A stretch of 64,000 bases of DNA. Source: Pelagicoccus sp. SDUM812005. Lineage in GTDB: Bacteria > Verrucomicrobiota > Verrucomicrobiia > Opitutales > Opitutaceae. The stretch lies in assembly GCF_031127875.1 (NCBI RefSeq), contig NZ_JARXIA010000004.1:1-64000 (forward strand), in the 5' to 3' direction. Shown piece after piece: positions 1-64,000 of the stretch (positions are counted from its first letter, which is position 1; every line of letters starts with the position of its first letter). A program made the position numbers and the translations under genes. The notes below the pieces were generated by a model. The model searched no databases. It was given only the letters and a program-made list of their open reading frames with translations, and was not told the origin of the DNA.

Positions 1-570
1 AAATACTTTGTCGACCTGCACGGGAGCGCGGCGGAGGCGCTTTTCGAGCGGAGCCCGCTGGGGGACTTGAGCGTGCTCGACTTTTCGGGAGTCCGGTGGG
101 TGGAGGAAACGTTTCGGCAAATGGTGATGTTCGGCGCGCGCGCGGGAGCGAAGGCGCAGCGGTCCTGTTGCTTGCTGGCCGAGCTGCTGCTTTTGCAGCT
201 CGAGGATTCGAAAGAGGGTGAGGGAGGAGGCGGGGCTGGGGCGTACCAGAGCTATCGAAAGTGTCGGGACTTGCTGGAGAAGGCCTATGTCCGACTCGAT
301 TCGATGGCCGAGCTGGCGGAGGAGGTGAAGCTCGACCAGGCCTACATCTCGCGGCTTTTCGCCCGCTACGACGAGGAGGCCCCTTACAAGAAGCTCATGC
401 GCTTGAAGATGAACCATGCGGCCCGTCTGCTGTTTCGGGAGAACGTTCTCGTCAAGAATGCTGCGGCCGCGGTGGGCTTCGAGGACGCGGCCCATTTTTC
501 GCGGGTCTTCAAAAAGTGCTACGGCGTGTCGCCGTTGAAGTTCGCGTCCTCGGTCGGCCGCAGCAGTTAG
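1..570 (+). CDS. AraC-family transcriptional regulator, 5' truncated by window edge
   Basis: The reading frame is open from base 1, so the true start lies outside the window; 189 residues are visible. The last ~100 residues form an AraC-type double helix-turn-helix: the first helix pair lies around DSMAELAEEVKLDQAYISRLF and the second around KNAAAAVGFEDAAHFSRVFKK, ending in the usual GVSPLKF. The preceding part looks like the end of an AraC sensor (cupin-like) domain with a glycine-rich linker (residues ~72-80). By family it should be a DNA-binding regulator of carbohydrate genes. It is a second, less favoured candidate for the 21-bp direct-repeat operators found downstream, because the hybrid regulator at 1171-2082 sits beside the first operator. 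Family assignment is firm; target and ligand are unknown. Confidence 0.85.
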   Translation, partial: KYFVDLHGSAAEALFERSPLGDLSVLDFSGVRWVEETFRQMVMFGARAGAKAQRSCCLLAELLLLQLEDSKEGEGGGGAGAYQSYRKCRDLLEKAYVRLDSMAELAEEVKLDQAYISRLFARYDEEAPYKKLMRLKMNHAARLLFRENVLVKNAAAAVGFEDAAHFSRVFKKCYGVSPLKFASSVGRSS

Positions 571-739
571 AGCTTACGGGGAGTGTCAGGGGAGCGGAAC
601 CGATCTCGCTGACATTTTGGCTGCGGCTCGCTGGTTGACCTGCTTCGGCGGGCGTGAGTGGGGTGGCGCGATGAAGGGAATGGAAGCGAAAGGCGAGAGG
701 CGCGGCCATGAGGTTTGTTGCGAGCGCTTTGGGATATCC

Positions 740-970
740 ATGAGCGGGCGGAGCTGCCTGAAGTCCGGGCTGAAGCCCCTGCTGGCCTTCGCCCGCAAGC
801 TGCTGCCCGACCTCAGGGGTATCCTGGCCTCGGCCAAGTATCCGCTAAACATCAGCGTGCCGGAGAGTGTGAACAACAGGATAAAGGTGATCAAGCGGAT
901 GGCCTACGGGTATCGGGACACCGAATACTTCTTCCTTAAGATAAGGCACGTGTTCCCCGCAAAATGGTGA
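740..970 (+). pseudogene. ISL3-family transposase remnant (3' end only)
   Basis: The reading frame ending at 970 encodes a segment running from about SGLKPLLAFARKLLPDL to the C-terminus, with SVNNRIKVIKRMAYGYRD and EYFFLKIRHVFP. This matches the conserved C-terminal block of ISL3-family DDE transposases (usual form: LEGiNNkIKviKRmAYGfRDdeYFFLKIraaFPGkw). The N-terminal three quarters, including the first catalytic acids, are missing and no intact terminal inverted repeats were seen. It is therefore a dead insertion-sequence scar, perhaps marking one boundary of the polysaccharide cluster. The left limit is approximate. Confidence 0.7.
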
Positions 971-1170
971 TGAACCTTTTTTTTGAGAATTGGCGGTTTG
1001 GTTAGGGCGACTTTGACCAGATTTCTTGGCGATGAATTGTCTTCAGGTTGTGAGCCTGTTTGGGTATATAGATGATCAGGTGGTTACAGAATGAGATTCT
1101 GAAACTTGGGCATCAGTTGGGTTTAGTTCGCAAGGGGAAGTGACAAATTCTCTGTGCGACTGAATTTTCG

Positions 1171-2082
1171 TTAACCCCCTGTTCGATATCTTTCTCGATA
1201 CTGGATGGGGGAGACGCCTTCTTGGTTTTTGAAGGCGCGGGAAAAGTAGTTTTGGGTTTCGTAGTTCAACTGGAAGGCGATCTCCTTAATGCTGAGATTG
1301 GTTTTGGAGATAAGCTTGCGGGCGCGTTCGTGCAGCAGCTCTTGGCGGTACTTCATGGGGGCGATACCGTACTTGTCGCGGAAGAGCTTGCGGAACCAGC
1401 TGTAGCTTAGGCTGAGCCCGTCGAAGTAGTCTTGGATCTTTTCCGCGTTCACGTAGTGCAGCTCGATGAATTTCTTGGCTTCCTCGACGATGACATTGGC
1501 GTGGAAGTTTGGGTCTTCCTGAGCATTTTGCAGGCGCAGTTCCATGTCTTTCGCCGCACGAAGCACGGTTTGGGTGAACTCGCCGAGGCGATTGGTGGGC
1601 AGGTCGATGGAGAGAGCCGTGATCCAAACGGCGGCGAGCGGGGTGCCGTCGGGCGCGTGCACGCAACTGGCGGCGCAATTCACTCCGTCGACGTACTCTC
1701 CGACGTCGGTGGAAAAGCCTTGGGCATTTTCCTTCTTCAGGAGGGTGATGAAATCTTCCGTATTGGAAACGGTTTTTGAAGTGAAGGGTGTGTACTCGAT
1801 CAGGTTGGCGATGCGTCGGCGCTCTGCCCTCGGTTGTGAGGCGAGCAAGGCTTTGCCTGGAGCCGTGGCATGGAGCTGGAAGTGGGAGCCGACGCGGGGA
1901 ACGTAGCAGTGGTCGCTTGAACCGCCAAGGGATGCGAGGACGATTCCTTCGGTCTTGCTCTTGCTGAGCATGGCTACGGCGGAGGTCATGCCGGTGGAGT
2001 CGCGCAGGTTGGCGAGAATGTCGAGCGTGTTCTCCACGAGCAGAGATTGGTACTCAGGGTCTTGGATATCGATGTTTGGCAC
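1171..2082 (-). CDS. Hybrid regulator: IclR effector domain fused to AraC-type HTH
   Basis: 303 residues, transcribed leftward and divergent from the enolase-superfamily gene. Residues ~15-190 resemble the ligand-binding domain of IclR regulators: HATAPGKALLA (71-81) and GFSTDVGEYVDGVNCAA (122-138) are its hallmark segments. The IclR winged helix that normally precedes this domain is absent. Instead residues ~195-300 form an AraC double HTH (IQDYFDGLSLSYSWFRKLF; then LSIKEIAFQLNYETQNYFSRAFK, ending GVSPIQYR). IclR effector domains often sense small acids (KdgR senses ketodeoxygluconate), and AraC HTHs bind direct repeats about 21 bp apart. This makes the protein the best candidate activator of the seven GTGCAT promoters in the first 31 kb. 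Domain reading is confident; the regulatory link is inferred. Confidence 0.85.
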   Translation of the reverse strand: MPNIDIQDPEYQSLLVENTLDILANLRDSTGMTSAVAMLSKSKTEGIVLASLGGSSDHCYVPRVGSHFQLHATAPGKALLASQPRAERRRIANLIEYTPFTSKTVSNTEDFITLLKKENAQGFSTDVGEYVDGVNCAASCVHAPDGTPLAAVWITALSIDLPTNRLGEFTQTVLRAAKDMELRLQNAQEDPNFHANVIVEEAKKFIELHYVNAEKIQDYFDGLSLSYSWFRKLFRDKYGIAPMKYRQELLHERARKLISKTNLSIKEIAFQLNYETQNYFSRAFKNQEGVSPIQYRERYRTGG

Positions 2083-2104
2083 GTCTAGTGGGATAGGGGG
2101 GGTA

Positions 2105-2195
2105 AAAGTCGAAAAGTGTAGATCGACCGGGTTTGAAGCACTTGGTTGCTGAATGTACGCTACCCGCTTCCCTCGCTATTTAAAGTCGAAAAGTG
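2105..2195 (+). repeat. Two 14-bp direct repeats upstream of the hybrid regulator
   Basis: AAAGTCGAAAAGTG occurs exactly at 2105-2118 and again at 2182-2195, 77 bp apart. It extends the AAAGTG core of the GTGCAT operators found elsewhere. Both copies lie between the start of the hybrid regulator (2082) and the divergent gene, so they may be autoregulatory sites. Neither has a clear partner half-site 21 bp upstream. Confidence 0.5.
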
Positions 2196-2272
2196 CAAAT
2201 CTTAGACAGATCCCTTAGACGGGCGGAGGAAGTGAGGTGGATTTACGAGTTCTGGGAAGCGTCCGCCGTATA

Positions 2273-2327
2273 TTGCACATGCACGATTGAAAAGTGCATA
2301 GGAAGCGAGACGGACTTGTGATATTTT
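2273..2327 (+). promoter_or_regulatory. Direct-repeat operator and promoter P1 for the enolase/dehydrogenase operon
   Basis: Half-site TTGCAC at 2273-2278 and half-site GTGCAT (within AAAAGTGCATAGG) at 2294-2299 are 21 bp apart. A -10-like TATTTT follows at 2322-2327, leaving 22 bp after the proximal half-site. The layout repeats at six other promoters, so an activator overlapping the -35 region is likely. The expected transcript start is near 2334. Confidence 0.65.
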
Positions 2328-2373
2328 GTTACCACTCGGCGAGCGGTACCGTCCCGTCGAGGTGAATTACCCT

Positions 2374-2469
2374 ATGGACCCTAACGAGCTGAAGCCGCGT
2401 AAGTGGAGGGAGGCTTTGACGACTGAAATGTATCACTTCAATAACTACGCAACCGCCCTGCCGCGATGA
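2374..2469 (+). CDS. Possible 31-residue leader ORF coupled to the enolase-superfamily gene
   Basis: ATG at 2374 is preceded by GAGGTG (2360-2365) at good Shine-Dalgarno spacing, and the frame runs 31 codons to TGA at 2467. That stop overlaps the ATG of the next gene (ATGA at 2466-2469), an arrangement typical of translational coupling. The peptide starts MDPNELKPRKWREAL and shows no recognised domain, signal or membrane segment. It lies inside the expected transcript from P1. It may be a leader peptide controlling translation, or chance; no homology is recognised. Confidence 0.35.
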   Translation: MDPNELKPRKWREALTTEMYHFNNYATALPR

Positions 2470-3611
2470 TCGAGCGAATCCGCACTTACCGTCTCCAGCA
2501 CAAGCTCGAGGAGTCCTTCGGATTTTCCCAGTGGCATTACGATACGCGCAATGCCCTTCTGGTGGAGCTCGTCGACAGTTCGGGAGCCAGCGGCTGGGGC
2601 GAGTGTTATGGCCCGGCTGAGGTGACGCAGTCCGCTATCAGCTCCTTTTATGCTCCTTTGCTCAAGGGGTGGGATCCTCTGAAAAACGAGGCGGCTTGGC
2701 AGCATTGCTGGCGAGCGTCCCTCGATTTTGCACGCAAGGGGGTCATGATGGGAGCCGTCTCCGGTTTGGACATGGCTATGCTAGACTTGAAAGGCAAGCT
2801 GCTGGGAGTTTCCGTTTCGGAGCTTATGGGGGGGCGGCAGCGTGACCGCGTTTTCTGCTATGCTACCGGCATGTACTTTCGAAAGGTTTCGGAGGAAGCG
2901 CTTTTGGAGATGATTTTGGAGGAGGCTTCGGGCTACGTAGATCGCGGCTTTGGAGCTCTTAAGATAAAGGTGGGCAAAAATTTAAAATTCGATGAGCTTC
3001 AGGTTCGATCGATGCGTAACCGTTTCTCGGATACGCAGTTGATGGCGGATTCTAATCACGCCTACGATCTGCCCGAGGCCGTGCGCATGGGCCGTGTTCT
3101 GGACGAGTGCGGATACGCTTGGTTCGAAGAGCCTTTGTCGCCTCAGCATGCGAGCCTTTTCCGGCAGTTGTCGGAGAAGGTGGATGTTCCGATCGCGACC
3201 GGAGAATGCGAGCAAACGCGCTGGGGATTCCAGGACTTGCTGTCGCTGGGCGGTGTCAACATTGCCCAACCGGATTTGGCGTACTGTGGCGGTCCGACGG
3301 AAGCTTTGAAGATTCGCGCGATCGCCTCCTCACATGGCGTGAACACGGTACCGCATGCTTGGGGCACGATGTTGAACCTTGCGAGCGCGACTCACTTTTT
3401 GGCCAGCGCCTACGTGGAGCCAGGAAGAGCGGAGCCGGCAGAGCCTCTGCTCGAGGTGGACAATACCCCGAACCCGATGCGCGACGAGATGTACGAGGTC
3501 GCCTTGGAAATTTCGAACGGAGTTGCCGTTGTCCCGGATGCTCCGGGTCTCGGCGTGAAACCCGACCTGAAGGCGATGGAAGCCTTCTGTGTCTACAAAA
3601 CTGAATTATAG
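2466..3611 (+). CDS. Mandelate racemase/muconate lactonizing (enolase superfamily) enzyme, probable sugar-acid dehydratase or cycloisomerase
   Basis: 381 residues, cytoplasmic, usual length for the superfamily. The capping domain spans ~1-130 and the barrel ~135-360. Visible active-site features are the KxK motif (K166, K168), three metal ligands D195, E221 and E247, and the D270/H297 dyad (PHAWG) of the mandelate-racemase subgroup. These enzymes abstract a proton alpha to a carboxylate. The aldehyde dehydrogenase begins 2 bp downstream, and a kinase/aldolase pair sits in the same regulon. In 3,6-anhydrogalactose catabolism the order is dehydrogenase, enolase-superfamily cycloisomerase, kinase, aldolase, so an anhydrogalactonate cycloisomerase (DauB-like) is a good hypothesis. 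A galactonate, fuconate or rhamnonate dehydratase remains possible. Superfamily firm, substrate inferred. Confidence 0.88.
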   Translation: MIERIRTYRLQHKLEESFGFSQWHYDTRNALLVELVDSSGASGWGECYGPAEVTQSAISSFYAPLLKGWDPLKNEAAWQHCWRASLDFARKGVMMGAVSGLDMAMLDLKGKLLGVSVSELMGGRQRDRVFCYATGMYFRKVSEEALLEMILEEASGYVDRGFGALKIKVGKNLKFDELQVRSMRNRFSDTQLMADSNHAYDLPEAVRMGRVLDECGYAWFEEPLSPQHASLFRQLSEKVDVPIATGECEQTRWGFQDLLSLGGVNIAQPDLAYCGGPTEALKIRAIASSHGVNTVPHAWGTMLNLASATHFLASAYVEPGRAEPAEPLLEVDNTPNPMRDEMYEVALEISNGVAVVPDAPGLGVKPDLKAMEAFCVYKTEL

Positions 3612-3613
3612 AG

Positions 3614-5041
3614 ATGTCTGATATTACACTTCCAGAAACCAACACAATCTTCCCTGCTGTTATCGACGGACAGAAGGTGCAAGCGGAATCTTACTTCGAT
3701 GTCGTCAACCCGCGTACAGGCAGGGCCTTTGCCTCCGTGCCCGATTTGAGCGCGGAGCAGATGCGGGGCAGCCTTTCGGCTGCGGAAAAAGGCTTCGAGC
3801 TCTGGTCCGCGACCTCGCCTGCCGAGCGCAAGGAGACGATTCTTTGTTACGCGGACATATTGGAGCAGAACCGGGAGCGATTAATCGCTCTGTTGATGGA
3901 AGAGACCGGCAAGCCTCGCGACAACGCTGAGTACGACTTCGGCATGTTGACGACCTGTTTGCGTTTTTTCGTGGAAGAGTTCGAACGATTGGACCAACCG
4001 GTGTTGCACGACCCTGAAGGTCGCTTCTTGCACTACGTGCAGCGTCAACCCCTTGGAGTGGTAGTTGGATTTCTCGCCTGGAACTTCCCGTTGTTGAATA
4101 TTGGATACAAGATTGGTCCGGCTCTGGCAGCTGGATGTAGCGTGATCATCAAGCCGGCAGCCCTCACTCCACTGGCCTCCTTGGAGGTTGCCTACCTCGC
4201 AAAGGAAGCGGGAATTCCGGATGGGGTAGTGAATGTGGTAACGGCGAGTAATCACGTGGTGACCGAGGAGCTGCTCAAGAGTGATATTCCTTCTTTAGTG
4301 ACGATGATTGGATCCACTCGTGGAGGCTTGGAGGTGATGAGCTCCTCCTGTACCAGCATCAAGCACTTCTCGGTGGAATTGGGCGGAAACGCTCCGGTAG
4401 TAGTGTATCCAGACGCTGACATACGCGACGCTGCGAACAAGGTCGTGGACTTGAAGTTCTCGAATAGCGGTCAGGTATGCGTCAGCCCTAATCGCTGTTT
4501 CGTACATGAGTCCGTCTACGAGAAATTTATCGAGTTTGCGAGGGAGCGTGCGGCCTCGGTGGAAATGGGACCGCTCATTTCGGATCGCGAAAGGGCTCGG
4601 GTTCTCGGTCTAGTGGAAGGTGCCTTGCAGGAAGGGGCCATGGCTGTCTGTGGCGGCGAAGCGGTCGAGGGAGAGGGGTTCTTTATGGAGCCAACGATTC
4701 TCGCAGGCGTTACCTCGGGAATGACGATCGCGAACACCGAGATCTTCGGACCTGTCTTGCCGGTGATTTCGTATTCGGACGACGATGACGAGATCGCTCT
4801 CGCGAACGGAACTGAGTTTGGCTTGGCCGCTTACGTGTTCACCAACAATCTCTCCAAGGGCTTGAAGGCAGCGAGGGATATCAAGTCAGGGAGCGTGTGC
4901 GTCAACGAGCCCCACTATTCCGTGCAGTTGCCGCATGGTGGGCTGAAGCAGAGCGGAACGGGCAAGGATTGTTCGCGCTACAGCTTGCAGGAGTACCTGA
5001 CCTTGAAACGGATTTCGGTTTGCTTGGAAAGCGAGGATTGA
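3614..5041 (+). CDS. NAD(P)-dependent aldehyde dehydrogenase, candidate anhydrogalactose dehydrogenase
   Basis: 475 residues, full ALDH length. The catalytic asparagine N157 (AWNFP), cofactor-binding K180, general base E255 (VELGGNAP) and catalytic cysteine C289 (SGQVCVSPNR) are all present. It begins 2 bp after the enolase-superfamily gene and shares promoter P1. ALDHs of this type oxidise succinate semialdehyde, lactaldehyde, ketoglutarate semialdehyde, or 3,6-anhydrogalactose to its acid. Given the neighbouring cycloisomerase candidate, the GH127 and the regulon kinase/aldolase, the last role (DauA-like) is the most coherent. Lactaldehyde oxidation in a deoxysugar pathway would also fit because a GH29 lies in the regulon. 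Family firm, substrate uncertain. Confidence 0.9.
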   Translation: MSDITLPETNTIFPAVIDGQKVQAESYFDVVNPRTGRAFASVPDLSAEQMRGSLSAAEKGFELWSATSPAERKETILCYADILEQNRERLIALLMEETGKPRDNAEYDFGMLTTCLRFFVEEFERLDQPVLHDPEGRFLHYVQRQPLGVVVGFLAWNFPLLNIGYKIGPALAAGCSVIIKPAALTPLASLEVAYLAKEAGIPDGVVNVVTASNHVVTEELLKSDIPSLVTMIGSTRGGLEVMSSSCTSIKHFSVELGGNAPVVVYPDADIRDAANKVVDLKFSNSGQVCVSPNRCFVHESVYEKFIEFARERAASVEMGPLISDRERARVLGLVEGALQEGAMAVCGGEAVEGEGFFMEPTILAGVTSGMTIANTEIFGPVLPVISYSDDDDEIALANGTEFGLAAYVFTNNLSKGLKAARDIKSGSVCVNEPHYSVQLPHGGLKQSGTGKDCSRYSLQEYLTLKRISVCLESED

Positions 5042-5078
5042 GCGGCTGGTTTTGTTGATTTGACCAAACAGGTTAGGC

Positions 5079-5092
5079 GTCGCTTTCGCGAC
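5079..5092 (+). other. Short inverted repeat after the dehydrogenase gene
   Basis: GTCGC-TTTC-GCGAC forms a perfect 5-bp stem 37 bp past the stop codon at 5041. No T-run follows, so it is at best a weak or attenuating terminator between the dehydrogenase and the next sulfatase. The gap 5042-5251 shows no other convincing gene. Confidence 0.3.
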
Positions 5093-5251
5093 TACCGTAT
5101 TGCCGATTTCAATAACCGGCGGCTCTCGCTGGAGAACAGGTCAAGGCTTCGTCTCTGATCCGGAGATCGAAGCTGCCAATTGATTTAGAATTAACTTTGA
5201 TTAAGAATAGTGCCCGGTTGGAGGAGGAGTGGCCTCCTGCTCCTAGTTGAG

Positions 5252-6700
5252 ATGAGACCCATTATTTCCAAAACCCTGATTTACCTCATTTCTGTCTGCG
5301 GTGTGGCCTGCTCAGCCGAGGAGCGACCCAACATTGTGGTCATTCTGTGCGATGACCTTGGATACGCCGATGTCGGTTTCAATGGGTCCACGGACATCCA
5401 GACCCCGGAGTTGGACGAATTGGCGGCAGCCGGAACTCGATTCTCGTCGGCTTACGTATCGCATCCGTTTTGCGGACCCAGCCGCATGTCGCTGCTCTCG
5501 GGGCGTTACCCGCATCCGATGGGAACTCCCTACAACCTTGCTCCCTTGAGTTACGACTTTCCTGAATCTTCCACCTTGGGCATCCCGGAGAGTGAAGTGC
5601 TCATTAGCAAAGTGCTTCAACAATCTGGATACAGAACCGGCATTGTTGGAAAGTGGCACTTGGGCTTCGAACCGCAATATCATCCCAACGTGCGCGGCTT
5701 CGACGACTTCTACGGATTTTTAGGAGGCGGGCATTTCTATTTTCCAGAGAAGTACAAGCCTATCTACGAGCGGCAAAAGAAGGCTGGGAAGAGTCCAATC
5801 GAGGAGTACCTGCTTCCGCTCGAACATAATGGCAAGGAGGTCGACGAAACCGAGTACATCACCGATGGATTGTCCCGCGAGGCGGTCCGCTTCGTAAAGG
5901 AGTCAGCGGAAATGGAGCAGCCCTTTTTCCTCTATCTGTCCTACAATGCCCCACATAGCCCGTTGGAAGCCAAGGAAGAAGACATGGAGCCGTATCGGCA
6001 CATCAAGGACATCAAGCGTCGGAAGTACGCGGGCATGGTTGCGGCGGTGGACCGCGGCGTGGGCGAGCTGGTGGATGCCTTGCGGGAAGCAGGCGTGTTT
6101 GAAAATACTTTGATCGTTTTCACCAGTGACAATGGCGGTAAGACAACGCTTGGAGCGAACAACGCTCCGCTCAAGAAAGGCAAGGGGAGCGTATCGGAAG
6201 GGGGGATACGAGTTCCGATGTTTTTCCATTGGCCCAAGGTGGTCCCGAGCGGGCAACTGTTCGAGCATCCCGTGTCCACTTTGGACTTCTACCCGACTTT
6301 CGCGGATCTAGCTAGAGCTGAGATTCCAGCCGGCAAACTTCTCGATGGGGTGGCGCTCTTGGATGCAGTCAAGAAAAGAGAGTCTCCACGTCGCGGGGAC
6401 ATGGTTTATGCGGTGCGCCATCGGGATGGCTTCAGCGAGATCAGCGGACGTCGTGACAGCTGGAAAGCGATCTGGGACACGAAAGGTGGCAGCTGGCGCT
6501 TGTACAATGTCGACAAGGACATGGCCGAGAAGAACGATCTCAGCGCTCAGTATCCTGAACGCTTGGAAGAATTGAAGGCAGGGATTCGTCGTTGGACGGC
6601 TACCCACACCCAACCCCTCTGGTTCCATTCGGTCCAAGAGATGGAGGGATGGAAAGAGAACGAAATGCCGCGTTACGATGACGCCTTCGGCGCGAACTAA
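5252..6700 (+). CDS. Secreted S1-family sulfatase
   Basis: 482 residues from the ATG at 5252, chosen because a Sec signal peptide (MRPIISKTLIYLISVCGVACS) then begins the protein; an upstream in-frame ATG at 5210 would bury it. The N-terminal metal site DD (34-35) and formylglycine motif CGPSR (C74) mark an S1 sulfatase needing maturation by a formylglycine-generating enzyme, none of which is in the window. WHLGF, FTSDNGG and a C-terminal RHRDGFSEISGR segment follow. It resembles the sulfatase at 31045 closely (both share VGFNGS, HPFCGPSRM, GRYPH and the WFxS...MPxY tail), so the two are paralogues. The next sulfatase starts 29 bp after its stop. The substrate is probably a sulfated oligosaccharide but cannot be read directly. 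Confidence 0.9.
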   Translation: MRPIISKTLIYLISVCGVACSAEERPNIVVILCDDLGYADVGFNGSTDIQTPELDELAAAGTRFSSAYVSHPFCGPSRMSLLSGRYPHPMGTPYNLAPLSYDFPESSTLGIPESEVLISKVLQQSGYRTGIVGKWHLGFEPQYHPNVRGFDDFYGFLGGGHFYFPEKYKPIYERQKKAGKSPIEEYLLPLEHNGKEVDETEYITDGLSREAVRFVKESAEMEQPFFLYLSYNAPHSPLEAKEEDMEPYRHIKDIKRRKYAGMVAAVDRGVGELVDALREAGVFENTLIVFTSDNGGKTTLGANNAPLKKGKGSVSEGGIRVPMFFHWPKVVPSGQLFEHPVSTLDFYPTFADLARAEIPAGKLLDGVALLDAVKKRESPRRGDMVYAVRHRDGFSEISGRRDSWKAIWDTKGGSWRLYNVDKDMAEKNDLSAQYPERLEELKAGIRRWTATHTQPLWFHSVQEMEGWKENEMPRYDDAFGAN

Positions 6701-6728
6701 GAAACTTTGGAAAGGGAACGAACAAGCT

Positions 6729-8159
6729 ATGAATCTTAATCGTATTTTTGGAACGAGTACAATCTGCAGTAGGTGGATCGCCCTGCTAGCCAGTATTCTA
6801 GGAAGCTCGCTGGCCCATGCTGCAGAGCAGCCGAACATCGTCCTGCTTTTCGCGGACGATGCTGGTTATGGAGACTTCGGTTTTCATGGCAGCCAGCACT
6901 TCAAGACGCCGCATCTAGACCGTTTGGCGGAGTCCGGCGTGCGGCTGACCAACTTTTACGTGACGGGAGCGACTTGCGGCCCCTCTCGAGCTGGCATGCT
7001 TGCGGGCAGGTACCAGCAGCGCTTCGGTTTCGAGGAGATCAACGTTCCGGGGATCATGAGCGAGAACGGCAAGCTCACTGGCGACGAGATGGGGTTGCCC
7101 ACGGATTTCAAGACCATGGGCGATTACATGCAGGACCTGGGCTACCGAACCGCGATCTTTGGCAAATGGCACATGGGGGTGGCGGACCGTTACCACCCTT
7201 TGAAGCGTGGTTTCGATGAATTCTATGGATTCAGGGGCGGAGCCCGCGACTTTTGGCCCTACAAGAACACCAAGCGAATTGCCCACGAAAATTGGATCGA
7301 GCGAAACTTCGAGGAGTATGCGGAACACGAAGGCTACTTGACCGATGTGATTGCGGACGAAACCTGCGACTTTATCGAGCGGCACAAAGACCAGCCATTT
7401 TTCGCCTATGTATCCTTCACGGCAGTACACACTCCCATGCAGGCGGATCCGCAGGATGCGGACGAGTTCCCGCAGCTGGAAGGGGATCGTCGTACAGTGG
7501 CTCAGATGACCTTGTCGATGGATCGTGCTTGCGGGAAGATCATGGACAAGCTCGAGGAGCTGGGACTAGCGGAAAACACGATTGTGATTTTCAGCAACGA
7601 CAATGGCGGTCCCATGGACAAGAATGGCTCGAGCAATTATCCGTTTAGTGGGGTGAAGGGAACTCAACTGGAAGGCGGTATCCGAGTGCCTGGCTTGATC
7701 TCATGGCCGGCGAAGCTGCCCAAAGGGGCGACCTACGACATGCCTATGATCACCTTGGACTTTATTCCTACCTTCATCAAGGCCGCTGGCGGCGATCCAG
7801 AAGCGATCGTGGAGCTGGATGGAGTCGATATGGTTCCGTACCTCACTGGCGAGGCGAAGGGGCGTCCTCACCAGACCTTGCACTGGAAGATGGAGACGCG
7901 TGGAGCGATTCGCGACGGAGATTGGAAGCTGCTGCGTTTCCCGGACCGTCCGGCAGAGCTCTTCAATTTGGCGGAGGATCCAGGCGAGCAGAACAATCTC
8001 GCAGGCGAGCATCCTTATTTGGTGAAGGAGCTCTTTCGCAAGCAGTTTGCTTGGGAGATGGAGCTGGAGCGTCCTCTGTTCTTGCTCAGGCGAGCGGAGG
8101 AAGCCTGGTCGTCGCGTCGAGCAGACCAATTTCGGAGCCCGCCCGCTGCCGATTATTGA
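6729..8159 (+). CDS. Secreted S1-family sulfatase
   Basis: 476 residues. The start at 6729 gives a Sec signal peptide ending near SSLAHAAE; an earlier in-frame ATG would overlap the previous gene. Metal-site DD (43-44), formylglycine motif CGPSR (C83), GKWHMG and FSNDNGG are present. It follows the sulfatase at 5252 by 29 bp and ends before a strong dyad at 8172-8206, so the two sulfatases form an operon tail, possibly read through from P1. It is not a close paralogue of its neighbour; the GFEEINVPGIMSENG region differs, which suggests a different sulfate position. Substrate not determinable from sequence. Confidence 0.9.
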   Translation: MNLNRIFGTSTICSRWIALLASILGSSLAHAAEQPNIVLLFADDAGYGDFGFHGSQHFKTPHLDRLAESGVRLTNFYVTGATCGPSRAGMLAGRYQQRFGFEEINVPGIMSENGKLTGDEMGLPTDFKTMGDYMQDLGYRTAIFGKWHMGVADRYHPLKRGFDEFYGFRGGARDFWPYKNTKRIAHENWIERNFEEYAEHEGYLTDVIADETCDFIERHKDQPFFAYVSFTAVHTPMQADPQDADEFPQLEGDRRTVAQMTLSMDRACGKIMDKLEELGLAENTIVIFSNDNGGPMDKNGSSNYPFSGVKGTQLEGGIRVPGLISWPAKLPKGATYDMPMITLDFIPTFIKAAGGDPEAIVELDGVDMVPYLTGEAKGRPHQTLHWKMETRGAIRDGDWKLLRFPDRPAELFNLAEDPGEQNNLAGEHPYLVKELFRKQFAWEMELERPLFLLRRAEEAWSSRRADQFRSPPAADY

Positions 8160-8171
8160 ATAGGAACGGCA

Positions 8172-8206
8172 GATTCTCTCCTTTCGAATATGAAACGGAG
8201 AGAATC
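8172..8206 (+). other. Long inverted repeat before the MFS/GH127 promoter
   Basis: GATTCTCTCC (8172-8181) pairs perfectly with GGAGAGAATC (8197-8206), and inside it TTTC pairs with GAAA around a 6-base loop, with one bulged C. No T-run follows, so it is either a terminator for the sulfatase operon of unusual type or a dyad regulatory site. It occupies the place where the distal half-site of P2 would be expected. Confidence 0.5.
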
Positions 8207-8211
8207 AAAAA

Positions 8212-8245
8212 GTGCATAGGAAGCGATTTCGGATTCTGCTAAGCT
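8212..8245 (+). promoter_or_regulatory. Promoter P2 (GTGCAT box) for MFS porter and GH127
   Basis: GTGCAT at 8212-8217 sits in AAAAAGTGCATAGGAAGCGA, matching the P1 box over 14 or more bases including the downstream AGGAAGCGA. TAAGCT at 8240-8245 lies 22 bp after it as a weak -10. The distal half-site at the expected 21-bp spacing (8191) is not recognisable. Expected transcript start near 8253. Confidence 0.55.
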
Positions 8246-8359
8246 ATGTCCCCTAGGTCAGTGGAATGCGCCGTACGGTTGGCATTTCCGGAATATTCGC
8301 TTTACCCCTAACACTTCAAATTCCTCGCTGAGCGGTTGCCGGCGTTTCCCCAAAACACT

Positions 8360-9928
8360 ATGAGTCCCTATCAGAAAAACGCGTTCCTTTACTCAACGAT
8401 CGTGGCAATGGGAGGCCTGATTTTCGGCCTCGATGCCGCGTTGATCGCCGGAACGGTCGATGCGATCACCAAAGAGTTCTCGCTGAGCTCCCTTGAGTTA
8501 GGAACGGCCGTGAGCGCTCCTGCCTGGGGCGTGTTGGTGGCTTTGCCTTTTATGGGGATCATCTGCAACAATTTCGGTCGCAAGAAGGCGATTCTCTTGA
8601 TCGCGATTCTCTATGTCGTTTCCGCGGTGGCCTCGGCCTTCGCTCCGAGCTACTGGGTGTTGGTGGCGGCTCGCTTTCTGGGGGGCCTCGCGTTCAGTTC
8701 GATCTCTCTCGCCTCGATGTATATCGGTGAAATCGCTCCCCCGAAGTTTCGCGGAAAGCTGGTATCCATGATTCAGATCAACATCGTGATCGGTCTCTCC
8801 GGTGCCTATTTCATCAACTACCTGATCTTCAGTTGGGCGAACTCGGGAGCAGACTGGACGGTTTCAATGGGGCTTGCGGACAACACATGGCGTTGGATGC
8901 TCGGTTCTGAAATTCCGTTTGCCCTGCTGTGGTTTTTCTTGCTCCTCGGGATCCCTGAAAGCCCTTCCTGGTTGTTCTTGAGAGGACGCGTCGAAGACGC
9001 GAAAGTAACCTTGCGCAACATTCTACCGGAAAACCAGGTCGAGCCGCACATAGCCGAGATGACGGCCAGTGTTCAGAAAAGCTCCAAAGATCATTCGATC
9101 CTTTCACAGCTGCTCGACTTGTTCAGCAAACGTATGCGTCTCATCTTCGTGATCGCGTTCGCCCTTGGCATCGCCCAGCAAACGACGGGGATCAACGCCA
9201 TTCTCTTCTACGCTCAAACGGTCTTTAAGCAGCTCGGCATAGGTGAGAACGCCGCCTTTGCCCAATCGGTTTGGGTTGGTTTGACCAGTATTGTATTCAC
9301 AGTTTTGGGACTGATGCTGGTGGATAAGTTCGGTCGTCGTCCGCTGATCATTTGGGGCATGGTTTGGATCATCGCGAGTCTGGGTGTTTGCTCCTATGCC
9401 TTCAAGCAAGCCCGCTACACGATTTCTCAAGAGACCATAGCTGAGATGTCTGAAGTGCCTAACATCGAAAAACTCAGCGCCATAGCCGGGATCGAGTACG
9501 CCAACGATATTGCATTCAAGAAAGCGGTGAAAGCGGCGCTCGGCGAAGAGGGGGCAGCTGCCCATATGGCGGGACTGCAGCAGTCGTCGACCGAGATGAA
9601 TGCCGTTTTGGTCTTGATCGGTATCCTGAGCTTTGTCGCAGCGTTCCACTTTTCGGTAGGGCCGGTGATGTGGGTGCTCTTTTCGGAGATCTTTCCGATT
9701 TCGGTGCGAGCGATCGCAATTCCGTTTTTCACCATAATCACGAGCGTCACCAGCGCGGTGGTGCAGTGGTTCTTCCCCTGGCAGTTGGACAACATGGGGA
9801 TGAGCTCAATTTTCCTGTTTTACGGGGCGACTGTCTTTGTTGGCCTCTTGGTCATGTTCTTTACGCTGATGGAGACCAAGGGCATGTCTATCGAAGAAAT
9901 TGAAGCTTCCTACACGAACGCAGGTTAA
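8360..9928 (+). CDS. MFS sugar porter (sugar:proton symporter family)
   Basis: 522 residues from the ATG at 8360; an upstream TTG at 8336 is less likely. About twelve hydrophobic helices are visible. Sugar-porter signatures are present: RFLGGLAF...GEIAPPKFRGKL, PESPSWLFLRGR before the central loop, QQTTGINAILFYA and DKFGRRPL. It is an inner-membrane importer of a mono- or small oligosaccharide. A longer than usual loop between helices 9 and 10 (~residues 355-420) carries charged sequence. GH127 starts 24 bp downstream in the same operon, so the porter probably delivers the substrate of GH127 or the sugar it releases. Family firm, substrate unknown. Confidence 0.9.
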   Translation: MSPYQKNAFLYSTIVAMGGLIFGLDAALIAGTVDAITKEFSLSSLELGTAVSAPAWGVLVALPFMGIICNNFGRKKAILLIAILYVVSAVASAFAPSYWVLVAARFLGGLAFSSISLASMYIGEIAPPKFRGKLVSMIQINIVIGLSGAYFINYLIFSWANSGADWTVSMGLADNTWRWMLGSEIPFALLWFFLLLGIPESPSWLFLRGRVEDAKVTLRNILPENQVEPHIAEMTASVQKSSKDHSILSQLLDLFSKRMRLIFVIAFALGIAQQTTGINAILFYAQTVFKQLGIGENAAFAQSVWVGLTSIVFTVLGLMLVDKFGRRPLIIWGMVWIIASLGVCSYAFKQARYTISQETIAEMSEVPNIEKLSAIAGIEYANDIAFKKAVKAALGEEGAAAHMAGLQQSSTEMNAVLVLIGILSFVAAFHFSVGPVMWVLFSEIFPISVRAIAIPFFTIITSVTSAVVQWFFPWQLDNMGMSSIFLFYGATVFVGLLVMFFTLMETKGMSIEEIEASYTNAG

Positions 9929-9952
9929 TAACCCCTAGCTCTGAATTTTGTC

Positions 9953-11929
9953 ATGAATACTGTGTATCCAAAAACCAAAGCCGCGGTGGACAATCGTGAA
10001 AGCCCGCATGTCAAGTTGAAGAACATCGGTTTTAGCGACTGTCGCTGGACCGAGGGTTTCTGGGCGGATAAGTACAAGCTTTGCGAAGAAGTGATGGTGC
10101 CTCACATGGGCACCCTGTTGAAGGGCGACATCGGTCACGGCCTCAACAACTTTAAGATTGCTGCTGGTCTCAAAGAAGGGGAGCACCAGGGAGAGTTCTG
10201 GCATGATGCGGACTTTCTGAAGTGGGTAGAAGCTGCGGTTTACGTTTACGCAGGAAACAAGGACGAGACATTGCTGAAGGAACTGGATGCAATCATTGAG
10301 GTGATTGGCCAAGCCCAAGAGGAAGACGGGTACCTGCATACCTACATCCAAACCAAAGGGATCGAACACTTTTCGAACCGCAAGTACCATGAGATGTACA
10401 ACTGCGGTCACCTCTACACCACGGCCTGCGTGCACCACCGTTTGACAGGTAAGACCAACCTTTTGCAGATCGCCCTGAAAAACGCGGAGCTGCTCTACAA
10501 GGTGTTCCAGCCGCAGGCCAAGCGCTACTGCCGTTTCGGTTTCAACCAGACTCAGATCATGGGCTTAGTTGAGTTGTATCGGACAACCCGGGACACGCGT
10601 TTCTTAGAACTAGCGGAGATCTTCATCAACAACCGCGGCAAGTCGCCGGTGGTAGAGGATTCAACGACCGAAGGCTACCCCATCGGCGACATGGTGCAGG
10701 AGCGAGTTCCATTGCGCGAAGAGGACGAAGCGGTAGGGCATGCGGTGCTGGCTCTCTACTACTACGCAGGGGCGGCTGACGTGTATGCGGAAACGGGCGA
10801 GCAAGCCTTGATCGATGCGTTGGACAGGCTTTGGGACAACGTGGTCAACAAGAAGATGTACGTGACCGGCGCGGTAGGGCAGACCCACTACGGCGCTTCC
10901 AGTCGTCACGATAAGATCGAGGAGGGCTTCCTCGACGAGTACATGATGCCGAACTTGACGGCTTACAACGAGACCTGCGCCAACATTTGCAATTCCATGT
11001 TCAGCTTCCGGATGCTCGGCTTGCGAGGAGAGTCGAAATTCGCGGATGTCATGGAGCTGGTCCTGCACAACAGTGGGTTGTCAGGGATTAGTATCGACGG
11101 TACGCACTACTGTTACGCGAATCCGCTGCGCAAGATCCATGGAGCTCGCGACTACTCCAAGATGAACACGGAAAGCCCCGATCGCTTGCCGTATCTCTAC
11201 TGCTTTTGCTGTCCTCCTAATCTAGTTCGCACCGTAGCCCAGTCGGCCTCTTGGGCTTACAGTCTCTCCGAAAACGGTGTGTCCGTAAATTTGTATGGTG
11301 GAAACGAGCTTTCCACTGAGCTTTTAGATGGAACGGAACTCAAGTTGAAGCAATCGACCCAGTATCCATGGAATGGTGACGTTAAGATCAAAGTTGAGGC
11401 CTGCAAGGCTGAACCATTTGAGCTGTTGTTGCGCATTCCTGATTGGGCTGTCGGCAGTTCGGTCAAAGTGAATGGCGAAGAGGCTGGAGTTGCGGTCCAG
11501 CCGGGAAGCTTCTGCAGGATCGAGCGGACTTGGGCTGCGGGTGATATGGTCGAGTTGAGCATGCCAATGGAAATCGCTTTGATGGAAGGGCATCCTCGTA
11601 TTGAGGAGGTGCGCAACCAGGCTGCCATCAAGCGTGGTCCCATCGTCTACTGCGTAGAGTCTCCCGACCTTCCGGAGGGTACCAGCATCACGGATGTGCA
11701 CCTTCCTCTGGAAGGTGATCGGAAATTTGAATACAAACCTGATTTCCTTGGTGGCTTAGGTACCATCGAAACAGAAGTGGCGCTCCGCACCAACGTTTCC
11801 AATGGAATGTATCGCACCTTGAACAAACCCGCTTGGAAAAAGGATAAGGTCCAATTCGTTCCCTACTATGCGTGGAGCAATCGCGGAGATGCGGAAATGA
11901 CAGTTTTCGTGCCGATCATTTGGCATTGA
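9953..11929 (+). CDS. Cytoplasmic GH127 glycosidase
   Basis: 658 residues, no signal peptide. The zinc-cysteine active site of GH127 is complete: E340 and C342 (NETCAN) plus C419 and C420 (CCPPN), with the likely acid/base E324. These positions are offset by exactly two from the residues known in the beta-L-arabinofuranosidase HypBA1 (E322, E338, C340, C417, C418). Family members remove beta-L-arabinofuranose, but marine homologues in carrageenan loci release 3,6-anhydro-D-galactose. Co-transcription with a sugar porter, and the dehydrogenase, cycloisomerase candidate, kinase and aldolase in the same regulon, favour the second role. The operon ends in a strong terminator at 11983-12016. Confidence 0.9.
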   Translation: MNTVYPKTKAAVDNRESPHVKLKNIGFSDCRWTEGFWADKYKLCEEVMVPHMGTLLKGDIGHGLNNFKIAAGLKEGEHQGEFWHDADFLKWVEAAVYVYAGNKDETLLKELDAIIEVIGQAQEEDGYLHTYIQTKGIEHFSNRKYHEMYNCGHLYTTACVHHRLTGKTNLLQIALKNAELLYKVFQPQAKRYCRFGFNQTQIMGLVELYRTTRDTRFLELAEIFINNRGKSPVVEDSTTEGYPIGDMVQERVPLREEDEAVGHAVLALYYYAGAADVYAETGEQALIDALDRLWDNVVNKKMYVTGAVGQTHYGASSRHDKIEEGFLDEYMMPNLTAYNETCANICNSMFSFRMLGLRGESKFADVMELVLHNSGLSGISIDGTHYCYANPLRKIHGARDYSKMNTESPDRLPYLYCFCCPPNLVRTVAQSASWAYSLSENGVSVNLYGGNELSTELLDGTELKLKQSTQYPWNGDVKIKVEACKAEPFELLLRIPDWAVGSSVKVNGEEAGVAVQPGSFCRIERTWAAGDMVELSMPMEIALMEGHPRIEEVRNQAAIKRGPIVYCVESPDLPEGTSITDVHLPLEGDRKFEYKPDFLGGLGTIETEVALRTNVSNGMYRTLNKPAWKKDKVQFVPYYAWSNRGDAEMTVFVPIIWH

Positions 11930-11982
11930 GTGAGATTGGAATTTGTCTCCCGGTCAGAGGGGGGAGTTTTCCGTCTCGAGAC

Positions 11983-12016
11983 AAGGTCCGACCCATTCGT
12001 GAGTCGGGCCTTTTTT
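11983..12016 (+). terminator. Rho-independent terminator after GH127
   Basis: AAGGTCCGAC pairs with GTCGGGCCTT (one G-T wobble) around a 10-base loop, followed by a run of T to 12016. It lies 54 bp after the GH127 stop. Confidence 0.9.
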
Positions 12017-12133
12017 GTTGCAGCTCTCGGGGATTGTGCAATTTAAGCAACTTAGGGTTTCTTTTGATATGGTGTAAGTGGCTGATGGATAGGGGGAAGC
12101 GGGCGTATGTCGAAATCGATTCCGAATCAAAAA

Positions 12134-12188
12134 GTGCACTGCCCCAGTTGAAAGTTGCATAGCTAATCGTGGAGAGAAGTTCTATACT
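12134..12188 (+). promoter_or_regulatory. Direct-repeat operator and promoter P3 for the TonB receptor
   Basis: Half-site GTGCAC (12134-12139, in AAAAAGTGCACTG) and half-site TTGCAT (12155-12160, in GAAAGTTGCATAGC) are 21 bp apart. TATACT at 12183-12188 follows after 22 bp and is a good -10. Both half-sites carry the AAAG prefix, making this the clearest two-copy example. Expected transcript start near 12195, leaving a 230-base leader before the receptor gene. Confidence 0.75.
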
Positions 12189-12256
12189 TGTGGCAGATTA
12201 GGAAAGTTCCCCTCTGAGCGTCGAGCCGACGCATTCTAGCCTAACTACCCTGTTAA

Positions 12257-12334
12257 ATGAATTACCACACCCGACTCGGATGGATTGCCCCACTTGGCTT
12301 TTGTGCTATCCTTGCAAGCTGTCAGCTCGCATAA
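12257..12334 (+). CDS. Possible 25-residue lipoprotein-like small ORF
   Basis: ATG at 12257 opens 25 codons ending TAA at 12332-12334, inside the long leader of the TonB receptor transcript. The peptide begins MNYHTRLGWIAPL and then has a hydrophobic stretch ending LASC, a good lipobox, with only four residues after the cysteine region. It could be a tiny lipopeptide, a leader ORF or chance. No clear Shine-Dalgarno precedes it. Reported because of the lipobox and position. Confidence 0.28.
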   Translation: MNYHTRLGWIAPLGFCAILASCQLA

Positions 12335-12426
12335 ACGAGGTTCAGATTGTATCTCCAAATTGCAAGGCAGTGTAGCTGTTCGGTCGAGATGTTTACTAAA
12401 ACCCATAAGCTACAATCCCAAGAATA

Positions 12427-15400
12427 ATGAATAACAAACCAATTGATTTCAGCGGACTCAGAAAGTGGTCCCTGTTTGCGGCGGGGCTCTTGAGCGCTCT
12501 GCCTTTGGCGTATTCGCAAGACGAAGATGAGGAGATATTTGAATTGTCTCCCTTCACAGTCAGTGCAGATGACGATCAAGGTTATCGCGCGTCCCAAACT
12601 CTTGCTGGCGGACGTACTACGACCAACATCAAAGACGTTGGCACTTCGATCGAAGTCGTCACCAAAGACTTCTTAAACGACGTCGGTGCCAACAACGTCG
12701 AAGAGTTCCTGCAATACACGACTGGCGGCGAAGTGGGCGGGAGCCAAGGTAACTTCGTGGGCTTCAGCCAGGGAAGCGCGGACGGAAACGCCGACAGCAC
12801 TGCGGCACGTCGCGCTCCCCATCAAAACACCCGTTTGCGCGGAATTGGCCGTCCGGACTACGTTCGTAACTACTACAAGACGAATATCCCGATGGACTCC
12901 TACAACACGGAGCGGGTGGACATCAACCGCGGGGCGAATTCCTTTCTCTTCGGCTTGGGATCGCCAGCTGGCTTGATCAACTCTAGCTACCAGCGGGCTG
13001 CCATGTCCGACACTTCCAAGGTGGACGTAGAGGTCAGCAACGAGGGTACCTTCCGGACTGCGTTCAATTTCAATCGTGAGTTGATCGAAGACAAGCTCGC
13101 GATCCGAGTGGCCGCTTTGATGGACTATTCCAAGTACCGCCAAAAACCCTCTTATCGCGATGACAACCGCTTGTATGGAGCGATCACCTACAAGCCCTTT
13201 GAGAAGACCACGATTCGCGCTCACTTCGAAGACGGGGAAGTTATGGGTAACGCCCCAGACACCTTGCTGCCGACGCAGGCCTTCGATACTTTCTTGCAGT
13301 ACCGCACGCCGGTAGACCTGTACTACAATATGCAGCATTTCGGCGATTCGGAAGGTCCGGATGCGGCGCAGTGGGCTGCCCTGTCTCCTGAAGAGCAAGC
13401 AATGTTCGTGAACCGCGACAGCGGTCAAGGTTCTGCTTTGCACAATGGCGCGATGTGGGGTTACGCCATGGTCTACGATGGCAGCAACGGCGGCGATCCA
13501 TCTTTTGGTTTCCAGCCAGAGGTAGCCAACAACCAGTATGAAGTTAATGGAGACCTGCCAGGCGATCCTTTCTGGGATCCAGCAGTGCTCGCAGATGGTT
13601 CTCCTGGCGGGATGGCCGATGGCGCGGCCCAGATGATCTTCTACCGCAACTCGGCCTACTCGGATGGTCGTTCCGGTGGCGCGCCTGCCCAGGGATTCAC
13701 CAACTTGGATACCTTCGACTTCTCGCGTCAGAACTTTGGCGGCAACACCGACTACTACCTGCACGACTTCCAGACCTACAACGCTTCTATCGAGCAGCTG
13801 TTCTGGGAAAACCAAGCAGGTATCGAAATCGGTTTCGACCGCGAAACGCTCAACAACGACGCCGTTACCAACTTTAACGGCTGGAAGGGCGAGTTCCTCA
13901 TCGACATCAACAAGACCTTGCCGCTACCCGCATTGAACGCGGACGGTTCGTTTAAGACCGACAGCAACGGAAATGTGGTTGCCGAAGCGATGGCCAATCC
14001 GAATTTCGGGCGTCCGTTCTACGTAACAGAGCCGACACGTTCGACAGACTACGAAGAGCGGGAAACGCTGCGCGCCACGGCCTTCGTCAAGTATGACTTC
14101 GCCGACAAGCACTCCGACTCGGTGCTCAAGTGGCTGGGCTCGCACACCCTGACTTTCCTAGGTGACAAGTACACCGAGCGTCGCCGTACAATGAATACGA
14201 GCCATCAAGCCTACTCCAACGACTTTAATCTGGGGTGGCAAGTAGGCAGCGATCAAGGTGACGATCCTGCGAGCGGATACCGCCGCCTTTCGAAGATGGT
14301 TTACATGGGACCAGCTATTCAGTCCTACATCGACGATCCGTTTAATCCCAATACGCCAATCAGCATGAGCGACATCCGAATCGACGCTTCGACGGCGAAT
14401 CTGCTCAACGCGAATCCGCAAGCGCTCACCACATTCTGGAACCTCGGACCGGATGCGGAAGGCTCTGACTGGACGACCGTTGGCTACACCGATGCGGAGA
14501 GGCAAGTCCTTTTCACCAACACCAACTACGCGGACCCGCATTCCAACAACTTCGGCACCGAGCCGGATTGGTACACGGGTGACCGTCGCGAGTATTGGGA
14601 TCGGGGAGTAGTGGACGCCCGTTGGACGCCGATGAACAACAACAGTACCCGCGAGACGGTAGTCGAATCCTATGCGGTTAACCTGCAGTCCATGTTCTTC
14701 AACGATCATCTTGTCGCCAATCTCGGTTACCGTGAAGACGTAGTTGAGAATTGGCTCAACACTTTGGCCCGCGAACGCCACCAGCTCGCACTCGCTGGGG
14801 AATTGCCGGACTCCTACCTTGGCGACCGCACCCTGGTTCTCGATCCGGAGTTCTTCGATCCAAAGGATGAAGAGCGGGCGATCCTTACGGAAATCGACAA
14901 AGGCCCAACCGGCGAAGGTTCCTTCGGCTACGGCGGTGTTTTCCACATGCCAAAGGATCTTGGTTTCATGCGTTTGCCAGAGGGTACCGGGTTGTCCTTC
15001 CACTACAACTACTCGAAGAACTTCGTACCGGATGCGAGCCGTAACACCTTCATTACTGGGGAGAACTACAGCTTCGAGGCGCTTTCTTCGCCGATCGGCG
15101 AGGGTGAGGATGTCGGCTTCACGCTCAACCTTGCGGACAACAAGTTCAGCGCTCGCTTCAACTGGTTCGAGTCTTCCATCCAGAACAACACTGCGACTGG
15201 CCTAGGCAATACGCTCAACCAGCTCGTAAACTGGGGTATTCGCGCTCGCCACTGGGCCTTGCAGGACATCGCTTCTGACGACCCGGATGGGAACGGTATC
15301 ATTGATGTCAACGCGAATGGCGGTACACATCCTCGTGCCAACAACCCGCGCTTTGACATCTCCCGCACCTACAACGTGCTAGAAGCCACGCAATTCATCG

Positions 15401-16188
15401 TAGACGACGGCTGGGAGCAGGGTAAGCTCGACAACGGGCTAATGGCTATGCTCCCCAACGGAATCCAACAGTTCCAGCAATGGTATCCAGGTTTGGAGGA
15501 CACTGAGGACCGTGTCGCGACTGGTTTCGAAACGAACCTGACCTATAACCCGACTCGGAACTGGCGCATCGCCGTTAACGCGACGAAGATCGAGTCCGTA
15601 TCCAGCAACGTAGGACCATTGACCGAGCAGTTGATGAATTCCTTCTTTCCTCACTATAATACGATCAAGGACTACACGCTCTGGCAGTCGCACGACACCA
15701 ATGGCGGCGCGCCATTCAGCAACTGGTTCGAGCCGCACGTCATGAACTACTTCCAGAAGAAGCTGCAAGAAGGTTCGGCAACCAATGAAACCCGCGAGTG
15801 GAGCGCGAACTTCGTTACCAACTACCGTTTCACCGATGGCAAGTACAAGGGCTTCTCGATCGGCGGCGCTGTTCGTTGGCAAAGTTCGGGAGCAATTGGG
15901 TATCCACTGATGGACTACGAAGTGTCGGAAGGCGTTATTCTGCAGGTGCCCGACGTATCTCGTCCTTGGGAGGGTAGCGACGCTCTGTACGTCGACCTCA
16001 ATGCCGGTTTCACCAAGAAGATCGCCAACGACAAGGTTCGTTACAACGCGCGTCTGCACCTCAAGAATATCAACAACCTCGGTAGCGACAACCTAACTAC
16101 GGTCCGTGCCGCTTGGGATGGTACCCCAGCGACGGTTCGTTGGGATCCGCCATTCGAAGTCTCTCTCTCAAACTCCTTCGAGTTTTAG
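12427..16188 (+). CDS. TonB-dependent outer-membrane receptor, large verrucomicrobial type
   Basis: 1253 residues, longer than typical 700-900 residue receptors. A signal peptide (FAAGLLSALPLAYSQ) is followed by the acidic DEDEEIFELSPFTV segment, then the plug domain (GYRASQTLAGGRTTTNIKDVGTSIEVVTKDFL, then RVDINRGANSFLFGLGSPAG) and a long beta-barrel ending in the aromatic SLSNSFEF, the usual outer-membrane insertion signal. It should import oligosaccharides across the outer membrane using TonB energy. No SusD-like binding protein accompanies it, as is common in Verrucomicrobiota. It is driven by P3 and followed by a terminator, and is the only receptor in the GTGCAT regulon. Confidence 0.93.
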   Translation: MNNKPIDFSGLRKWSLFAAGLLSALPLAYSQDEDEEIFELSPFTVSADDDQGYRASQTLAGGRTTTNIKDVGTSIEVVTKDFLNDVGANNVEEFLQYTTGGEVGGSQGNFVGFSQGSADGNADSTAARRAPHQNTRLRGIGRPDYVRNYYKTNIPMDSYNTERVDINRGANSFLFGLGSPAGLINSSYQRAAMSDTSKVDVEVSNEGTFRTAFNFNRELIEDKLAIRVAALMDYSKYRQKPSYRDDNRLYGAITYKPFEKTTIRAHFEDGEVMGNAPDTLLPTQAFDTFLQYRTPVDLYYNMQHFGDSEGPDAAQWAALSPEEQAMFVNRDSGQGSALHNGAMWGYAMVYDGSNGGDPSFGFQPEVANNQYEVNGDLPGDPFWDPAVLADGSPGGMADGAAQMIFYRNSAYSDGRSGGAPAQGFTNLDTFDFSRQNFGGNTDYYLHDFQTYNASIEQLFWENQAGIEIGFDRETLNNDAVTNFNGWKGEFLIDINKTLPLPALNADGSFKTDSNGNVVAEAMANPNFGRPFYVTEPTRSTDYEERETLRATAFVKYDFADKHSDSVLKWLGSHTLTFLGDKYTERRRTMNTSHQAYSNDFNLGWQVGSDQGDDPASGYRRLSKMVYMGPAIQSYIDDPFNPNTPISMSDIRIDASTANLLNANPQALTTFWNLGPDAEGSDWTTVGYTDAERQVLFTNTNYADPHSNNFGTEPDWYTGDRREYWDRGVVDARWTPMNNNSTRETVVESYAVNLQSMFFNDHLVANLGYREDVVENWLNTLARERHQLALAGELPDSYLGDRTLVLDPEFFDPKDEERAILTEIDKGPTGEGSFGYGGVFHMPKDLGFMRLPEGTGLSFHYNYSKNFVPDASRNTFITGENYSFEALSSPIGEGEDVGFTLNLADNKFSARFNWFESSIQNNTATGLGNTLNQLVNWGIRARHWALQDIASDDPDGNGIIDVNANGGTHPRANNPRFDISRTYNVLEATQFIVDDGWEQGKLDNGLMAMLPNGIQQFQQWYPGLEDTEDRVATGFETNLTYNPTRNWRIAVNATKIESVSSNVGPLTEQLMNSFFPHYNTIKDYTLWQSHDTNGGAPFSNWFEPHVMNYFQKKLQEGSATNETREWSANFVTNYRFTDGKYKGFSIGGAVRWQSSGAIGYPLMDYEVSEGVILQVPDVSRPWEGSDALYVDLNAGFTKKIANDKVRYNARLHLKNINNLGSDNLTTVRAAWDGTPATVRWDPPFEVSLSNSFEF

Positions 16189-16214
16189 AGTCTAGGGTAT
16201 TATCACATTAACTT

Positions 16215-16249
16215 GGGCGTATCTGGTTTTCGTACCGGATACGCCCTTT
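16215..16249 (+). terminator. Terminator after the first TonB receptor
   Basis: GGGCGTATC at 16215-16223 pairs with GATACGCCC at 16238-16246; the stem extends inward by three pairs including one wobble, and TTT follows. It lies 27 bp after the receptor stop and 66 bp before the next sulfatase. Confidence 0.8.
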
Positions 16250-16314
16250 AAGGTGTAAGCTGCCTCTCTTTAGAGCGGTGCAAGTGAAACCTTACCAGAT
16301 GGGTTCCTGATTTT

Positions 16315-17961
16315 ATGGTTAACAAGATTCGTTTTTCGCTAGTGCTCTCGGCCCTTGTCGGAATCGCTGCGACCTCCCAATCCGTCGGCGCCGAACGGCC
16401 GAACGTGCTCTTCATCGCGATCGACGACCTTCGTCCCGAGCTTGGCTGCTACGGATCTCCGGTAGCGATTTCTCCGCATCTCGACAAGTTAGCGAGCGAA
16501 GGGCTGCTATTCGAGCGGGCCTACTGTCAGCAGGCGATTTGCGGTCCCTCCCGGGCCAGCGTGATGGCTGGTGCCCGCCCGGACACGATAGGAGTGGTAG
16601 AAAATTCTGCGAAACTCCGCGAAGCGAGCCCGGATATCCTGACTCTCTCTCAGCATTTCATTGCCAATGGTTACGAAGCCGTGCAAGTGGGCAAGATCTA
16701 CCATAACCTGGATCACTCGGATCGGGAGTTTTCTTGGAGTAGGGAACCCGCGCTTGATCGCTTGAATTTGAAGAAACCCTACTACCCCTATGCCCTGCCC
16801 GAGAACCGGGCTATTCAGCAAAAGAACAAGAAGGAACTGGAGGCCAAATACGGAGTTGGCATCGCCCGCACCGGGTTGGTGCAAGGTCCCGCTTACGAGT
16901 CGGCAGATGTAGAGGATTATGAATACAGGGATGGCTATAATGCCTTGTTGGCCATCGAGACGATGAAGGACATGTTGGAGGAGAACCCGGACAAGCCATT
17001 CTTCCTCGGTATGGGCTTCTACAAGCCTCATCTCGACTTGATCGCTCCCAAGAAATACTGGGATCTGTACGACCCTGCGGATATCAAGCTAGCAGCCCAG
17101 ACTGAGGGGCCGGAAGGAGGCGCGGCGATGGGCTTGCACGCGTCTTTCGAGATGCGAGTGCGCGATGGCATTCCCAAGGAAGGCGATTTCGACGAGGATT
17201 TGGCCCGCACCCTCAAGCATGCCTACCTCGCATGCGTGAGCTACATCGACGCTCAGATTGGGCTGGTCATAGAGGCCTTGGAAGAGCAGGGACTACGCGA
17301 CAACACGATCATCATCGTTTGGGGCGACCATGGCTGGCACCTGGGTGATATGGGAGTGTGGTGCAAAGCAACCAATTATGAGGTAGCGACCCGCGTGCCT
17401 ATGATGATTTGGACTCCGGACATGGCTCCTGGTAGTCGCGGAAAAACTACAGATGCCCTGGTTGAACTGGTCGACATGTATCCCACGCTCTGTGAGCTTG
17501 CTGGCTTGCCGTTGCCGGATCACTTGGAGGGAACAAGTTTCAAGCCATTGCTGAAGAATCCCGATCAGCCATGGGAAACGGCTGCCTTTAGCCAATTCCC
17601 CAATCCCGCTCTGCGCGAGTGGGCGGCGAATCCTCTTTCGAAGGGTATGCGCGAGACTTTTTTCGGGCCGCTTATCGAAGAGGTCGAAGCTCGTGTCATC
17701 GCACAGCAGGGAGAAAAGTGGGATCGCGATCTCTTCGAGAACGATCTTATGGGCTACGCGATGCGGACGGATCGCTACCGACTTGTACTGTGGAAGGACG
17801 TGAAGCGTCCGGAGGCGGAACCCATCGATATCGAACTCTACGATTATCAGGACGGCGAGATGGAAACGAAGAACATTGCCGACGAGAATCCCGAGTTAGT
17901 GGCCGAGCTTATCGAGCAGTTCAATGTAGGTTGGCAGGGAAACCGCCCCCCATCGCTTTAA
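16315..17961 (+). CDS. Secreted S1 sulfatase, iduronate-2-sulfatase-like
   Basis: 548 residues with a Sec signal peptide ending near SQSVGAE. Metal site DD (37-38), formylglycine motif CGPSR (C76), GKIYHN and WGDHGWHLGD are the features of the iduronate-2-sulfatase-like branch of S1 rather than the arylsulfatase-A-like branch seen in its neighbours. It lies between two terminators (16215-16249 and 18012-18042), so it is a single-gene unit or receives read-through from the receptor. No convincing copy of the 21-bp operator is seen in the 126-bp gap before it. Likely acts on a sulfated sugar unit of the same polysaccharide. Confidence 0.9.
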   Translation: MVNKIRFSLVLSALVGIAATSQSVGAERPNVLFIAIDDLRPELGCYGSPVAISPHLDKLASEGLLFERAYCQQAICGPSRASVMAGARPDTIGVVENSAKLREASPDILTLSQHFIANGYEAVQVGKIYHNLDHSDREFSWSREPALDRLNLKKPYYPYALPENRAIQQKNKKELEAKYGVGIARTGLVQGPAYESADVEDYEYRDGYNALLAIETMKDMLEENPDKPFFLGMGFYKPHLDLIAPKKYWDLYDPADIKLAAQTEGPEGGAAMGLHASFEMRVRDGIPKEGDFDEDLARTLKHAYLACVSYIDAQIGLVIEALEEQGLRDNTIIIVWGDHGWHLGDMGVWCKATNYEVATRVPMMIWTPDMAPGSRGKTTDALVELVDMYPTLCELAGLPLPDHLEGTSFKPLLKNPDQPWETAAFSQFPNPALREWAANPLSKGMRETFFGPLIEEVEARVIAQQGEKWDRDLFENDLMGYAMRTDRYRLVLWKDVKRPEAEPIDIELYDYQDGEMETKNIADENPELVAELIEQFNVGWQGNRPPSL

Positions 17962-18011
17962 GCAGATCAAAGCGTAGCCGTATGCCGGTCATAATTGAAG
18001 AGTCCACATGG

Positions 18012-18042
18012 GCGCCCCTCGCAAGTGGGGCGCTTTTGTTTT
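18012..18042 (+). terminator. Terminator after the iduronate-2-sulfatase-like gene
   Basis: GCGCCCC (18012-18018) and GGGGCGC (18027-18033) form a perfect 7-bp stem with an 8-base loop, followed by TTTTGTTTT to 18042. Confidence 0.9.
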
Positions 18043-18113
18043 AACTGGTTCATTTCCAATGGGATTCGATAAAGGGGCTCCCTTACCTGTGGCTATTGTG
18101 TTGAAGTCAGATT

Positions 18114-18169
18114 CTGCACACCTTCGGCCGTAAAGTGCATATCCACAGGGCTAGGTGTGATGCTATGAT
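18114..18169 (+). promoter_or_regulatory. Direct-repeat operator and promoter P4 for the aldolase/kinase operon
   Basis: Half-site CTGCAC (18114-18119) and half-site GTGCAT (18135-18140, in TAAAGTGCATATC) are 21 bp apart. TATGAT at 18164-18169 follows after 23 bp. Expected transcript start near 18176, close upstream of a small ORF at 18193. Confidence 0.75.
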
Positions 18170-18192
18170 GGTTCACAGTTCCCCGTTTACCC

Positions 18193-18327
18193 ATGAATAT
18201 TTTTTCCCAGCTCCTTCTCTTGCTCCTGATTTCGGGACTCTTGCTCAGAGCAGCCGATTTGCTCCTGTCGCGCCAGCGAGCTCGCGTTCCCTCGCGATTG
18301 GAGGCGGGGAAAAGGTGGAAGGTGTAG
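18193..18327 (+). CDS. Possible 44-residue single-pass membrane peptide, first gene of the aldolase operon
   Basis: ATG at 18193 opens 44 codons ending TAG at 18325-18327, 16 bp before the aldolase start. The peptide has a strongly hydrophobic segment (residues ~4-19, MNIFSQLLLLLLISGLLL) followed by an arginine/lysine-rich tail, the layout of a small membrane protein with a cytoplasmic tail. It sits about 17 bases after the predicted start of the P4 transcript. No clear Shine-Dalgarno and no recognised homologue. Verrucomicrobial genes often lack strong ribosome sites, so this alone does not exclude it. Confidence 0.4.
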   Translation: MNIFSQLLLLLLISGLLLRAADLLLSRQRARVPSRLEAGKRWKV

Positions 18328-18343
18328 TTAAGTTAAAAATACA

Positions 18344-18997
18344 ATGAAACCATTTCCTGATGCTCTCCTCGACCGTTTGGCCCGATCTCGCGTGGTCGCC
18401 GGTTTTACGATTGAGAATGCCTCGCACGCCGTCCCGCTTTGCCGAGCCTTATTGGCTGGTGGCATTGATACTATCGAGTTAACGTTGCGTTCGTCGGCGG
18501 CGATGGGTGCAGTACGCAGGATTGCCGAAGAGGTTCCGGAGATTTGCTTGGGAGTGGGGACTATCCTGACTCCGGAGCAGGTTCTTGAGGTTAAGGAAGC
18601 GGGAGCCGCGTTTGGAGTTGCGCCTGGATTGAATTCTCGGGTGGTTAAGACGGCAGCTGAAGCCGGGTTGCCCTTTGCGCCTGGTGTTTGCACGCCTTCG
18701 GAATTGGAAGGCGCGATCGCATTAGGCTGCCGCTTCGTTAAGTTCTTTCCAGCGGAGGCGTCCGGAGGATTGAAGTATTTGAGAAGCATGGCTGCACCTT
18801 ATCAGCACTTGGGGATCCAGTATTTCCCGCTGGGTGGCTTGAACGCTGTAAACATGCTGGATTACTTGCGTGAGCAGAACGTGCCCACCATCGGCGGCTC
18901 TTGGATCGTGCAAAGCGATCTAGTTGCCAATGGCGACTGGGCGGCTTTCACGCAGCGAGCGGCCGAAGTGGTGAAAACTTTAAATCAAGGAAACTGA
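18344..18997 (+). CDS. KDPG/KDPGal-type aldolase
   Basis: 217 residues, full length for the Eda family. E45 and R49 (IELTLRS) and the Schiff-base lysine K133 (RFVKFFPAE) fall at the same positions as in the E. coli enzyme, and GGLNAVN near residue 162 binds phosphate. It cleaves 2-keto-3-deoxy-6-phospho-sugar acids (gluconate or galactonate) to pyruvate and glyceraldehyde 3-phosphate in the cytoplasm. The partner kinase starts 3 bp downstream and both are driven by P4, which ties them to the polysaccharide regulon. A DauD-like galacto-specific role is inferred; no residue visible here separates gluco from galacto substrates. Confidence 0.92.
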   Translation: MKPFPDALLDRLARSRVVAGFTIENASHAVPLCRALLAGGIDTIELTLRSSAAMGAVRRIAEEVPEICLGVGTILTPEQVLEVKEAGAAFGVAPGLNSRVVKTAAEAGLPFAPGVCTPSELEGAIALGCRFVKFFPAEASGGLKYLRSMAAPYQHLGIQYFPLGGLNAVNMLDYLREQNVPTIGGSWIVQSDLVANGDWAAFTQRAAEVVKTLNQGN

Positions 18998-19000
18998 GAC

Positions 19001-20092
19001 ATGGGCAATATCGTTGTAACATTTGGTGAGATCATGGGTCGCATGGCGGCCCCACAAAACTTGCGCCTGCGCCAGACGCGGGAGCTCGAGGTTACCTACG
19101 CGGGCGCGGAAGCCAGTGTGGCGGCTTCGATCTGCAACTTCGGAGGAACGGCTCGCTATGTGACGGCTCTGCCGAAGCACGCTTTGGCGGAAGCGACGAT
19201 GGATGCGGTGCGTTCCGTGGGGATCGATACACGCTACGTGCTGCGCACAGATGAAGGTCGACTTGGTATCTATTATCTGGAGACGGGTGCGAATCAGCGT
19301 CCCAGTAACGTCATTTATGATCGGGCCGATTCTGCGATTTCGATCACCCCTGCTAACAAGTATGATTGGGAGTCGATATTTGAGGGTGCAGGCTGGCTGC
19401 ATCTAAGCGGCATTACTCCTGCTCTTTCCAAAAATGCGGCGGAAGCCACTTTGGTAGCAGCCATGAAGGCCAAGGATGCGGGATGCCAAGTGTCGATAGA
19501 TCTGAATTTCCGCGGGAAGCTCTGGAATTGGGACGCGGCGAAGTCTTCCCGTGAACTGGCTCAAGAAACGATGCGGACCATTCTGCCCTTTGTGGACGTG
19601 GTCATTGCGAACGAAGAGGATTGCCATGACGTGCTTGGTATACGAGCTGGGGATACGGATGTGCATTCCGGCGCTCTCGAGGTGGGACGTTATCCGGACG
19701 TCGCTTCCCAGGTTGTGGCGCAGTTTCCAAACATCAGCAAGGTGGCGATCACGCTACGTGAAAGCCTGTCGGCTACCCATAACAACTGGGGAGCCATGCT
19801 TTACAATGCTTCGACCGAAGAAGCCTTTTTCGCACCGCTAGACTCCGAGGGCAATTACCAGTCCTACGAGATCAAGAACATCGTGGACCGTGTGGGTGGC
19901 GGGGATTCCTTCGCGGGTGGGCTGATCTTTGCCCTGACGACCCCTGAGCTGAGCGCGCCGCAAACGGCGGTTAAGTACGCGGTCGCGGCCTCATGCTTGA
20001 AGCACTCGATCAAGGGCGACTTCAACTTCTCCACGCGAAGTGAGGTGGAAGCGCTCATGGGCGGTTCGGCTTCGGGACGGGTTGTGCGGTAG
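19001..20092 (+). CDS. PfkB-family 2-keto-3-deoxy-sugar-acid kinase
   Basis: 363 residues of the ribokinase/PfkB fold. The substrate-side segment YAGAEASVAASICNFGG (33-49) and the anion-hole and catalytic base region GGGDSFAGG (D302) are present. It should phosphorylate 2-keto-3-deoxy-gluconate or -galactonate at C6 using ATP, feeding the aldolase encoded 3 bp upstream. The operon stops at a clear terminator (20136-20158). In the anhydrogalactose reading this is the DauC-type kinase acting after the cycloisomerase at 2466. Family firm, exact epimer uncertain. Confidence 0.9.
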   Translation: MGNIVVTFGEIMGRMAAPQNLRLRQTRELEVTYAGAEASVAASICNFGGTARYVTALPKHALAEATMDAVRSVGIDTRYVLRTDEGRLGIYYLETGANQRPSNVIYDRADSAISITPANKYDWESIFEGAGWLHLSGITPALSKNAAEATLVAAMKAKDAGCQVSIDLNFRGKLWNWDAAKSSRELAQETMRTILPFVDVVIANEEDCHDVLGIRAGDTDVHSGALEVGRYPDVASQVVAQFPNISKVAITLRESLSATHNNWGAMLYNASTEEAFFAPLDSEGNYQSYEIKNIVDRVGGGDSFAGGLIFALTTPELSAPQTAVKYAVAASCLKHSIKGDFNFSTRSEVEALMGGSASGRVVR

Positions 20093-20135
20093 CTGCTTTT
20101 AAGGTGTTCCAAGGAACGGTCGGTCGCGATATTTC

Positions 20136-20158
20136 GCGGCTGCCCGCCGCCCTTTTTT
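20136..20158 (+). terminator. Terminator after the kinase
   Basis: GCGGC (20136-20140) and GCCGC (20146-20150) form a stem with a 5-base loop, followed by CC and six T. A shorter dyad GTTCC-AA-GGAAC precedes it at 20106-20117. Confidence 0.85.
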
Positions 20159-20186
20159 CATAAGCCTTTCTAGCCCCCATTATAGA

Positions 20187-21761
20187 ATGCTTTGCCAAAA
20201 TTCCCATTTTTTCTCGATTCGATTTATCGCTTGCTCGATTTTCGCGATTGCCTTCGCAATCAGCGTTCGCGGAGCTGAACGCCCCAACATTGTCATTATT
20301 TATGGAGACGATGTCGGATTCGCTGACGTGAGCGTTAATGTTGATGATCAGGGCGACGCTTCGCTTCCCAGGATAGAGACCCCTAACTTAGATAAGTTAG
20401 CTGGAGAGGGGTTGAACTTCACGGATGCCCATTGTTCTGCCTCGACCTGCACCCCTTCGCGCTACTCTTTGCTAACGGGGGTGCACGCCTTCCGTAAGGG
20501 AGTGTCCATCGCTCCTCCGAACGCTCCTTCGCTGATTACGACGGATATGTTGACCTTGCCGGCTATGTTGAAGCGAGCGGACTATCGTACGGGCTTGGTT
20601 GGAAAGTGGCATCTCGGTCTCGGGGAAGAGGGGGTTGGCCCTGATTGGAATGGCATGCTGAAGCCCGGGCCGCTAGAGTTGGGGTTTGATTCGGCTTACA
20701 TTTTGCCGACGACAAACGACAGAGTTCCTTGTGTGTATGTGGATGGTCACTACGTAGAGAATCTTGATCTTAATGATCCGATTTACGTGGGAGATACTCT
20801 GGCTGAAGTGGAAAAGCCGGGTAGTACCCAGTATCCTGATGCCCGCGCCCTCAATCCAGAGGAGAAGTTTTATAAGAGCATCGTCAATGAAATCGGTCGT
20901 ATTGGATACATGTCGGGAGGAAAGGTGGCCTTGTGGGACGATTATACTTCGACTGAGGTTTTTGTAGGAAAGGCTCTCGATTTTATCGATGAAAACAAAG
21001 GAGAGCCGTTTTTTCTTCTCTACTCTGCTCAGGATATACACATTCCGAATGCCCCGAATGAGCGTTTCCAAGGTAAGACCACATTGGGGGATCGTGGTGA
21101 TGCGATGGTGCAACTCGATTGGGCAGTGGGCGAGATCGTTGAAAGCCTGGAGCGAAATGGCCTACGGGAAAACACTATTCTGATTTTTACCAGTGACAAC
21201 GGTCCGACCCACCATGCTGATACGTATCCGCAAACTGACATTATTTCGTTGTATTCGCCACATGCGGGAAATGGCCATGATGCATCTGGCAAATGGCGAG
21301 GCGGCAAGTATGAGATATACGAAGGTGGAACTCGGGTACCGCTAATGATCCGTTGGCCAGGACGTATTGAGGCGAGTACTACAGATGCGATGGTTAATCA
21401 GATCGATTTTCTCGCATCGTTCGCAAGGCTTCTGGGTGTTGATCTAGAGGATCACGAAGCGGGCGACAGCCGCGATACGCTGAATGCCTTCTTGGGGGAG
21501 GATTCCAAAGGCCTAACCTATATGTTGGAAGAAGCTCGTGGGCTTGCGTTGCGTTTTAACGATTGGAAATACATACCGACGATTGGGATGAAGGGGAACA
21601 AGGGATTCTGGCCAGAGGAAGAGAGCTTGTTTAACCTAAGCGAAGACCCTGGAGAGCAAGTAAATGTAATAAGTCAGTTTCCGGAAATTGGTGGCGAGAT
21701 GGCGACGCGATTGAATGAGATCAGAAAGTCAAAGAGTGTGCGCTCTCTCGACATACCGTAG
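20187..21761 (+). CDS. Secreted S1-family sulfatase
   Basis: 524 residues with a Sec signal peptide (IRFIACSIFAIAFAISVRGAE). Metal site DD (41-42), formylglycine motif CTPSR (C88), GKWHLGLG and FTSDNGP are present, the arylsulfatase-A-like pattern. Codon use is visibly more AT-rich than the neighbouring aldolase and kinase, which may point to a separate origin. A terminator lies just upstream and no 21-bp operator was found, so its promoter is unclear; ATTATAG ends at the base before the start codon. It precedes a 590-bp spacer and the giant glycosidase. Substrate not readable. Confidence 0.9.
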   Translation: MLCQNSHFFSIRFIACSIFAIAFAISVRGAERPNIVIIYGDDVGFADVSVNVDDQGDASLPRIETPNLDKLAGEGLNFTDAHCSASTCTPSRYSLLTGVHAFRKGVSIAPPNAPSLITTDMLTLPAMLKRADYRTGLVGKWHLGLGEEGVGPDWNGMLKPGPLELGFDSAYILPTTNDRVPCVYVDGHYVENLDLNDPIYVGDTLAEVEKPGSTQYPDARALNPEEKFYKSIVNEIGRIGYMSGGKVALWDDYTSTEVFVGKALDFIDENKGEPFFLLYSAQDIHIPNAPNERFQGKTTLGDRGDAMVQLDWAVGEIVESLERNGLRENTILIFTSDNGPTHHADTYPQTDIISLYSPHAGNGHDASGKWRGGKYEIYEGGTRVPLMIRWPGRIEASTTDAMVNQIDFLASFARLLGVDLEDHEAGDSRDTLNAFLGEDSKGLTYMLEEARGLALRFNDWKYIPTIGMKGNKGFWPEEESLFNLSEDPGEQVNVISQFPEIGGEMATRLNEIRKSKSVRSLDIP

Positions 21762-22194
21762 GTTTCGTGTTCGCTTCGGTACCTAATATGGGTTCCTCGA
21801 TGACTCTGATTATAGATGAAGTATCGCTACCTAAGAACACTAGTGATCCTTCAAGTTGAAAAAGCCGATTGGTTCTGGATTCACTATCAGAATACAGATT
21901 TGAGATTGGTTGGAGAGTCGCTCTACTTTAATTTCACTACGATTCGAAGAGACTGTGCAATAAGTCGGTTTTTGTAGGGGTGGATCTTGGTCCGGACCGC
22001 TTCGTGCTGTGAAAGGGATTACGCTGTGGTCTGCAGCAGACTGCGACCCTGCCCGGGGGAGGGGTGTATGTTTTGTTGGACTTTCTCTAGAGGGTATCTG
22101 GGCGAAAATGCCATCTCGTTATCTGCAATCGAAATGTTACGGTATCCGAGCACTCATCGCGGGTGCGGGGGCACCAAGGTAGAGAAATCAAAAA
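21762..22194. other. Non-coding spacer upstream of promoter P5
   Basis: No supported gene. The palindrome GGTCCGGACC is at 21989-21998. Short open frames here (for example 21987-22283, which runs across P5) have no recognisable content. Confidence 0.5.
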
Positions 22195-22249
22195 ATGGTA
22201 AAGGTGAGTTGGTAAGTGCATATACCTTCAAGGTCTTGTCTCATATTCT
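22195..22249 (+). promoter_or_regulatory. Operator and promoter P5 for the giant glycosidase and cohesin-like gene
   Basis: GTGCAT at 22216-22221 (in GGTAAGTGCATATAC) is followed after 22 bp by TATTCT at 22244-22249. The distal half at 22195-22200 is ATGGTA, only partly matching. Expected transcript start near 22257. Confidence 0.55.
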
Positions 22250-22266
22250 CTGTCTACCCACTACTG

Positions 22267-22306
22267 ACGTCCAAAGGACGTGATTGAATAACGGTTACAT
22301 ACCGTT
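22267..22306 (+). other. Two short perfect dyads in the 5' leader of the giant gene
   Basis: ACGTCC-AAA-GGACGT (22267-22281) and AACGGT-TACAT-ACCGTT (22290-22306) follow one another within 40 bases, just after the predicted transcript start and before the ATG at 22352. They could be mRNA hairpins or operator dyads. Confidence 0.45.
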
Positions 22307-22351
22307 TTCTGGCATTCCCAATTGTACCTGTATATCCCCAACCCAATGTAT

Positions 22352-25300
22352 ATGAAGAATACGCTAATCGGCATTTCCGTCGGCTTGTGCCTGACGTTAA
22401 CCCCATCTACTCCGCTGTTTGCGGATTCGGTCTACGATGGACCCACGACAGACGAAGTTTTCCAGCAATTACTCTCCGATGTCGACGTGCGTGCAAGCAT
22501 ACTGGCGGACAAGATTGCCCAGGCTCGGGCGGCTGGCTTGAGCACCGACTACGCTCGTGTGTCGCAAATAACAATAGATAACTATCGCCACGGTATCTCC
22601 CTTTGGGACAGGGAGAACAACGAGGTCGTCCAAGAAGCGTATGCACGGCTTGGCGGTAGTCAAAATGATCCGGTCGGTCCGGTCGGATTGCCTTTCGATC
22701 AGTTGGCCGATGCGGTTAAGTTGGCGGACGACGCCATCGCAGAACTCGATAGGCAGCTCAGTGGCGAAATCTTCTTAAGGCGCCCTAAAGACTTATCTGA
22801 ATCGTCCGCTAAATTCGTAGGGCCGCTTCTCGTGCAGGACGGGCAGCCAATCTATCAGAGCAAGTTCTTTTGGGGAAAGAATGGCGATTCCGAAGGTGAC
22901 TTTCATGAAGCCTACGGCTATATGGGGGAGCACTACTTGGCGGTCATCGATCTACTAGATCCCAATTCGGAAGAGCCAACGAACCCGACGGCTATTGCCC
23001 CGTGGCGTGAGAGTTTTCTCAGGAATTCATTCGAAACGGTGATCGACCAGAAACGCGCGCCGATCCAGGTATTTCTTGGGCATGTCGTTCCGAACAATCA
23101 CTTCTTGCGCGAGGATTTTCCGGAAGCGTTCGAGGCTGGAGATCGCCTTTTCACGGAGTATGACTTTGACAATCCGAATGTGCGTGAGTGGTTGGATACG
23201 CTGCTGACGAATCAGTTGGCCACAGCGCGCGAGGTTGCTGGCGATGACGTCGAAATAATGACGATGCTCGCCAACGAGCCCAACTACGCGATTAGTCAAG
23301 GAGGGCGTTATGTCGGATCCGGTGTCTCGTCGTACACGATGGAAAAATACGCTGCGTGGTTGGAAGCCAAATACGGTAGCATTGCGGGGCTGAACGCAGT
23401 CTACGGCACTTCCCACGCTGATTTCGAAGAGGTCAAAGCGACCTACACCATTCCTCTGCGGACGAGCTATCGTGGCGGGCCCGTGTGGTATGATTGGATG
23501 CGATTCAATATGGACCGGACCAACGAATGGTTTCAGTTTTTGCACGATACTGCCAAAGAAGCAGATCCGCTCAACAAGACCCATATCAAAATGTGGGGCG
23601 AAGGGGCTATGTTCACAGACTTCGCGGACGAGGGTATCGATTTCGAGTATGTCATCAACATGGTGGACGTCCCCGGTTTCGACAATCATGCTGTTCCTTT
23701 TGGTGCAGAGTGGGACGTTCGTTTCGATCAAGCGTGGCGTGGCCGATACATCATGGATTGGCGTGCCCAGTCGCTAAACATCGAATTCACGAAGTCCTTG
23801 GCTCCCGACAAACCGTTTTTCGATTCCGAATACCATGGTTTCACCGGTGGACGCTTTATCGATTTCCACGCGGAGCCCGAATATGTCAGGGCGGCCTTGT
23901 GGGGATCCGCTCTTGATGGCGTCAACCTTTTGAATGCATGGCTCTACAACCGGGAATATGGAAGCGATGCGATTCGCACTACAGCCTACGTCGGTACCTC
24001 TGATTCGCAGCCGATTCAGATGGATGCGTTCGGTCGCACGTTCAAAGAGCTCAACGCTTTCGGCGCGGAAGTTTCTCAGCTCGTACCGAACGAGCGTTAC
24101 AACTTAGTCTACTACAGCCGTGATGCATCGATTCAAGACGGCGAGTATCCCGAAAAGATGGCTGATACATGGGAAGCGGTTCGCATCCTGAATATACCTT
24201 CAGGTTTCGTAACCGCGAATACGTTGCCGAATGTCGGTACTGCCCAAACCGTGATCGTTCCGCCGACTGCTCACATTTCGGATGAGGATCTGGCGGCGTT
24301 GGAGGCGTTCAATTCCTCTGGCGGCAGCGTTGTGGTTGTCGATCCGGACCATACGTTTGCCTTCGATGAAATGGGTTATCCTCAGGATGGCATTGCTGGC
24401 CTGACGCCGCTTGCAACTGTCGAGTACGGCGAAGTCTTCGACATGGCGGATGCCCTCGCTCCTGTGCTCGAGAGCCGAGCTCCGGCGATGCCTCTCGACA
24501 TAACGATCGAGGATGCATTCTACGACGAGTCCTATGGTGTCCTCACTTACCAGTACGAGGATGTGGATACAGGTGAAGCAGTTGTTGCTCTGCTCAATGT
24601 CAGCCAAGGCAAGCGCTGGGCAATCCTTCGCCAGGAAGATGGCGTTCCGCAACGGGTCGATGACTTGATTTCCGGCAATTCAGCCAGCCATTTGATTGAA
24701 ATGAAGCCTTATGACATGCGTCTCTTGCGGGCTTCCGTCGCTACAGTCGAGGAACCCGCGGATCCGGGTAACCGCGGCGGTGGAGAGCTGAATCCGCCCA
24801 TCGAATTCACCTACGACTTTTCGGAAGCTCCCTACCTCGACGGCCCAATTGACGGGCAGGATGGTTGGGCTGGCCGCCATTTCGTTGATGGAGATTCGCT
24901 TCTCCTCGACCAGTCCGGCAACTTCCTCTTCGCTCGACAGTCACAGGGGCTAAATGCGAGCGAGTACGATGAATTCTGCGTATCGACAGTATTCTCGTTC
25001 TCCGAGGACGGTGCCTGGAGAAACAATCGCCAGTTTTACAGCATCGTGCTGAGTGATGAAGCCGGTGGCGGTGATCAAATTCGGGCACGCATCAGTCGCT
25101 CTGCGGATGATAGTTACCAAGTTTCCATTTTCACGGCTCCGGGAGCGCCTCAGGTCGCATTCAGCAATTTTAGTGACAGCCTTCTAGGGTTCGATGGAGC
25201 CGCGAATACGATCGTTGATAGCGACCTTCTGGAGATGTCGCTCACGCTTACGCGTGGGGCGACGGCCGCAGATTGGACGTACACCTTTAGAATCGATAAC

Positions 25301-28300
25301 CTGACTGTAGGGGAAAATGCCTTCTTGTCCTCTGGAACCTTGGTCTCGACTCAAGGCTTCTACGATTCGGATTTCTACTATGGCGGAATCACCAACGCCC
25401 AGGACAATGTGGCGATCAACAATGTTCGTGTCTATGAAACCAAGTTGTGTGGTGCTCAGACGACGATTGTCGACCCAGATAACCAAGCTCCCTATTGGAC
25501 ATTCTCTGAACTGACAAAACTAAATGCGAATGTCGATTCGGACTATTCAGGCTATATCGCAGTTGATGCTCGCGACCCAGAATCCGACGCCCTGAATTTC
25601 AGGAAACTGTCCGGTCCAGACTGGTTGGTCCTTGAGCCGAATGGTACGCTCTCTGGCACGCCAAGCGTCGACGATCTCGGTCTCAATGTCTTCCAGGTGG
25701 AGGTATCGGCGACTGGTGGAAATGATATTGCGACGCTTAACATCACGGTTGATGAGGCATTACCGCCTGAACCCGATCACGATTACGGTACGGCACCAGC
25801 TATGTTATATGATTTTGGCGACACCGATGTGTACTCTGATGGTGCAGTTGCGGGCCAGGACGGTTGGATCGGAGGCAATCTCCACCTTATCGACGATGGC
25901 AAGCTGCGTCTCACGCAAGGTACGGACTGGGTCTATTCCTTCCAAGGCGAGGGAGTGGGTACAGCTGGAAAGAACGCATTCACTGTGTCTGTCGCCTTTG
26001 GCTTTGCTGAAGAGGGTGGATTCGTGAACGCGAAACAGTTCATGAATGTCGTGCTGAACGATGAAAACAACAACAGCAACTCGCAGATCAGGGCTGCTTT
26101 CAGACGAGCTTCGAACAACGACTACGCGATTAGCTTGTTCAATGAATTGGGTGCAGTCGGAGATAGCTACATTCCTTTCAAGGCCGACCTAATCGGATTG
26201 GACATCGACAGCAACCAGGACCTATACAGCGACATCTTGATCTTGTCCCTGACCGTAGTGAAGGGGGCGACTCCGGAAGATTGGGTTTACCTCATCGAGG
26301 TTGATAATGCCACTACGGGTGAAAATGTAGCAAGACGTACTGGATCCATGGCTACGGGCGAGGACTTGTTCAACGCTTCTAGGCTCTATGGTGGCATCAA
26401 CGGTGGTCAAATCGTCGATGCCGGAGTCGAAGAGCGTGTTGTCTTTGGTGTGACAGTCGAAGCGGATACGCTGAATGCCCCTCCGACCTTTTTGGCGGAT
26501 CCGATCTACGGTGCGGATGCGACGGAAGTGACGGATTACGTCGGATCTTTGGCGGGCACCGCACAAGATCCAGACGGAGACGACCTGACCTACAGCAAGG
26601 TCTCTGGTCCGGACTGGCTTCAAGTCGCTCCTGACGGTACGCTCTCGGGATTGCCGGTCTGCGATGATGTGGGTGAAAACGAATTCGTAGTGCGGGTTGA
26701 AGCAACCGGCGGCAGCTCTACTGCGACCCTAAACATTACCGTGGGATCGTTGCCCTTTGCGCCTTATATGACCTACGACTTTTCGACTGGCTATGATGAT
26801 GGTCCGCTGGAAGGACAACGGTGTTGGGAAGGCGTTCGCGGCACCCATGCGATCGATTCAGGCGTTCTCGTGATGAGCGATGCGAATAACGGCATCTCGA
26901 ACTTTCAGTCGCGGGGACTCTCCTCAGCAGTTTACGATAGCTACTTCCTTTCCGCGCAGTTCAGCTTCTCGGAAACAGGTGACTATCGCCTTAGGAAACA
27001 GTTCTTCAGTATCTTGCTGAACGATGGCATTACCAATGGTACTCCATTCCGTATTCGCTACTTCCGTATCAATGATAATGAGTACGAAATGCTTCTCGGG
27101 AATGACCTTCAGGACACGGTCGGAAATATTAGATTCAGCGCCGCTGAACTTGGTCTTGATGTAGACGCAAACGACGACCTGGATAGTGATGTCTTGGAGA
27201 TGATGCTGGAACTGAAGAAAGCGGGTATCACAGATACGCCAACGGGACCTGTCTATAACTGGACCTTCGAAATGGCGATGTATAATGTCTCCCAGGGTGG
27301 AGTGCTTGTCGCGAAGTCCACTGGTGAAATCACTTCTGGGGAAGGCTTATATAATGCACCCGTTCTCTACGGAGGAATCCAAGGTACCCAAGTCGACACG
27401 ACACAGGTCGTAAACCGCAAGGTCTACAGCGTGACGATCGGTGGAGACATCGATTCCGACGGTGACGGTGTGCCTGACGCGGAAGACGCATTCCCGAACG
27501 ATCCGTCAGAGACTCAGGATACAGACAGCGACGGCGTGGGCGACAATGCGGACGCCTTTCCCAACGATCCCACGGAAACGACGGATACGGATGGTGACGG
27601 AGTTGGCGACAACAGCGACGCCTTCCCGAATGATCCGAACGAAAGCGTTGACACCGACGAAGATGGGATCGGCGACAATGCGGATAACTGTCCGACCATT
27701 GCCAACGATGCTCAGATCGACGTTAATGGAGACGGTTATGGCGACGACTGTGTCGGCACCGACCTGAAGGTGGCAGAAGGCGTTGTGATTGGCTACGCTC
27801 CCGTTATCGGCCAGGGCGTTTCAATCCACAAAAACACCATAATCGGTGACCATGTCGTTCTCGCCGATGGCGTGTCGATCCACAAGGATGTTACTACTGG
27901 CGATTTCCTAACAGTGGGCGAGGGCACGACCATCAAAAAGGACGTCGTTCTAGGCGATGGCGTCGTCATAGGTGACGATACCTCGATCGAGCACGGTGTT
28001 TTGATCGGCTCCGAGGTGCTCATCGGAAGCGGCGTCAAGATCGGTCACGGCAGTGTGATTGAGAGCGGCGCCAAGATCGGCGATGGAGTACAGATCGCTC
28101 CAAATACAACAGTACCCGCGGGTATACCAGGCGACGTATCTGGGGATGGTGTAGTCGATAGAGCTGACCTTAATGTGGTGCGTGGCGCCCTCGGAAGCAG
28201 GGTGGGCGATGCGAACTACATTGCCGAAATCGACTACGATGAAGACGGCGTGGTTACCCGTGGTGACTACGCGACCTGGTACCGAATCGCTCGGAGAAGC

Positions 28301-28306
28301 CTATGA
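22352..28306 (+). CDS. Giant secreted multidomain clan-A glycosidase with hexapeptide-repeat and dockerin-like C-terminus
   Basis: 1984 residues from the ATG at 22352, where a Sec signal peptide starts. Order: catalytic region ~30-810 related to the glycosidases at 37417 and 39898, with likely acid/base E309 (ANEPNY) and nucleophile E493 (FDSEYHGF); three homologous lectin-like (concanavalin-type) modules at ~820-1031, ~1152-1370 and ~1472-1695; two Ig-like modules at ~1043-1135 and ~1375-1468, each with SGPDWLxxxPxGTLSG; thrombospondin-3-type calcium repeats ~1700-1800; a left-handed beta-helix hexapeptide series ~1804-1922; and a dockerin-like pair from ~1927 (GDVSGDGVVDRADLN, then DYDEDGVVTRGDY). 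The fold resembles GH42/GH50/GH167-type enzymes that attack beta-galactosides. It probably degrades a galactan outside the cell and is anchored through its dockerin-like end. Family number not certain. Confidence 0.85.
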   Translation: MKNTLIGISVGLCLTLTPSTPLFADSVYDGPTTDEVFQQLLSDVDVRASILADKIAQARAAGLSTDYARVSQITIDNYRHGISLWDRENNEVVQEAYARLGGSQNDPVGPVGLPFDQLADAVKLADDAIAELDRQLSGEIFLRRPKDLSESSAKFVGPLLVQDGQPIYQSKFFWGKNGDSEGDFHEAYGYMGEHYLAVIDLLDPNSEEPTNPTAIAPWRESFLRNSFETVIDQKRAPIQVFLGHVVPNNHFLREDFPEAFEAGDRLFTEYDFDNPNVREWLDTLLTNQLATAREVAGDDVEIMTMLANEPNYAISQGGRYVGSGVSSYTMEKYAAWLEAKYGSIAGLNAVYGTSHADFEEVKATYTIPLRTSYRGGPVWYDWMRFNMDRTNEWFQFLHDTAKEADPLNKTHIKMWGEGAMFTDFADEGIDFEYVINMVDVPGFDNHAVPFGAEWDVRFDQAWRGRYIMDWRAQSLNIEFTKSLAPDKPFFDSEYHGFTGGRFIDFHAEPEYVRAALWGSALDGVNLLNAWLYNREYGSDAIRTTAYVGTSDSQPIQMDAFGRTFKELNAFGAEVSQLVPNERYNLVYYSRDASIQDGEYPEKMADTWEAVRILNIPSGFVTANTLPNVGTAQTVIVPPTAHISDEDLAALEAFNSSGGSVVVVDPDHTFAFDEMGYPQDGIAGLTPLATVEYGEVFDMADALAPVLESRAPAMPLDITIEDAFYDESYGVLTYQYEDVDTGEAVVALLNVSQGKRWAILRQEDGVPQRVDDLISGNSASHLIEMKPYDMRLLRASVATVEEPADPGNRGGGELNPPIEFTYDFSEAPYLDGPIDGQDGWAGRHFVDGDSLLLDQSGNFLFARQSQGLNASEYDEFCVSTVFSFSEDGAWRNNRQFYSIVLSDEAGGGDQIRARISRSADDSYQVSIFTAPGAPQVAFSNFSDSLLGFDGAANTIVDSDLLEMSLTLTRGATAADWTYTFRIDNLTVGENAFLSSGTLVSTQGFYDSDFYYGGITNAQDNVAINNVRVYETKLCGAQTTIVDPDNQAPYWTFSELTKLNANVDSDYSGYIAVDARDPESDALNFRKLSGPDWLVLEPNGTLSGTPSVDDLGLNVFQVEVSATGGNDIATLNITVDEALPPEPDHDYGTAPAMLYDFGDTDVYSDGAVAGQDGWIGGNLHLIDDGKLRLTQGTDWVYSFQGEGVGTAGKNAFTVSVAFGFAEEGGFVNAKQFMNVVLNDENNNSNSQIRAAFRRASNNDYAISLFNELGAVGDSYIPFKADLIGLDIDSNQDLYSDILILSLTVVKGATPEDWVYLIEVDNATTGENVARRTGSMATGEDLFNASRLYGGINGGQIVDAGVEERVVFGVTVEADTLNAPPTFLADPIYGADATEVTDYVGSLAGTAQDPDGDDLTYSKVSGPDWLQVAPDGTLSGLPVCDDVGENEFVVRVEATGGSSTATLNITVGSLPFAPYMTYDFSTGYDDGPLEGQRCWEGVRGTHAIDSGVLVMSDANNGISNFQSRGLSSAVYDSYFLSAQFSFSETGDYRLRKQFFSILLNDGITNGTPFRIRYFRINDNEYEMLLGNDLQDTVGNIRFSAAELGLDVDANDDLDSDVLEMMLELKKAGITDTPTGPVYNWTFEMAMYNVSQGGVLVAKSTGEITSGEGLYNAPVLYGGIQGTQVDTTQVVNRKVYSVTIGGDIDSDGDGVPDAEDAFPNDPSETQDTDSDGVGDNADAFPNDPTETTDTDGDGVGDNSDAFPNDPNESVDTDEDGIGDNADNCPTIANDAQIDVNGDGYGDDCVGTDLKVAEGVVIGYAPVIGQGVSIHKNTIIGDHVVLADGVSIHKDVTTGDFLTVGEGTTIKKDVVLGDGVVIGDDTSIEHGVLIGSEVLIGSGVKIGHGSVIESGAKIGDGVQIAPNTTVPAGIPGDVSGDGVVDRADLNVVRGALGSRVGDANYIAEIDYDEDGVVTRGDYATWYRIARRSL

Positions 28307-28338
28307 GGATAGCCAAGCGAGAAATGGAGCAAAACAAT

Positions 28339-28950
28339 ATGACTAAAATGAAACTTGATATGATAACGAAATTTGGTTCGCGTGCATTCTTAGGTGCAGC
28401 TTCGTTATTCTGTGTGTCGACGGCGCAAGCGATCTCCTATAGCTTCACCATTCAGGAGTCCGATATAAAGGTTGGGGAAACTTTCGACGTAGCCTTCACG
28501 GCGACCTTTGACGCCGACTATTTCCTCGACTACTTCGCGTTCGATGTCGGAGTCGATCCTGTCACCCTGACAAGCTCAAGTGGCATGGTTCGATACCTAG
28601 GCGCGTCAGTAAACGGTTCGCTATTCGATACCTCCTTCCTGTCTGAGGTCAGTGCTCTGGGGGATACGCCGGCGTTCGCAGGAGGTACGGATCTACTGCT
28701 GGCGACCCTTAGTTTTGAAGCTCTTGCTCCGGGCTCCGAGAGTGTCTCGCTTTCGGGGGCGTTGAATGACTTCGCCGGCATCGTCGTTTCCAAGGAAGCT
28801 GGGCCAGGCCTGTTCGATTTCAACGTTATCGAATCCGATATCGAGGCTCGTTTGGACGTACGGGTAAGCGCGGTGCCTGACTCTCCGCTGTACGGCGCCG
28901 TGCCCGTTCTGCTGATCGGAATGCTTGCCTTTCATCGGAAGCGATCTTAG
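28339..28950 (+). CDS. Cohesin-like protein with VPDSG/PEP-CTERM-like sorting tail
   Basis: 203 residues from ATG 28339, preceded by GGAG at 9-base spacing; an upstream in-frame ATG at 28303 overlaps the stop of the giant gene (ATGA) and would add 12 residues. A signal peptide ends near VSTAQA. The middle (~25-165) reads like a cohesin domain: VGETFDVAFTATF, YFAFDVGVDPVTLT, then LLATLSFEALAPGSESVSL. The C-terminus has VPDSPLYG, a hydrophobic helix and HRKRS, the layout of VPDSG/PEP-CTERM tails processed by exosortase. Next to a gene whose product ends in a dockerin-like pair, it looks like an envelope anchor for that enzyme. Cohesin identity is a reading by eye, moderately sure. Confidence 0.65.
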   Translation: MTKMKLDMITKFGSRAFLGAASLFCVSTAQAISYSFTIQESDIKVGETFDVAFTATFDADYFLDYFAFDVGVDPVTLTSSSGMVRYLGASVNGSLFDTSFLSEVSALGDTPAFAGGTDLLLATLSFEALAPGSESVSLSGALNDFAGIVVSKEAGPGLFDFNVIESDIEARLDVRVSAVPDSPLYGAVPVLLIGMLAFHRKRS

Positions 28951-28986
28951 GCCGCGATTGACTTGATACAGTCGATATAACTTAAG

Positions 28987-29020
28987 ACCGGTCCACTCGA
29001 AAGGGTGGACCGGTTTTTTT
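28987..29020 (+). terminator. Terminator after the cohesin-like gene
   Basis: ACCGGTCCAC (28987-28996) and GTGGACCGGT (29005-29014) form a perfect 10-bp stem with an 8-base loop, followed by a T run to 29020. It closes the giant glycosidase operon. Confidence 0.95.
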
Positions 29021-29154
29021 AGAGATTCTTCGAGTGTGCTTAGCTTAAAAACGAGAGAACCGGGCAATAAATACCCCTCCGAACTCGAGAATGCAGCTAT
29101 GCGATTCTTATACTTTTGAAAAAGTTACTCCCGTCACTTCGTTGATTGGTGGAT

Positions 29155-29173
29155 GGAGCTGCTTGTCAGCTCC
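29155..29173 (+). other. Perfect 7-bp dyad upstream of P6
   Basis: GGAGCTG-CTTGT-CAGCTCC lies 45 bp before the distal half-site of P6, with no T run. Function unknown; it may be an additional operator. The rest of 29021-29217 shows no gene. Confidence 0.35.
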
Positions 29174-29217
29174 TCCAGCCGGCGGCCAAAGGTATCTTAT
29201 ATCGTTGCGACGATTTC

Positions 29218-29272
29218 ATGCATAGGAAAGGTCAAAATGTGCATAGCTAGTTGTTGTGAGGGTGGCTATGAT
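29218..29272 (+). promoter_or_regulatory. Direct-repeat operator and promoter P6 for GH29
   Basis: ATGCATAGG (29218) and GTGCATAGC (29239) are near-identical half-sites 21 bp apart. TATGAT at 29267-29272 follows the proximal one after 22 bp. The predicted transcript start (29278-29280) is immediately before the ATG at 29281, so the mRNA would be leaderless or nearly so. Confidence 0.75.
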
Positions 29273-29280
29273 AGACGGGT

Positions 29281-30663
29281 ATGTTTAAAGCCAAATCGTC
29301 TTATGTACGACTACGAGATCTGTCCTTGGTTGCAGTCTTGGCGGTTGTTTGTACCCAGTCCCTCGCGCGTAGAGCCATGGCCAACGATGTTGTACGTGAC
29401 TTTCTGAACCTGAAGTTCGGCATGTTCATTCATTACAATATGGGCACCTATCATGCGGAGCAATGGGCCAATCCGGGGCATGATCCCAAATCTTTTGCGC
29501 CCGCCGGTTTGGATTGTTCTCAATGGGCGAAGGCGGCCAAGTCGGCGAAGATGAACTATGCGGTCTTTACTACCAAGCATCATGACGGGTTTTGCCTTTG
29601 GGATACTGAGGTGACTAACTACGACATCGCGAGTAGCGCCTATTCAGGCGACATCGTGCAGGAGTATGCGGATGCATTTCGAGCGGAGGGGATCGCGGTT
29701 GGTTTGTACTTCTCGGTTTGGGATCGTCAGCACCAGATCGAGCATGGTGCGATTACGCCTGAGAAGGTTGAATTTACGAAGCGCCAGCTAACCGAACTGC
29801 TTACGAACTACGGCGAAATCGTTTGTATTGTGATCGATGGCTGGGGGTCGCGTTGGGGCCGTGGACCCAACTTCGAGGAATTGCCGTTTGAGGTGCTCGC
29901 TGACCACATTCAATCGATTCAGCCGGATTGCCTGGTCATTAACCACAGCTGCCGGGCGGATTTGGCCTTCACGGACGTCGTTCATTACGAAGCGACGCAT
30001 GGGCAGCATATTCCATACGATAATACCTTCCCCTCCCAGCAGGGGCCAACGCTGCAACCCTCTTGGTTCTGGGAGAAGCACTTCGCGGATCTCGAACTGA
30101 AGTCAGTCGAGTCGGTTCTGCAGGAGCTGAAGTTTTCGAACTCGCACTTGAGTAACTACTTGTTGAACGCGGCGCCAAATGACGAAGGTCTGATGGATGA
30201 GAATGTGCTTCGTCGACTGGCGGAAATAGGAGAAGCGATTGAGTTCACGCCACCATTGCAGTCTCTTCCTGAGCTGCAGCCGACGAATAAGAATGTAACG
30301 GCGAGGGTTTCGAGTCGATCGAATGGAACAGCTACGGATCCTGCGAATGTTTTGGACAGTAACCTATTCACTGGCTGGAAGGCATCCGCGGAGGATGATT
30401 CTGCTTGGATCGAGCTCGATTTCTCCAAGCCAGAACGTTTCAACTTTCTGTCCATGCACGGTGGATACAAAAAGGCTATCCAGAGATATGTTGTGGAAGC
30501 TTTGATCGAAGGCGAGTGGAAGGAGCTTTACAGAGCAGGTCCGATTACCTTCCACGAGAAGCATCACTTCGGAGACGTGACCGCTCAGAAGTATCGGCTG
30601 CGAGTTCTCGAAAAGGCGGGGACACCTGAAATCGTGGAGATGACCTTCGTGCGTTACGAGTAG
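29281..30663 (+). CDS. GH29 alpha-L-fucosidase-family enzyme with C-terminal F5/8-type domain
   Basis: 460 residues. The start at 29281 is supported by a signal peptide (MFKAKSSYVRLRDLSLVAVL, ending near RRAMA). The GH29 barrel has FGMFIHYNMGTYH (47-59), TKHHDGFCLWDT (99-109) and the nucleophile aspartate D186 (VCIVIDGWGSRWG). Residues ~290-460 look like a discoidin (F5/8 type C, CBM32-like) sugar-binding domain: TARVSSRSNG...DSNLFTGWKA, then WIELDFSKPE. Family members release alpha-L-fucose, but GH29 also includes relatives acting on other sugars, and no second fucose-pathway gene is obvious here. It is a single-gene unit under P6, so it is part of the regulon. Substrate therefore open. Confidence 0.88.
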   Translation: MFKAKSSYVRLRDLSLVAVLAVVCTQSLARRAMANDVVRDFLNLKFGMFIHYNMGTYHAEQWANPGHDPKSFAPAGLDCSQWAKAAKSAKMNYAVFTTKHHDGFCLWDTEVTNYDIASSAYSGDIVQEYADAFRAEGIAVGLYFSVWDRQHQIEHGAITPEKVEFTKRQLTELLTNYGEIVCIVIDGWGSRWGRGPNFEELPFEVLADHIQSIQPDCLVINHSCRADLAFTDVVHYEATHGQHIPYDNTFPSQQGPTLQPSWFWEKHFADLELKSVESVLQELKFSNSHLSNYLLNAAPNDEGLMDENVLRRLAEIGEAIEFTPPLQSLPELQPTNKNVTARVSSRSNGTATDPANVLDSNLFTGWKASAEDDSAWIELDFSKPERFNFLSMHGGYKKAIQRYVVEALIEGEWKELYRAGPITFHEKHHFGDVTAQKYRLRVLEKAGTPEIVEMTFVRYE

Positions 30664-30902
30664 GGTAGCGCAAATTGTGCAAGTGAAAGCTCTTGAAAAT
30701 CTTCGGCTGATCCAGCGTCCTTCGTGGGAGGTGGGTATTCGCGTTCGTCCGACAGTTCTTATCCCCCTTGAGTGCGCCAACGATTCTCGTATCTGATTCG
30801 CAGGTACACGGATCTGTGCATACTCGCGGTCCGGATCGTGAATGAAAAAACGACTTGCCTATAAAGTGCGAGGGAGCGAACGCGTTTTTGAGAAGTCGTT
30901 TT

Positions 30903-30958
30903 CTGAATAAGCAAGAGCGTAAAGTGCATAGCGTAAAGCGCGTCAGTTCTGCTAGTAT
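30903..30958 (+). promoter_or_regulatory. Operator and promoter P7 for the six-gene sulfatase/glycosidase operon
   Basis: GTGCAT at 30924-30929 (in GTAAAGTGCATAGCG) is followed after 23 bp by TAGTAT at 30953-30958. The distal half at 30903 is CTGAAT, a one-base variant of CTGCAT, exactly 21 bp upstream. Expected transcript start near 30965. Nothing else was recognised in the gap 30664-30902. Confidence 0.65.
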
Positions 30959-31044
30959 ACCATGCCCCAAAAGCCCGCGCCTCCGCAAACGCCATACCGC
31001 GTCGATGAACTGCGGCGCTTGCGGTCGAGTGGTCCGTTGACAAG

Positions 31045-32526
31045 ATGAAAGTTCCTGCAGTTTTTTTTACCAGATCCCTCGCTAAGCTCTTGATTGGGCT
31101 TGTTGTTCTTTCGATCGCGGCTGTCTCGAGATTGTACGGCGAGGAGCGGCCGAATATCTTGCTTATCCTCGCCGACGACCTTGGCTATGGAGATGTAGGC
31201 TTCAACGGATCGGAAGACATTGTAACGCCAGAGTTGGACCGGCTCGCGAAAGAGGGCACTGTATTCTCCTCCGCGTATGCGGTGCACCCGTTTTGCGGGC
31301 CGAGTCGGATGGCCCTTTTGACAGGCCGTTATCCTCACGCAATCGGAGTACCATACAATCTTCCGAGCTACAGTTCGGGACGTCACAGGGACAAAGGTGT
31401 CCCGACGGCTGAGGTCTTACTGAGTTCCGTTTTGAAGAACGCCGGCTATGCGACAGGCCTAATGGGCAAATGGCACCTAGGACATGCTCCCGAGTTTCAT
31501 CCGAACCAGCGAGGGTTTGACGAATTCTATGGCTTTCTAGGTGGGGGTATTCTCTATTTCGGTCCGTATCAGGCTCAGAACGAGGAAGGTACAGTTTGGG
31601 ATTATCGCGTGTATCCAGAATACAATGGCGTTTCTGATAAAACCCTCGGCAAGGACGACTACATGACGGATATCTTGAGCGATAAGGGCGTCGAATTCAT
31701 TCGCAAACAGTCGAAAAGTGATGCCCCGTTCTTCCTATTCATGTCCTACAACGCTCCGCACACGCTGCTCGCAGCGAAGCAGGATGACTTGGATCGTTTT
31801 CCAGCGCTGGAGGGAAAGCGAAAGATCTATGCCGCGATGGTGTATGCTCTCGATCGCGGGGTGGGGCGCTTAGTCGACGCTCTGGAGGAAACCAAGGAAC
31901 TAGAGAATACCCTGATCGTGTTCTTCAGCGACAATGGGGGGCGTCTCGACCAAGGCGCTTCGAATGGAGAGTTGAGGGGTGCAAAGGGTGATGTGCAGGA
32001 AGGTGGCTTTCGGACGCCGATGTTCATGCATTGGCCTGAGGGAATCGAGCGTCGCCAGATCATAGATACACCAGTCAGCGCTTTGGATTTGTTTCCGAGC
32101 TTCGCACGGATTGCGAATGCAGAACTCGCTGAAAACGAAATCTTGGATGGGGTCGATATCTTGCCTCTGCTGCGTGGAGAGCCTTCTGAGGCTGATGATA
32201 GGGCGATCTTTGCGGCTCGACACCGGATGGTTCATACCGAGGTCAGCGGACGCAACGATCGTTGGAAGCTGATTTGGGAAAGCGAGGAAGGTCCGTGGCG
32301 GCTCTACGATCTTGAAACGGATATTTCCGAACAACATGACCTGAGCGATGTGTATCCAGCTCAAGTAAGTGCCCTCCTCGATGACATCGGCAGTTGGTTG
32401 TCAGAACATATTGAACCGCTCTGGTTTTATTCTGAAGAGGAAGCGGAAGCTTGGGCTCGCGAAGACATGCCGAAATATGAAGAAATGCTATCCGGTGATT
32501 CGGATGCGTCGGAAGTTGCCCATTAG
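31045..32526 (+). CDS. Secreted S1-family sulfatase, paralogue of the one at 5252
   Basis: 493 residues with a Sec signal peptide (SLAKLLIGLVVLSIAAVSRL). Metal site DD (44-45), formylglycine motif CGPSR (C84), GKWHLGH and FFSDNGG are present. It matches the sulfatase at 5252 along its length, including LDRGVGxLVDAL, RHRxxxxEVSGRxDxWK and the WF-S-EEEAE-W tail, so the pair arose by duplication. It is the first gene of the operon driven by P7; the FG-GAP gene follows 10 bp after its stop. Sulfate position and sugar are unknown, but repeated copies within one regulon suggest a polymer with more than one sulfation pattern. Confidence 0.9.
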   Translation: MKVPAVFFTRSLAKLLIGLVVLSIAAVSRLYGEERPNILLILADDLGYGDVGFNGSEDIVTPELDRLAKEGTVFSSAYAVHPFCGPSRMALLTGRYPHAIGVPYNLPSYSSGRHRDKGVPTAEVLLSSVLKNAGYATGLMGKWHLGHAPEFHPNQRGFDEFYGFLGGGILYFGPYQAQNEEGTVWDYRVYPEYNGVSDKTLGKDDYMTDILSDKGVEFIRKQSKSDAPFFLFMSYNAPHTLLAAKQDDLDRFPALEGKRKIYAAMVYALDRGVGRLVDALEETKELENTLIVFFSDNGGRLDQGASNGELRGAKGDVQEGGFRTPMFMHWPEGIERRQIIDTPVSALDLFPSFARIANAELAENEILDGVDILPLLRGEPSEADDRAIFAARHRMVHTEVSGRNDRWKLIWESEEGPWRLYDLETDISEQHDLSDVYPAQVSALLDDIGSWLSEHIEPLWFYSEEEAEAWAREDMPKYEEMLSGDSDASEVAH

Positions 32527-32536
32527 TATTAGATTT

Positions 32537-34408
32537 ATGTTAACCCCATTTTATCAAATCGCTAAACTGGCGGTACTTTGCTGTGCCCCTTTTACCTTGA
32601 ACAGTCAGTGTTCTGCGTCCGGTGCTGTCCCTGGAAATACGTCTTTCGTTTCCGCGGGAAATGACTTTCCGAGAGTCGAAAAGAACCTGCGTAAATGGGA
32701 ATCACCCATTGTGGCCGACCTCGACCAGGATGGTTGGGTTGACATGATTCTAAACGAGCATGGCTATGCCATTCAGATCGTTTGGAATAATGAGGGGACT
32801 TATGCAAAGCCTTGGGACCTGCTAATGGGCGATGCTCATGGCATTACGGTCGGTGACTACGATCAGGACGGCTTGTACGAGATGGTCGTTTCTCGCGGTG
32901 GAGGTTCTGGCAGCAATGCCCGCAATTCGATCGTCTACAAGGTTGGCAAGGATCGGAGCTTTGAGCGATTGCCTGAGTTTGACGAACCGCTGGCATTCAT
33001 GAGGGGGCGCACCGTCGTTTTTCTGGATGGTGACAAAGACGGAGATTTGGATCTTTTGAACTTCGCTTTTCCTTCCCGGGAGAAGAAAGGCTCGAGCGAG
33101 AATTACGTGTACGGAAACGATGGTGTCGGAGGACTGACGGTTCGATCAATGTTGCCGTTCACGCCCCGAAATGGACAAAAAGTAGCGGTTACGGATTTCG
33201 ACAGCGATGCCATCGATGATCTGGTATTGTACGGGGATGGACCAATTCGCGCTTTTCAGGGAAAAGGAAATTTGAGCTACGAGGAAGTGGGGGATCGTGT
33301 ATTTGACGGAAAGATACATGATGTTACCGGTATTGTCGAAATCGACTACGATAACGACGGAGACTTCGACCTGTTCTTGTCTCGTGGGAAAGAGTTCGAA
33401 TCGGGAAGCACCTTCTACGATCCCGAAGGTCAGGTTTGGGGCTTTTACGCGCTGCGGGAAAACGTCTGGTTCGATGAGCTAACGATCGGGGATGTATTGT
33501 TCCTCGAGAACTACCAGTCGCCGTGGCCCAACAAGAAAATTTTCACGGGCGAGCCTGCCCATTCGTACGAGTTCGAGGGCGAGACGCATTCGGGTAAAGA
33601 CATACGTTTTGTGAACAGCGATACACTCGGCTGGCCTGACCACCTTACGCACCGAGGGTTGTATCTTGGTTTTGTGGGCAACGAAAAATGGCGCTTCGTC
33701 GCTCAAGCCGGTTCTCCAATGTCAGCAGTGGTACATGGTGTGAAGAACCTGCCTGCTTCATTAGGTGAGGAAGGACCAGAAGATATTTTGTTGGAGAATC
33801 GCGATGGCAAATACGTCGATGTGAGCCGAGACGCTGGCCTATCTATTCAAGGGCACTCGTTTGGTGTTGCGGCGGGTGATTTCGACAACAACGGATTTCA
33901 AGACCTCTTGGTGATCCGTCGTGGAAACTTGGTGACAGCGAACGAGTCCGTTCTTTGGTTGAATCAAGGTGACGGCAAGTTCAAGCAATCAAGTTCGCAT
34001 GGCGTGATTTCTCCCGAGCTGGGAGCGATCGGATTCGGGGCGATCGCCTACGATTACAATAAGGATGGGAAACTCGATATCCTGCTCGGAAACGAGCGCG
34101 GCAAGTGGCATCTGTTTCGCAACGAAGCTCTCGTGGTTGGCAATTACCTGACTGTCGATGTCGGAGCACCAGGCAAGGGTAGAGCCACGGCGCTCGGAGC
34201 AATCGTTACCGTAGAGGCAGGCGACCTCGTGCAAAGCAAAAGAGTCGGTTCCGATGGAGCTCCGTATTCAAGAGGCTACGACAGGTACGTGTATTTCGGA
34301 TTGGGGGCCTTCGAGGGCTCTGCGAAGGTAACGGTTACGCTCAGTAACGGAGAAACGTTCGAACGAGTCGTTAAATCCGGGAACCGGACTGTGGAGATCG
34401 AGCGGTAA
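32537..34408 (+). CDS. Secreted FG-GAP/VCBS beta-propeller protein with ASPIC/UnbV C-terminus
   Basis: 623 residues from the ATG at 32537, which gives a signal peptide (FYQIAKLAVLCCAPF, cysteines near 15-16) and follows the sulfatase stop by 10 bp. Repeated calcium-binding FG-GAP loops are visible: ADLDQDGWVDMIL, GDYDQDGLYEMVV, FLDGDKDGDLDLL, DYDNDGDFDLFLS, GDFDNNGFQDLLV, DYNKDGKLDILL. The end (ALGAIVTVEAGD...SDGAPYSRGYDRYVYFGLG) is the ASPIC/UnbV module. No hydrolase or lyase motif is recognised. It is a paralogue of the protein at 35532 and sits between sulfatase and glycosidase genes, so it probably binds or processes the same polysaccharide at the cell surface. Function unknown. Confidence 0.8.
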   Translation: MLTPFYQIAKLAVLCCAPFTLNSQCSASGAVPGNTSFVSAGNDFPRVEKNLRKWESPIVADLDQDGWVDMILNEHGYAIQIVWNNEGTYAKPWDLLMGDAHGITVGDYDQDGLYEMVVSRGGGSGSNARNSIVYKVGKDRSFERLPEFDEPLAFMRGRTVVFLDGDKDGDLDLLNFAFPSREKKGSSENYVYGNDGVGGLTVRSMLPFTPRNGQKVAVTDFDSDAIDDLVLYGDGPIRAFQGKGNLSYEEVGDRVFDGKIHDVTGIVEIDYDNDGDFDLFLSRGKEFESGSTFYDPEGQVWGFYALRENVWFDELTIGDVLFLENYQSPWPNKKIFTGEPAHSYEFEGETHSGKDIRFVNSDTLGWPDHLTHRGLYLGFVGNEKWRFVAQAGSPMSAVVHGVKNLPASLGEEGPEDILLENRDGKYVDVSRDAGLSIQGHSFGVAAGDFDNNGFQDLLVIRRGNLVTANESVLWLNQGDGKFKQSSSHGVISPELGAIGFGAIAYDYNKDGKLDILLGNERGKWHLFRNEALVVGNYLTVDVGAPGKGRATALGAIVTVEAGDLVQSKRVGSDGAPYSRGYDRYVYFGLGAFEGSAKVTVTLSNGETFERVVKSGNRTVEIER

Positions 34409-34468
34409 GCGATTTCGTTTTGGTGGACTGTTTTCAATTAGGATAAATAAAAACCCATAGACTTCGTT

Positions 34469-35518
34469 ATGCGCGGATTATTGCGGCCTTTTCTTCAAGG
34501 TGCCCTTCATCTTGTAATACTTACTTGCATACATGCTTCGCACGCCAATGCGCAGCCGCAGCCCGCCCGGCTCTTTGTCGAGCTTCCCGAGTATTGTCCA
34601 ACGCCAGACGCCTTCGACATCGCTCCGGACGGGAGCCTTACGCTTTCTTGTCCCAATTTCGCAGACCGCGATTCGCCCAGCGTGCTCATGCGGATCACCC
34701 CCGATGGAACTGTATCCAAAATCTGCGAGATTCCCGGATTGTCCGAAGGTCAAAAGGGTATCGCCATGGGGATCGCCTACGGCCCGGAGGGCGAACTCTA
34801 CGTGTGCAATCCCAAGGGTGGCGACCGTGGGAGGATCTTGCGAATGACCTTTACCAGGGACGGATCTTTGGCCCGGACGGAGGTCGTGGCTGAGGGCATG
34901 GCCTGTCCTAACGGGATTCGCTATCACGAGGGCGCGGTTTACGTTACTCAACCGCAGTTGCCGAAGTTTGGAACCGAGAAGAACACCGGCGGGCTGTATC
35001 GTTTTTTGGTTACCGATCGCAATGTACAGGTCAATAACGACGCCAGTGATACGAACCTGGTTTTCACCGCTGAAACGCAGAATCCGGAAAAGCAATTCGG
35101 CTTGGATGGTCTGGTATTTACGGCCGCTGGAAGTCTGTTGGTGGGGGATCTCGGTGATGGAACGATCTACGAACTGAAATTCGAGGCAGACGGTTCGCTC
35201 GACAGCTCAAGCTTGTACGCCCAGCTGCCGCGTGACGCTGGGATCGATGGGATTCATATTGATGACAAGGGGAACGTCTACGCGGCTGGCCTTCGCCAGA
35301 ACCAGATCCTAAAAGTGGATACGAAAGGGCAGGTCCATGTGATTGCCCAGTATCCGGATAACGACGGATCCAATGGTCAGATCGACCAGCCTTCAGATCT
35401 CTTTGTCTACGGGAACAAGCTGGTTATAGCCAACTTCGATTTGATGACGGGTGCTGATATGGTGAATACAAAACACGAGGCACCGTTCACGCTATCGTAT
35501 ATCGAACTAGAGGATTAG
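34469..35518 (+). CDS. Secreted SMP-30/gluconolactonase-like beta-propeller protein
   Basis: 349 residues with a signal peptide (LQGALHLVILTCIHASHANA). The sequence shows SMP-30/gluconolaconase/LRE-like propeller signatures: PDAFDIAPDGSLTLSCPN, GIAYGPEGELYVCNP, CPNGIRYHEGAVYVTQ, GLDGLVFTAAGSLLVGDLGDGTIYEL, GIDGIHIDDKGNVYAAG and QPSDLFVYGNKLVIAN. Family members hydrolyse sugar lactones using a single metal ion, although many secreted relatives are uncharacterised. It lies in the P7 operon between two FG-GAP/ASPIC proteins. A role opening a lactone or acting on an oligosaccharide end outside the cytoplasm is possible; a purely binding role is the alternative. Confidence 0.75.
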   Translation: MRGLLRPFLQGALHLVILTCIHASHANAQPQPARLFVELPEYCPTPDAFDIAPDGSLTLSCPNFADRDSPSVLMRITPDGTVSKICEIPGLSEGQKGIAMGIAYGPEGELYVCNPKGGDRGRILRMTFTRDGSLARTEVVAEGMACPNGIRYHEGAVYVTQPQLPKFGTEKNTGGLYRFLVTDRNVQVNNDASDTNLVFTAETQNPEKQFGLDGLVFTAAGSLLVGDLGDGTIYELKFEADGSLDSSSLYAQLPRDAGIDGIHIDDKGNVYAAGLRQNQILKVDTKGQVHVIAQYPDNDGSNGQIDQPSDLFVYGNKLVIANFDLMTGADMVNTKHEAPFTLSYIELED

Positions 35519-35531
35519 AGGCTATCAAACT

Positions 35532-37388
35532 ATGATCGCTAAGTCTCTCTCCCTTCTTTGCCTCGCCCCATTTGTCGGTTTCGAATTGATGGCTGACGAT
35601 GCGATCTCATTTTTGGAAGCCTCGAACGAAATCATTCCTTTGGAGGATCGTTCGCGGCGGAAATGGGACACGCCGATCCTCGCCGATCTGGATCAGGACG
35701 GGCTGATGGATATTATTCTCACCGACCATTCCTATCGAGTGAACCTGCATTGGAACTTGGGCGGACGGTTTTCGGAAGCCGTCGTGGTCGAGGCGGGCGA
35801 TATCCACGGAGCGACCGCGGGCGACTACGATCGCGATGGCAAGCTGGACTTGGTCATCTATCCCGGTGGCGGCAACGGCAGCAATCCACGCCAGCCCAAA
35901 GTGTTCCACTTCGACGGTCGTCAGATAGAGGAGGGCAAGACGTTCGATACGATGGTGCCGACGCGTGGACGGGTGGTGAAGCTGGTCGACTTTAATCAGG
36001 ATGGGCAGCTCGAGCTGCTGGCCAATGGCTTCGGGCAGGCCAAGACCGATCAGATTCAGAAAGGGGCCAATTTCGTCTACGCGCTTAACGAGGTCGGCGA
36101 GTTCCAGCTCGCGGCGCGGCTGACCCATAGCGACCGGCTCACCTATCGCATGTTGGTCACCGACACCAACAACGATCGCGAGTTCGATGTCGTGATCTAC
36201 GGCGGGCGGGGACCGGTGGCCTTGGCCCATGGTGGCGTGGGCTTGGCGTTTTCAGCCGCGAGCGATGAGACGCTAGGCGATTTGAAGGCATTGTCCGACG
36301 CCTCCGCTATCGTCGAAATCGATTTTGACAACGATGGCGACCTCGACCTGTTCGTAACCCGATCCGAGCACCCCTTCCACAACCATAGCTACCTCGATGA
36401 AGAATGTGGTTGTTTCGCCTTTTTCTCCCGTTTCAATCCCTTGGAAATCGAGGAGCTGAAGATCGAAGGCGACATGGTCTTCGAGAATCTGCAGATGGCG
36501 TTTCCGCACTTCGATGTATTGGTGGGCGAGGAGAAACGTTTGCTCGAGTTCGAGGTGGATAGGCACGGACACAAGGACTTCCGTTTGACTCCTGAGGAAG
36601 CGGCAGGCTGGCCGGAGGAACGGGACCGCAAGGCCTTGTATATCGGTTATCTCGGAGAGCAGAATTGGCGTATCCTCTCCGATACGAATTCGCCCACCTC
36701 CGGTGTCATTCGCAACGTGATATCCATGCCTGATACGCTGCCTCCCGAGCCGATGCCAGCGGCTTTGCTGGAAAATCGTGACGGAACGTTTGTCGACGTA
36801 TCGGAAGCGATGGGAATTTCCATCGCGGAGCAAACCACAGGCTGCGCGGTTGGGGATTTCGACAATGATGGTTGGTCCGACCTTTTCATTGTTCGCTACG
36901 GGAACTCAGCTTCTACGAACGAGCAGCTCTTGTATCGAAATAATGGAGGTAAAGGCTTCGAACGGGTTGAGAGTCATGGAATCGTGTCGCAGGAGCTAGG
37001 AGCCACCGGTATGGCGGCGGAAGCCTTCGACTACGATATGGATGGCGATCTCGATATCATGTACAGCAACGAGCGCGGCCGCTGGCACTTGTTCACCAAC
37101 GAGCTGGAGCCAAGCGGAAACCGCTTCCTCAAAGTCAGCGTGGGCGATTCGCCATCGGGCGCGGCCACCGCTTTGGGCGCTGAATTGGAGGTCCGCGTTG
37201 GCGACAAGATCTATAAGCGCCGCGTCGGCCAAACCTCTTCGTCCTATGGACAGCCGCTTAATACCGTCTTGCACGTAGGTCTAGGAGCGGTCGAGAGCGT
37301 CGATGCGGCGACTGTGCGGTGGACCAACGGCGAGACCCAAACGCTCAAGGTAGAGAGCCTCGACGTCGTGGTGAATGCCGGCGAATAG
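35532..37388 (+). CDS. Secreted FG-GAP/VCBS beta-propeller protein with ASPIC/UnbV C-terminus (second copy)
   Basis: 618 residues, starting 13 bp after the SMP-30 gene, with a signal peptide (AKSLSLLCLAPFVGFELMAD). Calcium-loop repeats include ADLDQDGLMDIIL, GDYDRDGKLDLVI, DFNQDGQLELLA, DFDNDGDLDLFVT, GDFDNDGWSDLFI and DYDMDGDLDIMY, ending in the ASPIC/UnbV module (ALGAELEVRVGDKIYKRRVG...LHVGLG). It is co-linear with the protein at 32537 (for example RKWDTPILADLDQDG versus RKWESPIVADLDQDG), so both came from one duplication around the SMP-30 gene. No catalytic motif recognised. Confidence 0.8.
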   Translation: MIAKSLSLLCLAPFVGFELMADDAISFLEASNEIIPLEDRSRRKWDTPILADLDQDGLMDIILTDHSYRVNLHWNLGGRFSEAVVVEAGDIHGATAGDYDRDGKLDLVIYPGGGNGSNPRQPKVFHFDGRQIEEGKTFDTMVPTRGRVVKLVDFNQDGQLELLANGFGQAKTDQIQKGANFVYALNEVGEFQLAARLTHSDRLTYRMLVTDTNNDREFDVVIYGGRGPVALAHGGVGLAFSAASDETLGDLKALSDASAIVEIDFDNDGDLDLFVTRSEHPFHNHSYLDEECGCFAFFSRFNPLEIEELKIEGDMVFENLQMAFPHFDVLVGEEKRLLEFEVDRHGHKDFRLTPEEAAGWPEERDRKALYIGYLGEQNWRILSDTNSPTSGVIRNVISMPDTLPPEPMPAALLENRDGTFVDVSEAMGISIAEQTTGCAVGDFDNDGWSDLFIVRYGNSASTNEQLLYRNNGGKGFERVESHGIVSQELGATGMAAEAFDYDMDGDLDIMYSNERGRWHLFTNELEPSGNRFLKVSVGDSPSGAATALGAELEVRVGDKIYKRRVGQTSSSYGQPLNTVLHVGLGAVESVDAATVRWTNGETQTLKVESLDVVVNAGE

Positions 37389-37416
37389 CAAACTCAACTT
37401 CAACCTTCCCCTTTTT

Positions 37417-39831
37417 ATGGAATCCCTAGTTAAGGCTCTCTCAGCATTGCTGCTGACACTCACTTTTGTTGCTTGCTCGCATGGGCCAGCCGCAAGCACT
37501 GCTTTATCTTTACCGGGAACGGAAATGAGCGACTACGAACGGAAAGCTCGGGTGAAGCAGCAGACTCTGCTGGGGATGATGGAGGAGGCGAAGGCCAAGG
37601 GGGTAGACGTGACGCGAGAGGAGACGGTGGTCTGGTTTTCGGAGCAGTTTCTGAAGTTCGCGAATTGGGATGAAGAGAACGTGGAAGCGGTTGAAAGGCT
37701 TTTTGGATACGAACGCTATTATGCTCAGGACAAGGAGCGGCTTGCTGCGGAGCTGCCTGACTTTGAGCGAAAGAAGGTTATCGAGATTCTGGAGAAGGGG
37801 ATCGAGACGCTGGGCAAAGAGTTGCGGGGCGAGATCAAGCGACGGCCCGTGAACAAGGTCGATTGGCAGAACACAGTCGCGGGGGATAACATGTTCGTCA
37901 GCAATGGTAAGCCCATCTTTCCCTACGACTATTTTTCCAAAACGGTAGGGCAGCCGCTGACCAACACCGATATCTACAACGACCACTTGGGCGCGATCTA
38001 CCACGGCGGCGAGAATCTGTATCCAGTGGATCACGACCGAGCGATCAATTCGTTTCTGCTGAAGGAAGACGGCACCTTCGATGAAGAGTTGCTGAAAGAG
38101 CTGACCGGAATTCCGGATACGAATATCGGTTTTCTGATCTATTGGAAGATGGGGATCCCGAAGTGGGTGGAAGAGCGTGAACCTGAGGTGCGTAAAGGGC
38201 GCTCTCTCTTCACTGGTTTCGACATTGATAACCCGTTGGTTCGGGAAGTATGGGGAAAGATTATCCGTCATACTGGCGAGCTCACCAAAGGGAAGAAGGT
38301 CACCGAATTGGGCTATATCTTTTCCAATGAACCACACTGGTTCGCAGAAAAGGGTGGCCCGTTCGAGCGTCAAGACGAGATGACCTCCCTTTCGTCCTAC
38401 ACGATCAGGAAATTCCAGGATTGGCTGAGGAAAAAGTATCAGGGCGACATCGACGCTTTGAATGCGAATTGGGAGCGTTCGTTCGAAGACTTCTCCGATG
38501 TCGAGATCGAGATACGCATGGACACGGCTTTGCGTGGAAAACCGATTTGGTATGACTTCTGTCGATACAATATGGACCGCAGCACCGAGTGGTTCACGTT
38601 TGTGCAGGATGAGCTGCATTCGGTGAATCCTGAAGCCGATACCCATATCAAGATCTGGCCGCGCTCGTTCATTGAGGACTGGCGTTCGCACGGTATCGAT
38701 GTGGAAGCGCTCACCGAGCTGACAACCATGATCGGACACGACGCGAAGGCTTTGGGTAGTCCGAGTATTAGGCCTAGGTTTTCCTCAGAGTGGAACGAAA
38801 AATACGCTTATTACTGGTCGGGCATGGGCTTCCTGCACGATTTCCTCGAATCGGTCTCGCCTGATAAGATCAATGTAAACTCCGAGTCGCACTTTCTGTC
38901 TTCCGGCATGTGGCGCGACATGGATCCTCGCACGAGCTACGTACGCAGTGTCTACTGGCTGGCGACGCTGCAAGGCATGGACGCCAACATGGGTTGGTTT
39001 TGGGCCCGCGATCCAGACGGCTCTCCGGAAGATCGACTGGAGGGCGAACTCAACTTTTTCGATCCCGGCCTAGGTGGAGCCTTTGCAGGGTCGAACAACC
39101 AGCAACCGCATGTGGCCAACGAAGTGACTCAGGTGATGTTCGACTTGAACAGTTTCTCGGAAGAAATCATTGCCTTGCGTGAACAGCGTCGCCCGCTGCG
39201 TCTCTTTTATTCGGAGACGTCGGCTATCAACATGCCGGACTATGTAACCAAGACCAAGAAACTCTACGACGAGTGCTTCTTCGAGGGCTTCCCGCTCGGC
39301 TTCGTTACGAAGAAAATCCTCCAGAAGCAGGATCATGAAAACTGGGATGTGGTTGTTGTATCCAATAATAAATACGTTACGGATGCCGAGTTTGCGACAT
39401 TGCAGTCCTATTTGGATGAGGGAGGCACCGTTGTCCTAGCTGGTAAGGAGAGCTTGTCGCTCAACGAATATGGCCAGCCGCGCTCAAAGAAACTGGTGGC
39501 TGGCGCGGGAAAGCTGGTACAGCTGGAATCAGGTTCTGACCTGAGGCGCATCAGGCAGGCAGCCCTTGAGGAAGTCGTTGAGATGCCCGCGGTGATGATC
39601 ACCGAAAAGAACGGCAAACCATTCAAGACCGTCACGTGGCGCGTGATTGAGCAGCCCAAGGGCAACTATCTCGTGAACATCTTCAACCTCGGTCACGATG
39701 CTGCTCAGCTGCGCTTGTCGCTCGAAGGTGAGGCGCCTTCGAAGATCACCGACCTGATGACGAGCAATCTGATCGACGCTGACTTCGAATTGGAGAGCGA
39801 AGGGGTGTTGCTGCTCGAGGTGAAACGCTAA
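37417..39831 (+). CDS. Lipoprotein clan-A glycosidase (GH42/GH167-like), tandem copy A
   Basis: 804 residues from the ATG at 37417, which gives a lipoprotein signal peptide with a lipobox-like VAC (C20), so the enzyme is probably membrane-anchored. Residues ~200-590 form a TIM-barrel catalytic region with likely acid/base E305 (SNEPHW) and nucleophile E490 (NSESHF); WFWARDPDGSPEDRLEG follows. Residues ~600-720 (WDVVVVSNNKYVTD, SYLDEGGTVVLAGKESLS) resemble the Rossmann-like trimerisation domain of GH42, and a beta-sandwich closes the protein. The layout matches beta-galactoside-cleaving families; GH167 and GH42 are candidates. It is a tandem paralogue of the next gene, with much higher identity in the C-terminal half. 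Confidence 0.8.
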   Translation: MESLVKALSALLLTLTFVACSHGPAASTALSLPGTEMSDYERKARVKQQTLLGMMEEAKAKGVDVTREETVVWFSEQFLKFANWDEENVEAVERLFGYERYYAQDKERLAAELPDFERKKVIEILEKGIETLGKELRGEIKRRPVNKVDWQNTVAGDNMFVSNGKPIFPYDYFSKTVGQPLTNTDIYNDHLGAIYHGGENLYPVDHDRAINSFLLKEDGTFDEELLKELTGIPDTNIGFLIYWKMGIPKWVEEREPEVRKGRSLFTGFDIDNPLVREVWGKIIRHTGELTKGKKVTELGYIFSNEPHWFAEKGGPFERQDEMTSLSSYTIRKFQDWLRKKYQGDIDALNANWERSFEDFSDVEIEIRMDTALRGKPIWYDFCRYNMDRSTEWFTFVQDELHSVNPEADTHIKIWPRSFIEDWRSHGIDVEALTELTTMIGHDAKALGSPSIRPRFSSEWNEKYAYYWSGMGFLHDFLESVSPDKINVNSESHFLSSGMWRDMDPRTSYVRSVYWLATLQGMDANMGWFWARDPDGSPEDRLEGELNFFDPGLGGAFAGSNNQQPHVANEVTQVMFDLNSFSEEIIALREQRRPLRLFYSETSAINMPDYVTKTKKLYDECFFEGFPLGFVTKKILQKQDHENWDVVVVSNNKYVTDAEFATLQSYLDEGGTVVLAGKESLSLNEYGQPRSKKLVAGAGKLVQLESGSDLRRIRQAALEEVVEMPAVMITEKNGKPFKTVTWRVIEQPKGNYLVNIFNLGHDAAQLRLSLEGEAPSKITDLMTSNLIDADFELESEGVLLLEVKR

Positions 39832-39897
39832 GCTGGCTTCGCTCTAAACAGTGATTTGTGCACTGAAGCCCTGCGTGGCTGTCTTTCGAGAAACGAT

Positions 39898-42267
39898 ATG
39901 AATTTCAAGAAAACCGTACTTCTTGTTCCGTGGCTAACGGCGATCAAACCCTGTTTGGTTTTCGCTCAAGCACACATCAGCGCGTTTGCGGCATCGGATG
40001 ATCTCGAAGAGTTAGCGAGCCAACGAATCGCTGAACTCGAGGCCTTGATGCGTACTGCCGAAAGTCGATCTTTTGATGTGACTCGTGAGGAGACGATCCT
40101 TTGGTTCGCGAAGAATTTTTTGAAGTTCGCGGACTGGGATGAGGCGCATAAGCCCAAGGTTCGAGTTTTTTTTGAAAACTACAGGCCGTTTGCGGAAGAG
40201 GCAGAATTGTACGCTGAGAATCTGCCAAGTTTTCAGCGACAGAAAGTGATCGATATCCTCGAAGGGGGGATCGGTAACTTGAAGGATGTGATAGAGGGTG
40301 ATATCATTCGTAGGCCGGTCTCCAAAGTGGATTGGGAAGGTATTGATGTCGGGGAAAACTACTTTTTGAGTCACGGTAAACCAGTTTTCTTGTACGACTA
40401 TTTTTCGAAGTCGATGGGCATTCCCCGAACGGATGAAAGTATCTACAATGACCACCTCGGCAATATTGTGTCTTTGCCCAGCGTGAATCCTTTCTGGGTT
40501 AAATCCGATGGTGAGCTTCGCAGTGACCTGCTCGATTCGATTCGCGAGATGGATGACGCCCGAGTCGGATACGCTCTTTTGTGGAATAGTAATGTTCCTG
40601 ATTGGGTCAAGGAGGAGGAACCAGAGGTTGAGAAAGGGCGTTCCCTCTTTACCGGATTCGATGTAGATAACCCTTTGATGCGCGATATCTGGGGCGAGAT
40701 CGTGAGGAAAGTCGGAGAAGTATCAAAGGGGATGAATGCCATCAAGATGGGCTTTATCCTTTCGAACGAGCCGCACTGGTTCTCGGAGAAGGGGCATTGG
40801 ACGCAGGGGTTTAGGGAAATGACGGAAATCTCGTCCTACACGGTAGCCAAGTTTCGTAGATGGCTTGAGGCGAAGTACGGTGGAGATCTCTCGGAGGTGA
40901 ACCTGAACTGGCGAACCGACTTTGACTCGTTTTCGGCGATCACGGTTGAGATACCCCTCGACCCTGAGATACGCGGCGAGCCGCTCTGGTATGACTGGTG
41001 TCGGTTCAATATGGACCGGGGAATTGATTGGTTCACCTATTTGCAGGGCGAGCTCTTGAGAGGGAATCCGCAAGCGGATACCAGCATCAAGATCATGCCT
41101 GACCTGTTCACGGAAAACAATCGTTCTCATGGCATTGACCTGGAGGCGTTGACGGAATTGACGACGATGATTGGCGATGATGCGAAGACCCGGGGGAGAG
41201 ATTTGCGTCGAAGTCAGCCTGAAGAGTGGGAGGAACGATACGCGTATTTCTGGGAAGAACTAGCGGTGAGCTACGACTTCATGGAGTCGGTCGCTCCGGA
41301 CAAAATTCATATCAATTCCGAAACTCATTTCCTATCAAGTTCGTGGTGGCGTGAGTTGGATACTTCGGTGGACTATGTACGGAGCAGTTTCTGGTTGGCA
41401 ACCTTGATGGGGATGGACGCGGGGCTGACTTGGTTTTGGGCCCGGGATCCGGATGGCTCACCCGAGGATCGTCTGGAGGGAGACTTGGATTTCTTCGATC
41501 CTGCGATGGCGGGGGCGTATGCGGCATCAACGGCGATGCAGCCGCAAGTAGCTAACGAGCTAACTCAAGTGATGTTCGACCTAAACAGTTTCTCGGAAGA
41601 GATCGTCGCCCTGCGGGAACAGCGTCGCCCCCTGCGCTTCTTCTATTCGGAGACCTCGGCCATCAATACCAGAGACTACATGACGAAGCTCAACAAGCTC
41701 TACGAAGAGTGCTTCTTCGAAGGCTTCCCGCTCGGTTTCGTTACCGAGAACATACTTAAGAAGCAGGACCAAAGCAGCTGGGATGTGGTGGTTGTCTCCA
41801 ACAATAAATACGTGACGGATGCCGAGTTCGCAGCCTTGCAGTCCTATTTGGATGAAGGGGGCACCGTTGTGCTCGCGGACAGGGAGAGCTTGTCGCTCAA
41901 CGAATATGGTCATCCGCGCTCAGAGAAATTGTTGGTCGGTAGTGGAAAACTGGTACAGCTGGAAGCAGGATCTGACTTGAGGCGCATCAAACAGGCGGCC
42001 CTCGAGGAAGTCGCCGAGATGCCGACGGTGATTATCACCGAAAAGAACGGCAAGCCCTTCAAGACCGTCACTTGGCGCGTCGTGCAACAGCCCAACGGCA
42101 ACTACCTGGTGAATCTCTTAAACCTCGGTCACACTGAAACTCAGCTGCACTTGTCTGTCAAAGGCGGTACCACCGCACTGATTACCGACCTGATGACAAG
42201 TAATGCGGTCGATGCTAATTTCAAATTGGAGCCTTTAGGCGTGCTGCTGCTTGAGGTGAAAGAGTAG
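39898..42267 (+). CDS. Secreted clan-A glycosidase (GH42/GH167-like), tandem copy B
   Basis: 789 residues from the ATG at 39898, where a signal peptide (VLLVPWLTAIKPCLVFAQA) begins; an upstream in-frame GTG at 39856 is unlikely. Likely acid/base is E291 (SNEPHW) and nucleophile E475 (NSETHF). The domain order is as in copy A. From residue ~530 onward the two proteins are nearly identical (SLSEEI-VALREQRRPLR region, SNNKYVTDAEFA, NGKPFKTVTWRV), whereas the N-terminal thirds differ at roughly half of positions. It appears to lack the lipobox of copy A, so one copy may be anchored and the other soluble. It ends the P7 operon. Substrate inferred to be a galactan oligosaccharide. Confidence 0.8.
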   Translation: MNFKKTVLLVPWLTAIKPCLVFAQAHISAFAASDDLEELASQRIAELEALMRTAESRSFDVTREETILWFAKNFLKFADWDEAHKPKVRVFFENYRPFAEEAELYAENLPSFQRQKVIDILEGGIGNLKDVIEGDIIRRPVSKVDWEGIDVGENYFLSHGKPVFLYDYFSKSMGIPRTDESIYNDHLGNIVSLPSVNPFWVKSDGELRSDLLDSIREMDDARVGYALLWNSNVPDWVKEEEPEVEKGRSLFTGFDVDNPLMRDIWGEIVRKVGEVSKGMNAIKMGFILSNEPHWFSEKGHWTQGFREMTEISSYTVAKFRRWLEAKYGGDLSEVNLNWRTDFDSFSAITVEIPLDPEIRGEPLWYDWCRFNMDRGIDWFTYLQGELLRGNPQADTSIKIMPDLFTENNRSHGIDLEALTELTTMIGDDAKTRGRDLRRSQPEEWEERYAYFWEELAVSYDFMESVAPDKIHINSETHFLSSSWWRELDTSVDYVRSSFWLATLMGMDAGLTWFWARDPDGSPEDRLEGDLDFFDPAMAGAYAASTAMQPQVANELTQVMFDLNSFSEEIVALREQRRPLRFFYSETSAINTRDYMTKLNKLYEECFFEGFPLGFVTENILKKQDQSSWDVVVVSNNKYVTDAEFAALQSYLDEGGTVVLADRESLSLNEYGHPRSEKLLVGSGKLVQLEAGSDLRRIKQAALEEVAEMPTVIITEKNGKPFKTVTWRVVQQPNGNYLVNLLNLGHTETQLHLSVKGGTTALITDLMTSNAVDANFKLEPLGVLLLEVKE

Positions 42268-42728
42268 ACGATGCTCTAGAATACAGGATATACTTTAAGA
42301 GTAGCGATAACTCTTTTAGTTGGTCTGCTTTGCTACCTGTTAATAGTAGCTAGGTCTAGCTGTACGAAGGTATGGGACAGCTTCTGTTTCGTTAGGGAAG
42401 GGGAGAGGTTTGTTTGCTGGAGCGTCCGATGTCCAGTTTGCTTGAACTTGCAAACGTGGGTGAGGGTTGAATACGTTTGTCGCATGAAGTGTGGCGCGGG
42501 GCAGCCTTTTTCTCTACCTCGCGAACACATTGCAGCATCTACTGCTATTCGCTTCGGCGAAAGTTGCGCGGTGAGCGTACTTCGGAGCTTTGGGAGATCG
42601 TTCGAAGGGGTCGTTTTCCGCACTGCCCGGATCACTCGTCTTTTGTCTGTCTGGCAGAATCGTATGCCTCTTTGCTCGGGCAGATTTTCGAGAAGATTCT
42701 GTAGCGCGAAGTAAGCGGGTTTGGCGTT
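42268..42728. other. Spacer between the two regions, no supported gene
   Basis: No gene or operator was recognised. Short plus-strand frames at 42442-42714 and 42477-42704 have no identifiable domain and overlap each other. The segment separates the P7 operon from leftward-reading genes and may contain decayed sequence. Confidence 0.5.
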
Positions 42729-43228
42729 TTAGTCTCGCTTGAAGAAGACAACCTTGGAGGTTCTCGTCGCTTCGCCAGGCGTCGGCGTCGCTGATATCCA
42801 GACGTTCCAGCCCACGGCGCCGTTCTCCCGATGCTCGAGCAAGGTTGTTAAAACCGCTGCGAAGGTCTCAGCTTGCTGCTCTAGGTCTTCGTTTTCCTCG
42901 GTGAGCCACGCGTTCATCTCGGTGACGTGGAAGGAAAGCTCGTTGGCGTGAGCCTATTCGATGAGATCGTGTAGACGCTCAAGGTTTTCGGAGTTATGTA
43001 GTTGAACTCGATTCAGAATGACGCCTGGTTTGCGTGATATTCGTTCCCAGCCTGTTGTATCACCGATGTGAATACGATAATCAGTGTATTTGTCAGCCAT
43101 GATTTCGCGAATACGGCGACCTTCCGGTTCGGAGAGTCTCGAGAAGTCGCTGCAAGCTGACGCAAGTAGCGACATCATAGGAATAGAGGCAGCTTTTTTG
43201 TTGGGAGTAGAGGGATTGCGACCGGAGT
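42729..43228 (-). pseudogene. Decayed GH10-like glycosidase fragment with in-frame stop
   Basis: On the minus strand one frame reads leftward from the GH32 stop to 42729, interrupted by a TAG at 42954-42956. The flanking sequence joins without shift: RVQLHNSENLERLHDLIE, stop, AHANELSFHVTEMNAWL, then AVLTTLLEHRENGAVGWNVW. FHVTEMNAW resembles the catalytic nucleophile strand of GH10 xylanases (TELD) and GWNVW the following strand, so this is the C-terminal part of a clan-A glycosidase. The N-terminal half is missing. It follows GH32 directly and was probably the last gene of that operon. Family assignment is moderate; decay is clear if the sequence is correct. Confidence 0.55.
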
Positions 43229-44914
43229 CTATTTCCAGATGGAATTCATTTCGTAAATCTCCAGCTTGCGTAGGAGGTTCTGCGAATCGTTTGACCAATC
43301 GGGAGAGCGGGAGAAGGCTTTTACGTGCAGATTTTCCGTATCCGATATGTGGTGATCTACAATGTAGGCACGCCCGTCGTTGCCGAAAATTTCTATGCTG
43401 GTTCGGTCAACGATGACCTCAAGGGTTATCTTGTTGTCGATGGGCCGAAGGTAGGCGTTTTGTAGGTAGTAATCGAGGGCATTGTACTTCAGCTCGTATC
43501 CGTTTATGACGAGTCCGAAATCGAAGTCGCCAAGGAGCTCAAACTCCGCCTTTATGTGTAGTTCTCTCGCTTGGACGCCGGTATCGAGAGGGATTCCTGT
43601 TTTCAGGACTTGGTTTGTCCAAGTGTGCTTTTTGCCATGCAGCAATTCGATCTCCTCGATGGGGCGAGGCAGCATGCGGATGCCATCTGGAGTCGTGACG
43701 AGCCTCAGTTCACATGGAAAGAGCATGAGCTGGTTGAAGGGCATTCCTGGCGAAGCGATCCCGCGTCCCCATGCGACCTGGATACGGCGTCCGTCGGGCG
43801 TGTTGTTGTAGGTTTGGGAAGCGTGGAATTTTCCTTTGAAGAAGAGCTGGCGCTCCGTTTGTGGAGTAAAGGTCTTTCCGTCAAAGGCGCCGAGACGGTA
43901 TTGACCGTTTCCTCCGTATATAACCCAGAGCTTGTGGTTCGGGTCGTTGTCGACCGCTAGTTCAAACAGTTCAGGGCACTCGAAGAACTCGGAGACTTTG
44001 GATTGGTATTGCCAGCTCTTGAGGTCGGAGGAGGTGTAGATCTGCAGGGCGCGGTCGTGGTGGTCGTAGCCATCTGAGGTTTGTTTCAAGGTCTCGTCGT
44101 AGAGGACCATGACCCAGTGTTGGCCCTGCTCGTACCAAAAAATCTTGGGGTCACGCCCTTGGTGTTCGATGACGGGGTTGCCTTCGTATTGCTGAAAAGT
44201 AATGCCGCCATCGAGGCTGTAAGCGATGCATTCGCCTCTGCCGGTGCTGGTGTAGGCGATGACGAGCGGCGGGTTGTCGGGGGATCCGAAGCCGGAGGTA
44301 TTCTTTTTGTCGATGACCGCAGCTCCAGAATACGCCATGTCTCCGTATGTGGGAGGGGATAGAGCGATGGGGAGTTCCTCCCAGTGTATCAGGTCTTTGC
44401 TCACTGCATGCCCCCAATGCATGTTGCCCCAATTCCATCCATAGGGGTTGTGCTGGTAGTAGAGGTGGTAGGTGCCGTCTTGATACACCAGTCCATTAGG
44501 GTCATTGAGCCAGCCCCGTTTGGAAGTGAAGTGGAGCTGGGGTCGAAGGCTTTCGCTATAGACTGTATCCGCATTTTGGATCTCTTGGGAAAGGTAAGGT
44601 TTTGCGTGTTCCTGCTGCAGCGTTTTTTCGAAGAAGATCTCGAGGGTTTTTCCTTGGTGGCCCGACAGGTCGTAGGGGACCCAAAAATCAGGTTCAGTGG
44701 ATCCCATCTGTATATCGAACTCGCTGAGCGTTGTCCCCTCCACTTCGAGTCGAACGCGTTGGGTCGGAAGCTCGTTGTCGACAGGGAGGTTGACGATGGG
44801 GTGGTCTATTGAATAGGTTAGTTTTTCTTGAGCCGTAAGCGTTCCAGTGAGGACCGCTGCAAAGAGAATGAAAGCTCGATTCCGTGTTTGTGGGACATTG
44901 CGAGAACGAAACAT
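43229..44914 (-). CDS. Secreted GH32 fructan hydrolase
   Basis: 561 residues with a signal peptide ending near LTGTLTAQE. The five-bladed propeller motifs are present: nucleophile D138 in WLNDPNG, RDP at 254-256, and acid/base E312 in FECPEL. An extra N-terminal beta domain (~30-120) precedes the propeller, and a C-terminal sandwich (~440-560) with DRTSIEIFGNDG completes the family layout. It hydrolyses fructofuranosyl bonds in levan, inulin or sucrose-type oligosaccharides, outside the cytoplasm. It lies 90 bp downstream of the long sulfatase on the same strand, and both are divergent from a LacI regulator. It has no 21-bp operator, so it belongs to a different regulon from Region 1. Confidence 0.93.
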   Translation of the reverse strand: MFRSRNVPQTRNRAFILFAAVLTGTLTAQEKLTYSIDHPIVNLPVDNELPTQRVRLEVEGTTLSEFDIQMGSTEPDFWVPYDLSGHQGKTLEIFFEKTLQQEHAKPYLSQEIQNADTVYSESLRPQLHFTSKRGWLNDPNGLVYQDGTYHLYYQHNPYGWNWGNMHWGHAVSKDLIHWEELPIALSPPTYGDMAYSGAAVIDKKNTSGFGSPDNPPLVIAYTSTGRGECIAYSLDGGITFQQYEGNPVIEHQGRDPKIFWYEQGQHWVMVLYDETLKQTSDGYDHHDRALQIYTSSDLKSWQYQSKVSEFFECPELFELAVDNDPNHKLWVIYGGNGQYRLGAFDGKTFTPQTERQLFFKGKFHASQTYNNTPDGRRIQVAWGRGIASPGMPFNQLMLFPCELRLVTTPDGIRMLPRPIEEIELLHGKKHTWTNQVLKTGIPLDTGVQARELHIKAEFELLGDFDFGLVINGYELKYNALDYYLQNAYLRPIDNKITLEVIVDRTSIEIFGNDGRAYIVDHHISDTENLHVKAFSRSPDWSNDSQNLLRKLEIYEMNSIWK

Positions 44915-45004
44915 GTTGAGATCTATTGAGGTTGGTGTTGGTGGCTCGGAACGGGCTTTGTTGCCTGTCTCGCGTCGCCTCTCTGCCGACTGCGATCAGC
45001 CGGA

Positions 45005-47179
45005 TCAATTTGTAGCAATTAGTTCGATACGAGAGGTGCTGGTTGAGCCGGTTTCACTGATAAACTCGAGGGTTAGGGAATGGCGGCCGGGAGTGTTGAT
45101 GTCGAAGGTAGTGGGGGCGAGGTCTCTTGAGGTTTGAATAAGGTCGAAACCGAGCCAGATCTTGAGTTGGGCGACGCTTTCTGGATTGGCGGCGTAAGGG
45201 GAGATTTCGAGGGGATATCCGGTTTTGATCTGTCCGGTGGGAATGGTGTCGCTTGAGCGGAGAAATTCGCGGGTTTCAAAGGTTTGTTCGCCTAGGGCAA
45301 TCTCTTGACCGTTCTTTGACGAGGATAGGGTGAAGCCAATTTCGCGGGGAATGTCAGGCGTATCTAAGTTTGGAATGCGGTGGACGACGAGAAGCCTGAG
45401 CCACTCCAGCGGTGCTTCATCGTTTCCTGGGTCGGTTAGAGTGAGGCGTAGCGTTTGAAGCCCTGCTTGCAAGGAAGCTGGGGTGGAGAGTGATTGGGTT
45501 CCGGAGGTAATTTGGCAGGTAGAAACGGCGTCGCCGGCGGCAATCTCGAAGCGAGAGCCGGCGTTGTCAGGAGAGTGATCGAGCTCGAAGCGATATGTGC
45601 CTGCTTCTATGACGTCGATATTGAAGTGAAGGGCGTTGCCGACTTGGGTCCAGCCGGTGAAGTGGAAGCCGGATCCGGGGCGTTGCAGGGAGCCGACTAT
45701 TTTGGTGGTGGCGTCGAGGTTGATGGGAGTAGCAGTTTCATTCCAATTGCCGACTGGAAATACGGTTTCTTGAAAGCCTCGACCGCTCACTAGGATGGAT
45801 GTGAACCACAGTTCGGTGCTGGTTTTGAGCAGTCCGGCGATGTCGGGATGCGCGTCGAAGCAGTTGTTGGATTCCGTGGGATCGGTATCCAGATTATAGA
45901 GTTTGTGGGTGAACGCGTCCTTGCCGCCGTGGATGTATTGGTCTTCGCGGATATATTTCCAGTTTTTGTAGTGAGCGGAAAGCTGGCGGATGCGCGGTTG
46001 GCCGTCCTTGAACGAACGCTCTCTTTCTAAGAGGTAGAGGTTTGTACCATCAAAGAGAATACGATCTGGCTTGGGATTTTGTTTACCTAGAAGGCTCGGC
46101 TTCAAGCTCGTCCCGCGAAGGGGAAGTTGGCTTTCTGGATACGGGATGGCGGCGATATCGGCTAGGGTTGGATAGATGTCTATGATGCTGGAGAGGGCAT
46201 CGGATGAGCTGCCGGGTTCTATCACTCCGGGCCAGCGGGCGTAGAACGGACTTATTTGCCCTCCTTCCCAGATGTTGGCTTTGGTGCCGCGGAGCTCGCG
46301 GGCCCAGCCTTGGCGTCTTTCCGATTGTTCCGCTTTGTTCATGCGTCGGGTCTGGTAGCTATTCAGAAAGCCGGGCGAACTGCCGTCATCGACGAGGAAC
46401 AACACCAGTGTGTTTTCCGTCAGGCCAAGCGAATCGATGGTGTCCAGGAGCTGGCCAACGTTGTTGTCGAGCACTTCGATCATACCATAAAGGGCGGCGA
46501 CGTGATTGCTGTATCCTAGGTCCTTGTACTTCTCGAAGAGCGGCTCAGGGCAGTTGAAGGATTCGTGTACGGCTTGGAAGGGCACGTAGCAGAAGAAGGG
46601 CTGGTCTGCGTTGGATGCGATGAAGGCTGCGGCGCGATCACCGACGACATCAGTGATCGGACGATCCACTGTGACGAGTCGCCGGTCGGCGAGAATGCGA
46701 TTTTCGTGGTATTGGTAAAGTTCGGTGTGGACGCTGGTATCGAATCCGCGCGACCAGCCAAAGTAGGCGTCGGTCTTGCCGCTGTGCCACTTTCCGAATA
46801 CGCCGGTGCGGTAGCCGGCGGAATGCATGAGGTCGCCTAAGGTGTGCTCGTCGCGGTTCAGGAAATCGCGTCCCCAATGCACGCCCCAAACGCCCGTTTC
46901 GTAATAGTAGCGTCCCGTCAGTAGGGAGGCTCGGGTGGGGGCGCAGGCTCCGGCGCTTTGGTAGAAGCGGGAGAAGCGCATGCCTTCGTGAGCGATGCGG
47001 TCGATGTTGGGGGTTGCTATTTGAGTGTTCCCTTCGGCGCTGATGTCCGCGTAGCCGTAGTCGTCGACTAGGATGAGAAGCACGTTAGGCTTTTCGCTGG
47101 CCGCTAGCGAGGAGACAAGGGCTAGTATTGCGAGAGCGAAGCTTGGTAGGCGAACGAGGGGCTGTATGGAGTTTAGCAT
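45005..47179 (-). CDS. Secreted S1 sulfatase with long C-terminal carbohydrate-binding-like extension
   Basis: 724 residues from the ATG at 47179, chosen because a Sec signal peptide (LPSFALAILALVSSLAASE) begins there; the longer frame to 47251 adds a signal-disrupting tail. Metal site DD (39-40), formylglycine motif CAPTR (C79) and GKWHSG mark S1. The core ends near residue 470. Then follow a beta-rich module (~485-620, with GSGFHFTGWTQVGN and YRFELDHSPDNAGSRFEI) resembling sugar-binding modules, and a second beta-sandwich to the end. No neighbour sulfatase has this tail. It shares an operon with GH32, which suggests a fructan-containing or sulfated fructan substrate, though no such substrate is established. 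Substrate unknown. Confidence 0.88.
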   Translation of the reverse strand: MLNSIQPLVRLPSFALAILALVSSLAASEKPNVLLILVDDYGYADISAEGNTQIATPNIDRIAHEGMRFSRFYQSAGACAPTRASLLTGRYYYETGVWGVHWGRDFLNRDEHTLGDLMHSAGYRTGVFGKWHSGKTDAYFGWSRGFDTSVHTELYQYHENRILADRRLVTVDRPITDVVGDRAAAFIASNADQPFFCYVPFQAVHESFNCPEPLFEKYKDLGYSNHVAALYGMIEVLDNNVGQLLDTIDSLGLTENTLVLFLVDDGSSPGFLNSYQTRRMNKAEQSERRQGWARELRGTKANIWEGGQISPFYARWPGVIEPGSSSDALSSIIDIYPTLADIAAIPYPESQLPLRGTSLKPSLLGKQNPKPDRILFDGTNLYLLERERSFKDGQPRIRQLSAHYKNWKYIREDQYIHGGKDAFTHKLYNLDTDPTESNNCFDAHPDIAGLLKTSTELWFTSILVSGRGFQETVFPVGNWNETATPINLDATTKIVGSLQRPGSGFHFTGWTQVGNALHFNIDVIEAGTYRFELDHSPDNAGSRFEIAAGDAVSTCQITSGTQSLSTPASLQAGLQTLRLTLTDPGNDEAPLEWLRLLVVHRIPNLDTPDIPREIGFTLSSSKNGQEIALGEQTFETREFLRSSDTIPTGQIKTGYPLEISPYAANPESVAQLKIWLGFDLIQTSRDLAPTTFDINTPGRHSLTLEFISETGSTSTSRIELIATN

Positions 47180-47263
47180 AGGGGGCGATGTTGATTTTGG
47201 GAATGGAGGAGAACGGAATTCCAGTCTCGCCACGACCCGTGCTTTACGCACACAGTTGCATTA

Positions 47264-48280
47264 ATGAGCGGAGAAAGAGGCGAACGCGTGACGTTGCGAG
47301 ATGTGGCGAAAGCAGCTGGTGTTTCGCATTCGACGGTCTCGCGTGCTTTGCGGGGATCTGAAATCATTAGCAACCAGGTCCGCGATCGGATCAGGGAGGT
47401 GGCGGACAGCTTGGGGTATCGTCCGGATCCCATGCTTTCAGCGCTCGCCAAGTACCGTAGCGACAAGCAAACGCGGGCCCAGGCTTCGCAGCTAGCCTTG
47501 GTGGTCGGACCTCACCTGAAGCGCCGCTATGCAGCGTTCGCAGAGGCGGCGGAGCGGCATTCGCTGGCCTTGGGCTACGGGTTTGAAGTTTATGTCTGGG
47601 ATTCCGATATTTCCGCCCGGCGGCACTCTCAGATCCTGAAGTCGAGAGGCGTGCGAGGTCTTGTCTTGGGTCCGTTGATACAGCAGTTAGAAGTGTCGCA
47701 TCCGGAATTAGAATGGGATGCCTTCTCGCTTATTACTTTTGGGCGGTTCTCGGCTCAGCCGAAACTCGATAGCGTATCCGAAAACCAATTTCAGGCGGTG
47801 CGGTTGTGTCTCGCAAAAGCGTATGAGAATGGCTACAAACGTCCAGGTTTGGTGACTCTGGAGCGAACGAACACGCGCGTGGGCGACCGCTACAGGGCAG
47901 CTTTCGATTCTCACATGGTTACTCTACCTAGAGCGGATCGGGTTCGGGCCTTGATTGCGGAGCAGAACATTGCGGTGAAAGCAGAGAGGTGGATCGAGGA
48001 CGAGCGGGTCGACGCGGTGATCGGGCATGAGTTTTTCGGAGATGCCTTGAAGGCGAACGGTTTTCGATTTCCGGAGGATCTCGCTTTTTTGGCCCTCGAT
48101 AAGCAAGGCTCTGATGTCGGATTGACGAGCTACGCTGGCGCGACGCATGATGACCATGAAATTGCTCGTCTGGCCATTGTCTCGCTGAACGATCAAATTA
48201 CCAACGGTTTGAGTGGTGTACCTGTTTCGCCCAAGACCGTGCTCCTCGACACGTATTGGACGAATGGTGACACTCTATGA
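47264..48280 (+). CDS. LacI-family transcriptional regulator
   Basis: 338 residues. The N-terminal HTH is intact: VTLRDVAKAAGVSHSTVSRALRG, then a hinge through GYRPDPMLSALAKYRSD. Residues ~70-335 form the periplasmic-binding-protein-like sensor. It starts 84 bp from the divergent sulfatase at 47179, the usual position for a local repressor, so it likely controls the sulfatase/GH32 operon in response to a fructose-type or oligosaccharide ligand. The operator was not identified; TTACGCACACAGTTGCATTAATG just before the gene is a candidate segment but not a clear palindrome. Confidence 0.9.
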   Translation: MSGERGERVTLRDVAKAAGVSHSTVSRALRGSEIISNQVRDRIREVADSLGYRPDPMLSALAKYRSDKQTRAQASQLALVVGPHLKRRYAAFAEAAERHSLALGYGFEVYVWDSDISARRHSQILKSRGVRGLVLGPLIQQLEVSHPELEWDAFSLITFGRFSAQPKLDSVSENQFQAVRLCLAKAYENGYKRPGLVTLERTNTRVGDRYRAAFDSHMVTLPRADRVRALIAEQNIAVKAERWIEDERVDAVIGHEFFGDALKANGFRFPEDLAFLALDKQGSDVGLTSYAGATHDDHEIARLAIVSLNDQITNGLSGVPVSPKTVLLDTYWTNGDTL

Positions 48281-48614
48281 TACTATCTAACTGCAACTAA
48301 CCCCAACAAGGTCGGAGAGGGGGATGTCGCTGTGCTAAGCATCGCCACCATGTAGGGTTTTGCGGTCGAACAGGATGAGTCCTAGGTTTAACCCCCGAGA
48401 AAGTTCACTCTTTTCGAATCGTTGACGGATAGGTCGCAACAGGCTTATGTGTCTGTCGCGATTGTGTATAGACAGTAGTTCGACGGACGAATTGGTCTGA
48501 GGTTTGTGTTCTGAAGGTGGTCCAGCGCGAAATATATCTCAATCGCTTGGTTAGGGATCCCCTTGCGTGAATCGGGAGGTTACGATAATTTAAAGGGGCG
48601 TCTATTGATTTAGG
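48281..48614. other. Spacer before the sulfatase pair
   Basis: No gene recognised. A weak promoter-like pair TTGCGT (48563-48568) and GATAAT (48584-48589) has a 15-bp spacer, shorter than ideal, so it is only suggestive. Confidence 0.35.
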
Positions 48615-50195
48615 ATGAACCGTAACACAGATACCCCTTTGCTCTTTGTCCGCCTCGTCGGGCTTTTTCTTGTTTTGTTCACTAGCCCGCTGCGGGGGGT
48701 GGTGCCAGTGCCGGAGACCGTCGAGGTGAGGCCGGTGGAAGGAGCGAAGAAGCGGAATGTAGTATTCATTTTGTCCGACGACCATCGCTATGACGCGATG
48801 AGTTTTATGGGGCATCCTTTTGCCGAAACGCCGCATATGGACAGCCTCGCGCAAAACGGCGTGCACTTGAAGAACGCCTTTGTTACGACATCGCTTTGTT
48901 CCCCGAGTCGAGCCTCCATCCTGACAGGACTTTATACCTTTCGCCATCGGGTGATTGACAACCAGCGACAAGTGCCGGAAGGGACGCTCTATTTTCCGCA
49001 GTATCTGCAAAAAGCGGGTTATGCGACTGGTTTCGTCGGTAAGTGGCATATGGGGGACGACAACGACGACCCGCGGCCTGGCTTCGACCACTGGGTGAGT
49101 TTCCGGGGGCAGGGCGTCTATCTTCCTCCCGATCCAGACTACACGCTCAATGTGAACGGAAAGCGGGTGAAGCAGAGAGGATACATCACGAGCGAACTGA
49201 CTGACTACGCCCTTGAGTTTCTCGAGCAACAGGAAGGCAGTGAGAAGCCATTCTTCCTTTATTTGTCGCACAAGGCGGTGCACTCGAATTTTACGCCGGA
49301 AGAGCGCTACGACGGGGCATTTCGCGACAAAGCTTTTGTAAAGCCGGCCAGCGAGGAGGCGGTAGAAGGAAATGACTTGAATCGTCCCCGATGGCTTCTC
49401 GACCAGAGAAACAGCTGGCATGGCGTTGACTTTCCGTATCACAGCGATCGTGACCTAGAGTATCTCTACAAACGCTACTGCGAAGCCTTGAGTTCGGTGG
49501 ACGATAGTATCGGAGCGGTTCTCGGTCGCCTGAAGGAGATGGGGGTCTACGACGAGACCTTGGTGATCTACATGGGCGACAACGGCTTTATGTTTGGAGA
49601 GCATGGTTTGATCGACAAGCGAGTGGCATACGAGACCTCGATCCGAGTTCCTATGCTGATGCAGTGCCCGGAGTTGTTCGAAGGGGGACAGGTGGTCGAG
49701 GAGGTCGTAGCGAATATCGATATTGCTCCCACGGTGATGCAGGCGATGGGCCTGGAGGCACCGGACCACTTTGACGGGGCTAGTTTTATTCCCTTGGCTC
49801 AAGGTGAGGAGGTTCCGTGGCGCGACTATTTTCTCTATGTCTATTATTGGGAAAAGAATTTCCCTCAGTCGCCTACGCAATTTGCACTGCGTGGTGATCG
49901 CTTCAAGTACATCACGTACTATGGTCTCTGGGATACTGACGAGTTTTTTGACATCCATTCGGATCCGATGGAGCAGAACAACCTGATAAATGACCCTGCG
50001 TATCGGGAAAAGGTCCAAGAGATGGAAGACCGTCTCTACTCGATGATGGCCGACATGGGAGGGGAGTATATTCCTTTAGTCCAGCCAAAGAACCGGTTTC
50101 ATAATAAGCGCTTGCGTTCCAAAGGAGGTGACCGGGCAGCAGATTTCCCTGCTTCTATGGTACTTGACGAGCCGGAACATCGTGAAGCGAAGTAG
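48615..50195 (+). CDS. Secreted S1-family sulfatase
   Basis: 526 residues with an N-terminal hydrophobic signal (LLFVRLVGLFLVLFTSP). Metal site DD (55-56), formylglycine motif CSPSR (C95), GKWHMGDD and MGDNGFMFGEHG (the arylsulfatase-like glutamate-histidine block) are seen. The C-terminal region has FALRGDRFKYITYYGLWDTDEFFDI, then NNLINDP. It is followed 5 bp later by another sulfatase, forming a two-gene operon. No 21-bp operator precedes it. The convergent XylR-like regulator at 51801 may control it, but there is no direct evidence. Confidence 0.9.
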   Translation: MNRNTDTPLLFVRLVGLFLVLFTSPLRGVVPVPETVEVRPVEGAKKRNVVFILSDDHRYDAMSFMGHPFAETPHMDSLAQNGVHLKNAFVTTSLCSPSRASILTGLYTFRHRVIDNQRQVPEGTLYFPQYLQKAGYATGFVGKWHMGDDNDDPRPGFDHWVSFRGQGVYLPPDPDYTLNVNGKRVKQRGYITSELTDYALEFLEQQEGSEKPFFLYLSHKAVHSNFTPEERYDGAFRDKAFVKPASEEAVEGNDLNRPRWLLDQRNSWHGVDFPYHSDRDLEYLYKRYCEALSSVDDSIGAVLGRLKEMGVYDETLVIYMGDNGFMFGEHGLIDKRVAYETSIRVPMLMQCPELFEGGQVVEEVVANIDIAPTVMQAMGLEAPDHFDGASFIPLAQGEEVPWRDYFLYVYYWEKNFPQSPTQFALRGDRFKYITYYGLWDTDEFFDIHSDPMEQNNLINDPAYREKVQEMEDRLYSMMADMGGEYIPLVQPKNRFHNKRLRSKGGDRAADFPASMVLDEPEHREAK

Positions 50196-50200
50196 AGTTA

Positions 50201-51811
50201 ATGTATTTGATTGTGAAAATGAATTATCGTAGTAAGAGTCTAGTAACCCTGTTTGTACTGTTTGGCCTCACCCTTGCACGGGGTACTGAAGGTCAGCCCC
50301 CGAATATCATCTTTTTTATCGCGGACGATATGTATAAGGAGATGTTCAACTGCTTGAATGAAGAAGTGGATCAATATCTAACTCCCAATATCGATCGCTT
50401 AGCACGTGAAGGGACTGTGATGGTCAATCAGAACGTCGTTTCACCGGTTTGCACTCCAAGTCGTTATAACTGCATGGCCGGCCAGTATGCGAGCCGCGCA
50501 GTTAATCGGGAATTTATCAATCGGACAGCGACCGAAGGCAATCAGACTGTGATACAATGGAACACCTTCATCGTGCCAGGTCAGAAGATCTTGCCTCACT
50601 ATTTGAAAGAGGCGGGCTACACAACTGGGATGGTTGGAAAAAACCACGTGATCGAGGCAAAGGGGTTGTATCAGTTTGAGGACTACTGGGCGGATTCGCG
50701 TAATCCTGCGATAGTCGAAAAAGTACAGGAAAACTACCGTAAGACTGAGGATGCGATCCGAAACGCAGGTTTCGACTACGCTGGTAGCATTTATTTCGAT
50801 AATCCTAACTTCATTGGGCTCGGAGAGTTGGCGGTACAGAATATGGATTGGATCGCGGAGAGCGGATTGGAGTTCATCGAGCAAAACGCGGAAAATCCCT
50901 TTTTTCTCTATTTTGCGACCACCTTGCCACATGCTCCGAATCAGCCGGAACGCTCCTGGAAAGCGGATCCGCTGATAACGGCGAATGGCTACTTGGAGTC
51001 GCCACCGAAAGGACTGCCAGCTCGAGAAACTTTGCCTGAGCGCGTCCGGAAGGCCGGTGTCAAGGGGCGAAATGCGGAGAACGTGCTGTGGTTGGACGAC
51101 GCCCTAGGTGCCCTGATTAGTAAGCTGGAAGAAAAGGGAGTCTTGGACAACACGGTCATTTTCTTTTTCAACGATCATGGCCAGCGTGCGAAGGGTACTC
51201 TCTATCGTGGGGGTACGGAGACGCCGGTGATCGTGTGGAAGCAAGGCGGCTTTGAGGTCGGAAATCGCAGTGAAGCCTACGTGCAGAATATCGACTTCGC
51301 CCCGACTATTCTCGATTTCGCTGGGGCTTCTTACAAGGAGCAGGACTTTGATGGAAGATCTTTCAAAAAAGTGCTGCAGGCCGAGACTAATCAGTCTCGA
51401 AAGTCGACGTACCATGAACTGGGATACGCACGAGCTGTCGTAATGGATGGATTTAAATACTATGCGATTCGTTACCCGGAGTATGCCGAGAATTGGTCTT
51501 GGGAAGAAAGGGGCGCTGCTCTAGAAGCGTACAACGAAGGACGACGGATGCGTAAGATGAATGTGGTCAATGAGGATCCTGCAGCTCCCTTTAGTCACTT
51601 CTCCAACGTGCCTGGGGGTGAGGCGGCAGAGCATGAAAGCTACGGGAAACTGCCTTTCTACTTTGATCGAGACCAGCTTTACGATTTGGAGAATGATCCG
51701 GGAGAAACCAAGAACCTAGCCGAAGATCCGCGCTTTGCGAAGAAACTGTGGAGGCTCAAAAAGGAGTTGCGGCGTTACATCAACGATCTCCCCGGGGAGT
51801 TTAAGTTGTAG
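50201..51811 (+). CDS. Secreted S1-family sulfatase
   Basis: 536 residues with a signal peptide; the start at 50201 follows the previous stop by 5 bp, and an ATG at 50219 is an alternative that gives a cleaner signal (MNYRSKSLVTLFVLFGLTLARG). Metal site DD (42-43), formylglycine motif CTPSR (C84) and FFNDHGQRAKGTLYRGGTETP are present. The GKNHVIEAKGLYQFEDYW segment replaces the usual GKWHLG, so it belongs to a distinct S1 subgroup. Its stop overlaps the convergent regulator gene by 11 bp. Substrate unknown. Confidence 0.9.
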   Translation: MYLIVKMNYRSKSLVTLFVLFGLTLARGTEGQPPNIIFFIADDMYKEMFNCLNEEVDQYLTPNIDRLAREGTVMVNQNVVSPVCTPSRYNCMAGQYASRAVNREFINRTATEGNQTVIQWNTFIVPGQKILPHYLKEAGYTTGMVGKNHVIEAKGLYQFEDYWADSRNPAIVEKVQENYRKTEDAIRNAGFDYAGSIYFDNPNFIGLGELAVQNMDWIAESGLEFIEQNAENPFFLYFATTLPHAPNQPERSWKADPLITANGYLESPPKGLPARETLPERVRKAGVKGRNAENVLWLDDALGALISKLEEKGVLDNTVIFFFNDHGQRAKGTLYRGGTETPVIVWKQGGFEVGNRSEAYVQNIDFAPTILDFAGASYKEQDFDGRSFKKVLQAETNQSRKSTYHELGYARAVVMDGFKYYAIRYPEYAENWSWEERGAALEAYNEGRRMRKMNVVNEDPAAPFSHFSNVPGGEAAEHESYGKLPFYFDRDQLYDLENDPGETKNLAEDPRFAKKLWRLKKELRRYINDLPGEFKL

Positions 51812-53018
51812 CTTGTTGGCTTGCATTATGCACTGTGTCCGAAGTCCGGATACGGAATTGACCTGGGGTTTCTCCGGTTAGCTTTTTGAATACAACGTTC
51901 ATGTATTCCGGGTGCTTGAAGCCGGTGACCGTAGCAATTTCGTTTATGGGCAGGTTCGTTGTTAACAGGAGTTCCTTCACGTATGCGGATTGTGCGAGGC
52001 GTATTTCGGTTTGCGGCGAATGACCGAGGTGCTTGCGGAAGCCACGTTCCAATTGGCTGCGGGAGCTATGAACCTGTTTCGCTAATCCAGGCACGTCGAC
52101 CTCGATGCCATGGCGATTCCGAATGAGGAGAGTTGCCCTTGCTATGGTAGGATCGGAGATTGCTAGCGCGTCCGAAGACTGGCGTGTTACGACATCGAGC
52201 GGTTCTACTCTTTTCTCCACAAACGGAACGGCGTTGCCTGCTATGAGGCCGTTCATGGTGTCGACGGTGAGCTTGGCCATCGCCTTGGCGTTGATGGGTA
52301 TGCTTGAGATGGAAGGCTGTCGGAGTTCGCAACGAAGCGTATTGTCATTCGCGCCTACAATAGCGATGTCGTTGGGTACGTTTATGCCCAATTCGCTGCA
52401 GGCGTCTATAAGTTGAGTTGCTCGATGATCGTTGGCCGCCATGATTGCAATGGGTTGAGGGAGTGCTTTAAGCCATTGCTTGATCCTTTCCCGTTCTTGA
52501 TGCTCCCAATCGGGTACGAGGTCGGGATGCAGCGTCTTGTGTTCATCTCGGTATATTGTTTCAAAGTCGAAACACTTGTACCCCAGTAGGGTCACCGCCT
52601 CTATGAAGCCGCGCTTTCTCTCTTCGGACCAGTGTTGATCGGAGAAGCCGCAGAAGGCGAAGCGGCGGTAGCCGCGTTCTTTGTAGTGCTCTGCTACGAG
52701 GTGTCCCATCGCTTCGTTGTCCGGACGAATTTTCGGTACGCCGGGGACGATGTCGGATTCGTCGTTGAGATCGATGCAGGGGATGCCTCGCTGCTTGCAA
52801 CCCAAGACGATGGATGGATCGAATATGTTGACTAGGATGCCATCCCATTGCTTTGAAAACAGCCAGGCTTGGTTGTTTACGGAGCGAAGGTCGTCATCGA
52901 CGAGAATGCTCCAGGGCTGGGATTGGTTGCAGTAGGCGCCAATGGATCTCAAGAGGCGACGTGAATCTTCGCTGCGGGTGGAGGTGATTGCGATAATCTG
53001 TTTGGGAGACGAAGGCAT
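51801..53018 (-). CDS. XylR-type regulator: LacI-like sensor plus AraC HTH
   Basis: 405 residues. Residues ~5-275 form a periplasmic-binding-protein-like sensor (AANDHRATQLIDACSELGINVPNDIAIVGANDN is the typical effector-domain segment), and ~300-395 form an AraC double HTH (VPGLAKQVHSSRSQLERGFRKHLG; INEIATVTGFKHPEYMNVVFKKLTG). This matches the XylR family of sugar activators. It is divergent from the second TonB receptor (spacer 53019-53385) and convergent with two sulfatases, so it probably activates the receptor in response to a sugar. It differs in sensor type from the IclR-type hybrid of Region 1. Confidence 0.9.
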   Translation of the reverse strand: MPSSPKQIIAITSTRSEDSRRLLRSIGAYCNQSQPWSILVDDDLRSVNNQAWLFSKQWDGILVNIFDPSIVLGCKQRGIPCIDLNDESDIVPGVPKIRPDNEAMGHLVAEHYKERGYRRFAFCGFSDQHWSEERKRGFIEAVTLLGYKCFDFETIYRDEHKTLHPDLVPDWEHQERERIKQWLKALPQPIAIMAANDHRATQLIDACSELGINVPNDIAIVGANDNTLRCELRQPSISSIPINAKAMAKLTVDTMNGLIAGNAVPFVEKRVEPLDVVTRQSSDALAISDPTIARATLLIRNRHGIEVDVPGLAKQVHSSRSQLERGFRKHLGHSPQTEIRLAQSAYVKELLLTTNLPINEIATVTGFKHPEYMNVVFKKLTGETPGQFRIRTSDTVHNASQQATT

Positions 53019-53385
53019 GTTGTATTCGGGGAATTGATGAATGCGAAAATGAAAAACAGCAAGCGTGTGGAATGGTATCGAGCTGAGGTTCAGCCGCTTT
53101 TCGTAGACTAGCCCCCTCGGCTGGGATCTGCCTGTGGCTATTTGTATGGGAGTTCTTGATTTAGCTGTAAATCGTTTTCCAGCGGAAAGGTGGTGCGAAA
53201 ATAGTTTAAATTATAGGGCAATCAGCCTCATTGATTGAAGCCTTTTGAATTGATAAAGTGGATACGAGTCCCTTGCCGTACCCCCAAAAATACGCGTCTT
53301 CAAGCAGAAGAGTTTCGGTTTCTTTGTGTTTAGTCGCTGTTCCTCAGCTTGGAGAAGGACTGTCAAACTAGAATCAAACCCATCT
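53019..53385. other. Divergent spacer between the XylR-like regulator and the second TonB receptor
   Basis: No gene recognised and no GTGCAT/21-bp operator. AT-rich sequence around 53200-53215 (TTTAAATTATAGGG) could hold a -10 for the receptor, leaving a leader of about 170 bases. Evidence is weak. Confidence 0.35.
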
Positions 53386-56300
53386 ATGAATAGATCTACC
53401 CTCCCCAATCGCTGCAAGAGCAGTGCGTGGATTGAAAGCGTTCGCTCGCTTCCCATCCTTTCTGCTCTTTTTCTGACTCCACTACTCTCCTCGCAAGATT
53501 CGAACGAAGAGGAGGTTTTCGAGCTTTCACCGTTTACGGTAGACGGCTCTCAAGATGATGGGTACCGTGCTACCAGTACCTTGGCCGGTTCCCGTATTCG
53601 CACTGAATTGAAAGACGTCGGAGCTGCGGTCACTGTAATTACCAAGGAGTTCCTCGAGGACCTCGGAGCGGTCGACAACGAAACCTTGCTCGCTTACACG
53701 CCGAGCATGGAAGTGGGTGGAACCTTTGGAAACTTTAGCGGCGCCAGCGGTGACAGTAGTCTCAGCGAACGCGATACTTTTAACAATCCAAATGGCAACA
53801 CGCGTGTGCGCGGCTTAGCACAGGCGGACAATACGAGAAACTTCTTTCTCTCTGACGTTCCGTGGGATGGATACGTCGTTGATCGTGTAGATATGTCTCG
53901 AGGCCCGAGCGCTATCCTGTTCGGTCTTGGAAGTCCGGCTGGTGTCATCAATGCGACTACTCAGGACGCGACCTTCAACGACGAAAGGAAGCTTGAAATC
54001 AGGGTTGGCAGCTACGGGAGCATGAGAGCCGTGGCCAAGGCCAATGTCGTTTTGATCGAGGATCAACTCGCTACCAAGGTCGCGGTGGTAAGCGATCGTC
54101 AGAAGTTTCGGCAAGACCCTGCGTTCGATGATCGCGAACGCATTTATCTCGCCGCAAAGTGGAAGCCGAAGTTCCTAAATGGCGAAGGGAAGCGGTTTAC
54201 TTTCAATGCCAACTTTGAACACGGCAATGTGAGAAGTAACCGTCCGCGCGTGCTGACGCCGAGGGATAATATCACTCCGTTCTTCAATCCGGTCGGTCGC
54301 GACGAGAACGGTAATTACCCGGAGGTTCGAGGGATTGGAAAAGGTACCTTCGATCCTGCGATCGTTCGCCTGGGCGAGTTTGACGAGCTTGGTCTAGGTG
54401 GCCAGCTGAACAAAAACCTTACCATTGACGGCGTGCAGGGAGTTCCGAATCCGCTGTGGACGCCGGCTCTCGGAAATTTTGCCCAAGTCTTCGGAGGTCC
54501 TATCTTCGTGTATGGTTCTGGTAATGGAGGGCTTGATCGCGTAATCCTGACGGAGCCGCATTTTGAAGGAGCTCTCGGAGTCGATGATGACACTGGTGAG
54601 GTTGTAGTTGATAACGCTTTCGACAACTATCCGTATACACGGATGACCTCTATTGGTGGTTTCGTAGGCTATGCAAATGCAATCAAGCTGCCGGGACACG
54701 AATTTGGTCTCTACAAGGACAAGCATTTGACTGATTCTTCTATATTCAATTTCTACGACAAATTGATTGATGGTGACAACAAGAACGAGTGGGCTGATTG
54801 GGATGCGCTCAACATTTCTATCGAGCAAACGTTTCTGAACGATAAGATTGGTTTTGAGGTCTCGTATTACGATCAGCAGTATTCGTCGGGTCAGGTGAGC
54901 CTGTTTGTGAACGACGCGATTTATGTGGATACCAATAGTCATCTTGCGGATGGCAATGTGAATCCGAATGCGGGACGACCGTTTGTCTCTGATGCATTTC
55001 AGAGTGGAAACAATTTCTCTGTAAGGGATCGCGATTCCTACCGCGTTAGTGCTTTCGCTGAATACGACTTCCGCGATCGCTCTGAAGGGATGCTTGCTCG
55101 TGTATTCGGCAAGCATCGAGTAAATCTTGTTAGCTCTGAGGAAAATCTATTCGTAGATGGACGTGGCTTCCACCGTTTTCGTATGGAAAATGCCTACGCT
55201 GATTACACGGGGGCTGAACGATATTCTGATAACGCCAATCAACCTAACTTCGTGCATTATATTGGGCCGGCTCTGTTCGACTATGATTCTGCTGCGGGCT
55301 TGAACCTCTCGAACCTTGCTCCTTTGGGGCTTCTGCCAAGCACTGCAGATGTCCGTTACTTCGACACGACCTGGACTGCCACTGGCGTAGATCCAGCTGC
55401 CGAGTGGATCAATGCAGATGGCGATGTGAGCACTCAGTCTGAAAACTGGGATAACTACCTTGGTTGGACAACTCGAAGCTTTAATGTACTCGATGCGCTT
55501 GAAGGTGACAACATGGACCAAATGAGCGGTAGCGGTAATTTGTCGGACCTTAACATCCAATCCAAAGCGGCCGTTTGGCAGGGATGGTTTCTAGACGATT
55601 CTATCGTCGGAATGTATGGTGTTCGGGAAGACTCTGCTCAGAACTATGTCGCGGTGGCTCAAAGAATCGAACCGGATTCTGAGTACGCCCTCGAAGGAGG
55701 GCCTACTGGTTACGTTGATGTCAGGCCTTCGACGTATAAGCTGCCTACGGAACCGAACTTGGATATCACTGAATCGTCGACCAGCTACAGCGTCGTTGCT
55801 CACCTTGACGCGCTTCCCGGTATGGACTGGATGCCCTTGAATGTGAGCGTCAGCTACAACGAGTCAGAGAATTTCATGCCTGCGGGATATCGGGCCGACA
55901 TGTTCGGTCACCAGCTTGATCTTCCCACGGGTGAAACCGTGGATAGGGCGATCAGCATCTCCACCAAAGACAAGAAATACTCTTTGAAGATTACGGACTA
56001 CGAGACCTCGTCTAACCTGTCCGATTCATCTTACATCCCTGGAACTTGGATGGTAGGCCGTTTTGTTGCTTGGGGCGAAAACTGGAAAAACGTCTACAAG
56101 CATCAACTAGCTAGTGGTTGGGATCTGAGCGGCGTGGGAGACCACAACAGCTGGCGTTGGACCATGAAGGATCCAGATGGGAACAACAATCCAGAGTTCA
56201 TGCAAAAGGCGGTCTCTGACTGGGAGGATTTCGTATCCGCGATTCATGAGACGTTCCCAGATTACGGCGCTGCATGGAGCCTAGATGATGTAGGTGGTGA

Positions 56301-57009
56301 GCCCAAGTTCTACAACACCATCGACCCAGCTGGTCTCACTTATACCCAAGACGCGGTTTCTAAGGGAAGAGAGTATGAGTTTTACGGCCGGATCACTGAG
56401 AATTGGAATCTGACTTTCAATGCTGCCCAGACCCATGCCGTTCGTAGTAATGTGGGTGGTGAAGCAATGATCCAGTGGGTTGAGTTCGTAGACAAGTGGT
56501 TCAACACAACCAATGCAGGCGACATCCGTATTTGGTCTGGAGGTGGTCCAACCATCAATGAGACTTGGCAGGGCGCTTTCCGTTCAAACTACGCTCTAAC
56601 AGAACTCCTCGAGTCGACTGCCAGCTCCGAGTTGCGGGAATGGCGTTTTAATGCGGTCACGCGGTATGCCTTCAAGGACGGTCGATTTAAGGGGTTGAAT
56701 CTCGGTGGAGCTGTTCGCTGGGGAGATGAAGCTATCCTCGGATATCCGCCGATAGTGTTAGAGGACGGTAGCTTGAGCTACGATTTGGATAACCCGTACT
56801 TAGGACCGGACGATACTCAGTTCGACTTCTTTGCCAACTACACGAGGAAGCTGGGGAACGGCACCAGGTGGAAGATACAGCTCAACGTGCGAGACCTGTT
56901 CGCAGACGACGATCTGATTCCATTGAACGTGCAACCGGACGGAACGCCGGCTGGTTACCGGATTCCTTCGGATCGCACCTGGTCGATTACCAATTCGTTT
57001 GAGTTCTAG
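53386..57009 (+). CDS. TonB-dependent outer-membrane receptor, large verrucomicrobial type (second)
   Basis: 1207 residues from the ATG at 53386, which starts a signal region (SVRSLPILSALFLTPLLSSQ); a longer frame to 53326 is less likely. EEEVFELSPFTVDGS precedes the plug (GYRATSTLAGSRIRTELKDVGAAVTVITKEFL; VDMSRGPSAILFGLGSPAG), and the barrel ends in SITNSFEF. It is homologous to the receptor at 12427 but clearly diverged, and is not under the 21-bp operator. It probably imports a different oligosaccharide, perhaps from the GH5 product encoded downstream. No SusD partner is present. A terminator follows. Confidence 0.93.
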   Translation: MNRSTLPNRCKSSAWIESVRSLPILSALFLTPLLSSQDSNEEEVFELSPFTVDGSQDDGYRATSTLAGSRIRTELKDVGAAVTVITKEFLEDLGAVDNETLLAYTPSMEVGGTFGNFSGASGDSSLSERDTFNNPNGNTRVRGLAQADNTRNFFLSDVPWDGYVVDRVDMSRGPSAILFGLGSPAGVINATTQDATFNDERKLEIRVGSYGSMRAVAKANVVLIEDQLATKVAVVSDRQKFRQDPAFDDRERIYLAAKWKPKFLNGEGKRFTFNANFEHGNVRSNRPRVLTPRDNITPFFNPVGRDENGNYPEVRGIGKGTFDPAIVRLGEFDELGLGGQLNKNLTIDGVQGVPNPLWTPALGNFAQVFGGPIFVYGSGNGGLDRVILTEPHFEGALGVDDDTGEVVVDNAFDNYPYTRMTSIGGFVGYANAIKLPGHEFGLYKDKHLTDSSIFNFYDKLIDGDNKNEWADWDALNISIEQTFLNDKIGFEVSYYDQQYSSGQVSLFVNDAIYVDTNSHLADGNVNPNAGRPFVSDAFQSGNNFSVRDRDSYRVSAFAEYDFRDRSEGMLARVFGKHRVNLVSSEENLFVDGRGFHRFRMENAYADYTGAERYSDNANQPNFVHYIGPALFDYDSAAGLNLSNLAPLGLLPSTADVRYFDTTWTATGVDPAAEWINADGDVSTQSENWDNYLGWTTRSFNVLDALEGDNMDQMSGSGNLSDLNIQSKAAVWQGWFLDDSIVGMYGVREDSAQNYVAVAQRIEPDSEYALEGGPTGYVDVRPSTYKLPTEPNLDITESSTSYSVVAHLDALPGMDWMPLNVSVSYNESENFMPAGYRADMFGHQLDLPTGETVDRAISISTKDKKYSLKITDYETSSNLSDSSYIPGTWMVGRFVAWGENWKNVYKHQLASGWDLSGVGDHNSWRWTMKDPDGNNNPEFMQKAVSDWEDFVSAIHETFPDYGAAWSLDDVGGEPKFYNTIDPAGLTYTQDAVSKGREYEFYGRITENWNLTFNAAQTHAVRSNVGGEAMIQWVEFVDKWFNTTNAGDIRIWSGGGPTINETWQGAFRSNYALTELLESTASSELREWRFNAVTRYAFKDGRFKGLNLGGAVRWGDEAILGYPPIVLEDGSLSYDLDNPYLGPDDTQFDFFANYTRKLGNGTRWKIQLNVRDLFADDDLIPLNVQPDGTPAGYRIPSDRTWSITNSFEF

Positions 57010-57058
57010 CCCTTATCGTCAGCCTGATGCCCAAGTTCATTTTGGGTTGTTATAAAAT

Positions 57059-57094
57059 CAGGCCGCCTCGGAATGGGGGCGGCCTGTTAACGTT
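57059..57094 (+). terminator. Terminator after the second TonB receptor
   Basis: CAGGCCGCC (57059-57067) and GGCGGCCTG (57078-57086) form a perfect 9-bp stem, followed by TTAACGTTTT. A weaker CCCAA/TTGGG dyad lies just upstream at 57030-57046. Confidence 0.85.
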
Positions 57095-57177
57095 TTAGGA
57101 GATTTTTGTAAGGTGCGAGTGATTCTCCGCTTAGCCTTGTTCGTATCCTGTTTCTTTAGGGAGCTTTTTGTGATGCT

Positions 57178-58659
57178 ATGATGAAGCGTTTCGTGTGTGC
57201 TATAACTTTTGTAGTTGGATTGCTTAATGCTGTTTTGGTTGAGGCTGGAAGACCTAGGTCTCCTGAGCCGATGCGTGGCTTAACGCCTCAAGAGGTTGTT
57301 GACGAGATGGGGATCGGAATAAACCTCGGCAATACCCTCGATGTCAGGAACGTCAACAAGACGTACTGGGGTAACCCCGAGACAACTGAGGAGATTGTAG
57401 ACGGTATATTATCGGCTGGTTTTACTACTTTGCGGTTGCCGGTGACGTGGTATCCAAACATGGGGGAGGGGCCTGATTATGTTGTCGATACGGAATACCT
57501 AAAACGGGTTGAGGAAATCGTAAGCTGGGCTTTGGATAGAGGCGTCTATGTAATTCTCAACACCCATCACGAAGGGCACTGGGTCATTCCGAACTACGAG
57601 AATATCGATGCGACGAGCGAACGGCTTGAAAAGGTTTGGACCCAAATCGCGAACCACTTCAAGAACTACGGCGATCGCTTAATTTTTGAAACGCTCAACG
57701 AGCCGCGAGTTGAAGGCGGTGGGACGCTATGGGGTGAATGGAGTGGGGGCACTGCTGAAACGAGGGATTGTGTCAATCGGGCGAACAAAGCTTGTGTAAG
57801 TGCCATTCGAGCGACCGGTAGCAACAATTCTGTCCGCATGCTAATGGTCCCGACCCACGCAGCGAGCGCCGATGTGAAGGCGATGGCTGACTGGGAGGCT
57901 CCTAACAACGACCCTAACGTTATCGTTTCGGTTCACGCTTATGCGCCCTATCAATTCTGCCTGACGAACCAGGATGCGGATTGGGGAACCGATACGGACA
58001 AGCGGGCCCTGGATAACCTTTTTGAACAGATCCACGAAACGATTGTGGTAGGTATGGGGCGTGCGGTCGTAATGGGAGAATGGGGTTCTCAAAATAATGG
58101 GCTCGGCAACGAGTTAGACCGAATACGGCATGCCGACTACTATGCCAATCGTTGTGTTGATTACGGCATCAGCCCGGTTGTGTGGGATGACGGAGGGAAG
58201 TTTAAGTTGTTTGATCGTCGCGAACTGAATTGGTCGTCTCGCGTCCAAGCCGACACCGTTTTGGTTCCTCTCTTTGGACAGAGTTTCGCTCTTTTTCAGG
58301 AAACTGCTTCGCTTTCCACGGGGGCGGAAGGAGATGAAGATGGAGATGGGCAAGCCAATATCCTAGAGTATGCGTTTGGAAGTGACCCGAATGACGCGGG
58401 TGATTTGTCCCTTATGCCTAGACTGGAAGTGGTGGGTGGTTCGTTAACGATCGTTTCGCAACGCGCTGATGTGAATGTGCAGTACATTGTAGAGTGCTCT
58501 GAAAATTTGGCGAGCGATTCGTGGAGGTCGCTTTTACCGATTGCCTTGAAAACGAGTGTGTTGTCTGGGATTGGGGGGCGCAATGAAGTCAGGCAAGAAA
58601 TTGAGGTCGATAAGGAGCAAAGCTATAGCACATTCCTGCGGCTCCGTATTGAAGACTAA
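57178..58659 (+). CDS. Secreted GH5 endoglycanase
   Basis: 493 residues with a signal peptide (MMKRFVCAITFVVGLLNAVLVEA). The GH5 barrel spans ~30-360: GINLGNTLD, the acid/base E175 in ETLNEPR, and the nucleophile E301 in VMGEWGS, with VHAYAPY between. Residues ~380-493 begin with calcium-loop DEDGDGQANILEYAFGSDPND and continue as a beta-rich module often found at the end of verrucomicrobial secreted enzymes. GH5 of this type attacks beta-1,4-glucans, xyloglucan or mannans. It follows the second receptor by 168 bp after a terminator and faces no other glycosidase, so it likely serves a separate plant- or algal-type glycan from Region 1. Confidence 0.9.
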   Translation: MMKRFVCAITFVVGLLNAVLVEAGRPRSPEPMRGLTPQEVVDEMGIGINLGNTLDVRNVNKTYWGNPETTEEIVDGILSAGFTTLRLPVTWYPNMGEGPDYVVDTEYLKRVEEIVSWALDRGVYVILNTHHEGHWVIPNYENIDATSERLEKVWTQIANHFKNYGDRLIFETLNEPRVEGGGTLWGEWSGGTAETRDCVNRANKACVSAIRATGSNNSVRMLMVPTHAASADVKAMADWEAPNNDPNVIVSVHAYAPYQFCLTNQDADWGTDTDKRALDNLFEQIHETIVVGMGRAVVMGEWGSQNNGLGNELDRIRHADYYANRCVDYGISPVVWDDGGKFKLFDRRELNWSSRVQADTVLVPLFGQSFALFQETASLSTGAEGDEDGDGQANILEYAFGSDPNDAGDLSLMPRLEVVGGSLTIVSQRADVNVQYIVECSENLASDSWRSLLPIALKTSVLSGIGGRNEVRQEIEVDKEQSYSTFLRLRIED

Positions 58660-59175
58660 GTCCGTCGCGATTAGAGGCGAGAGTTCGGTTGTAATGTTCA
58701 AGGTGAGGATCTGGGAATTGTTGGGAAGGCGAAAAGGATAATACCTTTACTAGCAATCCCCAGAGAACGTGGCGCGTCGAGCAGGCAGTCAGGTGTTTAC
58801 ACGTTTTTATTTGAACAAACTGTATATGCTTCGATTTGGCGTTTAGCGCCGCTTCGTTCGGAGTTGATTTTGGATCCCGGCTTGAGGGTTCCTGATCTGC
58901 TTGTGAGGAGCCAGTATTCTTGTCGTAGGCTCTATTCCGCTTGCAGGATTAAATTAAAGGACCAGCGCCTAGGCGCTCGTGTCCACAGAATGTCCGAAAA
59001 GGTTTCTCTGCGATTTTTGAGCCGCATTGATCGACGAAGGATTTGTTTGGCGAACTGTTCGACCCTGGATATCTTGGGCTATGGGACTGGGCTTAGGAGA
59101 GTCGGTAAGTGCCGACTCCCTTACTTGGGGGTGAAGTGGTTTCCTTTCGGGCGGCGCTTGTTTTTACCTTAGGCG
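58660..59175. other. Spacer before the dehydrogenase, no supported gene
   Basis: No recognised gene or operator. One open frame at 58864-59172 lacks any identifiable domain. A small hairpin GGCG-TTTAG-CGCC lies near 58839-58851. Confidence 0.4.
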
Positions 59176-60228
59176 ATGAAAAAGAGTTACCCCACTGCAA
59201 TGAACGGCGGACGAGAAAGGCCGCTCAAGGCTGCCCTGATAGGCGAGAAATCGGAGCGGATGGTCGACGCTGTGTATGGCGAGGAGGCGAGGCGCCGCAT
59301 TGAGGAAAGCTTCGACCTGTTGCCTTATACTCTGACTGCGGAGCAACTTCGAGCGAATCCTGAAATCGCACGGGGGATCGACGTTCTGTTTGGTACTTGG
59401 GGCTTCCCTGTTCTCGACGAGAGGGAAGTTGCTTGGTTCGAGAACCTGAAGCATATTTTCTACGCGGCTGGGTCGGTGCGTTCCTTTGCCTTGCCTTTCC
59501 TCAAGGCGGGAGTGCCGATTTCGTCGTCCAAGCTGACGAATGCTCGTGTGGTGGCGGACTTTTGTCTCGGGCAGATCCTTTTGAGCGCCAAGCGATTCTT
59601 TCAAAACGTATCCCAATTTCGGAACTTCGGTCCTGCAGTGTCACCGGTTGACCCCCGCTTCTGTTTCGACGGCTATGCCGGAACCAAGGTGGGCCTTATT
59701 GGTTGTGGGCGGGTAAGTCGGCGCCTGATCGATTTGCTGCGTCCGCGTGGGTTCGAAATCCTCGTTGTAGATCCTTACCTCTCCTTAGCGGATTGCGAAG
59801 CGATGGGAGTGGCCAAGGCGGAGTTGGGGGAGGTGTTTGCTACTTGCGACATTGTGTCTAACCATCTGCCGAATCTACCAGAGCTTGAGCATTGCATCGG
59901 CGAAGCTCAGTTTGAGAGGATGCGGCAAGGGGCAACGTTCCTCAATACCGGACGGGGCGCCCAGGTTGACGAGGAGGGGCTTGTATCCATTTTAACGAGA
60001 CGGAGCGACATTGTTGCCCTTTTGGATGTGACGGATCCGGAACCACCGACGGATGGGTCCGCTCTCTACTGTTTGCCGAACGTTTGGCTGAGCTCGCACA
60101 TCGCAGGATGCGTGGGGGGAGAGGTTAAGCTGCTGGTCGAGGAGGCAATCGCTTCGGCCGAGCGTTGGTTGAAGGGCGAACCGCTAGAAAATTTGGAAGA
60201 CCTTTTGTTATTCGAGCAAATGGCCTAG
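59176..60228 (+). CDS. D-isomer-specific 2-hydroxyacid dehydrogenase
   Basis: 350 residues. The catalytic triad of the family is present: R260 (NTGRG), E289 (DPEPP) and H308 (SSHIAG). The NAD-binding loop is LIGCGRVSRRLI (~174-185), where the usual third glycine is serine. A second in-frame ATG at 59200 is possible. It reduces a 2-keto acid or oxidises a 2-hydroxy acid in the cytoplasm. It is followed 58 bp later by a sodium:solute symporter, so it may act on an imported sugar acid or one made in a glycan pathway. Substrate unknown. Confidence 0.88.
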   Translation: MKKSYPTAMNGGRERPLKAALIGEKSERMVDAVYGEEARRRIEESFDLLPYTLTAEQLRANPEIARGIDVLFGTWGFPVLDEREVAWFENLKHIFYAAGSVRSFALPFLKAGVPISSSKLTNARVVADFCLGQILLSAKRFFQNVSQFRNFGPAVSPVDPRFCFDGYAGTKVGLIGCGRVSRRLIDLLRPRGFEILVVDPYLSLADCEAMGVAKAELGEVFATCDIVSNHLPNLPELEHCIGEAQFERMRQGATFLNTGRGAQVDEEGLVSILTRRSDIVALLDVTDPEPPTDGSALYCLPNVWLSSHIAGCVGGEVKLLVEEAIASAERWLKGEPLENLEDLLLFEQMA

Positions 60229-60286
60229 GGATTTGTTTTCTTCCGTCTGTGGAGCGTCCCTTGTTTTGACCTTTTGAGTTTCAGAT

Positions 60287-62119
60287 ATGTTATACCCCAT
60301 TCTTTTGGCCTCGGCCCCCCACAATCTTACTGCCTTCGTTGTTATAGGAGTCTATTTTTGCTTCCTAATTGGAGTAGGTGTTGTATTCGGACGGTTGGTA
60401 CGAAATAGCGAAGACTATTTCAAGGCTGGCGGGCAGGCGAGCTGGTGGCTAGTGGGACTGAGCATTTTCATGAGCGGCATCAGCACCTACACGTTCGTGG
60501 GGAACGCGGCTGGCATCTTCAAGTCCGGCTGGAGCCCGATGGCGATTTACGCTGCGAATGTGGCATCCTCGGTGGTGTGCGCCTTGTTCATGGCAGCATG
60601 GTACCGCCAGATGAGAGTGGTTACGGTCGCGGAGGCGATTCGGGTGCGTTTCGGCAAGCGGTCGGAGATCGTCTTGGCCTCGCTCATGGTGCTAAACGGC
60701 TTGGTTTGGACGGGGGCCGTTTTGTATGGGCTTTCCGTGTTCTTTACGCTGCTGCTTCCCGGGGTGCCACAAACCATGGTTATCCTATCGGTAGGGGTGG
60801 TAGTGATCGGCTATTGTACGATCGGTGGAAACTGGGCGGTAATGGCGAACGATTTTGTGCAAGGGCTAATCCTTGTCTCAGTCACGGTCTTGATCACTGT
60901 CTTGTGCTTTCAAGAGGCTGGTGGCGTTGCCGCGTTTTTTGAGGCGATTGCCGCAAGCTCTGCGGCGGAGGAGTTGCAGTTCGTAACTCCTCTTGCAGAA
61001 GGCGTCGACTCGATGGAATCGCCCTATGGCTTGAGTTGGATCGTAGTGACCTTCGTGGTGCAGTTTTTCAATATGATCAGCCTTTTTCAGGGGATCCGTT
61101 ACTTCTCGGCAAAGGATGGGATGGAAGCAGTGAAGGCGTCATGGTTATCGGCGGGGTTGATGGTTGTGGGTTGTCTCGTGTTTTTTGTGCCTCCCATCTT
61201 CAGTCGAATTTTTATGTATGAGGAGGTGATGGCGATGCATGCCGACCCCGCGAAGGCGCCAGAGTTTGCCTTCGCGGTTGTGAGCCAGAAGCTGCTGCCA
61301 GCAGGGGCCTTTAGTCTAATGCTGGTATCCATGCTGGCTGCTGCGATCAGTTCTTTGGATACGGGGTTGAACCGTAATTCCGGCTTGATCGTGCGGGATC
61401 TATTGCCCGCGTTTTTGCGTGCGATTCGAGCTCCTCAGATCCCGCAAGGAAGAGAGGTGCTCGCTGGTAAGGTCGCAACGATGCTGATGGGAGTGATGAT
61501 CGTAGGTTTTGCTTTGTTCTACGCGCAACTTCAAGGAGTCACGCTGTTCGACTTGATGTTGAGCATAGGCAATATGCTGATGCTGCCGCAGTTTATTCCG
61601 CTGGTGCTGTTTCTTTTTATTCGAAACGTCCCGGGATGGTCCGCCCTCGCGTCGATGTTTGCCGGGTTTGTACCGAGCTTCGTCGATTTGGCGTTTGGTC
61701 TCGGCTGGTCCTATCAAGAGAAGTCTTTGGCTATCGTGAGCAGTAGTACTCTAGTCTTTGTGCTTTCCACTTTCTTCTACCGCTTTGTATCCAACGAGGA
61801 ACGTCAGGCTCATGCGGACTTTTACGCGACGATGCTGCGGAAGATCGATTATGCTGCGGAGGTGGGCGCGAACAGCGATGCCTTTCAGAAGAAGCAGATC
61901 GGAGTCTTCTCTATCGCTTTGGGTTGTTTGGTTTTGCTGCTCCTGTTCTTGGACAATCCCTTGAGCGGCCGTATCAGCATTTTGGTAATCGCCGCCTTCG
62001 TGCTAAGTGTCGGGTTCTTGATGTATTGGCTTTCCCAGCGCGACCAAAAGGAGGAGCTGGTCGAGGTGAATGACTCCACTGTCCTGGAGTACGAGCGAGA
62101 GAAGAAAGAACACGCGTAG
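60287..62119 (+). CDS. Sodium:solute symporter (SSS family)
   Basis: 610 residues with about 13-14 hydrophobic helices. Conserved SSS features include EDYFKAGGQASWWLVGLSIFMSGISTYTFVGNAAGIF in the first helices and MLAAAISSLDTGLNRNSGLI in the middle, where SSS proteins bind sodium. It imports sugars, organic acids or amino acids with sodium. It sits between a 2-hydroxyacid dehydrogenase and a secreted beta-helix protein, suggesting uptake of a sugar or sugar acid released outside the cell. Substrate not readable. Confidence 0.9.
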   Translation: MLYPILLASAPHNLTAFVVIGVYFCFLIGVGVVFGRLVRNSEDYFKAGGQASWWLVGLSIFMSGISTYTFVGNAAGIFKSGWSPMAIYAANVASSVVCALFMAAWYRQMRVVTVAEAIRVRFGKRSEIVLASLMVLNGLVWTGAVLYGLSVFFTLLLPGVPQTMVILSVGVVVIGYCTIGGNWAVMANDFVQGLILVSVTVLITVLCFQEAGGVAAFFEAIAASSAAEELQFVTPLAEGVDSMESPYGLSWIVVTFVVQFFNMISLFQGIRYFSAKDGMEAVKASWLSAGLMVVGCLVFFVPPIFSRIFMYEEVMAMHADPAKAPEFAFAVVSQKLLPAGAFSLMLVSMLAAAISSLDTGLNRNSGLIVRDLLPAFLRAIRAPQIPQGREVLAGKVATMLMGVMIVGFALFYAQLQGVTLFDLMLSIGNMLMLPQFIPLVLFLFIRNVPGWSALASMFAGFVPSFVDLAFGLGWSYQEKSLAIVSSSTLVFVLSTFFYRFVSNEERQAHADFYATMLRKIDYAAEVGANSDAFQKKQIGVFSIALGCLVLLLLFLDNPLSGRISILVIAAFVLSVGFLMYWLSQRDQKEELVEVNDSTVLEYEREKKEHA

Positions 62120-62166
62120 CGTCGTTAGCCAGAGCTTAACGTTTCACCTTTTACCCCTTTTATCCT

Positions 62167-63672
62167 ATGAGAACCCTGTTTGCCTTTGCCGTCATCTGTT
62201 CCCAGTGCTCGCTCCTTCTTGGGGCGAGCGAGATCGAGAAGCTGGAGCAGTCGTTGTCGCTGCCTGATTATTCCTATGCGGGCTACCATCGTTCGGAGCG
62301 TCCCATCCCGCATGTGGAGGGGCCGGTGTTTGACGTGGTAGCCTATGGAGCCGTACCCGACGACGAAAAGTCCGACCGCGCCGCGATCCAGGCTGCGGTG
62401 GACGCGGCTCAAGAGGCCGGGGGCGGGGTCGTGCTTTTTCCTCCCGGTCGCTTCGAGCTCAATGCCATCGGGGATGTGGATAGCCTGCGTGTGAGCGGTA
62501 GCAAGATCGTGTTCCGTGGCGCTGGGGCGGAGAAGGGCGGCAGCATATTGTCAATGAAGGAGGCGATGCCCCCGCCTCCGCCGATGAAGCTATGGATGAG
62601 TCCTTACGCCATCGAGGTCGGCGATCGGAGCGAAGACGAGCGGATCGGCAAGATTCTCGCGAATGCAGAGGCCGGCGAACGTCGCATCCAAGTCGAGAAT
62701 GCATCCGCTTTGCGGGTGGGGGATTGGATAGCACTGAGGCTGTTGGAGAACGATCCGGATTTCGTGCGTAGCGAGCTCTCGGGCTTCGACCATCCCGAGA
62801 CGCGTTGGACAAGCATCTGGCAAAACGGCGTATCCATTTGGGAGAGACATCAGGTCGAGTCGGTTGCCGGAAATGAGGTGGTTCTGACGAGTCCGATCTT
62901 CAAGCCGATCGACAGTCGTTACGATTGGTCGGTAGTGCGGTTGTATCCGCTTTCCGAAATCGGATTCGAGTCCTTGCGCTTTGAGGGCTCCTGGACGGAA
63001 CCCTTCGATCACCACCGGTCCTGGCTGGACGATGGCGGGTATTCCATCCTGAAGCTGAACAATGTGGCTAACTCGTGGATACGCGATTGCGTGTTCGTGA
63101 ACCTGAACCGAGTCTGTGTCATCGTTAACTCCGTGCAGGTGACGGTAGCGGACTGTCGCCTTGAGGGTAACCCCGGTCACAATGCGATCAACTTCCAGAG
63201 AAGTTCGTTTTGCTTTATGACTAGGACGCAGGATCTGGCTTCGCATTGGCACAGTCTGGGGGTGTCGAACGAATCGATCGCGAACGTGTTTCTCGACTGT
63301 TTTTGGAATTCGGATACTTGTTTCGAGTCACACTCGTCCCAACCCCGCTACACTCTATTCGACTCCTGTTTTGGCGGATTCATGAAGGGAAGGGGCGGAG
63401 GCGCGGCCTTCAATTTGCCCACCCACATGGAGGGGCTGCTGCTGTGGAACCATCTCAAGACGAATCCAGGCTTGGAGGACTTCCAGTTCGAGCCTTACGG
63501 AGAGACCTACTGGAGAGTTCTGCAGCCAACGATCGTGGGCATGCATGGAACGCCGATCTCCTTTCGGGAGGGACAAGGAGTCGTGGCGGCGCACGGAGCT
63601 CCGGTGGATGGGGGGGCGTTGTTCGAATACCAGTTGGCCCGAAGGCTCGGGCAGAGCGCCGAGCGTGATTGA
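62167..63672 (+). CDS. Secreted right-handed parallel beta-helix protein, possible polysaccharide lyase or hydrolase
   Basis: 501 residues with a signal peptide (LFAFAVICSQCSLLLGAS). Residues ~50-105 match the start of the pectate-lyase-superfamily beta-helix (FDVVAYGAVPDDEKSDRAAIQAAVD, then GGGVVLFPPGRF). Later turns show short N-rich beta-helix repeats (ILKLNNVANSWIRDCVFVNLN, VTVADCRLEGNPGHNAINFQRS). Catalytic residues cannot be assigned by eye, so it may be a glycoside hydrolase (GH28/GH110-like) or a lyase. It is 47 bp after the symporter and 34 bp before a sulfatase, suggesting an operon. Confidence 0.8.
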   Translation: MRTLFAFAVICSQCSLLLGASEIEKLEQSLSLPDYSYAGYHRSERPIPHVEGPVFDVVAYGAVPDDEKSDRAAIQAAVDAAQEAGGGVVLFPPGRFELNAIGDVDSLRVSGSKIVFRGAGAEKGGSILSMKEAMPPPPPMKLWMSPYAIEVGDRSEDERIGKILANAEAGERRIQVENASALRVGDWIALRLLENDPDFVRSELSGFDHPETRWTSIWQNGVSIWERHQVESVAGNEVVLTSPIFKPIDSRYDWSVVRLYPLSEIGFESLRFEGSWTEPFDHHRSWLDDGGYSILKLNNVANSWIRDCVFVNLNRVCVIVNSVQVTVADCRLEGNPGHNAINFQRSSFCFMTRTQDLASHWHSLGVSNESIANVFLDCFWNSDTCFESHSSQPRYTLFDSCFGGFMKGRGGGAAFNLPTHMEGLLLWNHLKTNPGLEDFQFEPYGETYWRVLQPTIVGMHGTPISFREGQGVVAAHGAPVDGGALFEYQLARRLGQSAERD

Positions 63673-63706
63673 AGAGCGAAGTGTATAGAAAGGTAGGATA
63701 CGTGAG

Positions 63707-64000
63707 ATGAATCGACGAGGTTTCATAAGTAGCGCGGGCGCCTTGACTGCATTGGGCGCGGTATCGACATTGCCGCAACCCGTGGTGGCGGATCAGGAAA
63801 AGGGCAAACGTCGACCTAATCTCGTGTACGTCTTTCCGGACCAGATGCGCCGTCATGCGATGGGTTTCATGAAGCAGGATCCGGTTCAGACGCCGAATCT
63901 CGATGCCTTCGCCAAGCGCAGCGTGGTGTTGAGCAACGCCTGCAGCACCTATCCCGTGTGCAGCCCCCATCGCGCGTCTCTGCTAACGGGACAGTATCCG
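63707..64000 (+). CDS. S1-family sulfatase with Tat-like signal, 3' truncated by window edge
   Basis: 98 residues visible. The N-terminus NRRGFISSAGALTALGAV is a twin-arginine-type signal, unlike the Sec signals of the other eight sulfatases here. Formylglycine motif CSPHR (C85) lies in PVCSPHRASLLTGQYP, and the metal-site PD (44-45, FPDQ) resembles the S1 subgroup with DQ instead of DD. The gene is cut at base 64000, so domain content beyond this is unknown. Confidence 0.85.
   Translation, partial: MNRRGFISSAGALTALGAVSTLPQPVVADQEKGKRRPNLVYVFPDQMRRHAMGFMKQDPVQTPNLDAFAKRSVVLSNACSTYPVCSPHRASLLTGQYP

Follow-up and report, generated by a model that had tools for sequence, protein, structure and literature searches.

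A dockerin-ending GH167-type enzyme and a cohesin-fold protein with an exosortase-type tail: a candidate two-gene attachment module in Pelagicoccus

Described cohesin-dockerin systems and the proposed module

In Clostridium thermocellum the type I cohesins of OlpA and OlpC take a dockerin directly; both are single-cohesin proteins that coexist with the cellulosome, and their anchoring differs from that considered here. The glycosidase cohesins of Clostridium perfringens are used outside cellulosomes, although those of entries 2vo8 and 2w1n are, by title, modules of the enzymes themselves and not separate anchors, and Archaeoglobus fulgidus possesses a further non-cellulosomal cohesin. ScaE of Ruminococcus flavefaciens joins one cohesin to a C-terminal covalent-anchoring signal and keeps its dockerin partners attached to the cell (PMC2930009). 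ANME archaea carry non-cellulosomal cohesin and dockerin sets in organisms with archaeosortases (PMC5244752), which is the only case, in the open-licence literature searched, where we found dockerin and exosortase together; ANME and Archaeoglobus are, however, archaea with large families, and the accessible parts of PMC5244752 describe no pairing of an enzyme gene with an anchor gene whose product bears a sorting tail. Among PVC bacteria, non-cellulosomal cohesin/dockerin anchoring has been proposed for freshwater Planctomycetes as the 'Planctosome', but this involves peptidases, a lamin-tail anchor and an adaptor protein, and no exosortase tail is described in the available text of PMC6461901. 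On the enzyme side, the GH167 exo-beta-galactosidases of carrageenan loci described in PMC6923384 are about 800 aa long, and one from Pseudoalteromonas is predicted to be membrane-associated through a lipid anchor.

The window analysed here, 64,000 nucleotides of Pelagicoccus sp. SDUM812005, contains a large enzyme gene directly followed by a small gene, and we consider it probable that the two form an attachment module in which the enzyme is held by a cohesin of its own that is sorted by an exosortase. Unlike ScaE, whose signal is of the LPXTG/peptidoglycan type in a Gram-positive and which holds a whole multi-cohesin complex, the small protein has an exosortase-type tail, belongs to a member of the Verrucomicrobiota and is encoded beside one enzyme gene. 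As we picture it, the GH167-type enzyme would be secreted, and its calcium-loaded C-terminal dockerin would plug into the product of the following gene on the same transcript, which has a single cohesin-fold domain. The small protein would be exported, an exosortase of the cell would recognise its VPD-hydrophobic-basic tail, and the protein would be retained in the outer envelope or exopolysaccharide, so that the enzyme, we propose, acts at the cell surface. A non-covalent link would here serve the purpose of the lipid anchor predicted for the Pseudoalteromonas enzyme. We infer the binding of the pair, its need for calcium, the processing of the tail, the final location and the co-transcription of the two genes. 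The combination of cohesin, dockerin and PEP-CTERM was not found in the open-licence literature searched, and neither was Pelagicoccus with a dockerin, nor VPDSG-CTERM.

The enzyme and its C-terminal dockerin

The enzyme gene, for which TTG 22322 is an alternative start, comprises the following features.

22346..28306, forward strand: secreted multi-domain enzyme of 1986 aa, signal peptide MYMKNTLIG...LFADS
22502..24739, forward strand: GH167-like catalytic region (phmmer against PDB, and Pfam)
23276..23278, forward strand: putative acid/base Glu codon (LANEP), aligned with a 6ptm Glu, codon checked
23828..23830, forward strand: putative nucleophile Glu codon (FDSEYH), aligned with a 6ptm Glu, codon checked
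27581..27715, forward strand: thrombospondin type 3-like (TSP3) calcium repeats, best PF02412 stretch 23.4 bits, under the cut-off of 25
27752..28114, forward strand: hexapeptide repeats of the left-handed beta-helix type, lying between TSP3 and dockerin, PF00132 7.9e-19
28127..28303, forward strand: C-terminal type I dockerin with calcium loops at 28133-28168 and 28232-28267

In phmmer searches of the PDB the catalytic region matched 9whd, named as GH167, at 6.8e-57 and 6ptm, presumably BovGH167, at 8.4e-55, and the Pfam GH42 model scored 25.6 bits against a cut-off of 21. When residues are counted with the numbering shifted by a constant 2, the LANEP and FDSEYH glutamates would correspond to E295 and E472 of PMC6923384. 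Both the sequence relation and the catalytic Glu pair place the enzyme in GH167, with the activity predicted, and like the described carrageenan-locus enzymes it has sulfatases nearby. Two more GH167 enzymes, both without dockerin, are encoded at the same locus, which looks carrageenan-related, and the 'giant glycosidase' of the earlier note is refined to a GH167 relative in such a setting. The window enzyme differs from described GH167 members in its length and in its Ig-like, TSP3, hexapeptide and dockerin parts; the hexapeptide stretch, which is also matched by acyltransferase models, may perhaps serve as a rigid spacer.

The dockerin-like enzyme end, placed at about 28130 in the earlier note, was borne out. 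Both calcium loops are complete, DVSGDGVVDRAD and DYDEDGVVTRGD, and as F-hand loops they fit D-x-[NDS]-x-D-G-x-[IV]-x-x-x-D in the sequence and in the dockerin alignment A2. The Pfam dockerin model PF00404 gave 29.6 bits in the genome scan and 21.7 in the whole-protein scan, with a cut-off of 22.9. The best two PDB matches of a five-sequence dockerin profile were entries of cohesin-dockerin complexes (2y3n_B, 5.2e-9; 5lxv_B, 6.9e-7), a search that is unspecific by itself because many of the 60 rows listed are calmodulins and other EF-hand proteins. In the alignment the second repeat (T-R-x-D-Y-x-x-W-Y) is invariant in the five pairs of the window's family, and its D, Y and W are retained in all seven pairs.

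The small protein, its fold and its tail

Downstream of the enzyme stop lie the small gene and a terminator.

28339..28950, forward strand: putative cohesin-like anchor, 203 aa when read from ATG 28339; alternative starts 28303 and 28348
28339..28431, forward strand: signal peptide (MTKMKLD...STAQA), by eye
28432..28869, forward strand: cohesin-fold domain (AlphaFold2 model pLDDT 74.6, pTM 0.70; Foldseek)
28870..28947, forward strand: exosortase-type sorting tail AVPDSPLYGAVPVLLIGMLAFHRKRS, VPD, hydrophobic stretch and basic end; a variant
28984..29017, forward strand: intrinsic terminator closing the gene pair, 15-bp stem and 4-nt loop, leading into a T run

Depending on the start, the gene begins 32 nt after the enzyme stop or overlaps it by 4 nt from ATG 28303. 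Both starts had been proposed earlier; the GGAG before 28339 is there, 9 nt upstream, and 28339 is preferred over the overlapping ATG, while 28348 is added as a further candidate, since four homologues in the small-protein alignment A1 begin at the equivalent position. The signal peptide also noted earlier can be read by eye from the sequence. By folding, the terminator stem has a stability of -26.5 kcal/mol (z -6.3; none of 200 shuffles was equally stable), and its absence from the list of the pattern scan is probably due to the direct passage of the stem into the T run. Among promoter patterns none was conspicuous (3 found, 6.7 expected), and Rfam at gathering scores gave no match in 20000-31000.

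The assignment of the small protein as a cohesin is supported by predicted fold. In Foldseek searches of 350,542 PDB chains, the window model returned cohesins at ranks 1-8, and the model of a homologue sharing 38% identity across the domain returned them at ranks 1-16 and in 32 of 47 matches at E<=0.001, with TM-scores by target against cohesins of up to 0.55 and 0.66, respectively. The C. perfringens cohesins 2vo8, 2jh2 and 2w1n took ranks 1-3 for the homologue model and the Archaeoglobus cohesin 2xdh rank 15, and the OlpA/OlpC-type complexes 3ul4 and 4dh2 are among the fold hits. Each model was built from three input sequences, and the best of five lay far above the other four (74.6 vs 59-63 for the window protein, 81.0 vs 64-67 for the homologue). 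Searches with the single sequence gave no Pfam or NCBIfam match and, by phmmer, no PDB match. The cohesin family PF00963 had zero matches in the whole genome at E<=10, a difference from OlpA/OlpC, and was absent among the families matched by seven homologues of the small protein. Contactin, the lone PDB match of a seven-member small-protein profile, is meaningless (E 0.43), and when the small-protein profile was set against a profile of ten canonical cohesins from the order, the similarity (hhalign probability 2.7%, E 0.017) was too weak to be used as proof. As PF00963 gives no sequence match, we class the protein as cohesin-fold and not as a member of that family. Of the profile searches suggested in the earlier note, PF00404 recognised the dockerin in the genome scan and fell just under its cut-off in the whole-protein scan, PF00963 stayed silent, and the cohesin-like domain is supported by predicted folds that match cohesins first.

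The C-terminus had been described as VPDSG/PEP-CTERM-like. A VPD tail of exosortase type is present, with a VPD/PEP motif, a hydrophobic stretch of about 15 residues and a basic end, but the motif is the variant VPDSP and not VPDSG, and the curated VPDSG models (TIGR03778, PF18205) do not match it. This silence, together with a start near or overlapping the enzyme stop, as for a dedicated helper, would suit a reading in which the two proteins do bind, yet the tail is an ordinary membrane segment and the small protein, rather than being a surface anchor, serves the giant enzyme as a chaperone or retention factor in the periplasm or membrane. We regard that reading as improbable, since the distance from V to the basic pair (20 residues) and the best 15-residue mean hydropathy (2.18) come close to those of nine hand-picked VPDSG-type tails of the genome (21-22 residues; 1.78-2.43), some of the genome's VPDSG-type tails also lack the G (VPDSS, VPDHS), and among the seven homologues curated models recognise the tail, VPDSG in one and PEP-CTERM in two, the latter fitting the VPEP tails read in genomes G157 and G185. 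Sorting by an exosortase, as in the attachment module, is also consistent with the 24 VPDSG-CTERM matches over cut-off and three exosortase (PF09721) matches in the window's genome, and with exosortase matches in all five other genomes that carry a pair.

Pairing of the two genes across genomes

Within the 6.65 Mb genome the small gene has only two strong matches, itself and one paralogue (two further places, at E 0.058 and 0.138, fall outside this count), and each directly follows one of only three Dockerin_1 matches, a pairing beyond chance. The second pair is that of C118, and the N-terminal 700 residues of its 2599-aa protein matched no PDB sequence at E<=0.01; upstream of the third dockerin gene, that of C53, a neighbour scores weakly as cohesin (13.9 bits). 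A related-locus search with the single small-protein sequence found nothing, and homologues were recovered with an alignment query and whole-genome searches: seven strong ones in six genomes of three genera, each of a single domain and each immediately following a gene whose product ends in a dockerin. Pelagicoccus strain SDUM812002 carries one such pair. The partners are of four types, namely GH167, a CBM9/fn3 giant, a Big_2/F5-F8C protein and PL11 lyases, where the G002 and G007 enzymes were judged from their sequences to be orthologous to the second-pair enzyme of the window's genome and domain scans cover the others. The stop-to-start gaps are 40-43 nt in four cases, 21 nt in G185 and 0 or 36 nt in G157, depending on the start. 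The G185 dockerin was missed by PF00404 and detected only with the A2 profile. Divergence of the two partners is correlated (r 0.92, reached by 4 of 5040 permutations, identity included), a correlation confounded by species relatedness.

The same two-gene arrangement with different enzymes in relatives points to a one-enzyme, one-anchor system, and together with the predicted fold it supports the cohesin/dockerin reading of the earlier note. An alternative would make the dockerin a calcium-binding terminal cap extending the TSP3 repeats and the small protein an unrelated PEP-CTERM-like beta-sandwich, adjacent by coincidence. Calcium repeats do precede the dockerin in the enzyme, VPDSG-CTERM proteins are abundant in the genome and PF00963 is silent; yet coincidence would have to recur in seven of seven strong homologues, whose adjoining dockerin genes differ in their other domains, and cohesins are the top fold match for two models, which makes this explanation very improbable.

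How private the cohesin is bears on a variant of the attachment module, in which it acts as a shared socket or minimal scaffold where the enzyme's dockerin and others, from the second pair or from other cells, bind interchangeably. The dockerins of the genome's two pairs are 56% identical and their cohesin-like domains 48%, and in G157 a single cohesin-like gene lies between two dockerin genes of PL11 type. However, three genomes (G002, G007 and G015) have one Dockerin_1 match and one small-protein match each, adjacent to one another, and both C-terminal dockerin genes of the window's genome have their own cohesin-like gene, so that we hold this variant to be rather unlikely. The earlier one-enzyme, one-anchor claim fits those three genomes as it stands, and has to be adjusted for the window's genome with its two pairs and third dockerin gene.

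The pairing has exceptions. A C-terminal dockerin of G001, from the same genus, has no cohesin-like gene downstream and that genome no match to A1. In an order-wide sample of 30 dockerin loci, taken apart from the window pair and the C118 pair, 23 showed no cohesin-like neighbour detected by the canonical profile within 1.5 kb; at two of the 30 no dockerin ORF was found by pattern and the neighbours were therefore unscored, and of the seven profile hits, L112 and L128 are circular, as both proteins helped build the profile. Bit scores are the better guide here, since the E-values refer to a few dozen ORFs. With the other profile, the hit at L114 spans the sorting tail only. Weak matches in G004, G048, G076 and G133 (E 0.0026-0.0072) were left out of the homologue count, and no dockerin-ending gene was noticed by eye around those in the first three. 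Six places in five genomes (E 0.0019-0.0073) match only the C-terminal part, starting at profile position 87 or beyond, which takes in much of the sorting tail; at five of the six no dockerin neighbour was noticed by eye.

If the pair binds, the system would be simpler than clostridial cellulosomes, as first proposed; it is not a cellulosome, and neither a multi-cohesin scaffoldin nor a PF00963 match was found in the genome. Because PF00963 matches none of the seven homologues, surveys based on it may undercount such systems. We lean slightly towards a broader view, in which a C-terminal dockerin and a next-gene, single-cohesin protein with an exosortase tail form a portable 'private anchor' cassette of the Opitutia that tethers a large polysaccharidase to a didermal surface; as far as the open-licence literature searched shows, this would be the first exosortase-served cohesin-dockerin system, built on a cohesin subfamily missed by current sequence models. 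If true, such natural pairs would be usable for surface display in didermal bacteria, and marine polysaccharide-degrading Verrucomicrobiota would have a one-to-one cohesin-dockerin attachment linked to exosortase sorting.

Architecture of the enzyme and its small neighbour

The pair lies in tandem, and two further GH167 proteins are encoded in the same window:

22346-28306, + strand: large ORF, 1986 aa, in tandem with the 203-aa ORF
28339-28950, + strand: small ORF, 203 aa, downstream of the large ORF
37375-39831: further GH167 protein, lipobox-like N-terminus (LTFVAC)
39856-42267: further GH167 protein, apparently with a plain signal peptide

The large protein features a signal peptide, a GH167-like catalytic region, Ig-like (He_PIG) domains, TSP3-like calcium repeats (23.4 bits against a cut-off of 25), a hexapeptide-repeat stretch and, as its last module, a dockerin, bearing out the giant glycosidase with dockerin-like repeats at its end described in the earlier note. 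Hexapeptide repeats are usual in acyltransferases; here (27752-28114), in a secreted enzyme, they separate the dockerin from the TSP3-like repeats and may serve as a stiff spacer. Alignments, with codons checked, place Glu 311 and Glu 495 opposite two glutamates of 6ptm, which is probably BovGH167 judging from the PDB entry list of PMC6923384. Counting with a constant offset of 2, we take these to be E295 and E472 of BovGH167, given as acid/base and nucleophile, respectively, in that paper. Since the two residues align with this catalytic pair, catalysis by the GH167-like region is plausible.

The small protein comprises a signal peptide, a domain of ~146 residues and a VPD-hydrophobic-basic tail; a terminator-like stem of 15 bp begins at 28984, 33 nt past its stop codon. 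Pfam, NCBIfam and PDB sequence searches returned no match to it, and PF00963 matched none of the seven members of its family and nothing in the window's own genome (G000). AlphaFold2 models (three sequences each) of the window protein (pLDDT 74.6, pTM 0.70) and of its homologue from Puniceicoccaceae bacterium K14 (pLDDT 81.0, pTM 0.78) were compared with 350,542 PDB chains. At E<=0.001 all seven matches of the window model were cohesins, as was rank 8; for the K14 model cohesins filled ranks 1-16 and 32 of the 47 places, the remaining 15 going to other beta-sandwich proteins, TRAP, pilins, YcnI and integrins among them. Because the sequence models are silent and the predicted folds match cohesins, we call the protein a putative cohesin-fold protein, yet not a PF00963 member; the earlier description of this gene as cohesin-like is upheld by predicted fold but not by sequence models.

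Recurrence of the pair

Strong homologues of the small protein (E below 1e-10) were sought in 189 relatives and 372 genomes of the order. The relatives held two in G000 and one each in G002 (Pelagicoccus sp. SDUM812002), G007 and G015 (strain K14), and the order added G157 and G185, making seven proteins in six genomes, the window protein counted. G000 is listed under the genus of G002, Pelagicoccus (Verrucomicrobiota, Opitutia). Directly upstream of all seven lies a gene ending in a dockerin, the recurrence against which we weighed chance adjacency of dockerin and cohesin-fold genes. The enzymes are GH167 in the window, a 2599-aa CBM9/fn3/He_PIG protein in the second pair of G000, counterparts of the latter in G007 (2837 aa) and G002 (2836 aa), both matched to it through their sequence ends alone, in G015 a Big_2/F5-F8C protein that also matches a beta-helix weakly, and PL11 rhamnogalacturonan lyases in G157 and G185. 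As the enzymes differ among the pairs, the unit that travels together is the dockerin and the cohesin-fold gene, enzyme excluded.

We also weighed a shared socket instead of a private anchor. In G002, G007 and G015 the sole Dockerin_1 match of each genome adjoins the sole small-protein match; in G157 a second PL11-type dockerin gene, frame-split, lies downstream of the same cohesin-like gene. The G185 dockerin was missed by PF00404 and found by a profile of five dockerins of the family. In G001, of the same genus as G000, a C-terminal dockerin gene is followed by a convergent gene for a putative LacI-type regulator, and the genome search with the small-protein alignment gave no match. The order-wide PF00404 sample (39 places at E<=1e-4 in 28 of 372 genomes) provided 30 loci, and at seven of these, two of them circular, a neighbour exceeded the inclusion threshold of a canonical-cohesin profile. 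Given this exception and these counts, pairing is typical for this cohesin-fold subfamily but does not extend to every dockerin in the order.

Several genes with an N-terminal dockerin have a cohesin-like gene upstream instead (53.0 bits at locus L115, 31.4 bits at L106). The third dockerin of G000 (contig C53, L001/L019) is the N-terminus of a 786-aa protein, and the gene 31 nt upstream encodes a weakly cohesin-like protein of 355 aa (13.9 bits); this pair recurs in G003 (L101; cohesin score 4.9 bits, under threshold). In a few genomes the cohesin-like gene lies upstream for N-terminal and downstream for C-terminal dockerins, as if gene order tracked the dockerin-bearing end. At L043, L045 and L052 (G216, G197, G127) dockerin-ended genes share their last few bases with a separate PF00963 cohesin gene, whose product lacks a PEP-CTERM-like tail, and in G216 (L043) FG-GAP and cohesin domains precede the terminal dockerin. 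With the five-pair profile, giant proteins at L060 (G255) and L062 (G384) show a dockerin-like match close to their C-terminus; a small gene comes next, cohesin-like at L060 (18.3 bits, under the cut-off of 24.1) and lacking a Pfam match at L062.

A predicted private anchor

Most economically, the pair is read as a private anchor of the plug-and-socket kind, in which the enzyme's dockerin would be the plug and the cohesin-fold protein its socket. The divergence of the paired partners is correlated (r 0.92, reached by 4 of 5040 permutations), in agreement with this reading, but species relatedness alone could produce it. A chaperone or retention role for the small protein was weighed as a rival, and the protein's tail bears on its placement. 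G000 has three exosortase matches; VPDSG-CTERM gives 27 at E<=1, of which 24 exceed the cut-off, with VPDSS, VPDHS and VPDVG among the tail variants listed. The tail of the window protein is absent from these 27, yet it is near the nine of them compared with it in spacing and hydropathy. The VPDSG/PEP-CTERM-like C-terminus noted earlier stands as regards its VPD-hydrophobic-basic anatomy but is not matched by the VPDSG-CTERM model. Exosortase matches occur in all five other pair genomes and, together with the tail anatomy, make exosortase processing plausible, as we infer. The observation of a dockerin beside a cohesin-like gene is confirmed, and its interpretation as a predicted anchor is largely supported, with corrections.

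ScaE (PMC2930009) is a single-cohesin anchor that works in a similar way, but uses a sortase in a Gram-positive host. A cellulosome survey (PMC11557425) records a Coh2-Doc1-Coh1 protein for one PVC organism, and the planctosome proposal (PMC6461901) differs in having anchors of other types. The open-licence literature searched contained no description of an exosortase-type cohesin.

The GH167 locus

The two further GH167 proteins are far nearer the solved members than the giant (E 1.6e-141 to 2.6e-151), and Pfam scans found no dockerin in either. Nearby genes encode sulfatases, an alpha-L-fucosidase-type protein, a KDPG-type aldolase and a KDG/KDGal-kinase-like protein (scores under curated cut-offs); judging from GH167, the locus looks carrageenan-related. 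Near the GH167-type carrageenan genes, 9953-11929 matches the NCBIfam 'aceric acid hydrolase' model (692.9 bits, cut-off 950). Genes for two FG-GAP repeat proteins (32369-34408 and 35532-37388), one with an ASPIC/UnbV domain, separate the fucosidase-type gene from the two further GH167 genes. The three GH167 proteins of this one locus appear to be localised in three different ways: by lipid, by a plain signal peptide and by the dockerin. Of the three, the divergent giant with the docking module would be the one held at the surface.
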